Source: Neisseria sp.
GTDB lineage: Bacteria > Pseudomonadota > Gammaproteobacteria > Burkholderiales > Neisseriaceae
Assembly: GCA_030538415.1 (NCBI GenBank)
Contig: JAUNTY010000005.1
Coordinates: 1 to 64,000, forward strand
Reading direction: 5' to 3'
Length of the DNA stretch: 64,000 bases
Shown here: positions 1-64,000 of the stretch, in pieces
How positions within the stretch are numbered: position 1 is the first letter of the stretch
Layout: each line of letters begins with the position of its first letter
Program-made: the position numbers and the translations under genes
Notes under the pieces: generated by a model
The model's input: the letters and a program-made list of their open reading frames with translations, nothing else
Databases searched by the model: none
What the model was told of the DNA's origin: nothing

Positions 1-90
1 CGTTATTCTTCTATTTCATGTGGATTTGTACCAGTTTTTGATTTCTTTTACTATATTTTATTTGGAACAAAGCCTTGCGAAATCAGAAAA

Positions 91-118
91 AGGCCGTCTG
101 AAAGCGTTCAGACGGCCT
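91..118 (-). terminator. DUS inverted-repeat terminator
   Basis: Two AG-form DNA uptake sequences face each other with an AGCG-type centre and lie just past the stop of the minus-strand TonB receptor. Such paired DUS form strong hairpins and commonly serve as Rho-independent terminators in Neisseria. Confidence 0.7.
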
Positions 119-150
119 GGCAAGGTTTGGACAGCTATAGCGGCAGCAAA

Positions 151-2184
151 TTAGAATTTGTAGCTGATGGAGCCGACTACGCTGCGCTCTGCGCCCCAAT
201 AGCAGTAGTAGCTGCAACCGGCCACGTATTTTTTACCGGTCAGGTTGGTCGCATTCAATTGCGCCAGCCAGTTTTTGCCGAATTTGTATTGCGCCATCGC
301 ATCGACCAAGGTGTAAGACGGCACGTTGTAGCCCGGCCAGTATTGCTCGTCGTTGGTGCTGCCGACATAGCGGATACCTGCGCCCAAGGTCAGGCCGTTT
401 AATGCGCCTTGGTCGAACGCGTATTTCACTTGTGCCGAAGCCTGATGCTTCGGAATCAGCGGCGTGCGGATGGAGGTATTGTAGCTGGTGTCTTGTTTGG
501 AACGGGTGTGGGTATAGGCTATGCTTGCGCTCAGGTTATCGGTTAATTGGGCATCGGCTTGCAATTCGACACCTTTGCCGCGACGTTTGCCGATTTGGGT
601 TTGCACGTTGCTCGGATCGGCAACCAGAGCGTTTTTCTCTTCCAAATCAAAATAGGCGGCAGAGAGTTTGCCGTCCAGCCAGCTCGGCACATATTTTACA
701 CCGACTTCGTATTGGCGGCCTTCGTATGGTTTATAGATATTGCCGTAGCCGTCTACGCCGACAGTCGGTTTGAACGATTCGGTGTAGCTGACATAAGGTG
801 ATACGCCGGATTTGAAGTTATACATCAGACTGCCTTGATATGAGGTATGGTTCACGTCATAGCTGCCGCTGGTGCCGTTGGATAACGAATCCGCTTCGGC
901 TTTGTCGTGACGGATGCCGACGTTGGCCACCAAGCCGCCGTAGGTAAACTGGTCGCGCAGGTAAAAGCCCAGTTGTTTTTGTTTCATTTCATAGCGGGTG
1001 CCTGATTTGATGACGCCGCTGCTGCCGTTATCGGGGTAGAGCAGGTTGGTGCCGGCCACAAATCCAAAGCCGTTATTCAGCCCGCCGGTGTTGGAATGGA
1101 GGTAATCCACGCCGCCGAGCAGGATGTTTTTCCAGCCGCTGCCTTGCCAGGTTTTGCTCAGGCGGTTGTCGATGGTGTGGCTGTTGACGGTGCCGTTGGT
1201 GTAGCTGTAACCACGGAGGGCATTCTGCCCATCAACACCGTATGCAAACGTGCCTAGCCAGTCCAAATCCTGATGACTGTAGCGGTAGTTTTGGCTGAAT
1301 TCGAGGCCGTTGCCGAAGCCGTGTTTGAATTCGTAACCGATAGAGTAGGTGTTGCGTTTCACATAATCATCGGCATCTTGGTAAGTGGTGCCGTAAGCGA
1401 TATTGCCGACAGTTGAAGGAAACAATACGCCCGCTGCGGGTAAATGCACGCTGGTCGGCGTGCCTTGTTGGCGGGAAACGCTGGCCAATACGGTGAGGTT
1501 GGTTTTGTCGGCAATATCCCAAGTCAGGCTGGGGGCGAAGTAGTAATTATTGGTTTTGCCGTTGAAATCACCTTTGCGGCGTTCAAAATCACCGACGACA
1601 CGATAGCGCACGCTGTTGTCGGCTGCCAATTTGCCGCTGTAATCGCCGAATACACCGACGCGGCCTTGCGTGCCTGCACGCATACCGATTTCACCCTGAG
1701 GGGTTTCGGTAGGGCGTTTGGAAACCAGATTAATCAGGCCGCCGGTTTCGGATGAGCCGTAAGTAAGCGAATCGGCTCCTTTTACCAATTCGACGGCCTC
1801 CAGGCCGTAGGTGTCGGGGATAACGGTAAAGAAGCCGTTTTGCATAACAGGCGAGCCGTCAATCGATACAGAAGCATCAAAGCCGCGCACTTTAATCCAC
1901 TCTTGTTTGGTGTCGTAACCATATTGGCCGACGCGCACGCCGGATTCGTAGGCCAAAGCGTCTTCCACTTTCATCGGCGCTTTTTCGGCGATTTGCTGTG
2001 CGGTAATCACGGCGTTGGATTGGGCAGATTTGAACTTCAATCCATCAATTTTACCGGCGCTGCCGACCACATTCACCGCATCCAGCTCGGCGTTTTCCAC
2101 GGCATCATCGGCGGCAAAACCGTGGGTGTAAGCAGCCAGCAGGGCGGCGGCCAAAAGGCTGCGGGCGAAAATAGTTTGCTTCAT
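151..2184 (-). CDS. TonB-dependent siderophore receptor
   Basis: A 677-residue outer-membrane receptor that would import a ferric siderophore using TonB energy. It has a signal peptide (about residues 1-24, ending GFA-AD), a TonB-box-like ELDAVNVV near residue 35, a plug domain (about 50-160) with VRGFDASVSIDG and ELVKGADSLTYGSSETGG typical of the FhuA/FoxA/FhuE hydroxamate-receptor group, and a beta-barrel ending SVVGSISYKF with the usual terminal Phe. Length fits the family. The siderophore cannot be assigned from sequence. It is monocistronic, with a DUS hairpin terminator after it and repeat-poor intergenic DNA before it. I do not see a convincing Fur box upstream. The start follows a spaced purine-rich AACAAGGATACGC segment. 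Confidence 0.9.
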   Translation of the reverse strand: MKQTIFARSLLAAALLAAYTHGFAADDAVENAELDAVNVVGSAGKIDGLKFKSAQSNAVITAQQIAEKAPMKVEDALAYESGVRVGQYGYDTKQEWIKVRGFDASVSIDGSPVMQNGFFTVIPDTYGLEAVELVKGADSLTYGSSETGGLINLVSKRPTETPQGEIGMRAGTQGRVGVFGDYSGKLAADNSVRYRVVGDFERRKGDFNGKTNNYYFAPSLTWDIADKTNLTVLASVSRQQGTPTSVHLPAAGVLFPSTVGNIAYGTTYQDADDYVKRNTYSIGYEFKHGFGNGLEFSQNYRYSHQDLDWLGTFAYGVDGQNALRGYSYTNGTVNSHTIDNRLSKTWQGSGWKNILLGGVDYLHSNTGGLNNGFGFVAGTNLLYPDNGSSGVIKSGTRYEMKQKQLGFYLRDQFTYGGLVANVGIRHDKAEADSLSNGTSGSYDVNHTSYQGSLMYNFKSGVSPYVSYTESFKPTVGVDGYGNIYKPYEGRQYEVGVKYVPSWLDGKLSAAYFDLEEKNALVADPSNVQTQIGKRRGKGVELQADAQLTDNLSASIAYTHTRSKQDTSYNTSIRTPLIPKHQASAQVKYAFDQGALNGLTLGAGIRYVGSTNDEQYWPGYNVPSYTLVDAMAQYKFGKNWLAQLNATNLTGKKYVAGCSYYCYWGAERSVVGSISYKF

Positions 2185-2746
2185 TGCGTATCCTTGTTGC
2201 TTGTGATGAAGAGGCCGTACAAACCGTTTCAGACGGCCTTTAATAAAGTTTTCAGGGGCTGGATTATAGCTGGATTAGAATCGTTTGTATTTTCAATGAA
2301 CGTTTAAGCAGCAAATATGGCGTTGGAGCAAAAAACGTGTTGCTTAATTGAGACGGATTTTTGTTTGCATTTGATGTAGTCAGGCGGGTGACAGTTTCAG
2401 ACGGCCTGCCAAACGTTTGAATTCAGAGCTTGGTATTTTTGACTGAAAAGAAAGGAGAACACAGTAACGCAGAATATTATGCCGTTTGAAAGCCTGATGT
2501 TTCAGACGGCATTGTTTTTGCCGGACATAAAACAAAGCGGCGGCCTGAAATCAGGAATAATTTTTATATGGCATGAAGCAGTTTATATTTGTTTGTTTTA
2601 TATGTTTGTTTTATAATCGCGCCTACGTGCGTTTTTCGGCCGGCAGCCGCATCTTGCGGCCTGTTGACAGCGGAAATGACAAAATACAGATGCTGTGTGT
2701 CGGCACGACGGTGCCGGCAGCCCGAAGAGAGAATAAGGAGCTCCTG
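2185..2746. other. Divergent intergenic region with DUS copies
   Basis: About 560 bases between the divergent TonB receptor and the M23 peptidase. It holds single DUS copies near 2228 and 2398, a DUS inverted pair at 2479-2512 (one arm degenerate: ATGCCGTTTGAA) followed by a T-run, and AT-rich stretches that must contain both promoters. An open frame from 2573 runs into the M23 gene but lacks a ribosome binding site and looks like upstream read-through of the frame. I see no other gene here. Confidence 0.5.
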
Positions 2747-2749
2747 TTG
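2735..2749 (+). promoter_or_regulatory. RBS and TTG start of M23 peptidase gene
   Basis: AAGGAG at 2735-2740, six bases, then TTG at 2747. This decides the start: translation from TTG gives a clean signal peptide, while the in-frame ATG at 2573 would place 58 unrelated residues before it. Confidence 0.75.
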
Positions 2750-3436
2750 ATTTTATCTACCAAATTGAAATTTGTTTTATTATCCGCCACCGCCTCATAC
2801 GGCCTTGCTTTGCCCGCCCACGCGGCAGGCGGCAATGATGCGATGGATACGCTGCTGGCAAGCAAAGGCCTGGCCTATGCGGGGCAGGAAGAGGACGAGT
2901 TGGCGAATCTGCTCAAAGCCAAAGCCGCCCGCCCGGCTGCGGGTAAAACCGCGCAGCAAATGGCTTCGATGGACGATTTCGTCCAACAGCAAATTTTGCG
3001 TTTGCCCAAAAATACCGTCATTGGGCGCAGCAGCCACAATATCGACTTGGCCATGCCGGTAGCGGATTACCGTAAAAGCTCCGACTACGGCTATCGCCGC
3101 CACCCGGTATTGAAAAAAGTAAAACTGCATACCGGCATCGACTATTCCGCACCCACCGGCACACCGATTTATGCGGCAGAGAGCGGCGTGGTCGAATCGG
3201 CAGGCTGGAAGGGCGCATACGGCAAAACAGTGGTCATCAAACATGACGGCCGCTTTTCAACCCTTTATGGGCATACCAGCCGATACGTCGTCAGCGCCGG
3301 GCAAACCGTCCAACGCGGCCAGCTGATTGCCTATGTCGGCAGCACCGGCCGCAGTACCGGCCCGCATTTGCATTTCGAAGTGTTGGACGGCAGCAAAAAA
3401 GTGAATCCTAATAAATATTTGAGCCAAGTATTCTAA
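2747..3436 (+). CDS. M23 family murein DD-endopeptidase, secreted
   Basis: A 229-residue periplasmic or secreted peptidoglycan hydrolase. From the TTG start the protein opens with a signal peptide (hydrophobic FVLLSATASYGLALPAHA, cut before AGG). The LytM/M23 domain occupies roughly residues 125-225: SDYGYRRHPVLKKVKLHTGIDY gives the first zinc ligand His and Asp, and GRSTGPHLHFEV holds the HxH ligand pair. This is the single-domain neisserial M23 type (NlpD/MepM-like fold without LysM or coiled coil). The gene is monocistronic and followed by a DUS hairpin at 3485-3520. Confidence 0.85.
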   Translation: MILSTKLKFVLLSATASYGLALPAHAAGGNDAMDTLLASKGLAYAGQEEDELANLLKAKAARPAAGKTAQQMASMDDFVQQQILRLPKNTVIGRSSHNIDLAMPVADYRKSSDYGYRRHPVLKKVKLHTGIDYSAPTGTPIYAAESGVVESAGWKGAYGKTVVIKHDGRFSTLYGHTSRYVVSAGQTVQRGQLIAYVGSTGRSTGPHLHFEVLDGSKKVNPNKYLSQVF

Positions 3437-3483
3437 GACAGAAACCACGTATGCAGCAGCCTGCATACGCGGTTTTCAAAAAC

Positions 3484-3607
3484 AAGGCCGTCTGAAACTT
3501 TTCAATCTTTCAGACGGCCTATGGTTTTCATATCGACATATTGATGAAATTCAAGCGCAGGAAAACGCGCGCGTACCTTGGGACACAGTACCCTACGTTT
3601 GTTACGC
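3484..3607. repeat. tps-locus intergenic repeat, copy 1 (distal end)
   Basis: Copy of the repeat that separates the toxin/immunity units: DUS inverted pair (3485-3520), then a TTTTCATATCGACATATTGATG-like stretch, an AGCGCAGGAAAACGCG segment and a diverged 'ACGTTTGTTACGCTTA' end. It matches copies near 5060, 7040 and 8380 and marks the distal border of the tps array. Confidence 0.6.
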
Positions 3608-4021
3608 TTATTTACTGATTTTTAATTGGTCTTTTTTCAATTGTTTAACCGAAAGGTATGTACCACAATAATAACAACGTTTCCGAAACGGGGTAAAGCC
3701 CCGTGTATATGATATACTGACTCCCTTACTGATATCTGCATTGCTATATCCAGCTGGTTGGACTTTTTTACATTTCGGACAACGGCCGAATATTAATATA
3801 TGTATTGGTGCGAAAAATATTAAACCAAATACAATCCAGCTTAAAATGGTTTTAATATTAGAAGGATATGAGATAGAAGATATTTCTAAGATCCACAAGA
3901 TACCTGCAATTAATATACCAAGCACCCCAGCTATTTTGCCAAGTAAACTTCTCTTTTGATATGTTAAAGCGAAAGACAATTCTTGCTCGTAGGTAGCTTT
4001 ATCTTTTAAATTTATTTGCAT
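3608..4021 (-). CDS. Candidate immunity protein, two TM segments and zinc ribbon
   Basis: A 137-residue protein with two hydrophobic helices (about residues 30-50 and 58-80, LLGKIAGVLGILIAGILWIL and WIVFGLIFFAPIHILIF) followed by a C-terminal part with CPKC and CYYC pairs, consistent with a small zinc-ribbon fold. I do not recognise a named family. It begins 13 bases after the toxin cassette at 4035-5189, is AT-rich like other acquired immunity genes, and sits exactly where immunity genes lie in tps/CDI arrays, so protection against that cassette's toxin is inferred. The membrane location suggests a toxin that acts at or crosses the inner membrane. Confidence 0.55.
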   Translation of the reverse strand: MQINLKDKATYEQELSFALTYQKRSLLGKIAGVLGILIAGILWILEISSISYPSNIKTILSWIVFGLIFFAPIHILIFGRCPKCKKVQPAGYSNADISKGVSISYTRGFTPFRKRCYYCGTYLSVKQLKKDQLKISK

Positions 4022-4034
4022 TGTGAATTACTCC

Positions 4035-5189
4035 TTATCTTTTCCACTGGAATCTAAAAGCATCCCATTTGATTAAGCTGGAAAAGCCTTTTGAGCCTAA
4101 TTTGTAACCAATATTAGCATTTAGATTTGAAAAACCTGTGGTATCTCCCTGTCCATTGGTTTTCCCTTCTAATCCAGCTTCAGCACTTGCATTTCCTCCT
4201 AATCCCCAGTAGCGGATTTCTGCTTCAATTTTGGTGGAAACCCCTAAAGTTTGATTTCGAGGTTGGCTGCCTTCATTGATAAAGTCTTTATTTAGGCTTG
4301 ATGATGAAATTCCCAGTTCTTTTGCCGCATCGACCTGATTGAATTTCAATTTACCGCCATAGCCCAATCCTACTGCAGCATCTGCTTTATACAATTTTGT
4401 GTGGCCTGGTATCCATAAAAAACTGATTCCACCATTGGCTTGAAAAATATAACCTATCATTCCTTCCACTCTGATTTCTGTTCCTTTTTGGTTAAAGCAT
4501 TGGTTAACTGACATACTGCCGCATGTTTGTTGAAATGCCTTCTTCGTATTTTCAATATCTTTATCGTAAGCCGCTTTGCTCAACCATAGAGAATTATTCT
4601 CCACTGCCACCTTGGCCGCATCTGCCGCCATATTGACATCTCCTCCGGCCAACCCCGCTGCCGTACCGGCTACCAGACGCGAGTAGGCAATAATCTGTTC
4701 ACGTTCTTTGAGGGGTAGCGTGTCGGGATTTCGGCCATTAAGTAAGTGTTCGCCAACAATCTCCCCAACCGCCGCGCCAATCGCGCCATCCTGACATTTG
4801 CCTTTATTTGCCGCCGCTGCTGCGCAACCTGCCACAGCATGGGCGACTTTGTGGGCAATATACTGGCTGTCCAGATTTTTGATTTTGCTCGCTGCCGCAC
4901 CATGTGCTGTCTGAACCAGGGCGGTGAGGATGGCGTTTTCCAGATTGTCGCCGAGGCTGCCGCCGTTGATGGCGGTGTTGATGACGGCGCTGCTGCCTGC
5001 GGTAGCCAGCGTAGCCTGTATAAAAAGTAGGGTGTTGTGCGGTACGCACGCGTTTTTTGATATCAGGCCGTCTGAAACGTTTCCATCTTTCAGACGGCCT
5101 GTGGGTTTTATATCGGAATATTGATGTAAGCCAAGCATAGGAAAACGCGTGCGTGCTTTAGGCACGCACCCTACGCTTGCTTGGGGCAC
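4035..5189 (-). CDS. Orphan TpsA C-terminal toxin cassette 1 (VENN pre-toxin)
   Basis: Promoterless C-terminal fragment of a TpsA/CdiA-type exoprotein. The part homologous to TpsA begins near 5010 (LATAGSSAVINTAINGG) and continues through the pre-toxin domain to the VENN motif at 4593-4604, after which a unique 185-residue tip follows. No signal peptide, secretion domain or ribosome binding site precedes it; the upstream part of the frame (5011-5189) is intergenic repeat. The tip has alternating Gly/aromatic segments (RYWGLGGNASAEAGLEG, NANIGYKLGSKG) and matches no toxin family I know. Expression would need recombination into tpsA. The likely immunity gene follows at 3608-4021. Confidence 0.7.
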   Translation of the reverse strand: MPQASVGCVPKARTRFPMLGLHQYSDIKPTGRLKDGNVSDGLISKNACVPHNTLLFIQATLATAGSSAVINTAINGGSLGDNLENAILTALVQTAHGAAASKIKNLDSQYIAHKVAHAVAGCAAAAANKGKCQDGAIGAAVGEIVGEHLLNGRNPDTLPLKEREQIIAYSRLVAGTAAGLAGGDVNMAADAAKVAVENNSLWLSKAAYDKDIENTKKAFQQTCGSMSVNQCFNQKGTEIRVEGMIGYIFQANGGISFLWIPGHTKLYKADAAVGLGYGGKLKFNQVDAAKELGISSSSLNKDFINEGSQPRNQTLGVSTKIEAEIRYWGLGGNASAEAGLEGKTNGQGDTTGFSNLNANIGYKLGSKGFSSLIKWDAFRFQWKR

Positions 5190-5214
5190 ATACCCTATGC
5201 ACAGGCTACGCTTG
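5011..5214. repeat. tps-locus intergenic repeat, copy 2
   Basis: Contains AGCGTAGCCTGTATAAAAAG, a GGGTGTTGTGCGGTACGCACGC segment, a DUS inverted pair at 5065-5100, the ATATCGGAATATTGATG segment, GGAAAACGCGTGCGTGC and a run of GCTACGCTTGCT endings. It lies between cassette 1 and the SUKH immunity gene of cassette 2. Comparable intergenic repeats are known between silent tpsC cassettes in N. meningitidis. Confidence 0.7.
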
Positions 5215-5766
5215 CTAGTTTAAATTATCAACATTGATTCCTTCTTCTAAAAAAGCGTTTAAATCAGTCCAGTTTTCTCCTGTTATATTAGAATCCCGAT
5301 TATTTAATATCATACTATCAATATTGTTGGTTAAATAATTTAGTAAAAAAAGTGATGTACTCATATCATACACTTCTTCTAGTATCTGGGATTTATCAAA
5401 AAGGCCAATTTTTAATGTCTTTTTTGAATCCCATAACCAGCAAATTGATTCCCCATTGTCTGTAATAGCCCAAGGGAAAAAGTTGTTAAACATTATAGTG
5501 TACCTCTCAGGAAACTCTTCTTGCATGTAGTTATATGTTTTAAGCAAATACTCGGAAGCTAAAAAATTAATTGTAGGATTATCATTGAATGGGTTTAAAA
5601 TCCAAATAAATTCATTAATGTATATAGATCCTAATTCATCAATAATTATTTTATAATCATCTGGTATTTTTATATTGTATTTTTCTTCTATTGGGAACCA
5701 AATATTTTTATGATGAGAAGTATTATGGTGCGGTTGCTGAGATAGCAATCTTAATAATTTATTCAT
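5215..5766 (-). CDS. SMI1/KNR4 (SUKH) family immunity protein
   Basis: A 183-residue acidic, AT-rich protein. Residues about 20-40 (WFPIEEKYNIKIPDDYK) and the later FFPWAITDNGESICWLW match the SUKH superfamily pattern, a common class of immunity proteins of polymorphic toxins that bind nuclease toxins. The ATG at 5766 starts one base after the stop of the upstream toxin cassette (TAG at 5768-5770); an in-frame TTG at 5778 would overlap it. This tight coupling and the family make it the cognate immunity gene of the nuclease-like cassette 2. Confidence 0.75.
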   Translation of the reverse strand: MNKLLRLLSQQPHHNTSHHKNIWFPIEEKYNIKIPDDYKIIIDELGSIYINEFIWILNPFNDNPTINFLASEYLLKTYNYMQEEFPERYTIMFNNFFPWAITDNGESICWLWDSKKTLKIGLFDKSQILEEVYDMSTSLFLLNYLTNNIDSMILNNRDSNITGENWTDLNAFLEEGINVDNLN

Positions 5767-5767
5767 T

Positions 5768-6975
5768 CTATTTTCCAAATAAGTTTAATGTTGAATCTTG
5801 GTTAGGGACGGACACATTCATCTTAAAACCGTTAGAGCCTCTGGCTTCTAATGTAATTCCTGTTGGAGCTGGATAAAAAGACTTGTAAATAGGAATGACT
5901 CTTAGTCTTATAGTTTCTCCAGATTCAACTCTTTTTACGATAGTGTTTTCAAAAGATGACATATTTGGATGGTTTGCATTTCTTTGATATAGAGTTGTTA
6001 AATTTCTTGCATCTGATCCATTTCCGCCTAGTATTCTAGCTAATAAATGGCTTCTGGCATGATTGTTTATCCCTCCTAAGAAGCCTTGAGGTCGTATATT
6101 AGGATTTGCCCATGAGCCAGTTCGTAAAGTACTTGCATTGATAATTGCGCTTACCCCAGTACTTCTTCCAAATACATCTAAACTACCATAAGTAATATTG
6201 GGTTGTGCATGATGGCTTGGGGGTGAAAGTGCATAACTCACTGCTACTGGCACTGAGGCTCTCTGTCTGAAGTTATGTAGGTATTCCGCCTCACTTCTTC
6301 CTCGTGGCTGAGTTCTTAAGAAGTTATTAAATGCTATTAATTCATGGATTTCAGCACTTGTTACAGTTGTTTGGCCAGGGATGCTGGCTTTATTAATTCC
6401 ATTAAATCCTGGAATAATTTCGCGAATCTGGGCAATTTGGAGATTCTTAGCAGCTAAATTATATTCATATCGAGTTGTTGTTGCTCTTCTCGCTGCAAAA
6501 GTATTATTTTCTACTGTCACTTTGGCCGCGTCAGCGGCAACATTGACATCCCCACCGGCCAATCCCGCTGCCGTACCTGCTACCAGACGCGAGTAGGCAA
6601 TAATCTGTTCACGTTCTTTGAGGGGTAGCGTGTCGGGATTTCGGCCATTAAGTAAGTGTTCGCCAACAATCTCCCCAACCGCCGCGCCAATCGCGCCATC
6701 CTGACATTTGCCTTTATTTGCCGCCGCTGCTGCGCAACCTGCCACAGCATGGGCGACTTTGTGGGCAATATACTGGCTGTCCAGATTTTTGATTTTGCTC
6801 GCTGCCGCACCATGTGCTGTCTGAACCAGGGCGGTGAGGATGGCGTTTTCCAGATTGTCGCCGAGGCTGCCGCCGTTGATGGCGGTGTTGATGACGGCGC
6901 TGCTGCCTGCGGTGGCGAGGTTGACGGTGAAGTTGTTGAGGGTGGTGCTATCACTCCATTTCAGGGCAGAAGTAG
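5768..6975 (-). CDS. Orphan TpsA C-terminal toxin cassette 2 (endonuclease-like tip)
   Basis: Second promoterless TpsA tip cassette. The TpsA-like frame is open from about 6975 (before LNNFTVNLATAGSS) and runs through the pre-toxin domain to VENN at 6503-6514; the first usable start codon is only a GTG at 6745, so this is not an independent gene. The 244-residue tip ends in a segment with HARSHLLARILGGNGSDARN, NANHPN and a following Glu, resembling the DNA/RNA non-specific endonuclease type toxins (Endonuclease_NS_2-like), where a His-containing H-L-A-x-L-G-G-G-x-D-x-R-N-L motif is catalytic. Its neighbour is a SUKH immunity gene, which fits a nuclease. About 310 bases of its pre-toxin DNA are identical to cassette 1. 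Confidence 0.65.
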
Positions 6976-7175
6976 CAAGCGTAGCCCGTATGAAGAGTAG
7001 GGTGTTGTGCCGCAGGCAGGCACGCGTTTTTCAATATCAGGTCGTCTGAAACTTTTCACTCTTTCAGACGGCCTGTAGTTTTCATGTCGGCATATTGATA
7101 AAAGCCAAGCGCAGGAAAACGCGTGCGTGCCTTGGGGCACACTCTACGCTTGCTCGGCTTGTTGACAGGGGAACT
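6972..7175. repeat. tps-locus intergenic repeat, copy 3
   Basis: Same order of parts as copy 2: AGCAAGCGTAGCCCGTATG, the GTGTTGTGCCGCAGGC segment, a DUS pair at 7039-7074 (first arm AGGTCGTCTGAA), ATGTCGGCATATTGAT, GGAAAACGCGTGCGTGC, and a TACGCTTGCT end. Confidence 0.7.
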
Positions 7176-7315
7176 CAGCAAGCACAGGCCGGGTTAGCCC
7201 CAAGGCGTAACCCGGCAAAACGGTTCCGCTTCTGTAACTTGCTGTTTGAAATAGCCGTCTGAACGTAGGGGCATGATGCCGGGTTACGGCGTACCGCCTA
7301 ACCCAGCTGCGCTTG
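7176..7315. other. Degenerate repeat DNA between cassette 2 and immunity genes
   Basis: Continues the gene-free stretch from 6976. It holds two facing CCGGGTTA...TAACCC-type segments (about 7188-7222 and 7278-7308) and one DUS-like GCCGTCTGAACG near 7252. I see no reading frame or RNA gene. Confidence 0.4.
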
Positions 7316-7735
7316 CTATTGCATATTTTTGATGCAATTCGCATCAGGATAAAGCCAATATAGTGTCCCACTTTTTTCATTATGGGCTGTATCAATTAAT
7401 ATTTCCATACTTTCTCCATCTCTACAAAATATGTTTGGTTTGACTTCTACGAAACCATGTAGTATCAGCCTTTCCTTAATCACTTCATAGGATGTATATT
7501 TCATATCTAAAGAAACGATAAACCACCTGCCTACCCAGCCTTGTGTCAATGTTGAAAGAATGGCGCCCTTATTCAATATACTGTTTATCTCTTTTTGAAT
7601 ATTAGCAAGCTTTATTTTCGTATCTGGTTTATAACTTGACTCTGTACTGGGTTTGAAAAATATGGTTATTGAAATAAAAAATATAAATATCAATAAAATT
7701 TTTATCAATTTAAATTTATTTTGTAAAGATATCAT
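7316..7735 (-). CDS. Candidate orphan immunity protein, single N-terminal TM (paralogue A)
   Basis: A 139-residue AT-rich protein with a short basic N-terminus, one hydrophobic helix (about residues 11-27, IKILLIFIFFISITIFF) and a soluble domain. It is clearly paralogous to the next gene upstream: both share SSYKPDT/SSYRPDT, a NKGAILSTL/NKGSILSTL block, HGFVEVK/HGFTEIK, FCRDGE/FCRNGE and LYWLYPDANCI/LYWSYPDSNCI. I do not recognise the family. Position within the tps array and base composition suggest immunity genes whose toxin cassette has been lost. Confidence 0.55.
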   Translation of the reverse strand: MISLQNKFKLIKILLIFIFFISITIFFKPSTESSYKPDTKIKLANIQKEINSILNKGAILSTLTQGWVGRWFIVSLDMKYTSYEVIKERLILHGFVEVKPNIFCRDGESMEILIDTAHNEKSGTLYWLYPDANCIKNMQ

Positions 7736-7812
7736 TATTTTATTTCTCCGATTTCACTTACTCCCTCACTTCCTGCCGAGTAAGTGCAGCTTACGTGCGT
7801 AAGATATGCTTG

Positions 7813-8229
7813 CTAATGTGTAGTTATACAATTTGAATCTGGGTATGACCAATATAATGAGCCATAATTTGCATCATTTGAATCAATGTGCACGGACATA
7901 TATTCTCCATTTCTACAAAAACCGTTAGATTTAATTTCCGTAAAACCATGTGCTTTCAGCCTGTGTTTGATAGTCTTATATGGAGTCTTGCGCAGGTTTA
8001 TAGACGCCATATATCCTTTAGTTACCCTGCCTGATTCCAGAGTTGAAAGAATTGAGCCTTTGTTCAACATGTCATTAATTTCAATTTTAATGTTATCAAA
8101 TTTTGCTATAGTGTCCGGTCGATAACTTGATTTTTTATTGGGTTTGAAAAAGAGTATTATTAGAATGGTAAAAGCAAAGACAAATATTATTTTTATCATA
8201 TTCGACTGTTTTTTTAACCTGATCATCAT
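7813..8229 (-). CDS. Candidate orphan immunity protein, single N-terminal TM (paralogue B)
   Basis: A 138-residue protein, paralogue of 7316-7735 with the same plan: hydrophobic helix near residues 11-27 and a periplasmic-type soluble domain with two conserved cysteines (FCRNGE and SNCI). The separating 77 bases carry no toxin cassette. Two diverged copies in tandem suggest duplication under selection, as is usual for arrays of immunity genes. The function is inferred only from context. Confidence 0.55.
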   Translation of the reverse strand: MMIRLKKQSNMIKIIFVFAFTILIILFFKPNKKSSYRPDTIAKFDNIKIEINDMLNKGSILSTLESGRVTKGYMASINLRKTPYKTIKHRLKAHGFTEIKSNGFCRNGEYMSVHIDSNDANYGSLYWSYPDSNCITTH

Positions 8230-8597
8230 TTTATCTCTCCAATTTTGCCCACTACTTCACTACTGATTGGAAACCTACTCCTGAATCAATTTCCATCGTA
8301 AATTTTTGGGTGTAGCAAGCGTAGCCCGTATGAAAAGTAGGGTGTTGTGCCGCAGGCACGCACGCGTTTTTCAATATCAGGCCGTCTGAAACTTTTCAAT
8401 CTTTCAGACGGCCTGTGGTTTTCATATCGGTATATTGATGAAAGTCAGGAACAGGAAAACGCGTGCGTGCTTTGGGGCACGCACCCTACGCGCAGGCTAC
8501 GCTTGCTATGCACAGGCTACGCTTGCTTGGGGCGCATACCCTATGCGCAGGCTACGCTTGCTTGGGGCGCATACCCTATGCGCAGGCTACGCTTGCT
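8230..8597. repeat. tps-locus intergenic repeat, copy 4, with tandem units
   Basis: The repeat begins near 8311 (GTAGCAAGCGTAGCCCGTATG), has its DUS pair at 8379-8414, then ATATCGGTATATTGATG and GGAAAACGCGTGCGTGC, and finishes with a tandem array. A 35-base unit (GCGCAGGCTACGCTTGCTTG plus GGGCGCATACCCTAT) occurs at 8510-8544 and 8545-8579, with partial units at 8490-8509 and 8580-8597. No gene lies in 8230-8586. Confidence 0.75.
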
Positions 8598-8883
8598 CCC
8601 AGTAAGGCAGGCATGAGCGGCACAAATAAAATATGAAGGCTGTTAGCCCCAACATGTATAACAATCCCTCCAACCCGATACGTACTGACCATTGGAAAAT
8701 AAATAGAATCAACAGCATTTCCAGATAGAATATAAAAAATGAAATAATTTTAACAAAATCAAGTTTTATTTTACTGTCTACATGAAATATTTTGATTAAA
8801 AATATAATATTTCCAATGATAAAACCGTATGCAATCATACTAAAACCATAAAGTGTAGAATGTTTTTTTGGAAATCTAATCAT
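8587..8883 (-). CDS. Candidate TpsA immunity protein, three TM segments
   Basis: A 98-residue, very hydrophobic AT-rich protein with three predicted membrane helices (about residues 11-32, 43-63 and 69-89). Its ATG overlaps the tpsA stop codon (ATGA at 8880-8883), so the two are translationally coupled. Direct coupling to the exoprotein is the classic arrangement of cdiA and cdiI. The inner-membrane nature of the protein would suit a toxin tip that inserts into or crosses the inner membrane. No family name recognised. Confidence 0.6.
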   Translation of the reverse strand: MIRFPKKHSTLYGFSMIAYGFIIGNIIFLIKIFHVDSKIKLDFVKIISFFIFYLEMLLILFIFQWSVRIGLEGLLYMLGLTAFIFYLCRSCLPYWEQA

Positions 8884-11800
8884 TTATTTTTCCTCCATTC
8901 CGGAACTTCAATGAGGACAGTATTTTTATCTTGTAAGACTTGGCTTATTGCACTTGAAGCTCCTTTGCCAAGGCCATAATTAGTAAGTTCACCTTTAGAA
9001 TATAGATATGTTTTGATTGCTTTATTATCTGTATCTGCCCACGTAATAATTTTGTCGGTACGCTTGCTCATTAAAACCCCTAATGTTGCATCGTAAGCTA
9101 AATCTGAAACTTTATAGGATTGTCCCTCAATAATTACTGAAGTTGCTGCGCCTTGTGTAATCGAAGCTGCGGCTGAAATGAAATAAGCTTTTCCTCCTGT
9201 AACTATTATCGGGCTATAACCAGATACAACAGCCCCAGTAAGTGAAATATTCCTTAATCTGTCTCGAAAATTATTGATATCCATCGTTTGTGAGTCCTTA
9301 GATAATGACGCCGCGTGTGCGGGAAACAGTATTGAAAACCAGTCATCTTGTTTCTCTTTCTCTTCACTATCCTTTTGAAGATCAGCAGGAGTTGTACTTG
9401 TCCATTTGAGTGCGTTATTCTCCACCGCCACCTTGGCCGCATCCGCCGCCACATTCACATCCCCTCCTGTCAGCCCCGCTGCCGTACCCGCTACCAGACG
9501 AGAGTAGGCGACAATTTGCGCGTATTCTTTCGGGTTGAGGTCTTTTACCTTACGGCCATTCAGCAAACGTTCCCCGACAATCTCCCCAACCGCCGCGCCA
9601 ATCGCGCCGTCCTGACACTTGCCTTTATTCGCCGCTGCTGCCGCGCAGCCTGCTACCGCATGAGCGACTTTATGGGCGATATACTGGCTGTCCAGATTTT
9701 TGATTTTGGATGCCACTTTGCCATGTGCCGTCTGAACCAAGGCGTTGAGGATGGCGTTTTCCAGATTGTCGCCGAGGCTGCCGCCGTTGATGGCGGTGTT
9801 GATGACGGCGCTGCTGCCTGCGGTGGCTAGGTTGACGGTGAAGTTGTTGAGGGTGGGCGAGCTGCTTTTTTGCAGAGCCGAGCTGGCGCCGATTTTGTCG
9901 GCGACACCAGCGCTCACCACGGCGGTGGCGAGGTTTTTCACGGTGCGGCTGCTGCCCAGCTCTTTAAAGGTTTTGCCGAGGTTGCCTTTATTGTTAATCA
10001 GGCTGACGGAAGCCTGGCTGGCCAGCGACAGGAAAGCGGCATTGGCCATGGTTGCCGATGCGCCCGTGACGGCGGCTCCGGTCAGGCTGCTGGCGATGGC
10101 GGCACCTGCGCCGCCGGTAACGGCGGCCAGCGCCAGCGCGATAATGGCCGCACCCGCGCCGGTTAGGCCTTCTTGTTTGTAGTCCCATTTTTGGTATTCG
10201 AGCTGCACCTGGTTCCAGTTGATGTCTTTGGCCAGTTGCAGTTGTTTCAGATAGGCGTATTCGGGCTGCTTGGCGAGCTTCTCGATTTCGGTTTTGAGCC
10301 GGCCTTTGGGTATGTCGACGATGTAGCCGCCGGGCGCGCTGAGCTTGGGCGGGGTAGAGCCTTCGAATTTGGGTAGGGCGAGGGTTTCGACTACGCTGCC
10401 GCTACCGGCCATTCTTTGCCATACTGCCGATTTGGATTCACTGGTTTCTTCTTTCTGCACGGTGGTTTTAATGCCTTGCAGGATAATTTTGGCATCTTTA
10501 CGGGCATTTTCGCCGACACCGGCCTGAATGTTGGCTCCGGAAAGTGTGGTTTTAAATTCTGTGCCTTCCAGAAGGGTGTCCCAGCCGGATTTGGTATTGA
10601 TACTTTCTGCAACCAATTTCGACGGCAAGGCGGTTTTCATGCTCATGGTGTTGGAGCTGGAACCGTTGTTGTAGGTAATGCCCAGGAATTTGGATTTTTT
10701 GTGTTTGTCGAGCTTGTTATAGTTGAATTCGTCTACGGCATAGAGTTTGAGGGCGTTTGCTGCGGTAATGTTAATGGTGCCTTTAGGCGCGTCAAATTCG
10801 GTGGCATAGGCTTCGATGCTGCCGCCTGATTTGATGTCTATACCTTTGGCCGCTGTCAACATAACCGGTTCTGCTTTGGCATTTTTGGTTTCTTTTATTT
10901 CGGTAATGTGTTTGCGGTTATACCATTTGCCGGTTTTGTAGCTGTGTTTGTCGTAGGTATAGAGTTCGCCTTGCCCCGCGGTAAGCAGGATGTCGCTGTA
11001 AGCCTGGATTTGAACTTTACCATTGTCGGATGTAAGCTCGGATGCGCTGACAACTATGCGGCTGTTGTTGTCGGTATTCGGGGCGATGATGCTCACGCCG
11101 CTCTTGCCGCTGATTTCAGACGGCTTGCTGAAAATGGCATAAGCGTATTTATCGCTGCCGTCTTTACCGTATTCAAAGGTATCAAACAAGCCGCTGATGT
11201 TGATGGCCGAGCGGATTTCTCCCTGCTTGGCGGCTTCTGCGGATACGGCAGGCAACAGCCCTCCGGCTTGTAATGAAGCTTGTTTGGCCGCGGTGATTTT
11301 TGCCCCTTCGATATTGATGCCTTGGGCGGAGAGTATATTTACATTGCCTCCGCTCAGTTGTGTGCTTTGGTGTTCGTGGCCTCGGGCGGGAGATTGGAGA
11401 ACGGTTAGCATTTTTTCAAGATCGGTTTTCCGATTGCCCAGTTCGTCTATCCTAGCCCGGTGCGGCCACATTTTCGCTTTGATGGCTTTCCAATTTGCCG
11501 GTTGCAATCTGTGTCTTTCTATTGTCGCCATCATATCAATAGGTCCTAAATAGCCTGGATCTATATGTGCATATTCTAAAATATTGACAAGCATCTCGTC
11601 TAATTTTTGATATTCGGCGGAATTTTCTATGGCAGCCTGTTTTGCTTTTAAAGAAGATAATTCTTGGGCAATATTGTCTCTTTCTTTACGGAGTTGGGTC
11701 ATTTGCTCATTTGATATGTAAGAGCCAAATGTATTTTTTAATCCGACAATATTCAACTGCCCTGTGGTCGTTGCCACGGTCAAATCTTTCCCTGCCGCGA

Positions 11801-14624
11801 CTTTGGCCGCCTGAATATCCATCTCGCCCGCCACCAGCTTCATTTCGCCTTTGGCTGAAAGGGCGGAGGTGGTGGCGGTGGGGTTGCCTTTGCTGCCGCT
11901 TTTGCCTGCGAGCGTGAGTTTGCCGCCTGCTTTGAGGCTGAAATCGCCGTCGGCGCTGAGGCTGCGGCCTGCATGGATGTTGATGTCGGTTTTGGCTTCG
12001 AGATTGAGGTCGCCGTCGAGGGTTTTCAGCTTGGCGTCGTTTTTCAGCAGATTGTTGCTGACTGCTTTGACGGTGGTGTTGCCGTGCAGGGTGATGCCGC
12101 TGCCATTGGATTTGAGGTGTACGGCGCCGCCCTGCATCTGGCTGTTGTTGGCGGTGTGCCACCAGCCGCTGTGTATGGATAAGATGCCGTTGGCTTTGAG
12201 GAGGTTGGCGGTGGTTTGGTTTTGGTTTTGCCAAATCTGGTTATTGCCGCTGATGCTCAGATGGCGTCCGGCGTTGGCATTGACTTGATTCAGGTGGATT
12301 TTGCCTGTATCGGCGGCGATGATGCTGTTGTGCGATGAAGAGGATTGCACGTTTTGCAGGGTGAGATCCTGCTTGCTGCGCAGCTCAAGGTTGCCGCTGT
12401 TGGCGGTGAGTTTGAGGTTGGTGGCGGTCAGTGCGCCGTTGTTGCTTTGGGCATGAATATTGCGGGCAAGCAGGGTGTTTTGCTGTTTGCCGTTGCCCAG
12501 TATCATTTCTGCGCCGGACAGCAGGCGGATGTCGCCTGCGGTGGCGTGCAGGTCGGTGTTGTCGGTTTTCAGACGGCCTTTGCCTACCGAGCCGAGGTTG
12601 AGGCCGGTTTTGGCGGTGAGTTTGGCGGTGTTGCTGCCGCTGTTGGCCAAATCGACGTTGCCGTTGGCCATCAGGGTGAGGCGGTCGTTGGTGGCGGTGG
12701 CATTGAGGCCGTCTGAAACGATATTGCCTTGCAGGGCGGCGGCTTCGATGCTTTGCCCCGCGTTCAAGCGGCTGTCTTTGGCCAGGTTGATGTCGCCCGA
12801 TAGGGCGGTCAGATTCAGGTTGCCGCTGCCTGCTTTCAGATTCACTTTGTCTACGGCTATGCTGCCCGCCTCAATGCTGAGGTCTTTGGCGGTATTGAGG
12901 TTTTTGACGGCGGCGGCTTTGACGGTGGCTTTGCCGTCTGCTTTCAGGCTGACGGTTTGGGTGGCGGCGGGCAGCTCTGCGCCGATGGTGAGGTTGAGGT
13001 TTTGCCCGGCATGCAGGTAAACGGCATCGGCGGCTTTGACGGTGGTGTTGGCGTTGATGTCGTTATCCGCCAGCGCCACGATGTTTTTGGCGGCGCTGAG
13101 GCTGCCTGCGCTGATGTTGACATGGGATGGGGCGGGATTGTCTGCAAGGGAAACGGGTCGGGCGGCTTCGAGGTGGATGCTGCCCGCGCTGCTGCTCAGA
13201 TGTGCGGCATTGGCGTTGACATGGCCGTTGGCCAACACGCTGAGATCTTGTTTGGCGGTAATCTGGCTGTTGTTTTGCAGGTTGTTGCTGCCTTTGGCGG
13301 CGAGATAGACGGCGTTGCCGCTCAGTTTGGCATCGTTGATGGTGCTGTTGCCGCCCGCTGCCGCGCTGATTGCGCCGCTGCCGCTGTTGCTGACGGCGGC
13401 TTTTTTGTTGATGTGCAGATGGCGGTCTGCATCCAAAACGATGCTGGAGGCCGTCTGTGCGTTGCTTTGGTTGACGGCGGTGTTGCTGATGACCAAATCG
13501 CGCCCGGCATCAAGCACCATCAGGCCTTTGCTTTCGATTTTGCCTGCGGTGGAATAAATGTCGCCGTTGATGCTGTTGTTGGCGGTGTCGGTGGTTGCTA
13601 TGCTCAGATAGGTGGGTGCGGCTTCGGTGGCGGCGGCGGTGGTGCGGATGCTGCCGCTGTTTTCAACCTTGCCCGCGGAAGTGAGCACCAGTTGGCGCGC
13701 GGCCTGCAATGTGCCTGCATTTTTCACGCCGATGCCTTTTTCGTTGGCAATCAGGGTGATGCTGCCTGCGTACATGCTGCCGAGTGCGGCGGTGTCGATG
13801 GCGACGGCGGGTTTGGTGCCTGCTGCGGTGCCGTTGCCGATTTCGCCGCTTTCGAGGTTGATTTTTTGCGCACCAGTGGACACGGTCAGGTGGTTGGCCT
13901 GCAATTTGCCCTGCACGGCGGCGGCGCGGCTGAGGATTTCGGTGTAGTCGGCGCCTGCCGCGCCTGCATCGTTCCAGCCGCCTGCGCCGACGGTGACGCT
14001 GCCTTGGCGGATGTCGAGCGCTTGCAGTGCGCCGTCTTTGATTTGCGGTGTGCCGGTGGTGAGGATGCCGCGGCCGACGTTTTTAAAGCCGCCGCCGTTG
14101 GCCTGGATGCCGCTCGGGTTGGCAATCACCACGTCGGCTTTGCTGCCTTCCACGCTGATGATGCCGCCGAGTTTGCTCGGGCTGCTGCTGCGGATTTCGT
14201 TCAGAATCAGCTTGGCGCTGCCCTTGCTCAGATTCGGGTTGGCGGTGCGGCTGTTGTTGAGCACGGCGCCTTTGGCGTCAACGTCAAACTGGGTGTAGCG
14301 GTTGTGGCTGAGCCCTTTGGCGGAAGGGGTCTGGATGTTGACCAGCGGCGCGCCGCTGCTGTGTTTCAGGATGCTGGCTTGCTGGTTGGCGGGCGCGGAT
14401 TTGTCGGCGGTGATTTGCGCCTGAGCAAAGCCGATGCCGCTGAACAAGACAAAGCAACCGGCCAGCATCGGCATGCCGCCCTGCCATGCGGCGGCAGAGG
14501 CCGTCTGAACGCCTGCGCTGTTGCTGTCTTGCGCGGTTTTGCCTTCACGGGCGGTGTTTTCGGCCACGGCCATCATGCAGCCGCGCTTTTTGTTGAAGAT
14601 GATTTTGTAGAGACGTTTGTTCAT
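8880..14624 (-). CDS. tpsA: TpsA-type filamentous hemagglutinin / CDI exoprotein
   Basis: A 1914-residue secreted surface protein exported by the adjacent TpsB. Order of parts: extended signal peptide region (MNKRLYKIIFNKKRGCMMAV, then a hydrophobic core ending GFAQAQ, about residue 70); TPS secretion domain (about 70-320) with the NPNL and NPSGI motifs; a long beta-helical region of repeats; an unusual charged helical insert (about 955-1080); a pre-toxin domain with Ala/Gly-rich helices; the VENN motif near 1733; and a 178-residue variable tip. The tip has an acidic/Lys linker, then a hydrophobic stretch (SLTGAVVSGYSPIIVTGGKA and onward) and ends EVPEWRKNK. By family, the tip is delivered into neighbouring cells. 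The following three-TM gene is its likely immunity partner. A DUS occurs in-frame. Confidence 0.9.
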   Translation of the reverse strand: MNKRLYKIIFNKKRGCMMAVAENTAREGKTAQDSNSAGVQTASAAAWQGGMPMLAGCFVLFSGIGFAQAQITADKSAPANQQASILKHSSGAPLVNIQTPSAKGLSHNRYTQFDVDAKGAVLNNSRTANPNLSKGSAKLILNEIRSSSPSKLGGIISVEGSKADVVIANPSGIQANGGGFKNVGRGILTTGTPQIKDGALQALDIRQGSVTVGAGGWNDAGAAGADYTEILSRAAAVQGKLQANHLTVSTGAQKINLESGEIGNGTAAGTKPAVAIDTAALGSMYAGSITLIANEKGIGVKNAGTLQAARQLVLTSAGKVENSGSIRTTAAATEAAPTYLSIATTDTANNSINGDIYSTAGKIESKGLMVLDAGRDLVISNTAVNQSNAQTASSIVLDADRHLHINKKAAVSNSGSGAISAAAGGNSTINDAKLSGNAVYLAAKGSNNLQNNSQITAKQDLSVLANGHVNANAAHLSSSAGSIHLEAARPVSLADNPAPSHVNISAGSLSAAKNIVALADNDINANTTVKAADAVYLHAGQNLNLTIGAELPAATQTVSLKADGKATVKAAAVKNLNTAKDLSIEAGSIAVDKVNLKAGSGNLNLTALSGDINLAKDSRLNAGQSIEAAALQGNIVSDGLNATATNDRLTLMANGNVDLANSGSNTAKLTAKTGLNLGSVGKGRLKTDNTDLHATAGDIRLLSGAEMILGNGKQQNTLLARNIHAQSNNGALTATNLKLTANSGNLELRSKQDLTLQNVQSSSSHNSIIAADTGKIHLNQVNANAGRHLSISGNNQIWQNQNQTTANLLKANGILSIHSGWWHTANNSQMQGGAVHLKSNGSGITLHGNTTVKAVSNNLLKNDAKLKTLDGDLNLEAKTDINIHAGRSLSADGDFSLKAGGKLTLAGKSGSKGNPTATTSALSAKGEMKLVAGEMDIQAAKVAAGKDLTVATTTGQLNIVGLKNTFGSYISNEQMTQLRKERDNIAQELSSLKAKQAAIENSAEYQKLDEMLVNILEYAHIDPGYLGPIDMMATIERHRLQPANWKAIKAKMWPHRARIDELGNRKTDLEKMLTVLQSPARGHEHQSTQLSGGNVNILSAQGINIEGAKITAAKQASLQAGGLLPAVSAEAAKQGEIRSAINISGLFDTFEYGKDGSDKYAYAIFSKPSEISGKSGVSIIAPNTDNNSRIVVSASELTSDNGKVQIQAYSDILLTAGQGELYTYDKHSYKTGKWYNRKHITEIKETKNAKAEPVMLTAAKGIDIKSGGSIEAYATEFDAPKGTINITAANALKLYAVDEFNYNKLDKHKKSKFLGITYNNGSSSNTMSMKTALPSKLVAESINTKSGWDTLLEGTEFKTTLSGANIQAGVGENARKDAKIILQGIKTTVQKEETSESKSAVWQRMAGSGSVVETLALPKFEGSTPPKLSAPGGYIVDIPKGRLKTEIEKLAKQPEYAYLKQLQLAKDINWNQVQLEYQKWDYKQEGLTGAGAAIIALALAAVTGGAGAAIASSLTGAAVTGASATMANAAFLSLASQASVSLINNKGNLGKTFKELGSSRTVKNLATAVVSAGVADKIGASSALQKSSSPTLNNFTVNLATAGSSAVINTAINGGSLGDNLENAILNALVQTAHGKVASKIKNLDSQYIAHKVAHAVAGCAAAAANKGKCQDGAIGAAVGEIVGERLLNGRKVKDLNPKEYAQIVAYSRLVAGTAAGLTGGDVNVAADAAKVAVENNALKWTSTTPADLQKDSEEKEKQDDWFSILFPAHAASLSKDSQTMDINNFRDRLRNISLTGAVVSGYSPIIVTGGKAYFISAAASITQGAATSVIIEGQSYKVSDLAYDATLGVLMSKRTDKIITWADTDNKAIKTYLYSKGELTNYGLGKGASSAISQVLQDKNTVLIEVPEWRKNK

Positions 14625-14642
14625 GAGTTTTCCCTTATTGGT

Positions 14643-16418
14643 TTAAAAGCTGTAATTGAGGCTGAAGCCGTAAACGGGCGAGGCCGTCTGAAAGCGGGCG
14701 GGTTGGTGCAGCGGTTTGCCTGCAAACAGGTCGTAGCCGATGATGCCGCCGAGCTTTTGCGCGCCCTTGATGCCGATAACGGCGCCGCTGAGCTGTTGCA
14801 GCGGCAGGCCTTCGGTGCTGCGGCCGGACACGCGGCCGATGTCGAGGCCGAGATAGATCTGGTGGGCGGGGCGGTAATGCCAGTTGAGGTTGTTTTGCAG
14901 ATACCAGCCGCGCTCGCCCCTCAGGCTGCTTTCGCCGTCGAAACCGCGCACGGTGTAGCGCCCGCCGATGGCGAGTTTGTCGTTGGGCACGAGGGGAGTA
15001 TGATTCCATTGCGCGCGCCAGTCGCTGTCGAATGAGAAGGCTTGTTTGCCGATGTGAAACGGCGTTGCCACGCCCAGATGGGCGCTGAGGATTTTCATGC
15101 GCGAGGTGCCGGGAATGGTGTCGTTTTCATCGTTGTATTCTTCCGGTGCTTTCAGGCTGCCTTGTGCGCCGGTGCCGCGTTTATAGCCCAAACCGGCCTG
15201 CAAAACGGCGTTACCCAAATAGGCGCGGTGGTGCAGGTCGAGCGCCCAGCCTGCGGTGCGGCGGTGTTGTACGCCGATTTCGGTGTGGTCGAGGTATTGG
15301 CGGATTTGCCGCCGCCAGAGTTTGGCGGTGGCGGTGGTTTTGTGACGGGCGTCTCGATAGATGACGCGGCTGGCGCTGATATGGCTGTTTTCGCTTTTAC
15401 CGTTGTAGTCGTAATTGATGTTGTAGCCTTCGGTGGCTTCGTGGTAGCGGTAGGTGTTGTGGTTGAGGGCGAGCAGCCATTTGCCGACGGGCACGGAATA
15501 ATGCAGGCCGAAGCCGCGTGTGCCGCTGCCGGTGGTGAAGCCGTCTGAATCGGTGTAGGCGGCTTTGTGGCCGAGGTCGTGGCTGTAGGAGAGGTAAAAC
15601 AGGTCGCTCAGCCCCAGAGGATTGTCGAGCGATACCGCCAGGCTGCCCTGATATTTGCCGGTAGTCTTGCTGCCGGAATCATCGATACCGATATTGAAGC
15701 GGATGGGGCGGCTTTGCTGCCAGTCCACCACAATATCGCTGCGGCCTTCTTCGGCGGCGGGTTCGATGCGGATGTCGGCCTCTACGCTCGGCAGGCGGCG
15801 CAGGTTTTCCAGCCCTTGTTCGATGTCGCGGATATTGAGCACATCGCCGCTTTTTGCGGGAAATTTGTTGGCAAATGCGCCGATGCGCCCGACAGAGGCG
15901 CTGTCGCCCTGGTTTTCTTCATAGCGGATGGCGCCGATTTTGCCGGGTGCGACGCTGAGCGCCAGACGGCCTGAATTCAGGTCTTGTGGCGCGATATAGA
16001 CTTGAGAGGTGATCAGGCCTTGGCTGATGGTGATGTTTTGGGCGAGGGTTTGCAGTTGTTGCAGCCCCTCGCTGCCGAGGCACATGCCCGGGCGGAAGCC
16101 GGATTGACGGACAAGGCGCGGCAGCAGCAAGGAAAAGCGGGGCGGTGCGTCTGCTGCAAGCGCGATTTCGTTGATGGTCACGCAGGGAGTTTCGCTGTCG
16201 TGGCGCAGCAGGGCTTTTGCGGCGGGAAGGGGTTGCTCCAGGCGGACATCGACTGCGGGATTGAGCTGCCGCTCAAGCTGCTGCTGGCGCTGCTGGCTGC
16301 GGATGATTTCAAGGTTGCCGTCGTCGGCGCCGACATGGGCGCTTGTGCAGGCAAGCAGGCTGGCAGCAAGAAGTTGGAAAGCAGACTGTTTTCTAAGTAA
16401 TGATAAATTATTGCGCAT
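14643..16418 (-). CDS. tpsB: TpsB two-partner secretion outer-membrane transporter
   Basis: A 591-residue Omp85-superfamily transporter that exports TpsA across the outer membrane. It has a signal peptide (about 1-31, ending SAHVGA), an N-terminal linker helix rich in Gln (IRSQQRQQQLERQLNP), two POTRA domains (about 75-235, including FRPGMCLGSEGLQQLQTLAQ and IRDIEQGLENLRRLPS), and a 16-strand barrel with the conserved VRGF motif (about residue 490) and terminal FSLNYSF. It lies 18 bases upstream of tpsA, so the two form one operon. The region upstream (16430-16500) is AT-rich and probably carries the promoter; a TGATAAT-containing segment there resembles a Fur site only weakly. Confidence 0.92.
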   Translation of the reverse strand: MRNNLSLLRKQSAFQLLAASLLACTSAHVGADDGNLEIIRSQQRQQQLERQLNPAVDVRLEQPLPAAKALLRHDSETPCVTINEIALAADAPPRFSLLLPRLVRQSGFRPGMCLGSEGLQQLQTLAQNITISQGLITSQVYIAPQDLNSGRLALSVAPGKIGAIRYEENQGDSASVGRIGAFANKFPAKSGDVLNIRDIEQGLENLRRLPSVEADIRIEPAAEEGRSDIVVDWQQSRPIRFNIGIDDSGSKTTGKYQGSLAVSLDNPLGLSDLFYLSYSHDLGHKAAYTDSDGFTTGSGTRGFGLHYSVPVGKWLLALNHNTYRYHEATEGYNINYDYNGKSENSHISASRVIYRDARHKTTATAKLWRRQIRQYLDHTEIGVQHRRTAGWALDLHHRAYLGNAVLQAGLGYKRGTGAQGSLKAPEEYNDENDTIPGTSRMKILSAHLGVATPFHIGKQAFSFDSDWRAQWNHTPLVPNDKLAIGGRYTVRGFDGESSLRGERGWYLQNNLNWHYRPAHQIYLGLDIGRVSGRSTEGLPLQQLSGAVIGIKGAQKLGGIIGYDLFAGKPLHQPARFQTASPVYGFSLNYSF

Positions 16419-16672
16419 TATTGGAAAATTTTGTTTATTTTTATTAATGCAATATTATCATTGTTGAGAGATTATCGCAATTGTAATTGGTATAAACCAC
16501 ACCTGCTATTTTGATTGTAGGCCGAGCAGTGATGCCCGGCAATTTGAGGCCGTCTGAAAGCTTTCTGCGAAGTGGGGAATGTCGGGCATTACTGCCCGAC
16601 TTGCAGCAGCAGTGGCACTTATTCGAAAAAGCAGACGGGTAAGGCAATTGGCTGAGGCATTTAGCATGCATC
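16419..16672. other. Promoter region of tpsBA
   Basis: About 250 gene-free bases. The first 80 are strongly AT-rich, as expected for the tpsBA promoter on the minus strand. A single DUS lies at 16548-16558, and a GTGATGCCCGGCA / GTCGGGCATTACTGCCCGAC pair forms an imperfect inverted repeat around 16528-16600. Nothing else is evident. Confidence 0.4.
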
Positions 16673-16710
16673 AAAGCAGGCCGTCTGAACGCGTTCAGAC
16701 GGCCTGCTTT
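16673..16710. terminator. Perfect 38-base DUS palindrome terminator
   Basis: AAAGCAGGCCGTCTGAACG and its exact reverse complement meet at 16691/16692, forming a perfect palindrome flanked by A and T runs. It lies just past the stop of the ABC exporter (minus strand) and would terminate it. Confidence 0.8.
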
Positions 16711-16720
16711 GCAGAGGAAC

Positions 16721-18370
16721 TCAGCGGCTGTGTTCGTCGGCTACTTTGACGGCTTCTTCGGCGTCGTATTCGCTCAACAGGCCTTGTTTCATGGAGATGA
16801 TGCGTTCGGCGTGGTGGAAGTATTTGTCGTCGTGGCTGATGGCGAACACGGTGTAGCCTTGCTGCTTCAAGAGCGGCAGCAGGGTTTCGTAGAACACGCG
16901 GCGAAATTGCGGGTCTTGGTCGGCGGCCCATTCGTCGAGTATCAGCATGCTGCGGTTTTCGAGGGCGGCGGCGAGCAGGCCGAGGCGCTTTTTCTGGCCT
17001 TGCGAGAGCTTGCTGTTGAGGATGCGGTTTTGCTCGAGCTTCACTTTTTCGCTGAGGTTGAGGTGGTCGAGCCAGCGGGCAATCATGTCGGCAGATACGT
17101 CTTCGCCTTTGTCGCCGACGAGTGTTTCGAAGAGGTGGAAATCGGTGAACACGCTGGCGAAAAGCTGGCGGTAGGCGCTGCGGTTGGCTTCGGTGATTTC
17201 GATGTCGTCTACGTAAATTTTGCCTGAGGTGGGCGTGTAAAGCCCGGCGAGCACCATGGATAAGGTGGATTTGCCGGAGCCGTTGCTGCCGATGAGAAAC
17301 ACGGTTTCGCCGCGCGTGAGGGTAAGGTTGACGGGTTGCAGTGCAAAGTGTTGGCCGCCTTGCTCGGGGTAAGCGTAGGTGATGTTTTCGAGACGGATGG
17401 TTTGCCAGTTTTCCGGCAGGGTTTCGCTGCTGTGAAAGCCGCTTTGGTAGTCGGCCAAGCCGAGGTCGCTCAAGGCATTGAGAGCGACCTGGCTGTTCAT
17501 CAGCATCGGGAAGGCGCCGATGGCCTGCGAGAGCGGCGAGCGCATGAAGAGTACGGTCATGGTGATGGTGGCGGCGTCGGCGAGGCTGGCCCAATGGTGG
17601 TAAATCGAGAGGTAGAAGATGATGCCGACGGCGGCGAGCATGAGGGTGTTGCCCCAGTTGATGGCGAAGGCGTGGTAGCTGTCGGCGCGGATGGCGGCGT
17701 TGCGGTTGAGCCGGGCGGCGCCGGTGAAATCTTCGTTGTAGAAGCGCTCGGCGCGGTAGCGGTTGAGAGTGAGCTCTTTGTGGCCGTCGAGGCTGGTTTG
17801 GTAATGGCGGTAGAGCTCGTCTTCGTAGCCACGCATGGCTTTGAAGCTGGTGTAAACGCGCTTGACCACGTAATTGCTGCCGAGAATCATAACGGCGAGG
17901 ATGATGGCGGTGACCATGAAAAGTTTCGGCGAGAGCCAAATCAGGTAGGCGCTGCAGCCGAGGGTAAAGAGGATGCCTTGCACGAGCTCGGGCAGGCGGC
18001 CGAAAGCCATGCTGATGCTGCGGATGTCGTTGGAGAGGCTGGCCAGGAGTTTGGGCTTGCCGGTGAGCTGGATTTGGGCGTCGTGAGAATCCATGATGCG
18101 CTTGAGCAATTGGGTGCGCAATTCGAATACAAACTGGTGGCCGAGGCGCGAGAGGCGGATTTGGGCGAGGGTAGCGGCCAGCAGGTAAACAATCAGCAAC
18201 AGGGCAAACTGCCACATCACGCTTTGCACGGTGCCTTCGCTGCTTTTGAGCAGGTAGGTGTTGATGTATGCCAAAACGCCGATACCGAGCAGGCCGGAGA
18301 GCAGGGTGAGGGCAAACATGAAGATAAAGGGCTTGCGGTGTTGCTTGAAAACGAGGGTGATGATGTTCAT
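16721..18370 (-). CDS. Cyclic-peptide-type ABC exporter (SyrD/PvdE family)
   Basis: A 549-residue half-transporter with fused membrane and ATPase parts. The N-terminal half has six predicted helices (about residues 12-300). The C-terminal ATPase shows Walker A GSNGSGKST (about 359), the signature LSQGQKKR (about 453), and Walker B SMLILDEWAADQDP (about 473) with a D-loop and a following switch His (ISHDDK). The short spacing and the LSQGQKKRLGLL signature are characteristic of the SyrD/PvdE cyclic peptide exporter group (YojI-like). No peptide synthetase or precursor gene lies nearby, so the substrate is unknown. The gene stands alone, with a DUS palindrome terminator after it. Confidence 0.8.
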   Translation of the reverse strand: MNIITLVFKQHRKPFIFMFALTLLSGLLGIGVLAYINTYLLKSSEGTVQSVMWQFALLLIVYLLAATLAQIRLSRLGHQFVFELRTQLLKRIMDSHDAQIQLTGKPKLLASLSNDIRSISMAFGRLPELVQGILFTLGCSAYLIWLSPKLFMVTAIILAVMILGSNYVVKRVYTSFKAMRGYEDELYRHYQTSLDGHKELTLNRYRAERFYNEDFTGAARLNRNAAIRADSYHAFAINWGNTLMLAAVGIIFYLSIYHHWASLADAATITMTVLFMRSPLSQAIGAFPMLMNSQVALNALSDLGLADYQSGFHSSETLPENWQTIRLENITYAYPEQGGQHFALQPVNLTLTRGETVFLIGSNGSGKSTLSMVLAGLYTPTSGKIYVDDIEITEANRSAYRQLFASVFTDFHLFETLVGDKGEDVSADMIARWLDHLNLSEKVKLEQNRILNSKLSQGQKKRLGLLAAALENRSMLILDEWAADQDPQFRRVFYETLLPLLKQQGYTVFAISHDDKYFHHAERIISMKQGLLSEYDAEEAVKVADEHSR

Positions 18371-18400
18371 GGGTGGGGTCGTTGTGAATAGAATGCGCGA

Positions 18401-18491
18401 TATAGTCGTTCCGTTAGATTGATACAGCGTTCGTACTATCTGTACTGTCTGCGGTTTGCTGCCTTGTATTAAAACTTACTCTCCGACTATA
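18401..18491. repeat. Correia-type element, internally shortened
   Basis: A 91-base element with ends TATAGTCGTT and CGACTATA, containing the conserved core GTACTATCTGTACTGTCTGC and GCCTTGTATT. The CGTTGCTGCACCTTGC segment seen in its relatives is missing between AGCGTT and CGTACT. It lies upstream of the ABC exporter start. Correia elements are TA-targeting mini-elements of Neisseria that can carry promoters and IHF or RNase III sites. Confidence 0.85.
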
Positions 18492-18492
18492 T

Positions 18493-18527
18493 CAGAGGCC
18501 GTCTGAAAGTTTTTCAGACGGCCTCTG
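18493..18527. terminator. DUS inverted pair
   Basis: CAGAGGCCGTCTGAAAG and its inverted partner CTTTTT-centred form a hairpin immediately beside the Correia element. No gene ends here, so it may act mainly as an uptake signal. Confidence 0.55.
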
Positions 18528-18683
18528 AATGATTGTTATTATAAAGCATTATGCGGGCGGGCAGGTTTGCATTTTGGAACGGATGTGCGTTTCGCCGCCT
18601 GCCTGAACGGGCATTGATTACAGCGCCTGTTGTTACAGCGGAGGTTGCCGGTAAAGCGCGGATTTCAAAATCAAACGGGTAGA
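18528..18683. other. Gene-free segment
   Basis: Between the DUS pair and the palindromic repeat unit. A 75-codon frame on the minus strand (18514-18741) lacks a ribosome binding site and family resemblance, and its codon usage is unlike neighbours; I do not call it a gene. Confidence 0.4.
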
Positions 18684-18808
18684 GGCTTGGCAAAAAAATA
18701 ATCGTCGCACCCGCGTTAGAATCAGAAAAATGGGTAGACAAGCAAAGCTGCGCTTTGCACTGGGCACCCGCCTGCGCGGGTGCGACGGACAGGGGGAATT
18801 TTGCAAAT
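18684..18808. repeat. Palindromic GC-rich repeat with TTTGCAAA ends, truncated
   Basis: Shares with copies at 22.7, 25.8 and 51.9 kb the blocks CGTCGCACCCGC, ATTCTAATT/AGAATCAGAAAAATGGGTA, AAAGC.GCGCTTTGCACTGGGC, ACCCGCCTGCGCGGGTGCGACGG and a GGGGAATTTTGCAAA end. The first arm has lost its CGCAGGCGGGTGC part. Function unknown. Confidence 0.65.
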
Positions 18809-19001
18809 TAATTGATACAAGGCAGCAAGCCGCAGACAGTACAGATATAGTGAAAAAACTTAATATCTGCTACGGCGTTGCTGCACCTTGCCGTACTATC
18901 TGTACTGTCTGCGGTTTGCTGCCTTGTATCAAATATTAAGTTTTTCCACTATAGTACGGCAAGGTGCAGCAACGCTGTATCAAACTAACGGAACGACTAT
19001 A
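18809..19001. repeat. Correia element carrying another Correia element
   Basis: Outer element: ATTGATACAAGGCAGCAAGC ... GACAGTACAGA on the left and GTACGGCAAGGTGCAGCAAC ... CGGAACGACTATA on the right. Removing 18846-18953 joins the two into a normal Correia core (CAGTACAGA-TA-GTACGG). The left terminal TATAGT of the outer copy is lost or degraded. Confidence 0.75.
18846..18953. repeat. Inner Correia element (108 bases)
   Basis: Intact ends TATAGTGAAAAAACTTAATA and TATTAAGTTTTTCCACTATA, length 108, inserted at the TA of the outer element's core with TA at both borders, as expected for TA-duplicating insertion. Confidence 0.85.
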
Positions 19002-19011
19002 CAACTGAAAT

Positions 19012-19042
19012 AGGCCGTCTGAAACTTGGTTTCAGACGGCCT
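19012..19042 (-). terminator. DUS hairpin terminator
   Basis: AGGCCGTCTGAAACTTGG followed by its complement, 20 bases past the stop of the minus-strand gene at 19062-19574. Confidence 0.65.
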
Positions 19043-19061
19043 TTCATATTAAATGGTGGCT

Positions 19062-19574
19062 TCAAGCAGGTTTCGGGCACACGGCATCGGCCAGTTTGTC
19101 GGTGTAGCCGGTTTTGCCCCATTCGATTTGGCCTTCTGCAGCGGCACCGCTTTCGTTGTGGTAATAGGCCTGCATGCGGTTTTGGCAGTCTACCAATACC
19201 GGCAGCGTGTGTGCGCTCATACGGCGCTCGAAGAAATAGAGGTTGGTTTGCAGGATGTTGTCACTATTGCCGACGGGTGTGGTTTTGGCGGTATCGACGG
19301 CGATGAATTTCAGAATCTGCGGCTTCACATATGACCAGGGCTTGTAAAACGCAGTTTGCGGCACTTCGGCCACCACTACGGCGCTGGCGGGCAGCAGCGA
19401 ACGGGTGTGGCCATACCAGTTGTATTCGCTGTAAACCTGAAAGCCTATCATGCCGATGCCTGCTGCGGCGGGCACCAGCCATTTGGGCAGGCGTTTGAAA
19501 AAAATGCGCAGCAGCAGCGCGATACCGGCAGCACCGAGGCCGGCGGAAATGATGGCGATAAATTCCCAAATCAT
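19062..19574 (-). CDS. Inner-membrane protein of unknown function
   Basis: A 170-residue protein starting MIWEFIAII. The ATG at 19574 follows AAGGGAG with good spacing; a longer frame to 19625 has no such signal. Two hydrophobic helices occur near residues 4-24 and 31-50 (FIAIISAGLGAAGIALLLRI, WLVPAAAGIGMIGFQVYSEY), followed by a periplasmic-looking domain with DCQNRMQAYY and a C-terminal Cys. This resembles conserved neisserial membrane proteins of unknown role. It stands alone between Correia clusters. Confidence 0.7.
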   Translation of the reverse strand: MIWEFIAIISAGLGAAGIALLLRIFFKRLPKWLVPAAAGIGMIGFQVYSEYNWYGHTRSLLPASAVVVAEVPQTAFYKPWSYVKPQILKFIAVDTAKTTPVGNSDNILQTNLYFFERRMSAHTLPVLVDCQNRMQAYYHNESGAAAEGQIEWGKTGYTDKLADAVCPKPA

Positions 19575-19637
19575 GGTTGCGTCTCCCTTGAGGTTGCGGA
19601 CGCACGGTTGGGGGCGCATCTGCAAATCTGAATATTA

Positions 19638-19837
19638 TATAGTTTCTGCTACGGCGTTGGCTCGCCTTGTCGCACTATCTGTACTGTGTCTGCGGCTCGC
19701 CGCCTTGTATCAGAATCTATAGTCGTTTCAATTTAGATTGATACAGCGTTGCGGCGCCTTGCCGTACTATCTGTACTGTCTGCGGCTTGCTGCCTTGTCT
19801 CAATCTAAATTGAAACGACTATATATCTCCGACTATA
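19638..19837. repeat. Second Correia-in-Correia composite
   Basis: Outer element: TATAGTTTCTGCTACGGCG ... GCCTTGTATCAGAATC on the left and TATCTCCGACTATA on the right. The right end matches the end of the copy at 18401-18491 (TTACTCTCCGACTATA). Removing 19718-19823 restores a contiguous element. Confidence 0.75.
19718..19823. repeat. Inner Correia element (106 bases)
   Basis: Long inverted ends TATAGTCGTTTCAATTTAGA and TCTAAATTGAAACGACTATA surround the usual CTTGCCGTACTATCTGTACT core. It is inserted near the right end of the outer copy with TA at both borders. Confidence 0.88.
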
Positions 19838-19861
19838 GTGGATTTCACTGTTTTTAAAAAT

Positions 19862-19889
19862 TTGGGCTTCCCGTGCAAAGGAAGCCCAA
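19862..19889 (-). terminator. Rho-independent terminator of the symporter gene
   Basis: TTGGGCTTCC, an eight-base loop, then GGAAGCCCAA; on the minus strand the hairpin is followed by a T-rich run. It lies 27 bases past the symporter stop. It is not DUS-based. Confidence 0.85.
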
Positions 19890-19915
19890 GCTTGTTCACT
19901 CGTTCAGCTGAGGAA

Positions 19916-21685
19916 TCAATGGTCTACGGCTTTGCCTGCACCGCGCGGGTAGCGCACGCTTTCCACCAGATCCTGCACTTCTTTCGGCGGTGCGGCGGTC
20001 ATGCCGGATACCACGAATGCTACCACAAAGTTGATGAGGGCACCTACCGCGCCGAACGACAGCGGGGAAATACCGAACAACCAGTTGGCTTCCACATTTT
20101 CAAAGGTATTGGTGCCGGGGATAAAGAACCAGCCCAGATAGAGGAAAATGTAGACGCAGGTGGAAACCAGGCCTGCCAGCATGCCGGCGGTGGCGCCTTT
20201 GTCGTTGATGCGTTTCGAGAAAATACCCATCATCAGCGCCGGGAAAATCGAGGCGGCGGCAATACCGAAGGCCAGCGCCACCACTTGTGCGGCAAAGCCC
20301 GGCGGGTTGATGCCCAGCCATGTGGCTACGATGATGGCAACCGTCATCGATACGCGCGCGGCCATCAATTCGCCTTTTTCGCTGATATCGGGTTTGAGCG
20401 TTTTCTTGATCAGGTCATGCGAGATGGCCGAAGAAATCGCCAACAGCAAACCGGCTGCGGTAGAGAGCGCGGCAGCCAAACCACCCGCCGCAATCAGGCC
20501 GATAACCCAGCCCGGCAGATTGGCGATTTCTGGGTTGGCCAATACCAGGATGTCGTTGTTGACGGTCAGCTCGTTGCCTTCCCAACCGCGCTCGGCAGCA
20601 ATAGCGTTGAACGATTCGGATTTGTCGTTGTAATACTGGATTTTGCCGTCGTTGTTTTTGTCTTCAAATTTCAACAGGCCGGTGTGTTCCCAAGTTTCCA
20701 TCCAGGCCGGGCGGGCGCTGTATTCGATCGGCGCTGATTGCGTGCCTTGCGGATAGATGGTGTCGATGAGGTTGATGCGCGCCATCGAGCCGACAGCAGG
20801 CGCGGTGGTGTAGAGCAGCGCGATGAAGACCAGCGCCCAGCCTGCGGAAGAGCGGGCATCGGATACTTTGGGCACGGTGAAGAAGCGGATAATCACGTGC
20901 GGCAGACCGGCGGTACCAATCATCAGCGACAGGGTAAACAGGAACATATTGAGCTTGTTGGGCACGTCGGCGGTGTAGGCGGTGAAGCCCAAATCGGTTA
21001 CCAGCGCATCCAGTTTTTGCAGCAACGGCATGCCGGAAGCTGTTTCATTGCTGAACAAGCCCAGGGGCGGCAGCGGATTGCCGGTGAGGTTCAGCGAAAT
21101 GAACACCGCCGGAATGGTGTAGGCGATAATCAGCACCACATATTGCGCCACCTGGGTGTAGGTGATGCCTTTCATGCCGCCCAATACCGCGTAAAACAAC
21201 ACCACGATGGCGGCGATAATCAGGCCGGTGGTGCTGCTCACTTCAAGGAAGCGTGAGAAAGCCACGCCCGCGCCGGTCATCTGGCCGATCACGTAAGTGG
21301 TGGAGGCGATAATCAGACAGGCCACGGCCACCAGGCGGGCAGTGCGGCTGTAGAAGCGGTCGCCGATAAAGTCGGGCACGGTGAATTTGCCGAATTTGCG
21401 CAAATAAGGAGCCAGCAGGAGCGCCAGCAACACGTAGCCGCCGGTCCAGCCCATCAGGTAGGCCGAAGCGCCGTAGCCGTTCATGGCCAGCAGGCCGGCC
21501 ATTGAGATAAACGAAGCCGCGCTCATCCAGTCGGCCGCGGTGGCCATGCCGTTGAGCACCGGGTGTACGCCGCCGCCCGCCACGTAAAACTCTTTGGTAG
21601 AGCCTGCGCGCGCCCAAATGGCGATGCCGAAATAAAGCGCAAAAGATGCGCCCACGAAAATCAGATTGATGACAAATTGACTCAT
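19916..21685 (-). CDS. Sodium:solute symporter, acetate permease-like (ActP/VC_2705 type)
   Basis: A 589-residue inner-membrane transporter of the SSS family with about 13 helices. N-terminal FYVAGGGVHPVLNGMATAADWMSAASFISMAGLL is the conserved SSS signature around TM2. A charged extramembrane segment (about residues 310-365, ending in TVNNDILVLANPEIANLPGW) is typical of the cation acetate/short-chain carboxylate symporter group rather than proline or pantothenate carriers. It follows the DUF4212 partner by three bases, which is the standard pairing for this subfamily. The substrate (acetate or another monocarboxylate) is inferred. Confidence 0.85.
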   Translation of the reverse strand: MSQFVINLIFVGASFALYFGIAIWARAGSTKEFYVAGGGVHPVLNGMATAADWMSAASFISMAGLLAMNGYGASAYLMGWTGGYVLLALLLAPYLRKFGKFTVPDFIGDRFYSRTARLVAVACLIIASTTYVIGQMTGAGVAFSRFLEVSSTTGLIIAAIVVLFYAVLGGMKGITYTQVAQYVVLIIAYTIPAVFISLNLTGNPLPPLGLFSNETASGMPLLQKLDALVTDLGFTAYTADVPNKLNMFLFTLSLMIGTAGLPHVIIRFFTVPKVSDARSSAGWALVFIALLYTTAPAVGSMARINLIDTIYPQGTQSAPIEYSARPAWMETWEHTGLLKFEDKNNDGKIQYYNDKSESFNAIAAERGWEGNELTVNNDILVLANPEIANLPGWVIGLIAAGGLAAALSTAAGLLLAISSAISHDLIKKTLKPDISEKGELMAARVSMTVAIIVATWLGINPPGFAAQVVALAFGIAAASIFPALMMGIFSKRINDKGATAGMLAGLVSTCVYIFLYLGWFFIPGTNTFENVEANWLFGISPLSFGAVGALINFVVAFVVSGMTAAPPKEVQDLVESVRYPRGAGKAVDH

Positions 21686-21688
21686 GAT

Positions 21689-21952
21689 TTACTCCTCGCT
21701 TACGCCGAATTCTTCATCAAGCTTATTCATTCTCCAGGAATAGAAGAAAATAATCGCGATAAAGGTAAGAATCGAACCTTGTTGAGCAAACCAGAACCCC
21801 AAATCGGTTCCCCCTATGCTGATACCGGCCAATACCGGTCGTAAGATAATGCCGAAGCCGTAAGAGCACAAGGCCCATACCACCAGGCAGATGGTAATGA
21901 TGCGCAGATTGGATTTCCAATAACCCGCAGCATCGTGTTTGTTGATAGTCAT
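21689..21952 (-). CDS. DUF4212 small membrane subunit of the symporter
   Basis: An 87-residue protein with two helices (about residues 17-37 and 54-74), starting MTINKHDAAGYW. DUF4212 proteins are encoded immediately upstream of ActP-like symporters and are thought to be a small partner. The ATG at 21952 is preceded by GAGGAGAAGAAC; the longer frame to 22063 has no signal of its own. Transcribed with the symporter. Confidence 0.85.
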   Translation of the reverse strand: MTINKHDAAGYWKSNLRIITICLVVWALCSYGFGIILRPVLAGISIGGTDLGFWFAQQGSILTFIAIIFFYSWRMNKLDEEFGVSEE

Positions 21953-22066
21953 GTTCTTCTCCTCTTTTTCTTGAATGCTATCGACCGCAGGTTGGAGGAA
22001 AATGGGGAAGAGCATTTTTGAAAAAGCCCGCAAATCCCTGACCGGCGGTTGGTGAGTCAGCACGTT

Positions 22067-22576
22067 TCACCAAAAGGCTGCAAGCGATCCGCTACCTGAT
22101 TTGTAATGGATTGTTAACAGCTTGGCGTTGAATATAACATACTCGCCATTGATTTCAACAAAATTGAATGAAAAACGGGTCAAATCGCCATTTTTATTTC
22201 TGATGGGGGTAATAAAATATGGTGATTCAAGGAGTTGTTTATATGTGAATATCGGAAAATCCGAAAAATGAAGATTAATGAGCAAATAATCTAAATCGGC
22301 GCTTGCATGGGAGAAAAATGTACGGATGCCGGAAAGCGTGGCAGATAATGCGTCTGTGTTTGCCGGGTGCAGGCGATAAAACTGTGTCAGGTGTCGGTTA
22401 AAATGAAACCGAAGCCGGTCGGGAAAACAGGGAGAAAAAGCAACGGCGGCGGTGTGGACATTGTCGGCAGCGCCGCCGTTTTTTTGCCGCAAACATCCGG
22501 AAAACAGCGCGAGGCGGCAAAAAACGCCGCCGCCGAAGGCCGGATTGGCTTGAACCGAACGGCTGATTTTTGCCAA
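22067..22576 (-). CDS. Doubtful hypothetical ORF
   Basis: A 169-codon open frame. The C-terminal half (about residues 85-165, including RNKNGDLTRFSFNFVEINGE) is AT-rich with plausible protein-like composition, while the N-terminal half reads as GC-rich filler with no ribosome binding site. It could be the remnant of a gene or an immunity-like fragment. No family recognised. Confidence 0.3.
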   Translation of the reverse strand: MAKISRSVQANPAFGGGVFCRLALFSGCLRQKNGGAADNVHTAAVAFSPCFPDRLRFHFNRHLTQFYRLHPANTDALSATLSGIRTFFSHASADLDYLLINLHFSDFPIFTYKQLLESPYFITPIRNKNGDLTRFSFNFVEINGEYVIFNAKLLTIHYKSGSGSLAAFW

Positions 22577-22591
22577 GGCAAAAGAAAGATT

Positions 22592-22632
22592 AGGCCGTCT
22601 GAAAACAGATTTATCTGTTTTCAGACGGCCTT
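22592..22632. terminator. DUS hairpin
   Basis: AGGCCGTCTGAAAACAGAT and its exact complement ATCTGTTTTCAGACGGCCT, with a T-run after. No gene ends close by on either strand with certainty. Confidence 0.55.
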
Positions 22633-22728
22633 TATCTTTAGATTGACGGGCAACATGCGCAAAGTGTGTGCTTCCTATAATTAATCAGACCGTCTGGAAG
22701 CACAATTTCTGCTTTCAGACGGCTGAAA

Positions 22729-22939
22729 CCTTTGCAAAAAAAACACATCGTCGCACCCGCGCAGGCGGGTGCCCAGTGCAAAGCATAGCTTTGCTTGTCT
22801 GTCTATTTTTCTGATTCTAAAAGTCCAGGATGAATCAGGCGGTTGCGAATTTCCAGAGCGGGCAAGTTTGAACTGAAGCGTTGCTTCAGACTGGGCACCC
22901 GCCTGCGCGGGTGCGACGGGTAGGGGAATTTTGCAAAGG
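22729..22939. repeat. Palindromic GC-rich repeat with TTTGCAAA ends, complete
   Basis: Left arm: CCTTTGCAAAA, CGTCGCACCCGCGCAGGCGG, GTGCCCAGTGCAAAGC, GCTTTGCTTGTCTG. Right arm: GCTTCAGACTGGGCACCC, GCCTGCGCGGGTGCGACGGG, GGGGAATTTTGCAAAGG. The arms are inverted copies around a central AT-rich spacer (ATTTTTCTGATTCTAAAA). The same structure recurs at 25.8 and 51.9 kb. Confidence 0.7.
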
Positions 22940-22975
22940 CCTCGGCCTGTGTTTCAGACGGCCATTAATCAACGT

Positions 22976-23587
22976 TTATTTCCGCTCCCGCGCCATCAGC
23001 GCCAGATACATCAGCGCCACATTAATCGAATCGTTGAGCGCGTCGTGGCGGGGCAGGTCGGGGATTTTGAGCTTTTTCACCATGGTGGCCATGCGCAGGT
23101 CGATGTAGGCGTTGTGGATGGTCTTGTTCATTTCCTGCTGGTAGAAAATGCTCGATACCTCAAGCTGGCGGTTGGGCAGTTTGATACCGAGCATGGGCTT
23201 CAGAAACTTGTTGACCATCGCCACATCGTATTCCAGATAATAGCCCACCAGCGGCCTGCCGCCGATAAAATCGAGAAATTGGTAAATCGCGTCCTCTACG
23301 GGAATGCCGTCGGTAAGGTCTTTCGGGCGCAGGCCGTGGATGGTGACGTTGGCGGCTTCCATCATGCCTTCGGGCTTCACCAATACGTAAAACGATTCGC
23401 TGGTGAGCACCTCGTTGCCGCGGATTTTCACTGCGCCGATGGAAATAATCTCCGCCTCGGCCACATCCAGGCTGGTGGTTTCGCAGTCGAAGCTGACCAT
23501 TTCGTCGGGATGTTCCTGATAAAGCACATCGTATTCGGGCTTGAGCAGCTTTTTGCGTTCGCGGTTGCGGAAAAAACGTTCGAACAT
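22976..23587 (-). CDS. DnaQ-like 3'-5' exonuclease (DEDDh family)
   Basis: A 203-residue exonuclease. Motif Exo I is VSFDCETTSLDVAEAE (about residue 33), Exo II lies in the GYYLEYDVAMVN segment (about 125) and Exo III is the HDALND block (about 186), giving the DEDDh catalytic set of the DNA polymerase III epsilon superfamily. It lacks the polymerase-binding tail, so it is probably not the replicative proofreader. Its ATG overlaps the stop of the upstream DUF294 gene by one base (TGATG), so they are co-translated. Confidence 0.8.
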   Translation of the reverse strand: MFERFFRNRERKKLLKPEYDVLYQEHPDEMVSFDCETTSLDVAEAEIISIGAVKIRGNEVLTSESFYVLVKPEGMMEAANVTIHGLRPKDLTDGIPVEDAIYQFLDFIGGRPLVGYYLEYDVAMVNKFLKPMLGIKLPNRQLEVSSIFYQQEMNKTIHNAYIDLRMATMVKKLKIPDLPRHDALNDSINVALMYLALMARERK

Positions 23588-25395
23588 CAGCTCACTCCCA
23601 GATGGAAATGGTGGCGCACCATGTTTTTGAAGCGCTTCACCACTTGCAGCGCGTCTTTGAGCAGGTCGCGCTCCAGCGTGGAAAGGCTCTGCATGTCAAT
23701 CTGGTTCGGCTCTGACGGCATCGGGCTGTTGAGCGCGGCAAAACCGGCTTTCAGGCGTAAGTCCATCAGATAGCCGAGCGCTTCGGCGGTGTCTTCGCCC
23801 AATTGCTTGTCGAGCACTTTGGCCTGCACGAGCTTGTGGATGCGGTCGAACGAATTGGTGTCTTCGATGCGCGCCTCCAGACTGAGCGCGCGGATGCCGT
23901 GCACCACCGGGAACACGCCCATTTTCTTGATGTCCATTTTCTCGTTTTGCTCGCGCCGCAGCAATTGGGTGAAAAAGCCCTTGCTGTGGCCGTCGAACAA
24001 TTCCACCGAGCGGGCAAACGCCATCAGCATGCCCGCGTCGTTGCTCATGGTTTTCTGCAGATGGTTTTTTACGTCGTCGAGCAGCGCCGCATCGCCCGCC
24101 ACGGCTTTGGCATCAATGAAAATCGCCAGATTCATCATCGATTCGGGGCCGGGCGAATAACACCAGTGGCTGACCATTTTCTTGAATTCGGGCAGGGTTT
24201 TGCGCCAGTCGGCATTGTTGACCATGATTTTGCCGGGGCAGGGCGGGTAGCCGAGGCGCTCCAGCGTGGCCGAAAATTGTTCGGCGGTGTTGCGCGCCAG
24301 TTCCAAATCCACGTTTTCTCGCAGAATCAAAGCGTTATCCTGGTCGGTTTTCAGAATCTGCTCACCGCGCCCTTCGGAGCCCATCACAATCAGGCAGGCG
24401 TTGTCATACAATTCGGGCGGCGCCAGCATGCGCCACACTTTTTCAAACAGGCTGCTGTTGAGCACCTGCATCAGCTGCGCCAATTGCGGCGCACGCACGC
24501 CGTTGTTGCGCAGAATCTGAATCGAATCGGTCATTTGCGCGGCGATGTCGACCAATTCGTCGATGTTCTGGGCGCGGTCGAGGCGCTGCGCCACCAGATG
24601 GGTGTGGTTGGAAAAATAGGCCAACACGTCAATCTGCTCCAGCGCGCCGACAGGCTCGCCGTTTTCGGTCACAATAACGCGCTGGATGTTGAACTGGGTC
24701 ATGCGCAGCAGCGCGTTGAAGACGAAATCTTCGATGTCGACGGCAATCAGTTCGAAAGGCGACCAGGCCGACACCGGCGCGGAAGTGGCTTCGCCGGCAA
24801 TCACAATGTCGCGGAAGGCTGATTCGGTAAACAGCCCCACGCGACCCTGATGGCGGATAAGCACGGTTTTGGTCTTGTGGGTTTTCATGGCCTGCGCCGC
24901 TTCGAGAATACTGGCACCGCCGTCAAGCCAGACGGTGTTGTGGCGGTAGGCATCGCGCACTTTGGCGGTGAAGAGGCTTTCGAATTCCTGCGCGTTGTGA
25001 TCCACCGAATGGCTGGAAAGCTTCTCGGCCACACTGGCGTAAAAATAGGCGCCGAAGCGGGGGTTGTCTTCCATCAGCTGTAAAACCGTGGCCTTGGGAA
25101 TGGTGTAGACCAGCGCTTCTTCTTCTACCACAAAGCGGTGGTGGCTGCTGCCTTCCACCAGCGCCCGCGCCTCGAAGGTGTCGTGTTCGCGGTAAAGCGC
25201 CAACACATCGCCGTCGTCGCCCGCTTCCTTGACCAACCCCTTGATGACCACATAAAGATGCTCAATCGGCTGCTCTTCTTCGATGATGGTTTCGTTGTCT
25301 TTGAAAAAAGCGATGTTGACCGACTTTTGCAGCATATCGCGCTGGCGGGCATTCAGGAAATCATACGGCGGATAATTGAAATCGAAACGTTCCAT
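23587..25395 (-). CDS. cNMP-binding / CBS / DUF294 nucleotidyltransferase-like protein
   Basis: A 602-residue cytoplasmic regulatory protein. Domains in order: cyclic nucleotide-binding fold (about 20-130), two CBS domains (about 150-270), a DUF294 nucleotidyltransferase-like domain with GSEGRGEQILKTDQDNALI (about 345-365; the G-S-x-G-R and DQD match the GlnD-type active site), and the DUF294 C-terminal helical region. This architecture plus the coupled exonuclease is often found near DUF4212/acetate-symporter genes, as here, suggesting a role in controlling that transporter. That role is inference. The start is the ATG at 25395. Confidence 0.8.
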   Translation of the reverse strand: MERFDFNYPPYDFLNARQRDMLQKSVNIAFFKDNETIIEEEQPIEHLYVVIKGLVKEAGDDGDVLALYREHDTFEARALVEGSSHHRFVVEEEALVYTIPKATVLQLMEDNPRFGAYFYASVAEKLSSHSVDHNAQEFESLFTAKVRDAYRHNTVWLDGGASILEAAQAMKTHKTKTVLIRHQGRVGLFTESAFRDIVIAGEATSAPVSAWSPFELIAVDIEDFVFNALLRMTQFNIQRVIVTENGEPVGALEQIDVLAYFSNHTHLVAQRLDRAQNIDELVDIAAQMTDSIQILRNNGVRAPQLAQLMQVLNSSLFEKVWRMLAPPELYDNACLIVMGSEGRGEQILKTDQDNALILRENVDLELARNTAEQFSATLERLGYPPCPGKIMVNNADWRKTLPEFKKMVSHWCYSPGPESMMNLAIFIDAKAVAGDAALLDDVKNHLQKTMSNDAGMLMAFARSVELFDGHSKGFFTQLLRREQNEKMDIKKMGVFPVVHGIRALSLEARIEDTNSFDRIHKLVQAKVLDKQLGEDTAEALGYLMDLRLKAGFAALNSPMPSEPNQIDMQSLSTLERDLLKDALQVVKRFKNMVRHHFHLGVS

Positions 25396-25777
25396 GCTCT
25401 ATTTTCCATGTTTTTGTAGTGATTGGTCATACTGTAAAGCGGCGCGGATACGCTGTAAATAGCGGGGCGCGGGAATTTTGGTGGCAAAATAAAGATAACA
25501 GGGTAATGAAAAGCGGATTTGTGCACGGATAGTCAGGCCGTCTGAAACGAAATCGGGCTTTCAGACGGCCTTTAAGATAATGATGATGTGAATGGGCGTT
25601 TGGGGGCGCGTGGTAGAGCGGCTTGGGATTGAGGCCGTCTGAAAGCTGTTTTACTTTCAGACGGCCTTGTTGGCAAGAAAAACGCGGCGGCCTTGTTCGT
25701 CAATCAACACCGCCGTTGCGTCTGCATCCGCGTAGCGTGGGCTTTGCCCGCGAAAACGGCACAGGCCTCAGGCTGGG
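25396..25777. other. Intergenic DNA with two DUS hairpins
   Basis: Holds DUS inverted pairs at 25533-25573 and 25632-25668, separated by GC-rich unannotated sequence. A short piece at 25723-25745 (GCATCCGCGTAGCGTGGGCT) resembles segments of dispersed repeats elsewhere. The promoter of the DUF294 gene must lie near 25400-25440. No gene seen. Confidence 0.5.
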
Positions 25778-25986
25778 ACTTTTACAAAATTCCCCCGTTC
25801 GTCGCACCCGCGCAGGCGGGTGCCCAGTGCAAAGCGCCGCTTTGCTTGCCTGCTCATTTTTCTTGTTCTAAAGACCCAAGCTGAATCATGAAGCTGTGCA
25901 TTCCCAAGGCTGACAGGTTTAAGCTGAAGCTGTGCTTCAGACTAGGCACCCGCCTGCGCGGGTGCGACGGTTATTTTTTGCAAAGG
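25778..25986. repeat. Palindromic GC-rich repeat with TTTGCAAA ends, copy 3
   Basis: Same two-armed plan as 22729-22939: CGTCGCACCCGCGCAGGCGG near 25802, AAAGCGCCGCTTTGCTTG, a spacer with ATTTTTCTTGTTCTAAA, then GCTTCAGACTAGGCACCCGC and TTTTTTGCAAAGG at the end. Confidence 0.7.
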
Positions 25987-26034
25987 CCTGAGACCTTTGC
26001 AAAATACTTTTTTCTTGGAAATATCCATTACATC

Positions 26035-26140
26035 CGTCATTCCGGCGCAGGCCGGAATCCATTTCGCCAAGATTCAGTTATTTGATTTCAAATGGGTTTT
26101 CATGGCGAGCTATGGATTCCGGCCTGCGCCGGAATGACGG
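26035..26140. repeat. dRS3-like inverted pair (ATTCCGGCGCAGGCCGGAAT)
   Basis: CGTCATTCCGGCGCAGGCCG at the left and its complement CGGCCTGCGCCGGAATGACG at the right bound a 106-base unit; each end contains a 20-base internal palindrome like the neisserial dRS3 element. The same unit is at 33541-33632. Confidence 0.6.
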
Positions 26141-26356
26141 AGCGGATGCTTTTGCGATGCAGCAGAAGGTATTTTGCAAAGGTCTCGGCCTCACTGTTTC
26201 CGCTTGTCAGGATGTGGATATGGCGTTTCTGAAATCGCGACATCGTCGATTGGAAACGTGGGCGGAGCCAACGCTACCCGTTGCTTGTTATTAAAAGGCC
26301 GTCTGAAAGCGCAATTTGTTTTCAGACGGCCTTGTCTGTAAAAAAACGCTGCCTGT
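26141..26356. other. Intergenic DNA past pqiC
   Basis: Contains a TTTTGCAAAGG remnant near 26172, an otherwise featureless 100 bases, and a DUS inverted pair at 26295-26333 that should terminate the pqiABC operon on the minus strand. Confidence 0.5.
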
Positions 26357-26884
26357 TTACTCGCCAATCGTCGCTGCGGCGGCATTCACGCCTGCATCCA
26401 GCGATTCAACCATGGCGGTGTAGCCGTCGCCCTGTTGCGGGGTTTGTGCGTTGAAATTACGGCCTTGTCCGTCGGGCCACACCGCATAGCCGCGCACGAG
26501 GGTTTGCCCCTGATAGCTGCCCTGGAAGGCTTCCACATAGATTTTCAACACGGGCGCGCTGCTGTTGCTGCGGTTGGCGGGTATAAATTGATAGCGCGGA
26601 TTCAGGCGGTTGAGCTTGTTGCTGAAACTGGCGGCCAGCGCATGGTCGAGCGCACCCGCCCACAAATGGTTGCGGGCGAAATTCACATGATAGGCGTCGG
26701 TTTGGTAAACCAGGCCGCCGTTGGCCAGCGGCTCTGCCAGTATCACGCGCACGGCCATTTCGTTGCCGCGCTGCGGCGGCAGGCTGTATTGGCTGTCGGG
26801 CAGGGTGAAGTATTGCGTGGCCTGCGGCGCGGCGCAGGCGGTGAGGGCGGCTGCGGTGGCGCAGGCAAGCAGTAATCGGCGCAT
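26357..26884 (-). CDS. pqiC: PqiC-type lipoprotein of the MCE transport system
   Basis: A 175-residue outer-membrane lipoprotein: signal peptide with lipobox LTAC (Cys 17), then the ABC_trans_aux fold (YFTLPDSQYSLPP, RVILAEPLANGGLVYQTD). In the Pqi system PqiC sits under the outer membrane and docks PqiB, which bridges the periplasm to move lipids. Its start codon shares the A of the pqiB stop (position 26884), so they are translationally coupled. Confidence 0.87.
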   Translation of the reverse strand: MRRLLLACATAAALTACAAPQATQYFTLPDSQYSLPPQRGNEMAVRVILAEPLANGGLVYQTDAYHVNFARNHLWAGALDHALAASFSNKLNRLNPRYQFIPANRSNSSAPVLKIYVEAFQGSYQGQTLVRGYAVWPDGQGRNFNAQTPQQGDGYTAMVESLDAGVNAAAATIGE

Positions 26885-28527
26885 CAGCGGCTTCCTTTCG
26901 GTGTCGGGTCTTGCACATTGCTGTTGAAAATCAGCGCGTTGGGTTTTTCTTTCAGCGTGTTAATCACGGGTTGGGCGTCTTTGAGGGTTTTGTCGAGGCT
27001 TTGCAGGGTGGCCTGGATGTCGCCGTAAAGCGGCGATTGCGGCGACACGCCTTGCAGCGTTTGGCGTAGCTCGGCCAGCGTTTTGTTCAGCTCTTGCGGG
27101 ATGCTTTGCGTTTGCGGTTTGCTGATTAGGGCGTTGGCCGAAGCCAGCGTGGTTTTCAGTTCGGCAAGCGAGCTGTTGAGTTCGCCGACGGTTTGCTCCA
27201 GCGGCAGTTTGTTGAATTTCTCCAAGAGGTTGCCAAGCTGCGCCTGCAACTCGTCGAGGCCGCCGCCGCGGGTGGCGATGACAGTGTTGCCGTTGTAGTC
27301 GGCATAAGGTTTGAGCTTGCCGTTGTTGCCGGGCTGCTCGGCCAGCTCGATCATTTTGCTGCCGATAACCAGATTGTTGCTGGCCAGCGTGGCGGTGAGG
27401 CCGCGGTTTAAGGCCGTCTGAAACTGCTGCTGCCAATGCTCGCGGCTTTGGCGTGCGGCGTTGATTTCCATGCGCTCGGGCTCGATGCGGATACGCACCG
27501 GTATCCAGCCGTTTTGCAGCAATTTCAGGCTGTCGTCGGGTGCGAAATAGGGCACGTCGGCGACGGCGCCGATGTTGAGCCCCTTGTATTCCACCGGCGA
27601 GCCCGGCGCCAGGCCGCGCACGCTGTTTTTGAAGAAGGCCACGTAATACAGCGCGCGCGGGCCGGGGAGGTTGTCAATCTGGTTGCGGTCGTTGTAGAGG
27701 ATGAAGGTTTTTTCGTTGGCCACCGCCGTGCCTTTGTCGCCGCCCAAGGGTGAGCCGAACGAGATGGCGCCGGAAAGCAGCGCAGACAGCGGTGCGGAAT
27801 CAAGCTGGATGCCGCTGCCGGTGGTGTTGATGCTGATGCCGCTTTCGAGCCAGAACTGGCTGTTTTCGCCCACGAGTTTGTCGTTGGGGCTCTGGATGAA
27901 AATAGTGTAGTTGACGGTTTCGTCTTTGGGGTCAAACCGGGCGCTTTCTACCTGGCCGACGGTGAAGTTTTCATACAGCACCGGGCTGCCCACGCCGAGC
28001 ATTTTGTCGTTTTGGCCGGAAAGCTTCAGGCGCAGGCCGCTTTGGCCGATGGCGGCAATCGGCGGCATGTCGAGCACGGTAAACGTGTTTTCGCTCTCTT
28101 CGCTCTTGCCGGGCGTAAACGCGATATACGAGCCGGAAACCAGCGTGTTCAGGCCGGTGACGCCGCTTTGGTCGATGCGCGGTTTCACCACCCAGAATTG
28201 CGTGTCTTTGCGCATCAGGTCTTTGACATCGGCGTTCATGCGCGCGCTCACTTCCACGCCTTTCTGGTCTTCGCGCAGCTTGATGCGGGTGACGCGGCCG
28301 ACGTCAACGCTCAATACCTTGATGACGGTGTTGTTGACTTCGATGCCGTCGGCGCTGTCCATCAGCAAGGTGATTTCGGGGCCGGTGTTGCGGATGTTCT
28401 GCATCAGCAGCCAGCCGCCGGCAATCAGCGCAATCAGCGGAATCAGCCACACCACCGAGGCAAACACATTGGTTTTCTGCACGCGGGCGGGCACGGGTTT
28501 CAAAGAAGGGTTGTTTTCGTTACTCAT
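26884..28527 (-). CDS. pqiB: PqiB, MCE-domain intermembrane transport protein
   Basis: A 547-residue protein with a cytoplasmic start, one membrane helix (about residues 24-44, VFASVVWLIPLIALIAGGWL), three MCE domains (about 50-140, 165-230 and 290-400) and a C-terminal coiled-coil/needle region. This domain count and length match PqiB, which forms a tube across the periplasm for lipid transfer. It overlaps pqiA by 8 bases and pqiC by one. Confidence 0.9.
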   Translation of the reverse strand: MSNENNPSLKPVPARVQKTNVFASVVWLIPLIALIAGGWLLMQNIRNTGPEITLLMDSADGIEVNNTVIKVLSVDVGRVTRIKLREDQKGVEVSARMNADVKDLMRKDTQFWVVKPRIDQSGVTGLNTLVSGSYIAFTPGKSEESENTFTVLDMPPIAAIGQSGLRLKLSGQNDKMLGVGSPVLYENFTVGQVESARFDPKDETVNYTIFIQSPNDKLVGENSQFWLESGISINTTGSGIQLDSAPLSALLSGAISFGSPLGGDKGTAVANEKTFILYNDRNQIDNLPGPRALYYVAFFKNSVRGLAPGSPVEYKGLNIGAVADVPYFAPDDSLKLLQNGWIPVRIRIEPERMEINAARQSREHWQQQFQTALNRGLTATLASNNLVIGSKMIELAEQPGNNGKLKPYADYNGNTVIATRGGGLDELQAQLGNLLEKFNKLPLEQTVGELNSSLAELKTTLASANALISKPQTQSIPQELNKTLAELRQTLQGVSPQSPLYGDIQATLQSLDKTLKDAQPVINTLKEKPNALIFNSNVQDPTPKGSR

Positions 28528-29857
28528 AATCAGGCTTTGCGGCAGCAGGGGTTTCAGACGGCCTCTCCGCGCGGGCTTTGTCCCAAAGCAGGCGCGGGTC
28601 GAAAAAATAGGCGGAAAGCATGGTCAGCAATACCACCAGGCAGAAATACAGCGAAGCGGGGCCGGGCGTCACCCTGGCCAGCGGCGTATAAAACGCGCTC
28701 ATCAAAATAATAATCACAAAAATATCAATCATCGACCAGCGCCCGACGGCATCAGTGATGCGGTAGAGGCGCGACAACGCGTGTGCGCCCAAGGGCGGGC
28801 GTGAACGTGTGCGGGCGCAGGCAATCAGAAAGCCCATCGAGGCGATTTTGAGCGTGGGCACCAAAATGCTGGCGCTGAAAATAATCACCGCAATCAGCTT
28901 GTCGCCGTCGCGCCACATATAGGCGATGCCGTTGAGGATGGTGCTGATTTCGGTGGTCATCGGGTTGGACGAAATCATGATCGGCAACAGATTGGCAGGC
29001 ACATACAACACAGCCGCCGCCAGCAGGAAAGCCAGCGAAATGGCCAGGCTTTTGGGGCGGCGACGAAACAGCGCCGAGCCGCACACGCCGCAGACAGTTT
29101 CGTTTTTATCGCGGAAATACAGGCATCTGCTGCAGCATATTTTGTCGTCGGAGGCCGTCTGAATGGCATTATAGCCGCGGATATGGTGGATTTTGTAATA
29201 CACCCAGTGCTGAGGAATCGACACCGACGTGCGGATGAGCATCACCGCCAGCGCAAACATCAGATAAAATGCCGCGCCGAATTCCACCGCCGCCACCGCC
29301 GAGAGCTTGATATAGGCCACCAGCGTCGACACGAAAAACACGTCCACCATAATCCAGTGGCGCAGCCGCGCCAGCGTGCGCGTGGCGTAAAACAGGCCGG
29401 GGTAGATTTTCCGGAGCGCCAGCGCGGTGTACACATACAGGCACAACAGCAAAAACAGCAGCGGCGTGCCGAAGGTGAGCACAAACATCACTTCGGCCAG
29501 AAAACCGAAATCCTGCACAATCAGGCTTTTCAACATGGCCGGCAGCGACAGGATGGCCGTGACGCTGCCCAGTTGCACCCTGACAAACATCATGCTGTAA
29601 ACGCAGGCCATCAGAATCAGCGCCGCCGACGCATACGCCAACGGCGCCACATAAGGGTTTTTCTCCACTTCCACCAATTCGAAACCGCAATTGCCGCAAT
29701 GCGCCTCCTGCCCCTGGCGCAGGCGCGGCAAATCCGTCCGCTGCCCGCATTCGGGGCAGTCAAGCGAGTGCGCGGGCAGCGTCGCGTCGGGGCGGAACAG
29801 CTGGTAGCGCCACCAGCGCCGATAGCTGTTGACCGGTTTGTAGATAATGGGCGGCAT
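28520..29857 (-). CDS. pqiA: PqiA, paraquat-inducible-type membrane protein
   Basis: About 445 residues with two repeats of a cysteine-rich head followed by four membrane helices. First head: CPECGQRTDLPRLRQG then CGNC; second: CSRCLYF then CGVCGSALF, both rubredoxin/zinc-ribbon like. PqiA is the inner-membrane partner of PqiB. I chose ATG at 29857 because the family begins close to the first zinc ribbon; upstream in-frame ATGs at 29902 and 29932 are possible and none has a strong ribosome binding site. A DUS overlaps the leader. Confidence 0.85.
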   Translation of the reverse strand: MPPIIYKPVNSYRRWWRYQLFRPDATLPAHSLDCPECGQRTDLPRLRQGQEAHCGNCGFELVEVEKNPYVAPLAYASAALILMACVYSMMFVRVQLGSVTAILSLPAMLKSLIVQDFGFLAEVMFVLTFGTPLLFLLLCLYVYTALALRKIYPGLFYATRTLARLRHWIMVDVFFVSTLVAYIKLSAVAAVEFGAAFYLMFALAVMLIRTSVSIPQHWVYYKIHHIRGYNAIQTASDDKICCSRCLYFRDKNETVCGVCGSALFRRRPKSLAISLAFLLAAAVLYVPANLLPIMISSNPMTTEISTILNGIAYMWRDGDKLIAVIIFSASILVPTLKIASMGFLIACARTRSRPPLGAHALSRLYRITDAVGRWSMIDIFVIIILMSAFYTPLARVTPGPASLYFCLVVLLTMLSAYFFDPRLLWDKARAERPSETPAAAKPDYE

Positions 29858-29930
29858 GGTTTCAGACGGCCTGAACGGTTGAATCTGTTGTGGAAACGGC
29901 ATTATAACGGAAAAAACGGCAGATAAAGGC

Positions 29931-29962
29931 AAAGGCCGTCTTAAAGTGTTCAGACGGCCTTT
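29931..29962. terminator. Degenerate DUS hairpin between pqiA and receptor genes
   Basis: AAAGGCCGTCTTAAAG and CTTTGAACA-type partner (GTTCAGACGGCCTTT) with one mismatch. It lies between two divergent operons, so its role as terminator is uncertain. Confidence 0.45.
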
Positions 29963-30002
29963 GCTGCATGATTTGTTTTCATAATAATTATTTTTAGCTA
30001 TT

Positions 30003-30021
30003 GATAATCATAATCATAAAC
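30003..30021 (+). promoter_or_regulatory. Fur box upstream of the TonB receptor
   Basis: GATAATCATAATCATAAAC agrees with the classical 19-base Fur consensus GATAATGATAATCATTATC at 16 positions by eye. It lies 48 bases before the receptor start in AT-rich DNA, where the promoter must be. It predicts iron-repressed expression. Confidence 0.7.
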
Positions 30022-30068
30022 TATAGCATCGTCTGGATGATTACGTCTAATTACATGGGAGCCAGCAA

Positions 30069-33000
30069 ATGGGAAAACAAAGTTTCAAACTGAAAATTCT
30101 GGTAGTGATGATTGCCGGCATCAGCATCTGCGCCACGGCGGCAGCAGAAGAGAACGTACCGGCGGCAGAGGCGCAACAGGGAGTGGAGTTGCAGAGTGTG
30201 GTGGTGGAAGGCAAACGCCTCACCGCCGACCAAAAAGGCGAAGCCGCCGTATTCAGCAAAAACGTATCCAACGTTTACGCTGGGCGGGAATATCTCGAGC
30301 GCTACCGCGTTGATTCCGCCGGCGACATTTTAAAAGGGCTCAACGGCGTCTACAACATGAACACCCGCACCGCAGGCGGCGCGATTACACCCAATATCCG
30401 CGGCGTGGCGGGCAAGGGGCGCATCCCGCTCACCATCGACGGCACCGAACAAACTGTAGATGTGTGGCTCAACAACTACGGCGTGGGCGACCGCAACTAT
30501 GTCGACCCCGCGCTGTTTCGCAGTATCGCCGTAGAAAAAAGCCCCGCCATGACGCGCGGCATGAAATCGGGCGTGGGCGGCAGCATCGCCATCCGCACCA
30601 TCGAGCCGGAAGACATTATTCCCGAAGGCAAAAAATGGGGGGTTGAAGTCAAAACCGAGGTTTCCAATAATACCGTCAAGCCGAAAAACGATTTGGGGCA
30701 ATATCTGGGTTGGCCGGATTACCGCACCCTCCCCGGCGGCGCCACTGCCGACGGCGCGGGCGGCGGCGCAGATCCGTTTACCGGGCAATGGAGTCCGAAC
30801 GCGCTCATCCTCGACGGCCTCGCACCACCCGAAAACAAAAGCAGCAGCGACAACTACAAATTCAGCGGCGACAAAGCGCTGATGCTTTCCGCCGCCTTCA
30901 AAACCGACCTTACCGACGGCCTGGCCGCCTACAGCCACCGCAGTAAAGGCAATTATTTTGCCGGCAAGCGCGGCGCGGAAGGCTATTTGAACAATCCGAT
31001 TTACGACAATGATTGCGCTTACGACAACAGCACCGATGCCACCTGCAAAAGCTCGGCCTCGTTTATTCCCAATATGGCCAAAATCTATAAGCCCGGCAGC
31101 GAAGTATTCAACAGCCACACCGAAACCAAAACCCTGTTGCTGAAAAACAACTGGTATCTGCCAAGCAACCAGAAAATCAGCCTGCAATACATGAAAAACG
31201 ACATTGCTTTCGGTGAAATCAACCCCTTTCAGACGGCCTGGGAGCTGAATTTCGACGAACTCAACCAGCAATTCCCCAAAGAACCGCCAAAACAAGTACC
31301 CGGTACTTCTTCAAAGATTAAAAGCAATACCTACAAAATCGGCTACGAATGGAAGCCCGAAGACAATAAATGGATTGATTTGCAGGCCAATATCTGGCGC
31401 ACCCGCACCGACAGCACACGCCACCAGAGCGGCGGCATGTCGCTGGCCAGTAATCTGGTCGATCCGCTTTATGATGCCTGGCGCTGGTGCAATGTGCGCA
31501 ACCGCCTGCCGCCTTCGGCCACTTGGGCCAATTCATGTGATGATTTGCGCGGCGCTTACGGTTTTACCGCCGATACCACCCAAGACGAGATTATTCAAAA
31601 ATCATGGATTACCGATCCCGAAATGAAAAAGCAGTTTGCCGTGATTTCCGGCGCGCGCCAAACCACCCACGCCACCCGCACCGGTGCCGACATCAGCAAC
31701 CGCTTCCAACTGCGCGACAATCTTGCCATGACGGTGGGCGCGGATATCCAGCATGAAGAGCTGGATGAAAACACCCAAATCATCAATTCAGACGATCTGT
31801 TCAATATGTACGGCACCGTCACCGGGCTGGCGACGATGGCCGGGCCGCGCAGCGGCAAACGGCGCGAGTGGGGCGCAAATCTCGGCTTCGACTGGCAGCC
31901 CACCGACCGCCTGAGCATCCAGGCCGGCGTGCGCTACCACCGCTTCCGCGTCAGCGATACCGCACTGGCACGTGAACGCGCCAACCGCAATCCGCGCTAT
32001 GCGGCGGGGGGCGGGGCTGAAAGTTATGTGACTGGAATTTATATACCGTATTGGCAATTGCTGGGAGATCAGGAGGCAAAAGATTACCGCGAAGTTGAGG
32101 CGGCAAATCATAAATGGGGTGCTGCTGCAGTAGGGAGTGAGGAAAGAGAGAGATATTGGCTAGAATATCTAGAAAAAAAGCAAGTATTCGGAGAAAAATA
32201 CAATTATCCGAAATATGATGAGGATAGTAATGCCCGGCGTGTGGATAATATAAGAAGGGCTATGTCCAATGGCGATCTTTATGGCAATAGATTTAGTGCT
32301 GAAGATCCAATTAATATAGATAAATCAGCTTTTTATAAGATTAATGCGGTTGTTATACCTTACCGGGACGGTAAGTTGGACAGCAGCGCTATGCCGCTTA
32401 CTCCGGCAATGTTTGAAGAGAAAGTAAATAATCCGCAAGGGAAAGATGATGCCTTTTATAAATACCTAGCATGGCCGTATAAAAGTGGTTCGGATACATA
32501 CGAAGAAGTAAAAAATAGAGCAATACAGGCCAGTAACTTTGGCACTTTCAATGATGATCAGGTATCAGCCGTTACCCGAAAGATTACCGAAGCCGAAAAA
32601 TGGCAAAAACCGCAGGATTTGCGCGGCTCGGCTTGGGCACCGATGCTGTCGGTCAGCTACGAGCTTACCGACAACGGCCGCATTTTCGCCCGCTATGCCG
32701 AGATGACACGCTTTCCCAGTATTTACGAAGCCACCGCCGCCACAAGTGGCGGCGGGCTGATTGACAATGCGGTGACACCCGAATTCAATCTGAAGCCTGA
32801 GCGCAGCCGCAGCTGGGAAATCGGCTACGCCTTCAATTTCACGCCTTATTGGCAGCGGCTGCGCCACGGCGATGTGCGCCTGACCTGGTTTGACAACAGC
32901 ATCAAAAACGTGCTCGATACCACTGCCGACCGCCGCATCGTGCAATACGACAAAAAAATCACCCGCGGGCTGGAGCTGCAAAGCCGCATCGATACCGGCC

Positions 33001-33488
33001 GCTATTTCGCTTCCTTCGGCGCCACCTACCGCCTGAAGCAGCTTACCTGCGACAGCGATTTGGCCTTCAGCCACGATATGTATATGCGCCGCGTGCCCGA
33101 CTGCATCGAGGGCGGCTTCGGCGCCACCCGCTTCTATCAGGCCTTGCAGCCCAAATATTCGCTCAATCTCGATATCGGCACTCGCCTGTTGGGCGAAAAG
33201 CTGGAGCTGGGCATGCGCGGCATCTATCACAGCAAGGTGGAAACCAAGCAATACGATGATTTGATTGGCAAAGGCATGGGAAGTATTTTCACCACCACCG
33301 GCAAACCCTACCACTGGCGGCCGGTATTCCTCACCGATGTATACGGGCGCTACCAACTTAACAAAAACCTGAGCATGAATATCGGCGTTACCAACTTGAC
33401 CAACCGCTATTACCTCGATCCGATGTCCAATGTGCCGACGCCGGGGCCGGGGCGTACGGTAACCTTGGGGATTAAAGGCAAGTTTTAA
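30069..33488 (+). CDS. Large TonB-dependent receptor (TdfG/HphR-like)
   Basis: A 1139-residue outer-membrane receptor, longer than the usual 650-950. Signal peptide ends CATAAA (about residue 26); TonB-box-like ELQSVVVEG near 40; plug domain about 60-185 with ITPNIRGVAGKGRIPLTIDG and EKSPAMTRGMKSGVGGSIAI; barrel with very long loops, ending TLGIKGKF. The size and plug sequence resemble the neisserial TdfF/TdfG group. Downstream lie a hemophilin-like secreted protein and a Slam, the same trio as hphR-hphA-slam heme-capture loci, so heme is the most likely ligand; this is inference. A Fur box precedes it. Bases about 32020-32560 (residues about 650-830) are much more AT-rich than the flanks. 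Confidence 0.82.
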   Translation: MGKQSFKLKILVVMIAGISICATAAAEENVPAAEAQQGVELQSVVVEGKRLTADQKGEAAVFSKNVSNVYAGREYLERYRVDSAGDILKGLNGVYNMNTRTAGGAITPNIRGVAGKGRIPLTIDGTEQTVDVWLNNYGVGDRNYVDPALFRSIAVEKSPAMTRGMKSGVGGSIAIRTIEPEDIIPEGKKWGVEVKTEVSNNTVKPKNDLGQYLGWPDYRTLPGGATADGAGGGADPFTGQWSPNALILDGLAPPENKSSSDNYKFSGDKALMLSAAFKTDLTDGLAAYSHRSKGNYFAGKRGAEGYLNNPIYDNDCAYDNSTDATCKSSASFIPNMAKIYKPGSEVFNSHTETKTLLLKNNWYLPSNQKISLQYMKNDIAFGEINPFQTAWELNFDELNQQFPKEPPKQVPGTSSKIKSNTYKIGYEWKPEDNKWIDLQANIWRTRTDSTRHQSGGMSLASNLVDPLYDAWRWCNVRNRLPPSATWANSCDDLRGAYGFTADTTQDEIIQKSWITDPEMKKQFAVISGARQTTHATRTGADISNRFQLRDNLAMTVGADIQHEELDENTQIINSDDLFNMYGTVTGLATMAGPRSGKRREWGANLGFDWQPTDRLSIQAGVRYHRFRVSDTALARERANRNPRYAAGGGAESYVTGIYIPYWQLLGDQEAKDYREVEAANHKWGAAAVGSEERERYWLEYLEKKQVFGEKYNYPKYDEDSNARRVDNIRRAMSNGDLYGNRFSAEDPINIDKSAFYKINAVVIPYRDGKLDSSAMPLTPAMFEEKVNNPQGKDDAFYKYLAWPYKSGSDTYEEVKNRAIQASNFGTFNDDQVSAVTRKITEAEKWQKPQDLRGSAWAPMLSVSYELTDNGRIFARYAEMTRFPSIYEATAATSGGGLIDNAVTPEFNLKPERSRSWEIGYAFNFTPYWQRLRHGDVRLTWFDNSIKNVLDTTADRRIVQYDKKITRGLELQSRIDTGRYFASFGATYRLKQLTCDSDLAFSHDMYMRRVPDCIEGGFGATRFYQALQPKYSLNLDIGTRLLGEKLELGMRGIYHSKVETKQYDDLIGKGMGSIFTTTGKPYHWRPVFLTDVYGRYQLNKNLSMNIGVTNLTNRYYLDPMSNVPTPGPGRTVTLGIKGKF

Positions 33489-33540
33489 TGCCGTCTGAAG
33501 CATTTGTAAGATTAACTGCTCCGTTTCAATCAACTTGTTT

Positions 33541-33632
33541 CGTCATTCCGGCGCAGGCCGGAATCTATGCTTGCCGTTGAACAAATGGATTTTATCGGAT
33601 GGATATGGACTCCGGCCTGCGCCGGAATGACG
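33541..33632. repeat. dRS3-like inverted pair, second unit
   Basis: CGTCATTCCGGCGCAGGCCG and its complement bound a 92-base unit, matching 26035-26140 at both ends. It lies between the receptor and the hemophilin-like gene, with nothing else recognisable from 33633 to 33780. Confidence 0.6.
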
Positions 33633-33781
33633 GAAATGATGTTCGGGCAGTATGTTGAAAAGCCCGCCGGATAGCTCGCATCAGGCCTGCGGAGGCTGTA
33701 TCCGATTTACCTGTAAAACCGGCCTGCGAAAAATAGCAAGCCGTTGATAAAAACAAAAAAGCACACAAACCACGCCTTATG

Positions 33782-33814
33782 TTTTCAGACGGCCTTTGAA
33801 GGCCGTCTGAAAAC
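33782..33814. repeat. Outward-facing DUS pair
   Basis: TTTTCAGACGGCCTT, three bases, AGGCCGTCTGAAAA. The DUS face away from each other, the reverse of the usual terminator orientation, but a hairpin can still form. It sits about 80 bases before the hemophilin-like gene. Confidence 0.55.
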
Positions 33815-33896
33815 AGCGGGTTTTTGCCGGTTTTTGTATCAAAAACCGGAGTGTGCAGTGCTTTTTTAAATGTTGTATCTTTTTAGGAGAATGATG

Positions 33897-34814
33897 ATGT
33901 CTGTAAACAAAACCTTGTTGGCCGCCCTGTTGGTGGGCGCATTCGGTATGGTTAATGCTGCTACTATTGAAGGGAAAAGCAGCAAACCTAATTTGGTTAA
34001 CCCCGGTTCATCCAATACGATTCCGTTTGGCTCAGGCAAACCGGGGCTTTCCATTAACGGTTCCAATTCCATCAATCTGGAAGGCGGTCCGATTAAATAT
34101 ATCCGCCAGAAATACAGCAATACGGCGATTAACGGCAGCAACGTCAATGCCAACGTAAACGGCAACAGCAACCCGAAATATCTGGAGCTGAAAGACGTGA
34201 ACCCGGTGATTGGTCTCTTTACCAACCCGACTTTGGGACAGATTTGGTATGAAAACCGCGCCCACGGCACCGAAGTATACAGCGTGCGCCAGATTGCCAA
34301 TCCGAACTTGCCTGCCGCGCCGAAATTCGGCGGTCTGGTGATGGCGAAGGTAACCGGCCTGCCTGCTGATACGGCGGTATATTTCGGCGAATGGGCGCCG
34401 CGTGCGGGCAATCCGAGCACCGGCTCCAGCACCGATTTGAATATGGCCAGCAGCGACCGCACGGTATGGTATGTGGGTGAAAATCCCACCGGCAACACCA
34501 AAGGGTTGGCCGCTGCCACTTATGATGTGGTGGGTGTCAACAAGCATACGCCGGGGCAGAATGATTTCTACACTGGTGCGGTAACGGCTACGTTTGGTAC
34601 GGGAAGCAATGGCACAATGGCAGGCGGTATCAGCCGTGGCAACGATACCTTGAACTTTAATGGCGTTACGATTGACAATGGCAAAGGCACTTTTACTGGT
34701 GCACAAGGCATTGATGGCCGCTTCTACGGCAGCGGTGCCGCCGCGATGGCCGGTATCGCTACCCGTGGTACAGGGCCGGGTGACGACATTGCCTTCGGCG
34801 GTAAAAAACGCTGA
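33897..34814 (+). CDS. Hemophilin (HphA)-like Slam-dependent secreted protein
   Basis: A 305-residue secreted protein. Start ATG 33897 is the third of three ATGs, seven bases after AGGAG. The signal peptide ends GMVNA-ATIEG with no lipobox Cys, so the product is soluble, not a lipoprotein. The C-terminal ~90 residues have the eight-stranded TbpB-type barrel pattern of Slam substrates: VTATFGTG, GTFTGAQGIDGRFYGSGAAA, and the terminal DDIAFGGKKR. The N-terminal part would be the ligand clamp. Gene order with a TonB receptor upstream and Slam downstream matches hemophilin loci, in which HphA scavenges heme and passes it to the receptor. The ligand is inferred, not shown. Confidence 0.75.
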   Translation: MSVNKTLLAALLVGAFGMVNAATIEGKSSKPNLVNPGSSNTIPFGSGKPGLSINGSNSINLEGGPIKYIRQKYSNTAINGSNVNANVNGNSNPKYLELKDVNPVIGLFTNPTLGQIWYENRAHGTEVYSVRQIANPNLPAAPKFGGLVMAKVTGLPADTAVYFGEWAPRAGNPSTGSSTDLNMASSDRTVWYVGENPTGNTKGLAAATYDVVGVNKHTPGQNDFYTGAVTATFGTGSNGTMAGGISRGNDTLNFNGVTIDNGKGTFTGAQGIDGRFYGSGAAAMAGIATRGTGPGDDIAFGGKKR

Positions 34815-34887
34815 GGCCGTCTGAAAGCCCAATAACCGATGTTTAAACCAGGCAGGGCAAGGCTGCGCAGGCAATGGCGGCTTGCCC

Positions 34888-34992
34888 TATAGTGGAAAAA
34901 CTTAATTCCTGCTACGGCGTTGCTGCGCCTAGCCGTACTATCTGTACTGTCTTCGGCTTGCTGCCTTGTATTAGAGTAAGTTTTCCACTATA
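34888..34992. repeat. Correia element between hphA-like and slam genes
   Basis: A 105-base element, TATAGTGGAAAAACTTAATT to AGTAAGTTTTCCACTATA, with the usual GTACTATCTGTACTGTCTTC core. It ends 19 bases before the Slam start codon and could therefore supply or alter its promoter. Confidence 0.88.
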
Positions 34993-35011
34993 CATCTTGA
35001 CGGAACACGCA

Positions 35012-36487
35012 ATGCTGGGATTACCAACAAAAATCTGGCTGGCGGTCTGTTTATTGGCCGCAGCCACGGCGCATGCCGATGAAGACGATACCCGCCTGCT
35101 GCTCGACCAGGCCGGACGGCAGGCGCAGCAATACCGCCAAAGCGGCTGGCTGGAAGCCGATACCGATGCCGACAAGCGCAGCATCACCATCGACGGCCAA
35201 ACTTATGCCGTGGGCGACAGTGAAGAAGAATTGGCGCAAGGCATTTTCTACGCCCTGAATCTGCGCCAATGGCACAAGGCGGCGCAATTTCTGCCGCGCT
35301 ATCGCGCGCTGCCGCAGCACAAACCGCATCTGGCGCTGATGGCCGAGGGCTTGCTGGCGCGGCAAGAGGGCGATATTGCGGAGGCGCTGGCGAAGATGCA
35401 GGCGGCGCATCGGGCGGCGCCTGAGGATGTGCGCATCCGTTTGGAGCTGGCGCGGCTCTACACGGAAGACAATCAAAACAAAGAAGCAGCGGCGGCTTTT
35501 GAAACGGTATTGGATGCCGAGATGCCGTCTGAGACCCGCGAAGTGGTGCAGGGCTATTTGAACAATATCCGCGAGCGCAGCCGCTGGCACGGCAACATCA
35601 GCGTGGGCGCGGGCTACAACAGCAATATCAACCAAGCCAACGGCAAAAGCGAATGCGTTGCCCGTTTTGAAGACCAATGCTTGATTCAACGCAATCTGCC
35701 TGAAGCGCAAAATTCGCCGTTTTGGCAATACAGCGCGGTGCTCACCAAAAAAACGCCGCTTTCCGGCCATCACAGCCTGCTGCTGCGGCCGTTGGCCTAC
35801 GGCACCAAATACCTGCGCGATGCCGAGCACTCGGGTGAGAAAGAAAGCCACAGCGAGCACACCGCCATGCTTTACGGCGGCTACAACTACACCGATGCCG
35901 GTGATGATTTCAGCCTGCTGCCATATGTAGAGCATTATTTCCGCAACGGCCACACCCAATATCGGGCATTTGGCGCCGAGGCCGCGTGGGCGCGCAAGCT
36001 GGATGAAAAATGGTCGGCGAATGCGCGTGCGGAAGCCAAACGCTTTCATTATGCGGGCGGCCAGAAGATGTATTTCGATGATTACAGCCAATACAGCGCG
36101 GGCGCGGGGGCGGGCTATGCGTTTGCACCGGGCGCGGGCGTGTTTGCCAATCTCGACCTGATTCGCAAGAAATACCCGCATGCGGTGTCGAGCAGCAAGG
36201 AATATGTGGCGCGGGCAGGCGCTTACAAGCTGTTTGAGCAGGGTTTTTACCTCAACGCGATGCTGATTTACCGCTACAGCCGCTACGATGCCGAAAGTTT
36301 TATCGCAGGCGGCGCGCGCCGCAGCGACCGGCAAACGGTATGGCTGGCCGCCGTGGGCGCGCCGAAGTGGCAGTTTAAAAAGATTTATCCGGAATTGCGT
36401 TTCAAACATACGGTCAACCGCAGCAATTCGGATTACTACGCCTACCGTCAAAACGAAGTGACGCTGGGCTTGAAATACCGTTTTTAA
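35012..36487 (+). CDS. Slam, surface lipoprotein assembly modulator (DUF560)
   Basis: A 491-residue outer-membrane translocator. Signal peptide ends AATAHA (about 21). An N-terminal TPR-type domain (about 30-190, including AEGLLARQEGDIAEALAKMQ and LARLYTEDNQNKEAAAAF) precedes a 14-strand-type barrel starting WHGNISVGAGYNSNINQANG and ending TLGLKYRF. That architecture defines Slam proteins, which move TbpB-fold substrates to the surface or outside. Its substrate should be the preceding hemophilin-like protein. The start at 35012 gives the signal peptide; only a weak CGGA lies upstream. A frame from 34874 runs through the Correia element and is not the real start. Confidence 0.87.
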   Translation: MLGLPTKIWLAVCLLAAATAHADEDDTRLLLDQAGRQAQQYRQSGWLEADTDADKRSITIDGQTYAVGDSEEELAQGIFYALNLRQWHKAAQFLPRYRALPQHKPHLALMAEGLLARQEGDIAEALAKMQAAHRAAPEDVRIRLELARLYTEDNQNKEAAAAFETVLDAEMPSETREVVQGYLNNIRERSRWHGNISVGAGYNSNINQANGKSECVARFEDQCLIQRNLPEAQNSPFWQYSAVLTKKTPLSGHHSLLLRPLAYGTKYLRDAEHSGEKESHSEHTAMLYGGYNYTDAGDDFSLLPYVEHYFRNGHTQYRAFGAEAAWARKLDEKWSANARAEAKRFHYAGGQKMYFDDYSQYSAGAGAGYAFAPGAGVFANLDLIRKKYPHAVSSSKEYVARAGAYKLFEQGFYLNAMLIYRYSRYDAESFIAGGARRSDRQTVWLAAVGAPKWQFKKIYPELRFKHTVNRSNSDYYAYRQNEVTLGLKYRF

Positions 36488-36521
36488 ACATCAGGCCGTC
36501 TGAAACCAACAGGAGAAGAAA

Positions 36522-37493
36522 ATGAACCGCAGATTGTTTTTGCAATATATGGGTGCCGCTTCGGCGGCTTGCTGTCTGCCGAATGCGTGGGCTGCCGAAC
36601 AGGCGCTGACGCTTTACGGCGCGCCGGTGATGCCGACGCTGCTGCTGGCCGCGGCAGAGAAAAACGGGCAGGCGAAAAAGAGCAGGCCGTTTGCGGTGAA
36701 AACCTGGAAAAACGTTGACGTATTGCGGGCGGGGCTGGCCAACCGCTCCATGCAGGCGAGCATGGTGCCGAGCTATGTGGCGGCCAATCTGGCGGCGCGC
36801 GGGCAGGATGTGAAGCTGTTGAATGTGATGTCGTATGGTTTGCTGTATGTGGTGGGGCGCGAACGTGCGCTCGGCGGCGTGGCCGATTTGAGCGGCAAAA
36901 CGCTGGCGATGCCGTTTAAAAACGATATGCCCGATTTGGTGTTGCAGGCTTTGTGCCGCAGCCTGCGCTTGGATTTTGCCAAAATCAAAGTGCAATACAC
37001 CGCCACGCCGCCGGAGGCTTTGGCGCTGTTTTTGCAAAAGCGCGCCGATTATGCGCTGATGCCGGAGCCGATGGTCAGCATGGCCATGATGCGCGGCAAA
37101 CAGATGGGGCAGAATGTGGTGCGTGCGCTGGATATCCAGAAGGCATGGCGGGAAACCATGAAGGCGACAAACGGCATCCCGCAGGCAGGCTTGCTGGTGA
37201 GCGGCGATTTTTACCGCAACAACGGCGCTTTCTTGCGCAGTTTGCAGGCTGATTTGCAGCAGGCGGTGGTTTGGAGCAAAGCCAACCCGCAGGCTGCCGC
37301 GGCCATCGGTGCAAATTATTTGGATGCGCCTGCTCCTGCTTTGGCGGCAGCCTTGCCGCATGCCAATCTGGCGGCGGTGTCGGCGCGGCAGGCGCAGCAG
37401 GATTTGATGCTGTTTTTCAAAACGCTGCATGCGCTCAATCCGCGCATCGTCGGCGGCAAGTTGCCGGATGCATCTTTGTTTGCCGATATCTGA
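36522..37493 (+). CDS. ABC importer substrate-binding protein (NMT1/THI5-like)
   Basis: A 323-residue periplasmic binding protein, starting after AGGAGAAGAAA. The N-terminus MNRRLFLQYMGAASAACCL contains RRLFLQYM, resembling a Tat signal, ending AWA-AEQ. The fold is the NitT/TauT (SsuA-like, NMT1) type: APVMPTLLLAAAEKNG, LAMPFKNDMPDLVLQALCRS, LMPEPMVSMAMM. It heads an operon of permease, ATPase and NnrS. The substrate is unknown; nitrate, sulfonate and thiamine-precursor binders share this fold, and the NnrS/NarX neighbours hint at nitrogen-oxide metabolism. Confidence 0.8.
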   Translation: MNRRLFLQYMGAASAACCLPNAWAAEQALTLYGAPVMPTLLLAAAEKNGQAKKSRPFAVKTWKNVDVLRAGLANRSMQASMVPSYVAANLAARGQDVKLLNVMSYGLLYVVGRERALGGVADLSGKTLAMPFKNDMPDLVLQALCRSLRLDFAKIKVQYTATPPEALALFLQKRADYALMPEPMVSMAMMRGKQMGQNVVRALDIQKAWRETMKATNGIPQAGLLVSGDFYRNNGAFLRSLQADLQQAVVWSKANPQAAAAIGANYLDAPAPALAAALPHANLAAVSARQAQQDLMLFFKTLHALNPRIVGGKLPDASLFADI

Positions 37494-37510
37494 AAGAGGC
37501 CGTCTGAAAG

Positions 37511-38308
37511 ATGATTATCGAAGCAGGGCGCCCGTTGCGGCGCGGCCGGGCGGCGCAGGCGCTGTTTTATTTGTGGGGCGGTTTTGCCTCGCTGGCAGCA
37601 GTGGCGGTATTTTGCGCGCTGTGGCAGCTGGCGGCCGATATGCTCGGCGAATTTGTGTTGCCCGGGCCGTTGCCGGTGTTGCGCCAAACAGGGGCGATTT
37701 TGCAGAATATCCGCGCCGCCGATATTCCGGTTACGCTTTATCGGGCGGGGCTGGGCATCTCTGTGGCGGTGGCCGCCGGGATTATGCTGGGTTTGTTGGC
37801 GGGTTTGTCGAAAACGCTGGGCATTTTCTGCCGCCCCTTAATCAGCATCTTGCTCGGCATGCCGCCGATTATCTGGGTGGTGCTGGCGTTGTTTTGGTTC
37901 GGTATGGGCTCCACCGGCACGGTGTTTACGATTGTGATAACCGTGATACCGCTCACTTTCGCCGCCGCCATGCGCGGCATGCTCACGGTAGACGATGGTT
38001 TGAAGGAAATGCTCGAAGCCTACCGCGTGGGCTGGCGCGGGCGCATCCGCCATCTTTATCTGCCGCATCTTTTGAATTATTTGCTTCCGTCGGTCAGCGT
38101 GGCGGCAGGCATGGGCGTGAAAATCGCCATCATGGCCGAGCTTTTGGGGGCAGACGACGGTATCGGCGCGCGCATTGCCGCCGCCCGCGCCATGCTCGAC
38201 ACGCAGGAAGTGTTGGCTTATGTGGTGGTGGTATTGATGGTGATTTTTGCAGTGGAATATCTGCTGATTGAGCCGTTGCGTATTTTACTGATGCCGTGGG
38301 AGTATTGA
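37511..38308 (+). CDS. ABC importer permease (NitT/TauT type)
   Basis: A 265-residue permease with six helices and the BPD_transp_1 EAA-type loop (LKEMLEAYRVGWRGRIRHLY, about residue 160-180), which docks the ATPase. FVLPGPLPVL near residue 45 is typical of SsuC/TauC permeases. Starts at ATG 37511, preceded by a DUS and GAAAG. The stop is two bases from the ATPase start. Confidence 0.83.
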   Translation: MIIEAGRPLRRGRAAQALFYLWGGFASLAAVAVFCALWQLAADMLGEFVLPGPLPVLRQTGAILQNIRAADIPVTLYRAGLGISVAVAAGIMLGLLAGLSKTLGIFCRPLISILLGMPPIIWVVLALFWFGMGSTGTVFTIVITVIPLTFAAAMRGMLTVDDGLKEMLEAYRVGWRGRIRHLYLPHLLNYLLPSVSVAAGMGVKIAIMAELLGADDGIGARIAAARAMLDTQEVLAYVVVVLMVIFAVEYLLIEPLRILLMPWEY

Positions 38309-38309
38309 T

Positions 38310-39008
38310 GTGTTGACGATTGAGGGGCTGGATTGCAGCATCATGGGCGAAGAAATCGTGCACGGGTTTGATTTGAAATTGGCCGCAGGCGAGGTTGCCT
38401 GCCTTTACGGCCCTTCCGGCTGCGGCAAAACCACCATTCTGCGCGTGATTGCCGGGCTGGCCGATTACGACGGCGGCCTCTTGCGCAACACCTTCGGGCA
38501 CACGCATTATCTTTTCCAGGAGCACCGGCTGCTGCCGTGGCGCACTTTGTGGGAAAACGTGCTGCTGACCACGCCCGCGCCCGAGCATGCAGACACGCAG
38601 GCAGAAGCGGCAGAAGTGTTGCAGCATTTGTTTTTGGATAAAAAAGATTGGCAGAAATACCCGCATGAGCTTTCGGGCGGTATGCGGCAGCGGGCGGCGC
38701 TGGCGCGGGCGCTTTTGGGCAAACCGGATTTGCTGCTGCTCGACGAGCCTTTTTCGGCGCTGGATTATGAATTGAAGTTGAAACTGTATGACTGGATTGG
38801 CGGCTATGTGGCGCGCGGCATGGCGGTGCTGATGGTGTCGCACGACCGTTTCGAGGCGCTGAAGCTGGCGCAGCGGATTTACCTGCTGGAGCAGAAACCG
38901 GCGCACAGCCGCGAAGTGGTCAGGCTGGATACGCCGTTGCGGGAGCGCGATGAAGCGTTTGTCCGCCATTATCTGCAACAACCTTTTTGGCGGGCATGGC
39001 ATGAATAA
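38310..39008 (+). CDS. ABC importer ATPase (NitT/TauT type)
   Basis: A 232-residue ATPase. Walker A GPSGCGKTT (about 35-43), Q-loop FQEHRLLPWRT, signature LSGGMRQR (about 125), Walker B LLLLDEPFSALD (about 145), switch His in MVSHD. It starts at GTG 38310, one base after the permease stop, and its last codons overlap the nnrS start, so the cluster is one transcript. Confidence 0.85.
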   Translation: MLTIEGLDCSIMGEEIVHGFDLKLAAGEVACLYGPSGCGKTTILRVIAGLADYDGGLLRNTFGHTHYLFQEHRLLPWRTLWENVLLTTPAPEHADTQAEAAEVLQHLFLDKKDWQKYPHELSGGMRQRAALARALLGKPDLLLLDEPFSALDYELKLKLYDWIGGYVARGMAVLMVSHDRFEALKLAQRIYLLEQKPAHSREVVRLDTPLRERDEAFVRHYLQQPFWRAWHE

Positions 39009-40167
39009 AGGTTTTTTCGGCAAACACGGCTTTTGGGCCTATCCGTTTCGCAGCTATTTTTTGCTGGCTGCGGCGGTGGTGCCGCTGGCGTCGCTGGCTT
39101 GGGCGCTGGCGGTGGCGGGTGCATGGCCGCTGCATGCCGCACCGCTGCACTTTCATGCTTATGCGTTTTTAAACGGCGTGGGCAGCGCGGCGTTTGCAGG
39201 TTTTTTGTTTACGGCGATTCCGGAATGGACGCACGATGCGCGCAACCTGAGCCGCCATGCGAAAGCCACGCTGCTGCTGTGGCTGGCGGCAGCGGGGGCG
39301 GCATTGGTTTCTTTGCAATTTTCGGCCTGGCTGATGTTGGTTTTTTGGCTGTATCTGTTGTGGTTTGTGGGCACGGTAAGCTGGCAGGCGCGGGATAGCC
39401 GCCAGCTGAGCGTGGTGTTGATGCTGTTGGCAGTGGCGGCGTTGGATGCGGGCTTTGCGCTGAGCGGCGACATGCTTTGGCTCAGGCAGATGGCGCATGT
39501 GTTCATCATCGGGATATTGCTGATTACGTTTCGCATCGGCCGCGCCATCGGCCAAAAAGCGTTGCAACAGGGCGGGCGGCAGGATTGCAGTTTTATGCCC
39601 AACCCTTTTTACCGCAACCTTTCGGTGTGCATGCTTTACGGCTATGTGGCGGCGGGCTTGCTGCTGCCGCAGGGGGCGGTGCAGGCTTGGTTGAGCCTGG
39701 CGGTGGGGCTGGCGGTGATTGGCAGGCTGCGCGACTGGCACTATGCGGTGTTGCTGAAGCAATATTATATCCGCTGGTATTACCTGACCCTGTTGGCCGT
39801 CGGTGCCGGTTATGTTTGGCAGGGCGCGGCGGTGATTGCGGGAGACGGCAATCCTCTGCCTGCTTTTCATTTAATCATGATTGGCGGCTATCTGCTGATG
39901 CTGATGCAGGTGTTCGGCATTGCCGGTGCGGTGCACAGCAGCTTGCCGCTGCATTATCCGAAAAGCAACCGCATCAGCCAGATGCTGATTGCGGCGGCTG
40001 CGCTGAGCCGCAGTGCGGCAGTGGCGGGCGGGGCGGATTATGCACTGTTTGCGCTGTGGCTGCCGGGGATTTTGCTGTGGCTGGCATTTTGGCTGTATAT
40101 CCCGGTTTACTGGCAAATTTTTACCAACCATCCGCCGTTGGCAGTCAAGCCTGCGCGCAAGCGCTGA
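39001..40167 (+). CDS. nnrS: NnrS family heme-copper membrane protein
   Basis: A 388-residue protein with about 12 helices. N-terminal GFFGKHGFWAYPFRSYFLLA, HFHAYAFLNGVGSAAFAGFLF and FHLIMIGGYLLMLMQVFGI contain the conserved His-bearing patterns of NnrS, a heme- and copper-binding protein linked to protection from nitrosative stress in denitrifiers. The ATG at 39001 overlaps the ATPase gene by 8 bases. Its association with a nitrate/nitrite sensor pair downstream supports the assignment. Confidence 0.85.
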   Translation: MNKGFFGKHGFWAYPFRSYFLLAAAVVPLASLAWALAVAGAWPLHAAPLHFHAYAFLNGVGSAAFAGFLFTAIPEWTHDARNLSRHAKATLLLWLAAAGAALVSLQFSAWLMLVFWLYLLWFVGTVSWQARDSRQLSVVLMLLAVAALDAGFALSGDMLWLRQMAHVFIIGILLITFRIGRAIGQKALQQGGRQDCSFMPNPFYRNLSVCMLYGYVAAGLLLPQGAVQAWLSLAVGLAVIGRLRDWHYAVLLKQYYIRWYYLTLLAVGAGYVWQGAAVIAGDGNPLPAFHLIMIGGYLLMLMQVFGIAGAVHSSLPLHYPKSNRISQMLIAAAALSRSAAVAGGADYALFALWLPGILLWLAFWLYIPVYWQIFTNHPPLAVKPARKR

Positions 40168-40200
40168 TTGTTTCAGACGGCCTATGAAAGAGAGCGTAAC

Positions 40201-40647
40201 ATGAGCTACTATCCCATTGCCCTGACCCTGCATTTGTTTGCCGCGTTGATGTTTGTCGGCACGGTGTTTTTTGAAGTGTTGATTTTGGAAGGCGTGCGCA
40301 AAAGAGTGTCGCCGCGTTTTATGGAAGCGGTGGAAAGCGCCGTAGGCAACCGCGCCAAAACAGTGATGCCTTGGGCTTTGCTGGTATTGTATGGCGCGGG
40401 GATTGCCATGGTGGCAATGCGCTATTGGCCGCAGCTCTCCCACCCTTTGGATTCCAGTTTCGGCACCATGCTGGCCTTGAAAATCCTGTTGGCCTTGAGC
40501 GTGTTCGGCCATTTTTGCACGGCGATGTATTTGCGCAGCCGCGGCAACTTGAAAAGTATTTATTTCAAACGCATCCATTTGAGCGTGTTTATTCATATGG
40601 TGCTGATTGTGATTTTGGCCAAAGCTATGTTTTTCTGGACGTGGTAG
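40201..40647 (+). CDS. CopD-like integral membrane protein
   Basis: A 148-residue protein with four helices and His residues at helix ends (LTLHLFAALMFVGTVFFEV, FGHFCTAMYL, LSVFIHMVLI), in the style of CopD/DUF-type heme or copper membrane proteins often next to NnrS. Start ATG 40201 follows AAAGAGAG. Precise function unknown. Confidence 0.65.
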   Translation: MSYYPIALTLHLFAALMFVGTVFFEVLILEGVRKRVSPRFMEAVESAVGNRAKTVMPWALLVLYGAGIAMVAMRYWPQLSHPLDSSFGTMLALKILLALSVFGHFCTAMYLRSRGNLKSIYFKRIHLSVFIHMVLIVILAKAMFFWTW

Positions 40648-40658
40648 GTAAAACGGAT

Positions 40659-42503
40659 ATGCGCAAACAGCGTTCAGACGGCCTTTTCTTCCATAAACGC
40701 AGGTTCAGGAGCCTGTCGCACAAGCTTTTGGCGGCAATTGCGTTATGGGCGGCGTGTTTTATGCTGTTTATCGCGCTGACGGTATTGATGACCTGGCGGT
40801 TGGAAGACCGCGGCGTGGCCATCAATGAAGCAGGGCGTTTGAACAGCCAGATTTACCGGCTGGCGGCCTTGTCCGACCAAAAGGGCGACAGCGGCAGCCA
40901 GCTTGCATCAATCAGGCATACGCTGGTTTCGCTGGCGCGGCACGACAGCGCTTTTTGCTGCAGTGATGGCGATACGGCATCATCGTCCATCGGCCGCATC
41001 AGGGCGGCTGCGGATAGGTTTGCCGCCGATGTTGAAAAGCAGGCTGCGGGCATACCGGCTACGCCGCCGTTACTGCAACAGGCCGATAGCTTGCACAAAC
41101 TGATTGAAAACTATGCGCAAGCACTCGAATATGAAAACACCCGCAGCATAGGCCTGTTGCGCTGGGTGCGCATGGCATTGGCGGCATTGATTCTGGGCTC
41201 GGCGGCGGCATGTTTCGTGATGTTGCGCAAAACGGTATTGCAGCCTTTGGCCATGTTGCACGGGGCGATTGAGCGGATTACACATGGCAACCTCAATACG
41301 CGGCTGGCGTTGAAATCACGGGATGAATTCGAAGTGGTTTCAGACGGCTTCAACCAGATGTCGGCCAATTTGCAGGATATGTATACGCACCTTGAAGATA
41401 AAGTGGCGCGCAAAACCGCAGAGCTCTCGCGCCAGAACCATGAATGGGAGACACTCTACCAAATCACTTCGTTCCTGCATACCCATGATTTCAGCGAGCA
41501 GGTGCAAGAAGCTTTTCTGACACGCATTCTGACGCTGGTGGGTTTGAAGGCAGGCGGTCTTTTCTGGTGCACGGAAAACTGTTTTTACGCCGGGGCGCGG
41601 CATGGGTTGGATGAAAACCAAAACCGGGCATTGCTGGAGCAACTTGTCAATTATCAGGAAAATCAATCGGATGAAGTGGATTATATTTATTTGGCGCAAC
41701 CCGACGGCACCGATTGTCGCATGATGCTGATTCCGGTGCGCTCGCTGGGCGGGCTGCGTGGAGTCATGGTTTTGCAAACCAACGGCCACGAACCGGCGCC
41801 TGCCGATGAGCGCCTGCTCGGCTTGCTGTGCACGCAATTGGGTATCGCGCAGGAAAATGCCGACCTGATTGAATTGAAGCGGCAGCATGCGGTGCTGGAA
41901 GAGCGCAATATGATTGCGCAAGGGCTACACGACAGCTTGGCGCAATCGTTGTCGTTTTTGAATATCCGCTTTCAAATGTTGCGCAAAAATCAGCAGTTGC
42001 AACAAGACGGCTCCTTGCAAAACAACCTGGCGCTGATTCAGGACGGCATCGAATACTGCTATGAAGATGTGCGCGAATTGCTGAATAATTTCCGCACCCG
42101 GCCGGTGCAGGGAGATTTTACCGAGGCCGTGAGCACCGTAGTTTCGCGCTATCGCAAGCAGATGGGCATTGATGTGGATTTTTATCTTTTGAGCGATAAA
42201 TTGCATTTGAGTGCAGAGCAGCAAATACAGATTCTGTTTATTTTGCAGGAAGCTTTGTCAAATATCCGCAAACATGCGCTTGCCCGCCATGTAGACGTGG
42301 TGTTGGACGACGGAGATGATTTCTGCATGACGATTACCGACGACGGTTGCGGTTTCGATACAGACAAAAACGTGCAAAGCGGCCATATCGGGCTCTCGGT
42401 GATGCGCGAGCGGGCGGAGAAAATCGAGGCCGAGATTAACATCGACTCACAGCTTGGGCAGGGCACGCGCATCAGCCTGAAATTGGCGGCAGACAAAAGG
42501 TAG
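40659..42503 (+). CDS. NarX/NarQ-type nitrate/nitrite sensor histidine kinase
   Basis: A 614-residue sensor. TM1 (about 22-45), a periplasmic domain opening with the nitrate-binding P-box (NEAGRLNSQIYRLAA, about 52-66; the Arg binds ligand), TM2 (about 167-186), HAMP (about 190-240), GAF-like region (about 260-400), HisKA_3 with ERNMIAQGLHDSLAQSL (phospho-His about 424) and HATPase_c at the end (DDGCGFD, GLSVMRERA). Start ATG 40659 is right after a short gap from the CopD-like gene; a longer frame starting at 40371 would overlap that gene in another frame. In Neisseria the equivalent pair (NarQ/NarP) controls nitrite respiration. Confidence 0.85.
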   Translation: MRKQRSDGLFFHKRRFRSLSHKLLAAIALWAACFMLFIALTVLMTWRLEDRGVAINEAGRLNSQIYRLAALSDQKGDSGSQLASIRHTLVSLARHDSAFCCSDGDTASSSIGRIRAAADRFAADVEKQAAGIPATPPLLQQADSLHKLIENYAQALEYENTRSIGLLRWVRMALAALILGSAAACFVMLRKTVLQPLAMLHGAIERITHGNLNTRLALKSRDEFEVVSDGFNQMSANLQDMYTHLEDKVARKTAELSRQNHEWETLYQITSFLHTHDFSEQVQEAFLTRILTLVGLKAGGLFWCTENCFYAGARHGLDENQNRALLEQLVNYQENQSDEVDYIYLAQPDGTDCRMMLIPVRSLGGLRGVMVLQTNGHEPAPADERLLGLLCTQLGIAQENADLIELKRQHAVLEERNMIAQGLHDSLAQSLSFLNIRFQMLRKNQQLQQDGSLQNNLALIQDGIEYCYEDVRELLNNFRTRPVQGDFTEAVSTVVSRYRKQMGIDVDFYLLSDKLHLSAEQQIQILFILQEALSNIRKHALARHVDVVLDDGDDFCMTITDDGCGFDTDKNVQSGHIGLSVMRERAEKIEAEINIDSQLGQGTRISLKLAADKR

Positions 42504-42507
42504 AAAC

Positions 42508-43167
42508 ATGGCAGAAGAGCCCGTAAAAATATTATTGGTAGACGACCACCCCCTGTTTCGGCGCGGGTTGCGGTTTTTATTGTCGCAAGAATACTGCTTT
42601 GACGTGGTGGCCGAAGCCACAGACGGGCTGGAGGGTGTGAAGCTTGCCCGCTACCACAAGCCGGATATTGTGCTGTTGGATTTGGATATGCCGCTGATGA
42701 GCGGCGCGGAGGCTTTGGCGCAAATGCTCGACAACCGCCCCGATTTGCCGGTATTGATACTTACGGTTTCGGAAAATGCAGAAAATCTGCAAAAATGCCT
42801 GAATTTAGGCGCACGCGGATATATTCTGAAAAATGCGGATACTGATTTTCTGGTTGGCGCGATTCGGGCAGCAATGAGCGGCAGCACAACCGTATCGGAT
42901 GAAATGCTGCAAAAGCAGCAGCGGCAAACGGCGCAACGGCAAAAAACACAAACTGCACTTGAAGCGCTTACCGCGCGTGAAAAAGAAGTGTTGCAGTATA
43001 TTGCTGCCGGTATGGGTAATAAAATGATTGCCGATGAAATGAAGGTATCGGAAAACACAGTTAAAGTGCATGTGCAGAATATTCTGAAAAAACTGGGCTT
43101 GCACAGCAGGGTGCAAGCGGCAGTATTCTCAGGCACTTTGCAGCAGGATGATTTTCAGGAATCGTAG
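42508..43167 (+). CDS. narP: NarP/NarL-type response regulator
   Basis: A 219-residue LuxR-family regulator. Receiver domain with acidic pocket LLVDDHP and phospho-Asp in DIVLLDLDMP (about 58), Lys in YILKNAD; HTH domain LTAREKEVLQYIAAGMGNKM to VHVQNILKKLGL. Start ATG 42508 lies seven bases past AAAAGG and four bases after the kinase stop, so it is the cognate partner. Confidence 0.87.
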   Translation: MAEEPVKILLVDDHPLFRRGLRFLLSQEYCFDVVAEATDGLEGVKLARYHKPDIVLLDLDMPLMSGAEALAQMLDNRPDLPVLILTVSENAENLQKCLNLGARGYILKNADTDFLVGAIRAAMSGSTTVSDEMLQKQQRQTAQRQKTQTALEALTAREKEVLQYIAAGMGNKMIADEMKVSENTVKVHVQNILKKLGLHSRVQAAVFSGTLQQDDFQES

Positions 43168-43177
43168 CGGCGGAATG

Positions 43178-43207
43178 AAAAAAGCAGAGTGGCCACTCTG
43201 CTTTTTT
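43178..43207 (+). terminator. Perfect palindromic terminator after the response regulator
   Basis: AAAAAAGCAGAGTGG and its exact complement, a 30-base palindrome with A and T runs, 11 bases past the response regulator stop. It would work on both strands. Confidence 0.88.
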
Positions 43208-43281
43208 CAGACGGCCTATGTTTCACTATGTTTCAGACGACCTAGACGGCCAGATTCTGGCATAAATTCAATTTTGCAAAA

Positions 43282-43322
43282 ACATCAGGCCGTCTGAAAC
43301 TTTTGTTCAGACGGCCTGATGG
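43282..43322 (-). terminator. DUS hairpin terminator of leuB
   Basis: CATCAGGCCGTCTGAA and its complement TTCAGACGGCCTGATG, 15 bases past the leuB stop on the minus strand. Between it and 43207 lie two more single DUS-like copies (43208-43245). Confidence 0.75.
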
Positions 43323-43336
43323 TTTTGGCCACGGAT

Positions 43337-44407
43337 TTACAGCGCCGCCAATACCGCGTCGCCCATTTCCGAGCAGGAAACCAGCTTGCAGCCTTCTTCA
43401 AAAATATCGGCGGTGCGGTAGCCTTGTTCGAGCACCTTTTGCACCGCGTTTTCGATTTGCTGCGCGCGCGCTTCGTCGCCCAAGCTGTAACGCAACAGCA
43501 TGGCGGCGGAGAGGATGGTGGCGAGCGGGTTGGCCTTGTTTTGACCGGCGATGTCGGGCGCGGAGCCGTGCGACGGTTCGTATAAACCTTTGCCGGTTTC
43601 GTTCAGCGAGGCGGAGGGCAGCATGCCGATGGAGCCGGTGAGCATGGAGGCTTGGTCGCTCAAAATGTCGCCGAAAATATTGCCGGTGGCGATCACGTCA
43701 AACTGCTTGGGCGCGCGCACGAGCTGCATGGCGGCGTTGTCGACATACATATGGCTTAGTTCGACATCGGGGTATTCTTGCGCCACGGTGTTGAAAATTT
43801 CTTTCCACAATTCGGTGGTTTCCAACACATTGGCTTTATCGACCGAGCAGACTTTTTTGTTGCGCTTTTGCGCGGCTTGGAAGGCGATGTGGGCGATGCG
43901 GCGGATTTCGCTTTCGCTGTATTTCATGGTGTTGAAGCCTTCGCGCTCGCCGTTTTCCAGCGTGCGGATGCCGCGCGGTTCGCCGAAATAGATGTCGCCG
44001 GTGAGTTCGCGCACAATCAGAATGTCCAAACCGGCCACCACTTCGGGTTTCAAAGTCGAAGCGTTGGCCAGCTCTTTATAGAGAATGGCGGGGCGCAGGT
44101 TGGCAAACAGGTTCAAATCCTTGCGAATCGCCAACAGGCCGCGCTCGGGGCGCAGCGGGCGCTCGAGCGTGTCGTATTGCGGGCCGCCGACCGCGCCGAG
44201 CAACACCGCATCGGCGGCGCGGCAGAGGTTTTGGGTGAATTCGGGATAGGGTTGGCCGTATTCGTCGTAGCCTGCGCCGCCGATGGGGGCGTATTCATAG
44301 GCAATGTCGAGGCCTTGCGCTTTCAGCTTGTCGAGTACGCGCACGGCTTGGGCGGTGATTTCGGGGCCGATGCCGTCACCCGGCAGAATGGCGATTTGTT
44401 GGGTCAT
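43337..44407 (-). CDS. leuB: 3-isopropylmalate dehydrogenase
   Basis: A 356-residue enzyme that oxidises and decarboxylates 3-isopropylmalate with NAD+ in leucine synthesis. [16 protein letters not shown] at the N-terminus, [20 protein letters not shown] (substrate Args), the [12 protein letters not shown] region, [13 protein letters not shown] and [14 protein letters not shown] are the family marks. Full length. Start ATG 44407 follows AAGGAAACCAAC. Confidence 0.95.
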
Positions 44408-44493
44408 GTTGGTTTCCTTATATTTTGAGTTGCAATAAATTTGATTGGCATATTGTTGCGAGAGTAATATTTTCAGGCCGTCTGAAGCGGTTG

Positions 44494-44805
44494 TTAGCCA
44501 TCGATGCCATAAGACATAGCATACATCAAACGTGGTTCTTGTTGCCTGAATGATTCAAATGCGGTGCGATACCAAGCAGGGTCTGTGGCCGCTAAATTAT
44601 GGCTTTCATAAACTTCTACGCCAAAAAACTGACCGTCTAACCATGGTTCTATGCCGTAAACTGCCAGATTTTTTGCCTCCACTCTGTCTAAAACAATCTT
44701 GAAATCCTGTTCGGAACAATAAAAGATACTTTGCGCATCAAATCCGTCATTTAAATTTTTTAAACCGTTGAATAAATAGGATTCTAATTCTTTTTCTATC
44801 ATCAT
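44494..44805 (-). CDS. Conserved small protein of unknown function
   Basis: A 103-residue acidic protein ([15 protein letters not shown]...). It contains YGIEPWLDG and [21 protein letters not shown] do not recognise a family. It follows the YhcH-like gene by two bases and is probably co-transcribed with it. Lower GC than leuB suggests a different history. Confidence 0.6.
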
Positions 44806-44807
44806 TT

Positions 44808-45260
44808 TTACTCTGGAACGCGGATTTTAAACACTACTTTGCGGATAAATGGTTCACAGCCGACTAGAGGCGCATGGGCATCGGCGGGGAAAAACAGGGC
44901 GAATTCGCCGGGTTCGACATCAAACCATGCGCTTGGGCGGTCGGTGAAAAATTCGATGTCGCGCTCGCTGTTGTAGCCCAAGCCGTGTTTCAGACGGCCT
45001 CTGTCTATCCAGCCGTAGCCTTCCGTGCCGCTTAACGGCACTTGGATGTCGATGTGCTGCACATGGGCTTCGGGTTGGGCGGCTTCGCGGCTGCGCATGG
45101 GCTCGCTGCCGATAAAGATGCGGATATTGGGGTTGTCGCACGGAATTCGGCCGTCGGGCAGGCTGTGGAAATCGAGGCTTTGCAGCAAGGCCACGGCTTC
45201 GGGGAAGTCGGGATGCAGGGCGGTATAGCGGGCGGCGTTGGCGATGGTGTCGAGGATCAT
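44808..45260 (-). CDS. YhcH/YjgK/YiaL family cupin (DUF386)
   Basis: A 150-residue cupin-like protein. EAHVQHIDIQVPLSGTEGYG (about 65-84) and LFFPADAHAP (about 125-134) provide the metal-binding Glu/His set of this family, which includes the beta-galactosidase subunit EbgC and sialic-acid-related YhcH. The substrate is probably a sugar or sugar acid; unproven. It starts 9 bases after the SDR gene stop. Confidence 0.8.
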   Translation of the reverse strand: MILDTIANAARYTALHPDFPEAVALLQSLDFHSLPDGRIPCDNPNIRIFIGSEPMRSREAAQPEAHVQHIDIQVPLSGTEGYGWIDRGRLKHGLGYNSERDIEFFTDRPSAWFDVEPGEFALFFPADAHAPLVGCEPFIRKVVFKIRVPE

Positions 45261-45269
45261 TTTATGCTT

Positions 45270-46136
45270 TCAGACGGCCTTTTTCTGCAAAACTTGGCTG
45301 AAGGTGCGCGGCGGCCTGCCGAGAATTTCGGCCAAATCGGGTTGGACGTGCGAGAGTTCGCCTGTGGCAATGGCGGTGTAGGTGGATACCCAGGCATCCA
45401 GCATCCAGTCGGGCGTGTCGGGATAGGCAGCGCGGCGGCTGGCATAGGCTTCTTCAAGCGTTTCGTTGTGGAAGGCGTAGTGCGTGCCGCGGTGTGTGCT
45501 TAATTGTGCGGCAATGTCGGTGAAACTGAGTGATTCTGAGCCGGTGAAGGTGTAGGTTTGGTTGAAGTGGCGGCTGTTACCTGCGGCGATGCTTTGTATG
45601 ATTTTGGCGGCGGCTTCGGCTACGTCGTATTGCGATACGCAGGCAACGCGGCCGTTGTTTGCAGGGCCTCTGATGATGCCGTTTGAGTCGGCCAACTCGG
45701 TCATCATTTCGCTATAAAAATTGTCGCGCAAGAAAGTATGGCTCATGCCGCTGCGCCGAATGGCGGTTTCGGTGTCGGCATGGGTGCGGGCGAGGGTGAA
45801 TGTGCTGTCGGCGGCGGCACCGGCAAAAGACAGATACACGATGTGTTTTACGCCCGCTTCGGCGGCTGCGGCAACAAATGTGCGGTGGTCGGCTTCGCGC
45901 GTGGGGCTTTCGGCGGCAGAAACCATAAACAGGATGGCCACGCCGTTTAATGCGGCCTTGGCGGCGGCATGGTCGGCATAATCGCAGAGGCGCGGCTCGG
46001 TATCCGGCAGGGCGGGGGCTTTGGCGGGGTTGCGCAGGGGCAGGATGAGGGGAAATCCTGCATGGCTGAGATGGCGGGCAACCATGCCGCCGATGTGGCC
46101 GCTGCTGCCGGTGATGGCGATAATCGGGGTCGTCAT
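45270..46136 (-). CDS. NmrA/SDR-type NAD(P)-binding oxidoreductase
   Basis: A 288-residue protein of the atypical short-chain dehydrogenase group. ITGSSGHIGGMVARHL (about 7-22) is the GxxGxxG nucleotide-binding motif; HIVYLSFAGAAADS follows; the TyrxxxLys catalytic pair is not evident, which fits NmrA/QOR2-like members (quinone reductase or redox sensors). Start ATG 46136 lies eight bases after AGGA; ATG 46142 is the alternative. A much longer frame runs to 46451 but crosses a DUS hairpin and is spurious. Confidence 0.8.
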   Translation of the reverse strand: MTTPIIAITGSSGHIGGMVARHLSHAGFPLILPLRNPAKAPALPDTEPRLCDYADHAAAKAALNGVAILFMVSAAESPTREADHRTFVAAAAEAGVKHIVYLSFAGAAADSTFTLARTHADTETAIRRSGMSHTFLRDNFYSEMMTELADSNGIIRGPANNGRVACVSQYDVAEAAAKIIQSIAAGNSRHFNQTYTFTGSESLSFTDIAAQLSTHRGTHYAFHNETLEEAYASRRAAYPDTPDWMLDAWVSTYTAIATGELSHVQPDLAEILGRPPRTFSQVLQKKAV

Positions 46137-46161
46137 GGGCATTATCCTGAAAAACGCTGAA

Positions 46162-46199
46162 AAGGCCGTCTGAAAGAAATGGCTTTTCAGACGGCCTTT
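46162..46199 (-). terminator. DUS hairpin terminator of leuD
   Basis: AGGCCGTCTGAAAG and CTTTTCAGACGGCCTTT, eight bases past the leuD stop. Confidence 0.75.
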
Positions 46200-46206
46200 A
46201 TTTTGC

Positions 46207-46848
46207 TTAAGCGTGAAACAACCACGGTTGTGCGGCTTTGCGCTTGGCTTCAAAGGCGCTGATTTCGTCGGCGTGTTGCAGGGTAAGGCCGATTTCGTCG
46301 AGGCCGTTGAGCAGGCAGTGTTTGCGGTGCTCGGTGATGTCGAAGGCAAAGGTTTGGCCACCCGGGGTGGTGACGGTTTGTTGTGCCAAATCGATGTCGA
46401 GCGCGTAGCCTTCGTTGGCTGCGGTTTCTTGGAACAGCTGTTCGACTTCATCTTCGCTCAAGACGATGGGCAACAGGCCGTTTTTGTAGCAGTTATTGAA
46501 GAAAATGTCGGCAAACGAGGGGGCGATGACGGCACGGAAGCCGTAGTCGTCGAGTGCCCAAGGGGCGTGTTCGCGCGAGGAGCCGCAGCCGAAATTTTTG
46601 CGGGTGAGCAACACTTGCGCGCCTTGGTATCGCGGTTGGTTGAGTGAAAATTCGGGGTTGAGCGGGCGCTTGCTGTTGTCCATGCCGGGTTCGCCGTGGT
46701 CGAGGTAGCGCCATTCGTCAAAGGCGTTGGGGCCGAAGCCGCTTCGTTGGATGGATTTTAAAAACTGCTTGGGGATGATGGCGTCGGTATCGACGTTGGC
46801 GCGGTCGAGCGGGGCGACCAGCGCGTTGATGCGGGTAAATGCTTTCAT
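46207..46848 (-). CDS. leuD: 3-isopropylmalate dehydratase small subunit
   Basis: A 213-residue subunit that completes the LeuCD isomerase converting 2- to 3-isopropylmalate. [14 protein letters not shown] at the start and [18 protein letters not shown] (about 70-87) are diagnostic. Full length. It is separated from leuC by about 2 kb of unrelated small genes, whereas the two are usually closer. Confidence 0.95.
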
Positions 46849-46908
46849 GGCTGGGTACTTTCGGAGTGGAAAATGCGCCCGCGCGGGCGGGCGCTCGGTA
46901 GGCGGGAT

Positions 46909-47046
46909 TTAGTTGGCGCCGTGGCGGTCGGCGGATTGCTCCAGCTTGCTGCCGGCTTTTTGCACGTCTTCACCGAAACCTGAAACTGTGTTGCAAGCAG
47001 AAAGCAGGGTCATGGCGGACAGGGTAATCAAAATCAGTTTTTTCAT
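46909..47046 (-). CDS. Entericidin-like small lipoprotein 1
   Basis: A 45-residue lipoprotein too short for routine ORF listing. MKKLILITLSAMTLLSAC has the lipobox LSAC, followed by NTVSGFGEDVQKAGSKLEQS, the short amphipathic helix of the entericidin A/B family (GxGxDVxxAGxxL). Start 47046 is preceded by AAGGAG with good spacing. Entericidins are small cell-envelope lipoproteins with toxin/antidote-like roles in enterics; the role here is unknown. Confidence 0.85.
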   Translation of the reverse strand: MKKLILITLSAMTLLSACNTVSGFGEDVQKAGSKLEQSADRHGAN

Positions 47047-47148
47047 GGTTCAAACTCCTTGTTGGGGGAAAGTACAGCCAAAATATTGCTGCAATTTCTA
47101 TCATAGCCATTGTTTATCAGTATGGCAATCACTTCCGTTACTTGATTT

Positions 47149-47180
47149 GAAGGCCGTCTGAAAATTTTCAGACGGCCTTC
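47149..47180. terminator. Perfect DUS palindrome
   Basis: GAAGGCCGTCTGAAAA and its exact complement; lies between the two entericidin-like genes and would terminate the upstream one (minus strand). Confidence 0.7.
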
Positions 47181-47236
47181 CGAGATGCACGCCGCTTCAT
47201 GATGACAACGGCAGGCAAGTCCTTACAGTAAAGGGC

Positions 47237-47377
47237 TTACATCTCAGATTGTACTTTGTCGGCAGTGTTGGTTACGGCAGAACCTGCGGCGCTGACGTCT
47301 TCACCGGCACCGGCGATGGTGTTGCAACCGGCCAAAAATGATGCGGCGGCAATGGCAATCAAAACAAATTTTTTCAT
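47237..47377 (-). CDS. Entericidin-like small lipoprotein 2
   Basis: A 46-residue lipoprotein: MKKFVLIAIAAASFLAGC (lipobox LAGC), then NTIAGAGEDVSAAGSAVTNT, matching the entericidin pattern. Start 47377 follows AAGGAGCTC and one extra ATG (47380). Together with the copy at 46909 it forms a diverged tandem pair, each with its own ribosome binding site. Confidence 0.85.
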   Translation of the reverse strand: MKKFVLIAIAAASFLAGCNTIAGAGEDVSAAGSAVTNTADKVQSEM

Positions 47378-47608
47378 CATGAGCTCCTTGGATTAAGAAT
47401 AAAAGTACGAACAGCCTGAGTTAGAGGCCGTGCGCACGGGGAAGTTCAATCGAAAAAGTAATTTTACTGTAGCTGAACAACAGGTCGTTTTCAGACGGCC
47501 TCAGATTATTCACAGGCTGTCTGAAAGGGTCAGGCCAACGCGCAGGCTGGTAAAGCGGCCAGTCACGGCAGCGGCGGCCTTGGAGGATCAAAGACGCAGG
47601 TTCCGGTA

Positions 47609-48592
47609 TCACCCCTTACCGTCAAGACGCATGACCCAGCCCAGCGTTTCCTCAAACGCATCCAGCGGGTGCGGCACCCTGATAAGCCGTGTGGGCTTGT
47701 TCTTGTAATCGGTAAAAACCAAATCCCGCAGCGCCCGCCAGACGATGCGATAGCTTTCGGGGATGCCGCTATTGCGGTCGCCCAGTTGCGGCCAGCGGCC
47801 GTCGCGGATTACGACCCCGCCGTCATAGGGATAAAGAACGGGCGAATCCTCGGTCGGAGCAGCCGGATTGCCGCCGAACCGGCTCAGGCGTTTGGTCAGG
47901 CCGATTTCGCCGCCGATTTCATCCAGAAGCGGCTTGCCAAGAATGGTCAGCCAGTTGACGCCCTGAATCCGGTTCACGCTCCGTGCGGCCAGCGGAAAAT
48001 TGGTCAGGTAATCCAGCCCGGTAAAGCGGCTGGGCAGCGGCCAGGTTTCATCAGGATAGCTTTGCTGCATTCCGATTTCATAGACAGGCGCAAGACCCGC
48101 CGTGCCATGCAGCGGTTGGGCTTGTTGGCACTATCCGGTTATGCGGGCAATCAAATCGTCGGCATCCTGCTTTACCAGCGTGGCCGGCGTCGCCAGATGC
48201 AGCATCGACAAATTGACGGGCATCGCCTGGCCGGGCTGCAAAAGCGCGGCTCCCTGCCAGCGGGGCGGCATCTGTCCGTCATTGACGTGCGGCGCCCAAG
48301 CGTCGGTTTGTGGGTCGAGCCGGTCTGCTTCGGCATAAAGCAGCGCTGCAAGGTCAGCCTCCGCAATCGGGCTCATGCGGCGAGCCATGTGCTTCTGGTA
48401 ATGGGTGACGCTCCGCGAGGCCGCGCCCGCAAATCCCGCCAGCACGTCAGCAACCCGGTAACGAACCGTGCGGTTCTGACCGCCGCGCAGGTAAAGCTGA
48501 ATCTGAAACCCGATACGCAACAGCGGCTGACCATTACGTCGCGAGGCCACGACGAAATCATCCAGCTTTTGAAAGTCGTTGTTGTCGTCCAC
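47609..48592 (-). pseudogene. DUF3396 type VI immunity-like gene, amber-interrupted
   Basis: A single frame of 328 codons is split by one TAG (48131-48133); both halves are in the same frame and both carry family features. Before the stop: QPLLRIGFQIQLYLRGG and HYQKHMARRM. After it: GLDYLTNFPLAARSVNRIQG, VNWLTILGKPLLDEIGGEIG and YPYDGGVVIRDGRWPQLGD, the conserved heart of the DUF3396 'type VI immunity' family. Read together it looks like an almost full-length protein. It starts with GTG and no clear ribosome binding site, and no type VI effector is nearby, so a decaying orphan immunity gene is the best reading. Confidence 0.72.
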
Positions 48593-48660
48593 TATTTGCC
48601 CGTTATTCTAACCCGCCGCCCCCGTTTACGCACTCGCACGGTTTTTTCAAAATACAAATA

Positions 48661-48767
48661 TATAGCAAAATAAAATAAGAAAGATACAAGGCGGCAAGCC
48701 GAAGACAGTACAAGCAGTACGGCAAGGCGCAGCTAACGCAGTAGATTTCTTATTTTATTCCGCTATA
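48661..48767. repeat. Correia element
   Basis: A 107-base element with ends TATAGCAAAATAAAATAAGA and TCTTATTTTATTCCGCTATA and the usual ACAAGGCGGCAAGCCGAAGA core. The GC in place of GT after TATA makes this a distinct subtype. It lies between leuC and the DUF3396 pseudogene. Confidence 0.85.
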
Positions 48768-48828
48768 TCCCGTCATCTTGAATGGTTGGGGAAGAGGCCG
48801 GAAACCGTTTCAGACGGCCTTTCGGGTG

Positions 48829-50235
48829 TTACAGCGCGCGCACGTCGGTAAAACGGCCGGTCACGGCGGCGGCAGCAGCCATGGCGGGGCTGACCAGGTG
48901 GGTGCGCCCGCCGTTGCCCTGGCGGCCTTCGAAGTTGCGGTTGGAGGTGGAGGCGCAGCGTTCTTGCGGCTCGAGGCGGTCGGCGTTCATGGCCAGACAC
49001 ATCGAGCAGCCGGGCTCGCGCCATTCGAAGCCTGCTTCGGTAAAGATTTTGTCCAAGCCTTCTTGTTCGGCCTGTTCTTTCACCAAGCCGGAGCCTGGCA
49101 CGACCAATACGCGTTTGACGTTGGCGGCTTTCAGACGGCCTTTGGCGACGGCAGCGGCTTCGCGCAAGTCTTCGATGCGGCTGTTGGTGCAGGAGCCGAT
49201 GAAGACCACATCGACGGGGATGTCGCTCAGCGGAGTATCGGCTTCCAAGCCCATGTATTGCAGGGCGCGCTCCATGCCGCTGCGTTTCACCGGATCGGCT
49301 TCGTTGGCGGGATTGGGCACTTTGCCGCCCACACTCAACACCATTTCGGGCGAAGTGCCCCAGGTGACTTGCGGCTCGATGTCGGCGGCGTTGAATTCGT
49401 AAACTTTGTCGAACTCTGCGCCTTCGTCGGAAACGAGGGTGCGCCAGTAGGCGACGGCTTTGTCCCAATCTTCGCCTTTGGGGGCGAGCGGTTTGCCTGC
49501 TACGTAATCGATGGTGGTTTGGTCGACCGCCACCAGGCCTGAGCGCGCGCCGCCTTCGATGGCCATGTTGCACAAGGTCATGCGGCCTTCCATAGAGAGG
49601 CTTTGAATCGCTTCGCCGCCGAATTCGATGGCATAGCCCGTGCCGCCTGCGGTGCCGATTTGGCCGATGATGTAGAGTGCAACGTCTTTGGCGGTGACGC
49701 CGGGTTTCAGACGGCCGTTGACTTTAATCAGCATGGATTTGGATTTTTTGGCGGTGATGCACTGGGTGGCCATGGTGTGTTCGACTTCGGAAGTACCGAT
49801 GCCGTGCGCCAATGCGCCGAATGCGCCGTGGGTGGAGGTGTGCGAGTCGCCGCAGACCACGGTCATGCCGGGCAGGGTTGCGCCTTGTTCGGGGCCCATC
49901 ACGTGTACGATGCCTTGACCTTTGTCTTTAAACGGGAAATAGGCCAATGCGCCGAATTCTTTGATGTTGTGGTCGAGCGTATCGACTTGCAGCTTGGAAA
50001 TCGGGTCTTTGATGCCTTCGTCCCAATGGTCGGTGGGGGTGTTGTGGTCGGCGGTGGACACCACGCTGTCGATGCGCCACAGTTTGCGCCCGGCCATTTT
50101 CAGCCCCTCAAAGGCTTGCGGGCTGGTGACTTCGTGCACCAGATGGCGGTCGATATAGAGAAGAACCGTGCCGTCTTCTTCTTCGCGGACGATGTGGCTG
50201 TTCCAGAGTTTGTCGTAGAGGGTTTGTGCGCTCAT
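48829..50235 (-). CDS. leuC: 3-isopropylmalate dehydratase large subunit
   Basis: A 468-residue aconitase-family enzyme. Cysteine ligands of the [4Fe-4S] cluster appear in [15 protein letters not shown] (about 345) and [10 protein letters not shown] (about 407-416); [21 protein letters not shown] is also typical. Full length. AT-rich DNA upstream (50290-50380) probably holds the promoter; a leucine-responsive attenuator is not evident. Confidence 0.95.
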
Positions 50236-50479
50236 GTTTTTGGCTTTATCGGGTAGGGATTTGTGATGCTGGAATATTAGACTTAACGGGCTTTGAATGC
50301 AACTATTTTGTCTAATTTTTTATTCATTTTATTTTTATTGTGTATTTCCTGTTATTTTTTTGGACAAATTGTCTTAACTTGATGCGCGGCTGATATTTCA
50401 TGCGGCGGACACTTGCATAAAACCGACCTGTGTCTATATCATGAGTTGTTTTAGTTTAATCCTGAAAGCGGTTATCACC
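50236..50479. other. Divergent promoter region of leuC and gshA
   Basis: About 240 bases with a markedly AT-rich block at 50300-50370 and no frames of note. It must carry the promoters of leuC (minus) and the glutamate-cysteine ligase gene (plus). Confidence 0.5.
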
Positions 50480-51829
50480 ATGGGTCTGCCTGTTATTGCT
50501 GCCGAACATGTTCGGCAACTGCAAGATTTTGAAGCAAAAATCCTTGCCAACCAAACCAAAATCGAAGCCTGGTTCCGGGCGCAGTGGAGCGAACACAAGC
50601 CGCCGTTTTACGGCTCGGTCGATATCCGCAATGCCGGTTATAAAATGGCCTCGATTGACATGAATCTTTTTCCCGGCGGCTTCAACAATCTGAATCCCGA
50701 TGTGGTGCCACTGGCGGCGCTGGCGGTGCAAAGCGCGATGGAGCGCGCCTGTCCGACGGCGAAATCGGTGTTGATTGTGCCCGAAAACCATACCCGCAAT
50801 ACCTTTTACCTGCAAAATGTGTATGCACTGAGCAATATTCTGCGCACGGCCGGTTTTGAAGTGCGACTGGGCAGCCTGAATTCGGAAATCACCGAGCCGA
50901 CCGAATTTGAAACCGCGCTGGGCGATAAGCTGCTGCTGGAGCCGCTGTTGCACACCCGCAGCCGCGTGCATCTGGCCGACGGTTTTTCACCTTGTGCGGT
51001 GTTGCTGAACAACGATTTGTCCGCCGGTGTGCCCGAGATGCTCAAAGGCCTGACCCAAACCGTGATTCCGCCCGTGCACGGCGGCTGGACGACCCGCCGC
51101 AAAACCGCACATTTCGGCGCCTATAATCAGGTGGCGGCGGAGTTTGCGGCGCTTATCGGCATCGACGAGTGGCAGATTAATCCGTATTTCGAAAAAATCA
51201 GCGGGCTGGACTTTCAGGAGCGCGAGGGCGAAGATGCGCTGGCCGAGGCGGTGGAACGCATGCTGGCGAAAATCCAGGCCAAGTATGACGAAAAAGGCAT
51301 TGCCGACAAACCGTTTGTGATTGTGAAAGCCGATGCGGGCACTTACGGCATGGGCGTGATGAGCGTGAAATCCGCCGACGAAGTGCGCGGTCTCAACCGC
51401 AAAAACCGCAACAAGATGGCCAAAGTGAAAGAAGGCCTGGAAGTGACCGAAGTGATTGTGCAAGAGGGCATTTACACCTACGAAACCCTGCACGGCGCGG
51501 TGTCGGAGCCGGTGGTATACATGATCGACCGCTTCGTCGTCGGCGGCTTTTTCCGTGTACACGAAGGCCGCGGCACCGATGAAAACCTCAACGCGTCGGG
51601 CATGCTGTTTGTGCCGCTGGAACGCAATATTCCCGTGGCGGGCGAAGAGAGCGGCGACGAAGAGCGCACCAAGCGCGTGTTCGAGCAGTGGGACAGCCTC
51701 GGCGTGCCGCAGACCAGCGGTAATCCAGATTGCGAGAGCAATCGTCTGTATGTGTATGGCGTGATGGCGCGTTTGTCGCTGCTGGCCGCATCGCTTGAGC
51801 TGGAGCAGACCGCATCGCAGCCGGTATAA
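50480..51829 (+). CDS. gshA: Glutamate-cysteine ligase (betaproteobacterial type)
   Basis: A 449-residue enzyme for the first step of glutathione synthesis. It begins MGLPVIAAEHVRQLQDFEAK; SVDIRNAGYKMASIDMNLFPGGFNNLNPD and FVIVKADAGTYGMGVMSVKS (ATP-grasp-like) mark the betaproteobacterial/neisserial GshA form, which differs from the enteric enzyme. ATG 50480 is chosen because conserved sequence starts there; an ATG at 50441 would add 13 poorly conserved residues. Confidence 0.85.
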   Translation: MGLPVIAAEHVRQLQDFEAKILANQTKIEAWFRAQWSEHKPPFYGSVDIRNAGYKMASIDMNLFPGGFNNLNPDVVPLAALAVQSAMERACPTAKSVLIVPENHTRNTFYLQNVYALSNILRTAGFEVRLGSLNSEITEPTEFETALGDKLLLEPLLHTRSRVHLADGFSPCAVLLNNDLSAGVPEMLKGLTQTVIPPVHGGWTTRRKTAHFGAYNQVAAEFAALIGIDEWQINPYFEKISGLDFQEREGEDALAEAVERMLAKIQAKYDEKGIADKPFVIVKADAGTYGMGVMSVKSADEVRGLNRKNRNKMAKVKEGLEVTEVIVQEGIYTYETLHGAVSEPVVYMIDRFVVGGFFRVHEGRGTDENLNASGMLFVPLERNIPVAGEESGDEERTKRVFEQWDSLGVPQTSGNPDCESNRLYVYGVMARLSLLAASLELEQTASQPV

Positions 51830-51862
51830 AAGCGGGTTTGTCTGTTGCGGTGCAGACCGAGA

Positions 51863-52070
51863 CCTTTGCAAAAAAACAACCGTCGCATCCGCGCAGGCGG
51901 GCGCCCAGCCTGAAGCGTAGCTTCAGCCAAAACTTGCCAGTCGAAGTAATATGCAACCCAATGATTCATCTTGTTTTTTGAATAAGGAAAATGGGTGGAC
52001 AGGCAAAACAGCGCTTTGCACTGGGCGCCTGCCTGCGCGGGTACGACGAGCGGGAGATTTCGCAAAAGCC
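51863..52070. repeat. Palindromic GC-rich repeat with TTTGCAAA ends, copy 4
   Basis: CCTTTGCAAAAAAAC, CGTCGCATCCGCGCAGGCGG, GCGCCCAG at the left; AAACAGCGCTTTGCACTGGG, GCCTGCCTGCGCGGGTACGA and TTTCGCAAAAGCC at the right. The central part (ATTCATCTTGTTTTTTGAAT) differs from other copies, and the unit is in the opposite orientation to 25778-25986. Confidence 0.65.
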
Positions 52071-52071
52071 T

Positions 52072-52102
52072 CAGGCCGTCTGAAAGCCTTTCAGACGGCC
52101 TG
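52072..52102 (+). terminator. DUS hairpin
   Basis: CAGGCCGTCTGAAAG and its complement CTTTCAGACGGCCTG. It is the first hairpin after gshA, though about 240 bases past its stop. Confidence 0.5.
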
Positions 52103-52205
52103 TTTCTTGACTGCTCCTGCGAAGGCATAAGTGGCGTGGGCTTTGCCCGCGTTTTTGATCTAGTCAAAGAAATGAGTCTCGAGGCGAATGAGGTAATCTG
52201 GTTTT

Positions 52206-52311
52206 TATAGTCGTTTCAATTTGGTTTGATACAGCGTTGCTGCGCCTAGCCGTACTATCTGTACTGTCTGCGGCTTGCTGCCTTATCTCAATCTAAATTG
52301 AAACGACTAAT
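52206..52311. repeat. Correia element
   Basis: TATAGTCGTTTCAATTTGGT at the left and ATCTAAATTGAAACGACTAA at the right; core GCCGTACTATCTGTACTGTC. The right end reads ACTAATA, slightly degraded. Confidence 0.85.
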
Positions 52312-52320
52312 AAAAACATC

Positions 52321-52360
52321 AGGCCGTCTGAAAGCCCGGAAGCAGCTTTCAGACGGCCTT
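52321..52360 (-). terminator. DUS hairpin terminator of adhP
   Basis: AGGCCGTCTGAAAGCC ... AGCTTTCAGACGGCCTT, 13 bases past the adhP stop on the minus strand. Confidence 0.75.
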
Positions 52361-52373
52361 GTTGACACATAAA

Positions 52374-53408
52374 TTAATGGTTATGGCCGCAGGCTTTTTT
52401 CATGTCCAACACCATACGCCCCTGGATTTTGCCGTCGTGCATTTCTTGGAAAATATCGCCCACTTCGTCCAGCGCGCGGGTTTGCACCACCGGCACCACA
52501 ACACCGCGTGCGCCGAAATCGAAGGCTTCAGCCAAATCCTGACGCGTGCCGACCAGCGAGCCGACCACTTCGATGCCGTCGAGCACCGTGCGCGGAATCG
52601 ACAAATCCATGGTTTCGACCGGCAAACCGACGGCAACCACGCGGCCGCCTGCGCGCACGCAGTCAATCGCGCTGTTGAACGCCTGTTTGGAAACTGCCGT
52701 CACCACCGCGGCATGCGCGCCGATGCCGGTGATTTCCTTGATGCGCTCGGCAGCATTTTCTTTCGCCGCATTAACGGTCACTTCCGCGCCCACTTTTTTC
52801 GCCAGTTCGAGCTTGTCGTCATTGATGTCGATGGCAATCACACGTGCGTTGAACACCTTGGCGGCATATTGCACCGCCAGATTGCCCAAACCGCCCGCAC
52901 CATACATGGCAATCCATTGCCCGGCGCGCACGCCCGATACTTTGGTGGCCTTGTAAGTGGTCACGCCCGCGCAGGTAATCGAGCTGGCTTGCGCCGGATC
53001 AAGACCCTCGGGCACTTTGACCGCATAATCGGCAGTAACCACACAATATTCCGCCATGCCGCCATCCACCGTGTAGCCGGCGTTTTTCACCGTGCGGCAC
53101 AGCGTTTCACGGCCGCTGTTGCAATACTCGCAATGGCCGCAGCTTTGAAACAGCCAGGCAATGCTGACGCGGTCGCCCACTTTCAGGCTGGTCACGTCAG
53201 GCGCCACTTCTTTCACAATGCCGATGCCCTCATGACCGAGAATGCGACCGGGCTGCTCGCCGTAATCACCGGCGGCTACATGCAAATCGGTATGGCACAC
53301 ACCGCAATATTCTACTTCTACCAGCGCTTCACCGGCGCTGACTTTGGGGATGTCTCTCTCAACCACTTCTACGCCTGTACAGGCCTGGTTCACGACTGCT
53401 GCTTTCAT
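52374..53408 (-). CDS. adhP: Zinc-dependent alcohol dehydrogenase
   Basis: A 344-residue medium-chain dehydrogenase. Catalytic zinc ligands in [14 protein letters not shown] and [15 protein letters not shown]; structural zinc cysteines in [16 protein letters not shown]; Rossmann motif [14 protein letters not shown] (about 172). This is the AdhP/AdhA ethanol-type enzyme common in Neisseria, where it is linked to aldehyde and nitrosative stress; no MerR/NmlR operator is visible here. Confidence 0.9.
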
Positions 53409-53650
53409 ATCGCTACTCCTTATTATTCATGGATGTTGGTAAATTGAAACTGCGCACTTAGCAATTAATAGTAGATTGCATTTGTAGTATAGCCAATTCG
53501 ACTATAAGCACCAATTGAAAATAGTAAAAGTAACCAGACAATCAAAAGAAGAAGTTAATGTTATGTGATAACGTTTGGTCTTGTGGAGAGCTGGTATTGA
53601 ATTGAGTCATTACCATGCCGTCTGAAACGTTCAGACGCATCCAAAAAAAG
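53409..53650. other. Intergenic DNA upstream of adhP
   Basis: AT-rich to about 53580 (adhP promoter region), then an AT-form DUS pair (ATGCCGTCTGAAACG and CGTTCAGACGCAT) at 53615-53640 with one degenerate arm. The AT-form is rare in this window. No gene. Confidence 0.45.
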
Positions 53651-53659
53651 AAGAGACCG

Positions 53660-53790
53660 ATGACGACCGATATAGAAACTTTGCACGACTGTTACTGCCA
53701 ACACCGCGAGTAATACTCCGAAGCCTTCCGCCTGCGCATCCATCGTGCTTTAAGCTGGCTCAGACGGGCGTAGCAGGATGAGGGAGCAGA
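53660..53790 (+). pseudogene. Remnant of a conserved neisserial gene
   Basis: The plus frame from ATG 53660 reads MTTDIETLHDCYCQHRE, a TAA, YSEAFRLRIHRALSWLRR, A, a TAG, QDE, then loses similarity. The two stops replace probable Gln codons (CAA/CAG). The sequence resembles the start of a conserved neisserial HEPN-like protein, from memory. A decayed 5' fragment is the best explanation. Confidence 0.45.
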
Positions 53791-54034
53791 TTACAGCAGT
53801 TCAAGTGTTACTGATTTTGAGTCAGAATGGAGCTGAAATACTGGAAGTAGCAGCCTTTCAGCTTTTCAGACGGCCTCTGAGGTTGGTTATTCCAGGCAGT
53901 AGTGAGTGGGCGCCGAAATGACGACAGTTGTCGGTTTTTTTCAAGCATTTGGCGGCGCCATCAAGAAACAATGGATTAAGGAGTCCGGCAAAGGTCTTAG
54001 GCCATGAAATAGGCCATATTTTTTGCGCCAAAGA

Positions 54035-54066
54035 AAAACCCCCTTGATAAACAAGGGGATTTTGTG
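54035..54066 (-). terminator. Rho-independent terminator after tmRNA 3' end
   Basis: AAAACCCCCTTGATAAACAA GGGGATTTT forms a GC stem with a short loop and flanking A/T runs. On the minus strand it lies just after the tmRNA-like CCA end, as expected for the ssrA terminator. Confidence 0.75.
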
Positions 54067-54070
54067 ATAA

Positions 54071-57000
54071 TTGGTGGAGGCGGGGGGATTGAACCTTTCT
54101 CCATCTGTTTATCCGGTTTTCCTGAATATCCGCAAGCCCAAAGACCAAGCACACGGCGACGCTGATTTTTTGATGTTTGATGAAGCGCAGGCGGTGATTG
54201 ATTCCGGTGAAGCAGACGGCTTTATCGTTCGAGACGGGCAAATCATGGAAGAGCTTGTCGTCTTCGACCACAACCAAATCAAATCCGCCATGGGCAATAC
54301 GGGCGCGTTCAGCCGCGACAGCGACGACATCCGCCACAGCCAAAGCCCGATGAAAGACACGGCGGCGAATATCCGCCGTGGCCGCGAGGCGATGAACCGC
54401 GCCATCAACGACCGCGCCGATGTGAAACGGGCGATGTACCGCAACGACATCGGCTGGGTGGATTTTGTTTGGGGCGACACGGGCAAGGTAGAAGCCAACG
54501 GACGCACCAAGGGCGCGATGGGTTTGGCACATATCATCGAAGCACGGCAGCGCAAAGACGGCATGAGCTATGCCGATGTGGTGCAGATGTTGACCCGGGA
54601 TGTAGTGGAAACGATTGCCCAAGGACGGGAATTGTCAAACACGCAAGTCGGCAATTCGACAGCGGTCAAGCTGGTGCATAACCGCCAACTGGTAGGCTTG
54701 AGAAAAAGCAAAGGCAGTAACGCCTGGATGGTTACCGCCTTTGAGGTGTATGAAGATGCGAACGGAAAGGGATATGACAATACCGTCCCTACTGATTCCA
54801 ACGCTACACTCTCCCGTGTTGGAACAGGGGCTTCACACGCGGCCTCTGATTCGAATCAGGCAGCAGGGGCAGTCGGCTTGAATGAGCAAGGCTCAAACGC
54901 CGCTCTTGAACGGGAGCGACCGAACCGCACAAACCGCATGAGCGATACGCAAGCCCACTCACGAAGAGGCAGGGGCTTGGGAGCAGATGACACTAATAAT
55001 CTACCCCAAACCAGCCGCCCCGTCAACGAAAACGCCCGTGCCAAAGCCGGGCAAATCCGAGGCCGTCTGAAAGAAGTGTTGGGCGACAAGTCCAAGCTGA
55101 TTGAGGTGGTGGATGTATCGAACCAACGCCCCGACGATGCGTTGAATCTGATTTCAGGCCGTGTTGAGGGCTGGTTCAGTCCGAAGACGGGCAAGATTAC
55201 CATGATTGCCGAAACCGTGACGATGGAACGGGCGGAACACGTGGCCTGGCATGAACTCGGACACCGTGGCGTGGCAATGGCCGGTTGGGCTGATTATATG
55301 GCGGTGATGAAACAGCTTGAGTTGAACAAGACCGTTAAATCCTTGGCCGATGCAATTCAGGGCGACCGCAAGGGTTTGAGCGACCGAGCCGCCCGAAGCC
55401 GCGCGGTTGCCATTGAAGAAGCTCTGGTGGAGCTTTACGCCGCGCAGCAGACGGGCAATTATGCCGGACTGGAAAGCCGCTACAAGGTGAAGATTGCCCA
55501 AGGTGTGCAACAAGGCATGGGCGGCTTCTTCAGCCGCTTGGCGCAGCGTTTGCGCAAGGTATTCAGCCAGGCATTCAAAAGGCCGTCTGAAAGTTTCAGC
55601 GATGCCGATGTGTACCGCATCTTGCAGGAGGTGGGGCGCAACAGCACGCGCGATTCAGGCGGCCTCAATGGTGGCGGGCGTTACAGCCCGACAGAATCCG
55701 ATTTAGCGCAAGCAAAACAGCAGGATAACCGCCGTTTCAGCACCGCCGAAAACAACAGCTTCGCCGAAACCGAACTGAAATACGGCGGGCGTGAAGCCTA
55801 CGAACAGGCGAAAGCCGCAGGCGAAACCGAACTGAATTACCGCCAATGGGTGCAGGTGAGAACGCCTGAATTTAAGGCTTGGTTCGGCGACTGGGAAAAC
55901 GACCCTGACGAGGCTTCGAAAATCATTAATGAAGATACGGGCGAACCGCTGGTGGTGTATCACGCGACAGATGCGGATTTCAATATTTTTGAACGCAATA
56001 AGCTGGGTAAGGAAACTTACGGGAATGCCAACAGCCTTGAATACGCATTAACGGCAGGCGTTGGGCATTGGTTTAATTCACAAGATTTGAATCAAACACG
56101 CAATTATGGAAATAGGGGCGTGGCCGCTTTCCTGAATATTAAAGAGCCATCATACAAGCATGATGTTGCCGACCTTGCTTACGATATTGGGATTTCCGGG
56201 GTTATCTCGGATGACAAGCAGGATTTCTACGACTATGAAAGCAATGAGGAGCTTAATCAAGTTGCAGAGGATTTTGTTGATTATCTGCGAATCTACGAAT
56301 ATGCAGATGGCGTTGTTGTTCGTGGAGATGAAGAATATGGCGGGGTTTCCTATGTCGCTTTCGATGCCAACCAAATCAAATCCGCCACCGATAACACGGG
56401 CGCGTTTGATGCGGCGAATGACGATATCCGCTTCAGCACCGCGCCCGCAACAGACGACCAACGCTATCTTGATTTGGCCGAACGCTACGAGGCGGGGGAT
56501 AAATCGGTGGAGGACAAGCTGCGGAAGATGGTGGCGGCCGAAGCCCGGCGCAAGTTCGGGCGCAAGTCGAAAGGAGCGAAAGACGACAAAGGCCGTCTGA
56601 AAGAGGTGTATCACGGCACACCGAACGAGTTCAACGAGTTTAGCTACGATTACATGGGCAATCAGGGTACGGTGGACGGACAAGGCTTTTACTTCACCGA
56701 CAGCGCCGACTTTGCCGAACTGTACCAACAGGGTGACGGGCGCGTGATGCGCGGCTACCTTGATATTCAGAACACCTTGAGCAGCGACCAATGGACGTTG
56801 AGCAAGGCCAATGTGAAAGCCATCATCAGGGAGCTTGACCCCGATGGCAGCGACTTTCTCACCAATTACGGCGATGTGGATTATGAGGGCTACAACACGG
56901 TTTTGAATGAAGCGGTGCAGAACGAGCTTGATTTTTCAGACAACGACGTGGACTTTATCGGCTCGCTGATTAATTCCGGCGCGGAGATGGCAGATGTGTA

Positions 57001-59518
57001 CCGCGCCTTGGGCAAGGTGAAAGGCAAAAGCGGCATCGTTGTGCCGAAAGACGATGGCAGTACGCATTATATTGCGACACAACCGAGCCAAATCAAATCA
57101 TCGGACTTTGTGACGCGGGATGATGCAGGGAACATTATTCCGCTGTCGGAACGCTTTAATACTGAGAGCAACGATGTGCGCTACAGCCAAGCCCCGCAAA
57201 AGCTGAACCCGCAGGAAAAACGCTGGTTCAACGAGCAGGGCGAATTGCGGGCGGGGCTTGCGGCTTACAACAAACTGGGCAGCCTGATTAAGCCGGTGCT
57301 GGCGAGGGCGAAGCTGGCAAACAACCACCCCGATTCGTTCACCCGCTATATGCGCGATTATCGGGCGCAAATCAATGTGGCGGGGCAGACGGCGCAAGAC
57401 ATTGCCGAAGCGGGCAAAACGCTGACTGCCGATGAGCGCCGCCTGCTTTCCGATGTATTGGAAATGGAACTGCCTGAGGGCGTGGAGACTTCGCCCGAAA
57501 TGCAGGAACTGGCCGGGGCGGTGCGGGAGATTTTGAGCCAACAAAGTGACGATTTGGTGGCTTTGAAAATGTTGTCACCCGAAAGCGCGGAGCGTTTCCG
57601 CGATACCTATCTGCCGAGGATGTACAACAAACAGGCAGGCGGCTTGTTTGACCATACCGATTTGGGCAAGATGAACCGCGAGTTTCGCAGGGCGCAGCGC
57701 GGCAAGCTGGGTACGGCCATCAAGGGCAATCATCTGAAAGGGCGCGGCATTTTCAAGGAAGTGCCGATCAAGGAGCGTGACTATTGGACGGAACGCGGCT
57801 TTGAGGTGCGCGAGGACAAGGGCAACGGCAAGCTGTTGATGTGGCGCGACTACAGCCGCGACGAACGGGCGCAGATGGGCGAGGAGCGCGATGCCATGCT
57901 GCGTTTTACATCGGGCTATATCAAGACGCAGGGTGATATTGCCAAGGGGATGTTGTTTAACCGCATTGCCGAAGACGGCGAACTGAGCAGCAATGTGCAA
58001 CTTGAGGCGGATTGGGTACAAGTGCCTGATACGGCCATTGCGGGAACGGGCGGGGTGAAACGCTACGGCGCATTGGCGGGCAAGTGGGTGCATCCCGAAG
58101 TGGCCTATCATTTGCAGCAGCAGTTTTATATCGACGGCGCAATGCAAAAGGTGTGGCGTTCGGCGCTTGGCTGGTGGAAGCTGGCGAAGACGGTGTATAA
58201 CCCCGTGGCACACGTGAACAACGTGGTGAGCAATATCGCCATGACTTGGTCTGCGGGCGGGCGCTTGCGCGATTTGGTGCCGATGGCGAATGAAATCCGC
58301 AAGAAAGGGGCATTGTACCGCGAGGCTTTGGAACTCGGCCTGATTGGCGAGGCGGTGGACGTGGCGGGCTTGCAGGAAATGTTTGTCGGACTGAACAATG
58401 CCGCCGATGACGGGCAGTTGATGGACACGCTAATCGGGCGCGTTTTGAAGCGTGCGGACAAGATGGCCTTAGGTATTCCCGGCAAAGTCGGCGACAAGTT
58501 TCAGACGGCCTATCGCGTGGAAGACGAGGTGTTCAAACTGGCTTTGTACAAGCGCGGAAAGGAGCGGGGTTTGTCGCCGAAAGAAGCCGCCGATTACGCC
58601 CTCACCTTTATGTTTGATTACAGCGAGATTCCGCAGGGCGTGAAGTGGGTACGCGATACGGGCATACTGCCGTTTATCAGCTATACCTACAAGGCGATGC
58701 CTGCGATGGCGCGGCTGGCTTTGACGCGGCCGCATCGGATGCTGGCGGTAACGGCGGCAATGTATAGCCTGAATGCCTTGTCGTATGCCCTGCTCGGCGG
58801 CGATGCGGACGAAGACGAAGAACGCGAATACATGCCCGACTATCAGAAAGGCTTTACTTCGTTCGGCACGCCGAAGTTGATTCGCCTGCCGTGGAACGAC
58901 AGCAAGGGCAAGCCGGTATTCGTGGACGTTTACCGCTGGCTGCCGCTGGGCGATTTCGCTGATACGCAAAATCAAATGGGCGGCCTGCCGCTGCCGCAAT
59001 GGGCGACACCGAACGGACCGGTTGTGAACCATGCTTTTGCCTTGCTCGGCAATAAAGACACGTTCACGGGGCGGGAGATTGTGAAACCCTATATGAGCGA
59101 TGGCGAGAAAGCGGCGACCTACGGCAAGTGGCTGGCGCAGCAATGGCTGCCTGCAAGCGTGGGCGTGCCTTATTCCTACCACACCAATAACGTGCTTGAC
59201 GGGGTGAAAAGCCAGTTTGAAGGCTCAAAGATGGCCGAGGCGCTGGAATGGATGGGCTATACCGGCACCAACTACCGTGGCGAAGACAAACAGCTTTACC
59301 GCACTTTGCCCGGGGCATTCGGCGTGAAGCTGCGCGGCGAGAAACCGCAGGATATGAAAGCGGCGCAACAGCGCAGAACCGGCTACGAGATTCGGGAACT
59401 GAAAGCGGATATGGGCAGAATCCGCCGCGACAATACGCTTTCGGACAGCACGAAAGACGCGCGACTGGAAAACAGGCGCAAGGCTTTGCAGCGGCTTTAT
59501 GACAAGATGTCCGATTGA
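54071..59518 (+). CDS. Phage large polyvalent protein, 5'-truncated
   Basis: An 1815-codon frame starting inside the att sequence, so its true 5' end is missing. The first ~75 residues are the tail of an ART-PolyVal (ADP-ribosyltransferase-like) domain: FLNIRKPKD and DHNQIKSAMGNTGAFSRDSD. A nuclease-like domain follows (about 130-235, KGAMGLAHIIEARQRK). Then a metallopeptidase motif AWHELGHRGVAMAG (about 393), two more ART-like domains starting VVYHATDADFNIFE (about 630) and EVYHGTPNEFNEFS (about 845), and a long structural C-terminus with a hydrophobic helix near 1555. Such proteins ride in virions and are injected. Several in-frame DUS occur. A DUS hairpin follows. Confidence 0.75.
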   Translation: MVEAGGLNLSPSVYPVFLNIRKPKDQAHGDADFLMFDEAQAVIDSGEADGFIVRDGQIMEELVVFDHNQIKSAMGNTGAFSRDSDDIRHSQSPMKDTAANIRRGREAMNRAINDRADVKRAMYRNDIGWVDFVWGDTGKVEANGRTKGAMGLAHIIEARQRKDGMSYADVVQMLTRDVVETIAQGRELSNTQVGNSTAVKLVHNRQLVGLRKSKGSNAWMVTAFEVYEDANGKGYDNTVPTDSNATLSRVGTGASHAASDSNQAAGAVGLNEQGSNAALERERPNRTNRMSDTQAHSRRGRGLGADDTNNLPQTSRPVNENARAKAGQIRGRLKEVLGDKSKLIEVVDVSNQRPDDALNLISGRVEGWFSPKTGKITMIAETVTMERAEHVAWHELGHRGVAMAGWADYMAVMKQLELNKTVKSLADAIQGDRKGLSDRAARSRAVAIEEALVELYAAQQTGNYAGLESRYKVKIAQGVQQGMGGFFSRLAQRLRKVFSQAFKRPSESFSDADVYRILQEVGRNSTRDSGGLNGGGRYSPTESDLAQAKQQDNRRFSTAENNSFAETELKYGGREAYEQAKAAGETELNYRQWVQVRTPEFKAWFGDWENDPDEASKIINEDTGEPLVVYHATDADFNIFERNKLGKETYGNANSLEYALTAGVGHWFNSQDLNQTRNYGNRGVAAFLNIKEPSYKHDVADLAYDIGISGVISDDKQDFYDYESNEELNQVAEDFVDYLRIYEYADGVVVRGDEEYGGVSYVAFDANQIKSATDNTGAFDAANDDIRFSTAPATDDQRYLDLAERYEAGDKSVEDKLRKMVAAEARRKFGRKSKGAKDDKGRLKEVYHGTPNEFNEFSYDYMGNQGTVDGQGFYFTDSADFAELYQQGDGRVMRGYLDIQNTLSSDQWTLSKANVKAIIRELDPDGSDFLTNYGDVDYEGYNTVLNEAVQNELDFSDNDVDFIGSLINSGAEMADVYRALGKVKGKSGIVVPKDDGSTHYIATQPSQIKSSDFVTRDDAGNIIPLSERFNTESNDVRYSQAPQKLNPQEKRWFNEQGELRAGLAAYNKLGSLIKPVLARAKLANNHPDSFTRYMRDYRAQINVAGQTAQDIAEAGKTLTADERRLLSDVLEMELPEGVETSPEMQELAGAVREILSQQSDDLVALKMLSPESAERFRDTYLPRMYNKQAGGLFDHTDLGKMNREFRRAQRGKLGTAIKGNHLKGRGIFKEVPIKERDYWTERGFEVREDKGNGKLLMWRDYSRDERAQMGEERDAMLRFTSGYIKTQGDIAKGMLFNRIAEDGELSSNVQLEADWVQVPDTAIAGTGGVKRYGALAGKWVHPEVAYHLQQQFYIDGAMQKVWRSALGWWKLAKTVYNPVAHVNNVVSNIAMTWSAGGRLRDLVPMANEIRKKGALYREALELGLIGEAVDVAGLQEMFVGLNNAADDGQLMDTLIGRVLKRADKMALGIPGKVGDKFQTAYRVEDEVFKLALYKRGKERGLSPKEAADYALTFMFDYSEIPQGVKWVRDTGILPFISYTYKAMPAMARLALTRPHRMLAVTAAMYSLNALSYALLGGDADEDEEREYMPDYQKGFTSFGTPKLIRLPWNDSKGKPVFVDVYRWLPLGDFADTQNQMGGLPLPQWATPNGPVVNHAFALLGNKDTFTGREIVKPYMSDGEKAATYGKWLAQQWLPASVGVPYSYHTNNVLDGVKSQFEGSKMAEALEWMGYTGTNYRGEDKQLYRTLPGAFGVKLRGEKPQDMKAAQQRRTGYEIRELKADMGRIRRDNTLSDSTKDARLENRRKALQRLYDKMSD
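54072..54095 (-). ncRNA. ssrA: tmRNA/tRNA 3'-end fragment (putative prophage att site)
   Basis: On the minus strand this reads a T-loop (GGTTCAATCCCC) followed by CGCCTCCACCA, the form of a tmRNA (ssrA) or tRNA 3' end. The rest of the RNA gene is absent: the adjacent DNA is prophage. One T of the usual TTCAATT loop seems missing. This is the pattern left when a phage integrates at the 3' end of ssrA, with the full gene at the other prophage border. Confidence 0.6.
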
Positions 59519-59523
59519 CTGAA

Positions 59524-59551
59524 AGGCCGTCTGAATGTTCAGACGGCCTTT
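59524..59551. terminator. DUS hairpin between polyvalent protein and relE-like gene
   Basis: AAGGCCGTCTGAAT and its complement GTTCAGACGGCCTTT. It lies between two convergent genes, three bases before the RelE-like stop, and can serve both. Confidence 0.75.
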
Positions 59552-59554
59552 GTT

Positions 59555-59827
59555 TCAGCTTCGGTAAACTTGGCGGCGGTTGCCGATGCGCACTACCAAT
59601 ACGGTGATTTCGCCGTCGCGTATGTCGCAGATGATGCGCCAGTCGCCAACACGGTATTTCCACAAATCACCCAGGCGAGAACCTTTCAATGCTTCGCCGA
59701 TGCTGCGCACATCTTCCAGCGGGGCAAGCCTTTGGTTTAGGAATTGCAGTATGCGGCGGGCAGTTTGCGGGTCGAGCTTTTTTAATTCTTTCAGCGCTTC
59801 TTTTTCAAATTCAATCTGCCAGGCCAT
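59555..59827 (-). CDS. RelE/ParE family toxin
   Basis: A 90-residue toxin of a type II pair. EFEKEALKELKKLDPQTARR, ALKGSRLGDLWKYRVGDWRI and VVRIGNRRQVYRS give the RelE fold, with the YRVGDWRI segment and C-terminal Arg/Tyr typical of ribosome-dependent mRNA interferases. It overlaps the antitoxin gene by 17 bases. Confidence 0.85.
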   Translation of the reverse strand: MAWQIEFEKEALKELKKLDPQTARRILQFLNQRLAPLEDVRSIGEALKGSRLGDLWKYRVGDWRIICDIRDGEITVLVVRIGNRRQVYRS

Positions 59828-60038
59828 ACTCTGCCATCACTTCGGTCAAGGGGGTGGTGTGGCTTTTGCCTTCTTTCAGGGCGAGCAGACGGGATTCGGC
59901 CAAATAGAGGTCTTCCATGTCTTCAAGGCCGCGCGCAATACTTTCACGCAGATAAAAGGCTTTGGTTCGCCCGGTGCTGGCGGCGAGATGGTTGAGGCGC
60001 TGCTCCAGTTCGGCAGGCAGGCGGATGGTGGTGGGCAT
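59811..60038 (-). CDS. RHH antitoxin (RelB/StbD-like)
   Basis: A 75-residue protein: TTIRLPAELEQRLNHLAAST is a ribbon-helix-helix DNA-binding fold, followed by an acidic toxin-binding tail (EDLYLAESRLLALKEG). It precedes and overlaps the RelE toxin, the usual order, and probably represses the pair. A TATTCAATGTATTCATTGTA-type direct repeat at 60053-60080 may be its operator. Confidence 0.8.
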   Translation of the reverse strand: MPTTIRLPAELEQRLNHLAASTGRTKAFYLRESIARGLEDMEDLYLAESRLLALKEGKSHTTPLTEVMAEYGLAD

Positions 60039-60052
60039 GTCGCTTCCTTTGT

Positions 60053-60080
60053 GTATTCAATGTATTCATTGTATTCAATA
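60053..60080 (-). promoter_or_regulatory. Direct-repeat operator candidate for the RelBE pair
   Basis: GTATTCA(AT) occurs three times: GTATTCAATGTATTCATTGTATTCA-type spacing of nine bases, immediately upstream of the antitoxin gene. RHH antitoxins bind such short tandem boxes. Confidence 0.5.
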
Positions 60081-60121
60081 CAGGCAAAAGAGGCAAGAGT
60101 AACCGATTAAAAATTCCGCAC

Positions 60122-60154
60122 AATACCTCTATCATTTGATGGAGGTATTTTTTT
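60122..60154 (+). promoter_or_regulatory. Terminator-like hairpin containing the RBS of the tail fibre gene
   Basis: AATACCTCTATC (122-133) pairs with GATGGAGGTATT (138-149) around loop ATTT with one G-T pair, followed by seven T and then ATG. The ribosome binding site GGAGG is in the 3' arm. GAGTAACCGATTA lies just before (60097-60109). Confidence 0.8.
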
Positions 60155-62038
60155 ATGGCACAGGCAAACAAGTATATCCCTCAAACCAGCTTTGCATCTG
60201 ATGTGCGCACCAACAAGCCGGGGCGCGAGGCGGTGAATCCCGGGGCGCTGGATGCGGAGTTCCGCCATATCCGCATGACGGCTAACGGGCTGGTGGATAA
60301 TTTGGCAAAAATCCAGCGTGACGACGGCAAGCTGAAAGATGCGGCGGTGGACGTGCATACCCTGCACCGTGATGTGTTGATGCTGTTGGGCAAGTATGAA
60401 CTGATTGGCGAGTGGACGCCGAACCGACCGTATCTTGAGGGCTATGTGGTGGATTACGGCGGCAGGCTGTATGTGTGCATCGAAAGCCACGATGCAAACG
60501 ACGCCATCGACCTGGACAAATTCAAGGCATTTGGCTCGGCAAGCAGCACGCTGACGGGTGATTATTTGCCGGTGAATTTCTCGGAATCTTTTATGGCGGC
60601 CGATGCGGACAGCTTGACGGAAGCGGGTGTGTATATCCTGAACGATAACGGTGCGTTGTCGTATTTGTTTGTATTGGGCAAAGACGATAGCATCGGCCAG
60701 TTGCGCATCGGCGCGGACGGATTGGCGGTGCGCTTTCAGACGGCCTCAGGCTGGAGCGAGTGGGGCGGCGTGGGCGGCAAGGCCGAACCCGACACGCTGG
60801 ATGAAGACAGCGAAAACAGCATTTCAGACGGCAAGCACACGCACAAGCTGCAACGCGCCGATACCAGTAAGGCCGGTATCGTCAAGCTTGGGCACGATTA
60901 CGGCGCAAAAAGCGAAGACGTGGCTGCCAGCCTGAAAGCGGTGGCGGATGCGCTGGACGAATCAAAAGAGTTTGCCAGCTCGCAAATCATCAAGACGCTC
61001 GGCACGATGGGCGGTGGCGGCGGCTCGGGCCTGGTGGTAAGTGATGTGCCGGTTGGGGCGTTGATGTATTTTGACATGGAACAAGCGCCGGAGGGCTATT
61101 TGGTGGCCGACGGCTCGGAGCAGTCGCAAGAGGAATACCCCGAACTGTATGCCGCCATCGGCGACCGCTACGGCACGGCGGCGGCAGGAAAGTTCAAGCT
61201 GCCTGACGGACGGGCTGAGTTTATCCGCGGCTTGGATATGGGGCGTGGTGTGGACGTGGGGCGTGTGGCGGGTAGCACGCAGGCGGGAACGTCGGGACGG
61301 CATTATCACGGCACATCGGCTGTTTATATGTCCGGAAGCGCCTATAGAAATATCGGCTTTCCTGTAAACTTCTGGGATGACGGAACGGAAACGGCTAGCG
61401 AGCCGCCTGACGCATTAAAGGCAAGAATCGGCAAAACGCCGTGGATATCCGCGACTGGTGTGGCAGGTGAAAGTTGGTACAGACAATCCGCTGCAAAGCA
61501 GGCAGTTGCTTTCGGAGTGACTTTATCGAACGCGGCAGCAGCCGGAGTTAATACATCAGGTCAAGCATCGGCAAGTTTACGTTTGGTGACGACGAATACG
61601 CACAACACCGGCAAATATTTAGGCGGCACAATCTCCTCCCTAGATATTCCCGCCGACGCCAAAGACGGCGGTAGCGACCCGCGCCCCCGCAACCTTGCCA
61701 TGCTGTTGTGCATCAAGGCGGTGGGCGGCAGCGGCATGTTGGCAAGCGAAGAACGGGCAGGCTTGACTAAGCTGTATCAGAAAGTTGTCGGGGATGGCGC
61801 AATTGACGGCGCGGTATCGTCCAAAGGGGTGAAAGATTTTGTCGGTGAGGCTGTCAAGTGGGAAAACCTTCCGGGCAAGCCGTCTACATTTACCCCGTCT
61901 GCCCACACGCATCAATGGTCTGATATTCAGGGTGCGCCGGAATGGGTGTTGAAGTCGGTGTATGATGAAAAGATTGCGGCGTTGGAAGAGCGTTTGGCCA
62001 AACTGGAAAACCCAAGCCCCGCGCCTGATTCGCCCTGA
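60155..62038 (+). CDS. Phage tail fibre/collar protein
   Basis: A 627-residue adhesin-like tail protein. N-terminal module (about 1-130, MAQANKYIPQTSFA, KIQRDDGKLKDAAV, GGRLYVCIESHDAND) is shared with the next gene. A tail collar domain follows (about 300-360: VGALMYFDMEQAPEGYLVAD, AIGDRYGTAAAGKFKLPDGR). A variable region with lower GC (about 385-490) leads to RPRNLAMLLCIKAVGG, the usual end of the collar/fibre unit. The C-terminus has a short coiled coil (YDEKIAALEERLAKLEN). It would recognise host receptors. Confidence 0.82.
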   Translation: MAQANKYIPQTSFASDVRTNKPGREAVNPGALDAEFRHIRMTANGLVDNLAKIQRDDGKLKDAAVDVHTLHRDVLMLLGKYELIGEWTPNRPYLEGYVVDYGGRLYVCIESHDANDAIDLDKFKAFGSASSTLTGDYLPVNFSESFMAADADSLTEAGVYILNDNGALSYLFVLGKDDSIGQLRIGADGLAVRFQTASGWSEWGGVGGKAEPDTLDEDSENSISDGKHTHKLQRADTSKAGIVKLGHDYGAKSEDVAASLKAVADALDESKEFASSQIIKTLGTMGGGGGSGLVVSDVPVGALMYFDMEQAPEGYLVADGSEQSQEEYPELYAAIGDRYGTAAAGKFKLPDGRAEFIRGLDMGRGVDVGRVAGSTQAGTSGRHYHGTSAVYMSGSAYRNIGFPVNFWDDGTETASEPPDALKARIGKTPWISATGVAGESWYRQSAAKQAVAFGVTLSNAAAAGVNTSGQASASLRLVTTNTHNTGKYLGGTISSLDIPADAKDGGSDPRPRNLAMLLCIKAVGGSGMLASEERAGLTKLYQKVVGDGAIDGAVSSKGVKDFVGEAVKWENLPGKPSTFTPSAHTHQWSDIQGAPEWVLKSVYDEKIAALEERLAKLENPSPAPDSP

Positions 62039-62061
62039 GTAACCGATTAGAAATTTCGGAC

Positions 62062-62093
62062 AATACCTCTATCATTTGATGGAGGTATTTTTT
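62062..62093 (+). promoter_or_regulatory. Second terminator-like hairpin containing an RBS
   Basis: Same stem as before the tail fibre gene: AATACCTCTATC / GATGGAGGTATT and six T, then ATG at 62094. GAGTAACCGATTA again precedes it (62036-62048). The sequence from there to the start codon is almost identical to the first copy. Confidence 0.8.
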
Positions 62094-62882
62094 ATGGCAC
62101 ATGCAAACCCCTATACACCGGGGCAGGTGGAAACGCTGGAGGAAGCCCGCGCCGAACTGGTGAAGCTCGCAGATACGGTGAACACCATCTTGGAAAACCA
62201 GCAGAAGTTGCAACGTGACGACGGCTGCCTGAAGGATTGTTCGGTGGTGCCGCACACCCTGAGTGACGAAGTGATGCGGATGATTGGTGATTACGTGATG
62301 AAAGGCGAATACGCCGCCATGCCCTACCAAAAAGGGCAGGTGGTGTCTTACCGGCAACGGCTTTATGTCTGCATCGAACCGCACGACGGCGGCGACGTGA
62401 TGGATATGAAGAAATTCAAATTGATTGGCAAAGCGGGGTGCGGGTGTGATGGTGGGGGCGAAGCGGTCTCCAACCCGTGCGCGGCCAAGTCAACTTATGC
62501 GGGCGTTCTCGACCAGCAGAATCAGCGGATTGATACCAGCAACGGCTGCCTGGTTTTTATGGATATCAAACACACGGCGATATCTGTTTGGAAGCGTGAA
62601 AATGGGAATTACGACTACCGTCTCGATCTAGATGTCGACCTCAAAGAGGGAGAGGAAATCACCATTGCAATTAAAGGCGGGGTTTTAATAGATGATTTGC
62701 CGTATTTAAGATTCGATTCTTCTTTTTATGTCTACTTCGGAAATTTTGAGCAACATGTAGTATATAACTATGACCCGATGGTTACTTTAAGAGACCCTTT
62801 TGGGTTGTTTATCAATGCCTGGCGCATTAATGGTGTGAATCATTATTTAGTTAGCCTGAATCAAGCAGCGGGCGTTATGTGA
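62094..62882 (+). CDS. Phage tail-associated protein with shared N-terminal module
   Basis: A 262-residue protein. Start ATG 62094 (after GGAGG) rather than the in-frame TTG 62076. Residues about 1-115 match the preceding fibre's N-terminus (KLQRDDGCLKDCSVVPHTLS, QRLYVCIEPHDGGDVMD), then a Gly/Cys link (GKAGCGCDGGGEA) leads to an unrelated beta-rich C-terminus (IDTSNGCLVFMDIKH, GEEITIAIKGG) of lower GC. It is probably a second fibre or a chaperone-like tip carried by the same attachment module. Confidence 0.6.
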   Translation: MAHANPYTPGQVETLEEARAELVKLADTVNTILENQQKLQRDDGCLKDCSVVPHTLSDEVMRMIGDYVMKGEYAAMPYQKGQVVSYRQRLYVCIEPHDGGDVMDMKKFKLIGKAGCGCDGGGEAVSNPCAAKSTYAGVLDQQNQRIDTSNGCLVFMDIKHTAISVWKRENGNYDYRLDLDVDLKEGEEITIAIKGGVLIDDLPYLRFDSSFYVYFGNFEQHVVYNYDPMVTLRDPFGLFINAWRINGVNHYLVSLNQAAGVM

Positions 62883-62925
62883 TTTTACTTATTCACGCCT
62901 GAGTAACCGATTAAACAAACGCCAC

Positions 62926-62956
62926 AATCCCCCTTAAATTTAAGGGGGATTTTTTT
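62926..62956 (+). promoter_or_regulatory. Third terminator-like hairpin containing an RBS
   Basis: AATCCCCCTTAAA and TTTAAGGGGGATT form a perfect palindrome, followed by T residues and ATG at 62957; GGGGG in the 3' arm is the likely ribosome binding site. GAGTAACCGATTA again lies upstream (62901-62913). The stem sequence differs from the first two but the plan is identical. Confidence 0.75.
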
Positions 62957-63352
62957 ATGCCTGTAAACACAACAACCGGCGCACCGCTGGTTATCAATGT
63001 CGGCGCTGTCGGCATTGCCGGAAGCGTGGCCGGAATGCCGCTGGAAGCGATGATACTCGGCGCAATTGCCGGTGCTGTCGCGCACGGCCTTAACCGCGCC
63101 GGCACGCGCCATAACGGCATTGTTACCGTGCTGACCAGCACGATACTGGCCGGGGCGCTGTCGCCTGCGGTGGCCTACTGGCTGGCCGCACATGTCGAAC
63201 TCGGCACGATGGAAGAAGAGATGCTGTTGCTGAAACCGCTGGTGCCGGTATTGATTGGCGCGGCGTGGCCGTGGTCTCTGCCGCTTTTGCATGACGGGGT
63301 GAAGCGTCTTTGGGATAGCTGGATTAGCAGACTGGGAGGCAAGCAGGAATGA
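62957..63352 (+). CDS. Phage holin-like membrane protein
   Basis: A 131-residue protein with three hydrophobic segments (about residues 13-45, 55-75 and 92-110), GGAPLVINVGAVGIAG-type N-terminus and a basic C-terminus (WISRLGGKQE). It lies directly upstream of another small membrane protein and a lysozyme, the normal holin position. Its stop overlaps the next start (ATGA). Confidence 0.65.
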   Translation: MPVNTTTGAPLVINVGAVGIAGSVAGMPLEAMILGAIAGAVAHGLNRAGTRHNGIVTVLTSTILAGALSPAVAYWLAAHVELGTMEEEMLLLKPLVPVLIGAAWPWSLPLLHDGVKRLWDSWISRLGGKQE

Positions 63353-63627
63353 ATACTTATCTGATCGTGATGAACCTTGTGGCGGCTGCCGTGGTGTTTG
63401 TGCATTGCGTTTGCCGCTTGAGCGTGCGGCGCTGGACATGGCGGCAGCCCGAGTTGTGGGCGCATGCGCTGATGACGGGCGGCGCTGTTGGTGTGTTGTG
63501 CAGCAGCCTGATACGGGAATCACCACACAACATTTCGGAGATTGTGATTAATGCCGGATTGGCGGGGTATTTTTTGGCGCAGTCGTGGCGGCTGCATCTA
63601 TTGAAGAAAGGAAAGCATTGTGGATAA
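63349..63627 (+). CDS. Small phage membrane protein (holin or lysis accessory)
   Basis: A 92-residue protein with helices near residues 4-22, 40-58 and 68-84. No spanin lipobox is seen. It sits between the holin-like gene and the lysozyme, overlapping both, so a lysis role is likely. Confidence 0.6.
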   Translation: MNTYLIVMNLVAAAVVFVHCVCRLSVRRWTWRQPELWAHALMTGGAVGVLCSSLIRESPHNISEIVINAGLAGYFLAQSWRLHLLKKGKHCG

Positions 63628-64000
63628 AGAGTTGATGATTAAAGAACTGCGCCGTGACGAAGGCGTGGTATCACACGCATATCAAGACCATTTGGGCTAT
63701 TGGACGATCGGCGTAGGTCGTCTGATTGACAAGCGGCGCGGCGGCAAGCTGCGTAAATCGGAAATTGATATGTTGCTGTCGAATGATATTGATGAATTTG
63801 CCGCATCGCTGGACAAACATCTGCCGTGGTGGCGGACGTTGGACGGCGTGCGCCAGCGGGTGATTTTGAACATGGCCTTTAACCTGGGCGTCAACGGTTT
63901 GCTCGGCTTTAAGAATACTCTGGCTTATGTGAAAGCAGGCAATTACGAAAAGGCCGCCAGCAATATGCTGTTGAGCAAATGGGCGCGGCAGGTCGGCAAC
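63620..64000 (+). CDS. Phage lysozyme, T4-type (GH24), cut by window end
   Basis: GTG start at 63620 after AGGAAAG. Visible are about 127 residues: MDKELMIKELRRDEGVVSHA, YQDHLGYWTIGVGRLIDKRR supply the Glu-x8-Asp-x5-Thr catalytic triad of GH24 endolysins (Glu 14, Asp 23, Thr 29 approximately). No signal-anchor sequence, so it depends on a holin. The 3' end lies beyond the window. Confidence 0.88.
   Translation, partial: MDKELMIKELRRDEGVVSHAYQDHLGYWTIGVGRLIDKRRGGKLRKSEIDMLLSNDIDEFAASLDKHLPWWRTLDGVRQRVILNMAFNLGVNGLLGFKNTLAYVKAGNYEKAASNMLLSKWARQVGN

Follow-up and report, generated by a model that had tools for sequence, protein, structure and literature searches.

The stretch of Neisseria sp. 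DNA analyzed here (64,000 nucleotides of contig JAUNTY010000005.1, referred to below as the window) encodes, in order, a large TonB-dependent receptor, a soluble protein of hemophilin fold, and a Slam, and the locus raises the question of which ligand these proteins serve and whether that ligand is heme. The initial annotation had placed a receptor, a non-lipidated cargo, and a Slam in this order with a Fur box in front, and the Pfam and NCBIfam matches and the motif score bear this description out (Table 1); the Slam has the SlipAM barrel together with the TPR domain. The 305-residue cargo scores 96.2 bits with NCBIfam model NF041636 (cut-off 80), is matched by solved hemophilins at E values of 1e-10 and 1e-9, and has the handle and C-terminal barrel of the hemophilins HphA and Hpl; its gene adjoins both the Slam and the receptor genes. 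Its signal peptide was judged by eye, and because it contains no cysteine, a lipobox is impossible. The one Pfam match to this protein, a weak one to a virus coat domain, was rejected as a source for its name. Judged by its sequence, the cargo is described here as a hemophilin-fold homolog and is not classed as a heme-binding hemophilin.

Table 1. Features of the cassette and of the genes behind it in the window.
Feature	Position	Strand	Basis and remarks
Two overlapping Fur-box-like 19-mers before the receptor gene	29997..30015 and 30003..30021	+	Each 16/19 against the Fur consensus used
TdfG-class TonB-dependent receptor, 1139 aa	30069..33488	+	Pfam Plug and TonB_dep_Rec; 56% identity over 97% to gonococcal chromosomal protein
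Inverted uptake-sequence pair, terminator-like, in the receptor-hemophilin gap	33780..33815	+	16-pair stem, T-rich tail; strong inverted repeat
Hemophilin-fold protein, predicted Slam cargo, 305 aa	33897..34814	+	NCBIfam and structure matches; has a signal peptide but neither Cys nor axial His
Slam (type XI secretion outer-membrane protein), 491 aa from its ATG	35012..36487	+	PF04575 SlipAM E 6.5e-35; PF24575 TPR_Slam E 4.6e-17
Periplasmic solute-binding protein	36522..37493	+	SsuA-like (NitT/TauT) fold; starts 34 bp past Slam stop
ABC permease	37511..38308	+	BPD_transp_1; 42-44% identity to cassette-adjoining permeases of Halopseudomonas, Stutzerimonas, Pseudomonas
ABC ATPase	38310..39008	+	ABC_tran
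NnrS family membrane protein	39001..40167	+	PF05940 E 4.2e-47, 161.7 bits (cut-off 28); start codon inferred (longest frame opens at 38950)
Small protein, membrane type by eye	40201..40647	+	73% identity to protein directly behind Slam in L066/L067/L084
Sensor histidine kinase	40659..42503	+	HAMP, HisKA_3, HATPase_c; same place in L066/L067/L084
LuxR-type response regulator	42508..43167	+	Response_reg and GerE; same place in L066/L067/L084

The gonococcus has the same three genes in the same order, NGO0553 (which we take to be TdfG), NGO0554, and NGO0555, with identities to the window proteins of 56% for the receptor, 62% for the hemophilin-like protein, and 50% for the Slam. The likeness of the receptor to TdfG that had been proposed is supported by the extent of this match and by the corresponding neighbors. 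The Fur-box-like sites in front of the window receptor, scored against what we take to be the Fur consensus, rank first among the window's 213 300-bp tiles by this crude score; at least 15 is reached upstream of only 2 of 12 other receptors (L068 and L074), the gonococcal upstream region scores 13, and no Fur-box-like site precedes the hemophilin gene, where the best value is 11/19. The gap between the receptor and hemophilin genes is 408 bp, and the terminator-like pair lying within it speaks against a single-unit view. The suggestion that the neighborhood offers an orphan receptor a partner is supported, the gonococcal partners being already in print: NGO0553 is listed as a TonB receptor and NGO0555 as an outer-membrane protein (PMC3368942), NGO0554 has been noted as a homolog of hrpC (PMC8406197) and as a Slam cargo, and NGO0555 has been named a Slam (PMC12918729). 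A review treats TdfG as a TonB receptor whose ligand is not known and describes its regulation as unknown or indirect, citing a Fur-independent proposal (PMC9519893), a statement that weakens the argument for iron.

The link drawn to hph/slam loci also holds, since the HphR-HphA-HsmA locus of A. baumannii, as described in PMC8560813, has receptor, hemophilin, and Slam genes in the same order on one strand. HphA and the window cargo have a common hemophilin fold, and HphR, which genetics in that paper shows to be required for heme use, is 32% identical to the window receptor and has the same plug signature, DGTEQ...NRNY(V/I)DP. The top NCBIfam model for the window receptor and for HphR alike is TonB-hemin (TIGR01785), at 212.9 and 207.7 bits respectively, both below the cut-off of 316.85. 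Histidines of the HasR type, which we take to lie at the plug apex and between the FRAP-like and NPNL-like boxes, number zero in the window receptor and zero in HphR; as HphR is without them too, receptor histidines were dropped as an uninformative test of heme use. Hpl of Haemophilus haemolyticus (6om5) and HrpABC of Xenorhabdus also combine a soluble protein of hemophilin fold with a receptor, and HrpC was shown to be Slam-exported (PMC8406197).

Heme uptake in the manner of HphA, as had been suggested for this locus, is not supported in the form stated. Heme binding by HphA requires H43 and H106 in the numbering of the paper (PMC8560813), taken here as H42 and H105 of the A. baumannii sequence used (L081). 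The segment that holds the axial histidine in the solved hemophilins, which keeps IMPDH in Hpl, is PxFGG in the window protein and has no histidine, assuming that the profile and MAFFT alignments, which differ by at most 3 columns, place the segment correctly; other Neisseria hemophilin relatives keep MPDH. An invariant phenylalanine, F144, is found there instead in 43 of 43 aligned relatives, and the gonococcal protein has the same residue and likewise lacks the axial histidine. This alignment omits copies of genomes or loci already included (L084, L086, L088, L067, and L069), the fragments L107 and L112, and two related cargo proteins with another N-terminal part (L113 and L119), and it retains L099, L102, and L106. 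On these alignments, the histidines that ligate heme in HphA and Hpl are predicted to play no part in holding the ligand of the window protein.

It could nevertheless be supposed that the cargo is an ordinary heme hemophore that strips heme from hemoglobin and passes it to the receptor, as in HphA/HphR, with another residue, for example H123, H217, or a tyrosine, as the iron ligand. The fold, the gene order, the relationship of the receptor to HphR with its plug signature, and the nearly equal TonB-hemin scores are all consistent with this, as is the Fur control of NGO0554. However, H123 is His in 2 of the 43 relatives and H217, in the barrel, in 13. No histidine of the handle is common to the whole clade (best column, 13/43), cysteine columns in the handle reach 3/43 at most, and the best tyrosine column reaches 26/43 apart from Y162 of the YFGEW motif (39/43), which HphA has too. 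Thirteen relatives form one subclade with an invariant histidine (SNH), aligned at a distance of three columns from HphA H43, which could hold heme from the other side, but this residue is absent from the window protein and from its Neisseriaceae and Alcaligenaceae relatives. The A. baumannii cluster includes TonB, heme oxygenase, and a DUF454 protein (PMC8560813), whereas the window protein has neither histidine and an ABC-NnrS module lies downstream instead; with the heme oxygenase and TonB of A. baumannii and a Vibrio ExbB as queries, blastp found nothing in the flanks of the 41 loci, and the Pfam tally of 129 neighbor proteins lists 25 of 121 families. An ordinary heme hemophore appears unlikely.

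The earlier reading ended the cassette at the Slam; its gene identities stand, but it overlooked the ABC importer and NnrS behind that gene. The fold of the binding protein matches those of SsuA (22.4/3.8/279), PqqT (22.4/4.2/281), and the uncharacterised 3hn0, and none of the 50 fold matches listed is a heme-binding protein by name; the window importer differs from these NitT/TauT-type relatives in its linkage to TonB receptors and NnrS. The small protein farther downstream has no Pfam match at E 1e-5, and the kinase is, by eye, presumably NarX/NarQ-like. The linkage is conserved: 11 of the 41 scan loci have an ABC-NnrS module next to the cassette, in three geometries and in Alcaligenaceae, Comamonadaceae, and Pseudomonadaceae. 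The module permease was found in 17 of 31 cassette genomes versus 3 of 368 other sampled genomes with a profile of four cassette-linked sequences that is biased toward finding such genomes. In a tree of the hemophilin-like proteins made by a quick method, with no bootstrap and with HphA as a long branch, the permease is present in 16 of 17 genomes of the LV type versus 2 of 14 of the EV type, as counted from rows outside Neisseriaceae (G462 holds both types, and L099 is of the same species as L089); the tree also omits L099, L102, L106, L016, L022, L023, L024, L028, and L034. An AraC regulator is present at 9 of 14 loci of the EV-type subclade. NnrS occurs in 14 of 14 cassette genomes, which says little because it is common (178 of 369 genomes), and its presence alone was dropped as evidence; a search of one literature library found nothing pairing NnrS with surface lipoprotein assembly.

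It is a separate question whether the cassette is a real uptake unit and the module an independent one that merely shares the same iron or nitrogen island. Other genomes have the module by itself or beside other receptors; at 7 of 11 sites inspected away from a cassette it lies directly behind another TonB receptor (a count that omits L136, with permease and ATPase and no binding protein, and the second permeases of G457, G464, and G465). The nine other Neisseriaceae cassettes have no such module within the fetched flanks, and the gonococcal cassette, unlike that of the window, has none beside it; the three Neisseria genomes inspected for it (L140, L141, and L142) have a related module elsewhere, behind another receptor, and the gonococcal copy looks broken. 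The module is therefore not needed for every TdfG cassette. A search of the window genome for that other receptor gave no match, an empty outcome that is uninformative. In the window, however, the module is on the same strand and 34 bp from the Slam, and its recurrence beside cassettes in three families and the uneven distribution of the permease between LV-type and EV-type genomes make independence doubtful.

The reading preferred here, with moderate confidence, is that receptor, cargo, and Slam are one uptake unit, probably coupled to the downstream ABC importer, and that its ligand is most probably linked to iron and perhaps of porphyrin type. The Slam would export the hemophilin-fold protein, and this soluble protein would bind a small extracellular ligand and pass it to the TdfG-class receptor for TonB-driven transport through the outer membrane. 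The binding protein and ABC importer would probably take in the ligand or a product of it, with NnrS and a two-component system encoded close by. Heme itself might be the ligand, held otherwise than by histidine ligation of the HphA/Hpl type, and on this view the cassette would supply the outer-membrane part of an import route that is linked to iron, perhaps serves porphyrin, and does without such ligation.

A non-porphyrin ligand, such as a chelate of copper or another metal or an organic cofactor that cells need when they denitrify or are exposed to NO, would suit the company of NnrS and of Crp/FNR-type regulators (9 of 41 loci) and the SsuA/PqqT-like binding protein, and the invariant W117 and R131 of the handle could hold an anionic aromatic ligand. 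In Neisseria, the receptor found ahead of the module at its other site has TonB-copper as its top model (187 bits, cut-off 472), and for another module receptor OprC is close behind ShuA. Nevertheless, five of six module-associated receptors score best with TonB-hemin, ferritin and DUF454 genes adjoin one module, 12 of the 13 genomes of the subclade with the SNH histidine carry the module, and control in Neisseria is of the Fur type, so that such a ligand seems improbable. A role like that of TbpB or HpuA, in which the cargo would offer a bound host protein to the receptor, is very improbable: although its barrel fold is shared with HpuA (15.3/3.7/199) and the TbpB C-lobe (13.3/3.6/176), the cargo has no lipid anchor, and 36 of the 41 scan loci belong to bacteria other than Neisseriaceae, many of them of genera known chiefly from soil and water.

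It is tentatively suggested that cassettes of the TdfG type differ in kind from the HphA heme systems and may provide the outer-membrane steps of a separate route across both membranes (capture protein, Slam, receptor, NitT/TauT-type ABC importer, and NnrS), located mainly outside Neisseriaceae, often in denitrifiers, with the ligand held without histidine pairs of the HphA type and with TdfG, NGO0554, and NGO0555 as an offshoot. A likely capture partner can be named for TdfG, one in which the heme-holding residues of HphA and Hpl are missing, and cassettes of this kind are tied to an inner-membrane importer in many other bacteria. The question of the ligand is now approachable in non-pathogenic strains, and caution is advisable in that not every hemophilin-fold Slam cargo should be annotated as a heme binder. 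When the hemophilin profile was searched at class level, 3 of 369 genomes gave a match, that of the window included, which are too few for statistics; another of the three, G231, has an HphR-type cassette and, elsewhere in its genome, an ABC-NnrS module.

The cassette of TdfG-class receptor, hemophilin-like protein, and Slam is real, conserved, and of a known kind, but the HphA-type axial histidine is missing from the hemophilin-like protein and the segment carries an invariant Phe, so the proposal that the receptor takes heme from this secreted protein stands for the cassette and is weakened for the heme. We regard the clade as a variant for which the name "heme hemophore" is as yet premature, and the chances seem about even that its ligand is iron-linked, possibly a porphyrin, and held without HphA-type ligation.

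Searches of Pfam, NCBIfam, and solved structures bear out the positions and identities of the three genes in the initial annotation. Its non-lipidated secreted protein also holds, with a signal peptide recognized by eye and zero cysteines, as does its Fur box in front of the receptor: the Fur-box-like site is the top one among 213 window tiles, yet among 12 other receptor upstreams just two match at least 15 of 19 positions. The receptor is single copy in a search of its own genome, which has three Slams. The ten-base uptake sequence, a mark of Neisseria, occurs 80 times in the 64 kb of the window, which assigns it to a Neisseria species. A terminator-like pair between receptor and hemophilin gene in the window counts against reading the cassette as a single uptake unit.

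Coordinates of cassette features and of side observations
Feature	Location	Position	Strand	Remark
TPS-type secreted protein	window	8880-14624	-	1914 aa, with DUF637 and PT-VENN pre-toxin domain
Fur-box-like site	window	30003-30021		overlapping site 29997-30015
TdfG-class receptor	window	30069-33488
Inverted repeat	window	33538-33635		31-nt arms, 90% complementary, between receptor and hemophilin gene; presumably akin to Neisseria repeat-array elements
Hemophilin-like protein	window	33897-34814		305 aa
105-bp element	window	34888-34992		located after the hemophilin gene and before Slam, with terminal inverted repeats TATAGTGGAAAA/TTTTCCACTATA; taken to resemble a Correia-type repeat
Slam	window	35012-36487
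Tandem pair of hemophilin-like genes	L111 (Marinobacterium iners)	7713-9677		between one receptor and one Slam

Heme binding is lost in the HphA double mutant H43A/H106A (PMC8560813); we took these residues to be H42 and H105 of the A. baumannii locus used here. The window segment APKFGG aligns with the HphA H106 segment, MPPSH-SALGN, and with Haemophilus IMPDH in two alignments, at most three columns apart, and the Phe and both Gly of PxFGG are invariant in all 43 clade proteins. By an alignment-free count, the 30 residues before [YF]FGEW are His-free in 36 of the 43; the seven with His (L100, L102, L104, L110, L111, L115, and L124) are all EV-type with PHFGG. HphA, 8glo, 6om5, and the Vibrio segments all have His in this stretch, which is also His-free in six barrel relatives outside the clade (L015, L016, L025, L026, L030, and L034). 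In every column of the handle, the part before the barrel, His is found in at most 13 of the 43. Thirteen proteins (L091, L093, L096, L101, L103, L109, L114, L116, L118, and L120-L123) have SNH (STH in L121) at a distance of three columns from HphA H43 and lack the other axial His; this invariant His suggests that the subclade may bind heme from that side, and one-sided ligation is possible from the sequences. In the alignment neither the window protein nor the proteins closest to it have the SNH His. The only histidines of the window protein, H123 and H217, fall in columns with His in 2 and 13 of the 43, respectively.

Other Neisseria hemophilin relatives (L017, L018, L029, and L031) retain MPDH, so both kinds exist within the genus. 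The branch separating PxFGG from His-bearing proteins has an SH-aLRT of 100 in a quick tree, which places L015 and L026, cargo with a different N-terminal part, inside the PxFGG side. The Group-2 relative L030, from Neisseria, has NDY in the axial segment where others have PDH, possibly a Tyr-for-His swap judging by sequence. Several of the small Neisseria hemophilin-barrel proteins L020-L023, L025, and L034 (242-268 aa) have His-rich handles (up to seven), and these proteins are possibly binders of zinc or another metal. Larger barrel cargo of 402-457 aa (L015, L016, L026, L077, L113, and L119) has a repeat-rich, proline-rich N-terminal part, and a Slam adjoins it in L077, L113, and L119.

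Porphyrin binding is feasible without axial ligation, so the missing His leaves heme possible; provided that the alignment is correct, it argues against plain transfer of the HphA mechanism. TonB-hemin is the top-scoring model for both the window receptor and HphR, below its cut-off in each case, and HasR-type histidines are found in neither, so their absence from the window receptor is uninformative on ligand. A classical heme system is rather unlikely, and another ligand altogether a little less likely still.

Full-length homologs of the hemophilin-like protein are present in 10 of 83 Neisseriaceae genomes, its own included; receptor and Slam adjoin the gene in all nine others, and the gene order is kept as well, G012 with its divergent receptor being the one exception. 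Receptor, which we take to be TdfG, and hemophilin-like gene occur on two gonococcal chromosomes listed with plasmid entries, with the complete three-gene set in the one inspected and also in N. elongata (L088). This fits the distribution given in PMC9519893, where TdfG is common to both species; another review (PMC12748263) places TdfG in no commensal. Of the 41 loci from a GTDB genome scan with the Neisseriaceae alignment as query, 36 come from beyond that family, from Pseudomonas, Halopseudomonas, Comamonas, Alcaligenes, Thauera, Marinobacter, and other genera; a different 36 have the three genes on one strand in the same order. One genome (G021; C6, C10, and C14) contains several additional TdfG-class receptors and receptor fragments.

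The gonococcal partner gene, NGO0554, has been described as an hrpC homolog (PMC8406197). PMC12918729 lists it as a Slam cargo under the control of Fur and names NGO0555 as a Slam, so a pairing with Slam is not new. A review (PMC9519893) calls into question whether Fur controls tdfG itself, a point against the iron-linked reading. No account turned up in the literature searched of the absence of the axial His, of the distribution beyond Neisseria, or of linkage to a module of binding protein, permease, ATPase, and NnrS.

In the window, the Slam stop is followed after 34 bp by the binding protein, after 17 bp by the permease, and after 1 bp by the ATPase, which NnrS overlaps; the gene for a small protein and then a two-component system come next, and these directly follow Slam in L066, L067, and L084. 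Of the 41 scan loci, 11 have the module next to the cassette, in three geometries (L085, L089, L091, L093, L096, L101, L103, L114, L116, L120, and L123, where L116 is counted with binding protein and permease start at a contig end), and nine of the 41 have a Crp/FNR-type regulator. With a profile built from cassette-linked sequences, the permease (E ≤ 1e-60) was found in 17 of 31 cassette genomes versus 3 of 368 others drawn from the class (Fisher p = 8e-19, kinship ignored), one of the three having an HphR-type cassette elsewhere (L137). By subclade, it is in 16 of 17 LV-type versus 2 of 14 EV-type genomes. Counting against a reading of cassette and module as one uptake route, the module is absent from the flanks fetched for the nine other Neisseriaceae cassettes, NnrS alone is widespread (178 of 369 genomes), and in gonococcus (L142) a related module lies elsewhere, behind another receptor. 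The L142 module looks broken in that assembly, the receptor gene being split over two frames, the permease interrupted by stops, and NnrS in pieces; L140 and L141 are intact relatives.
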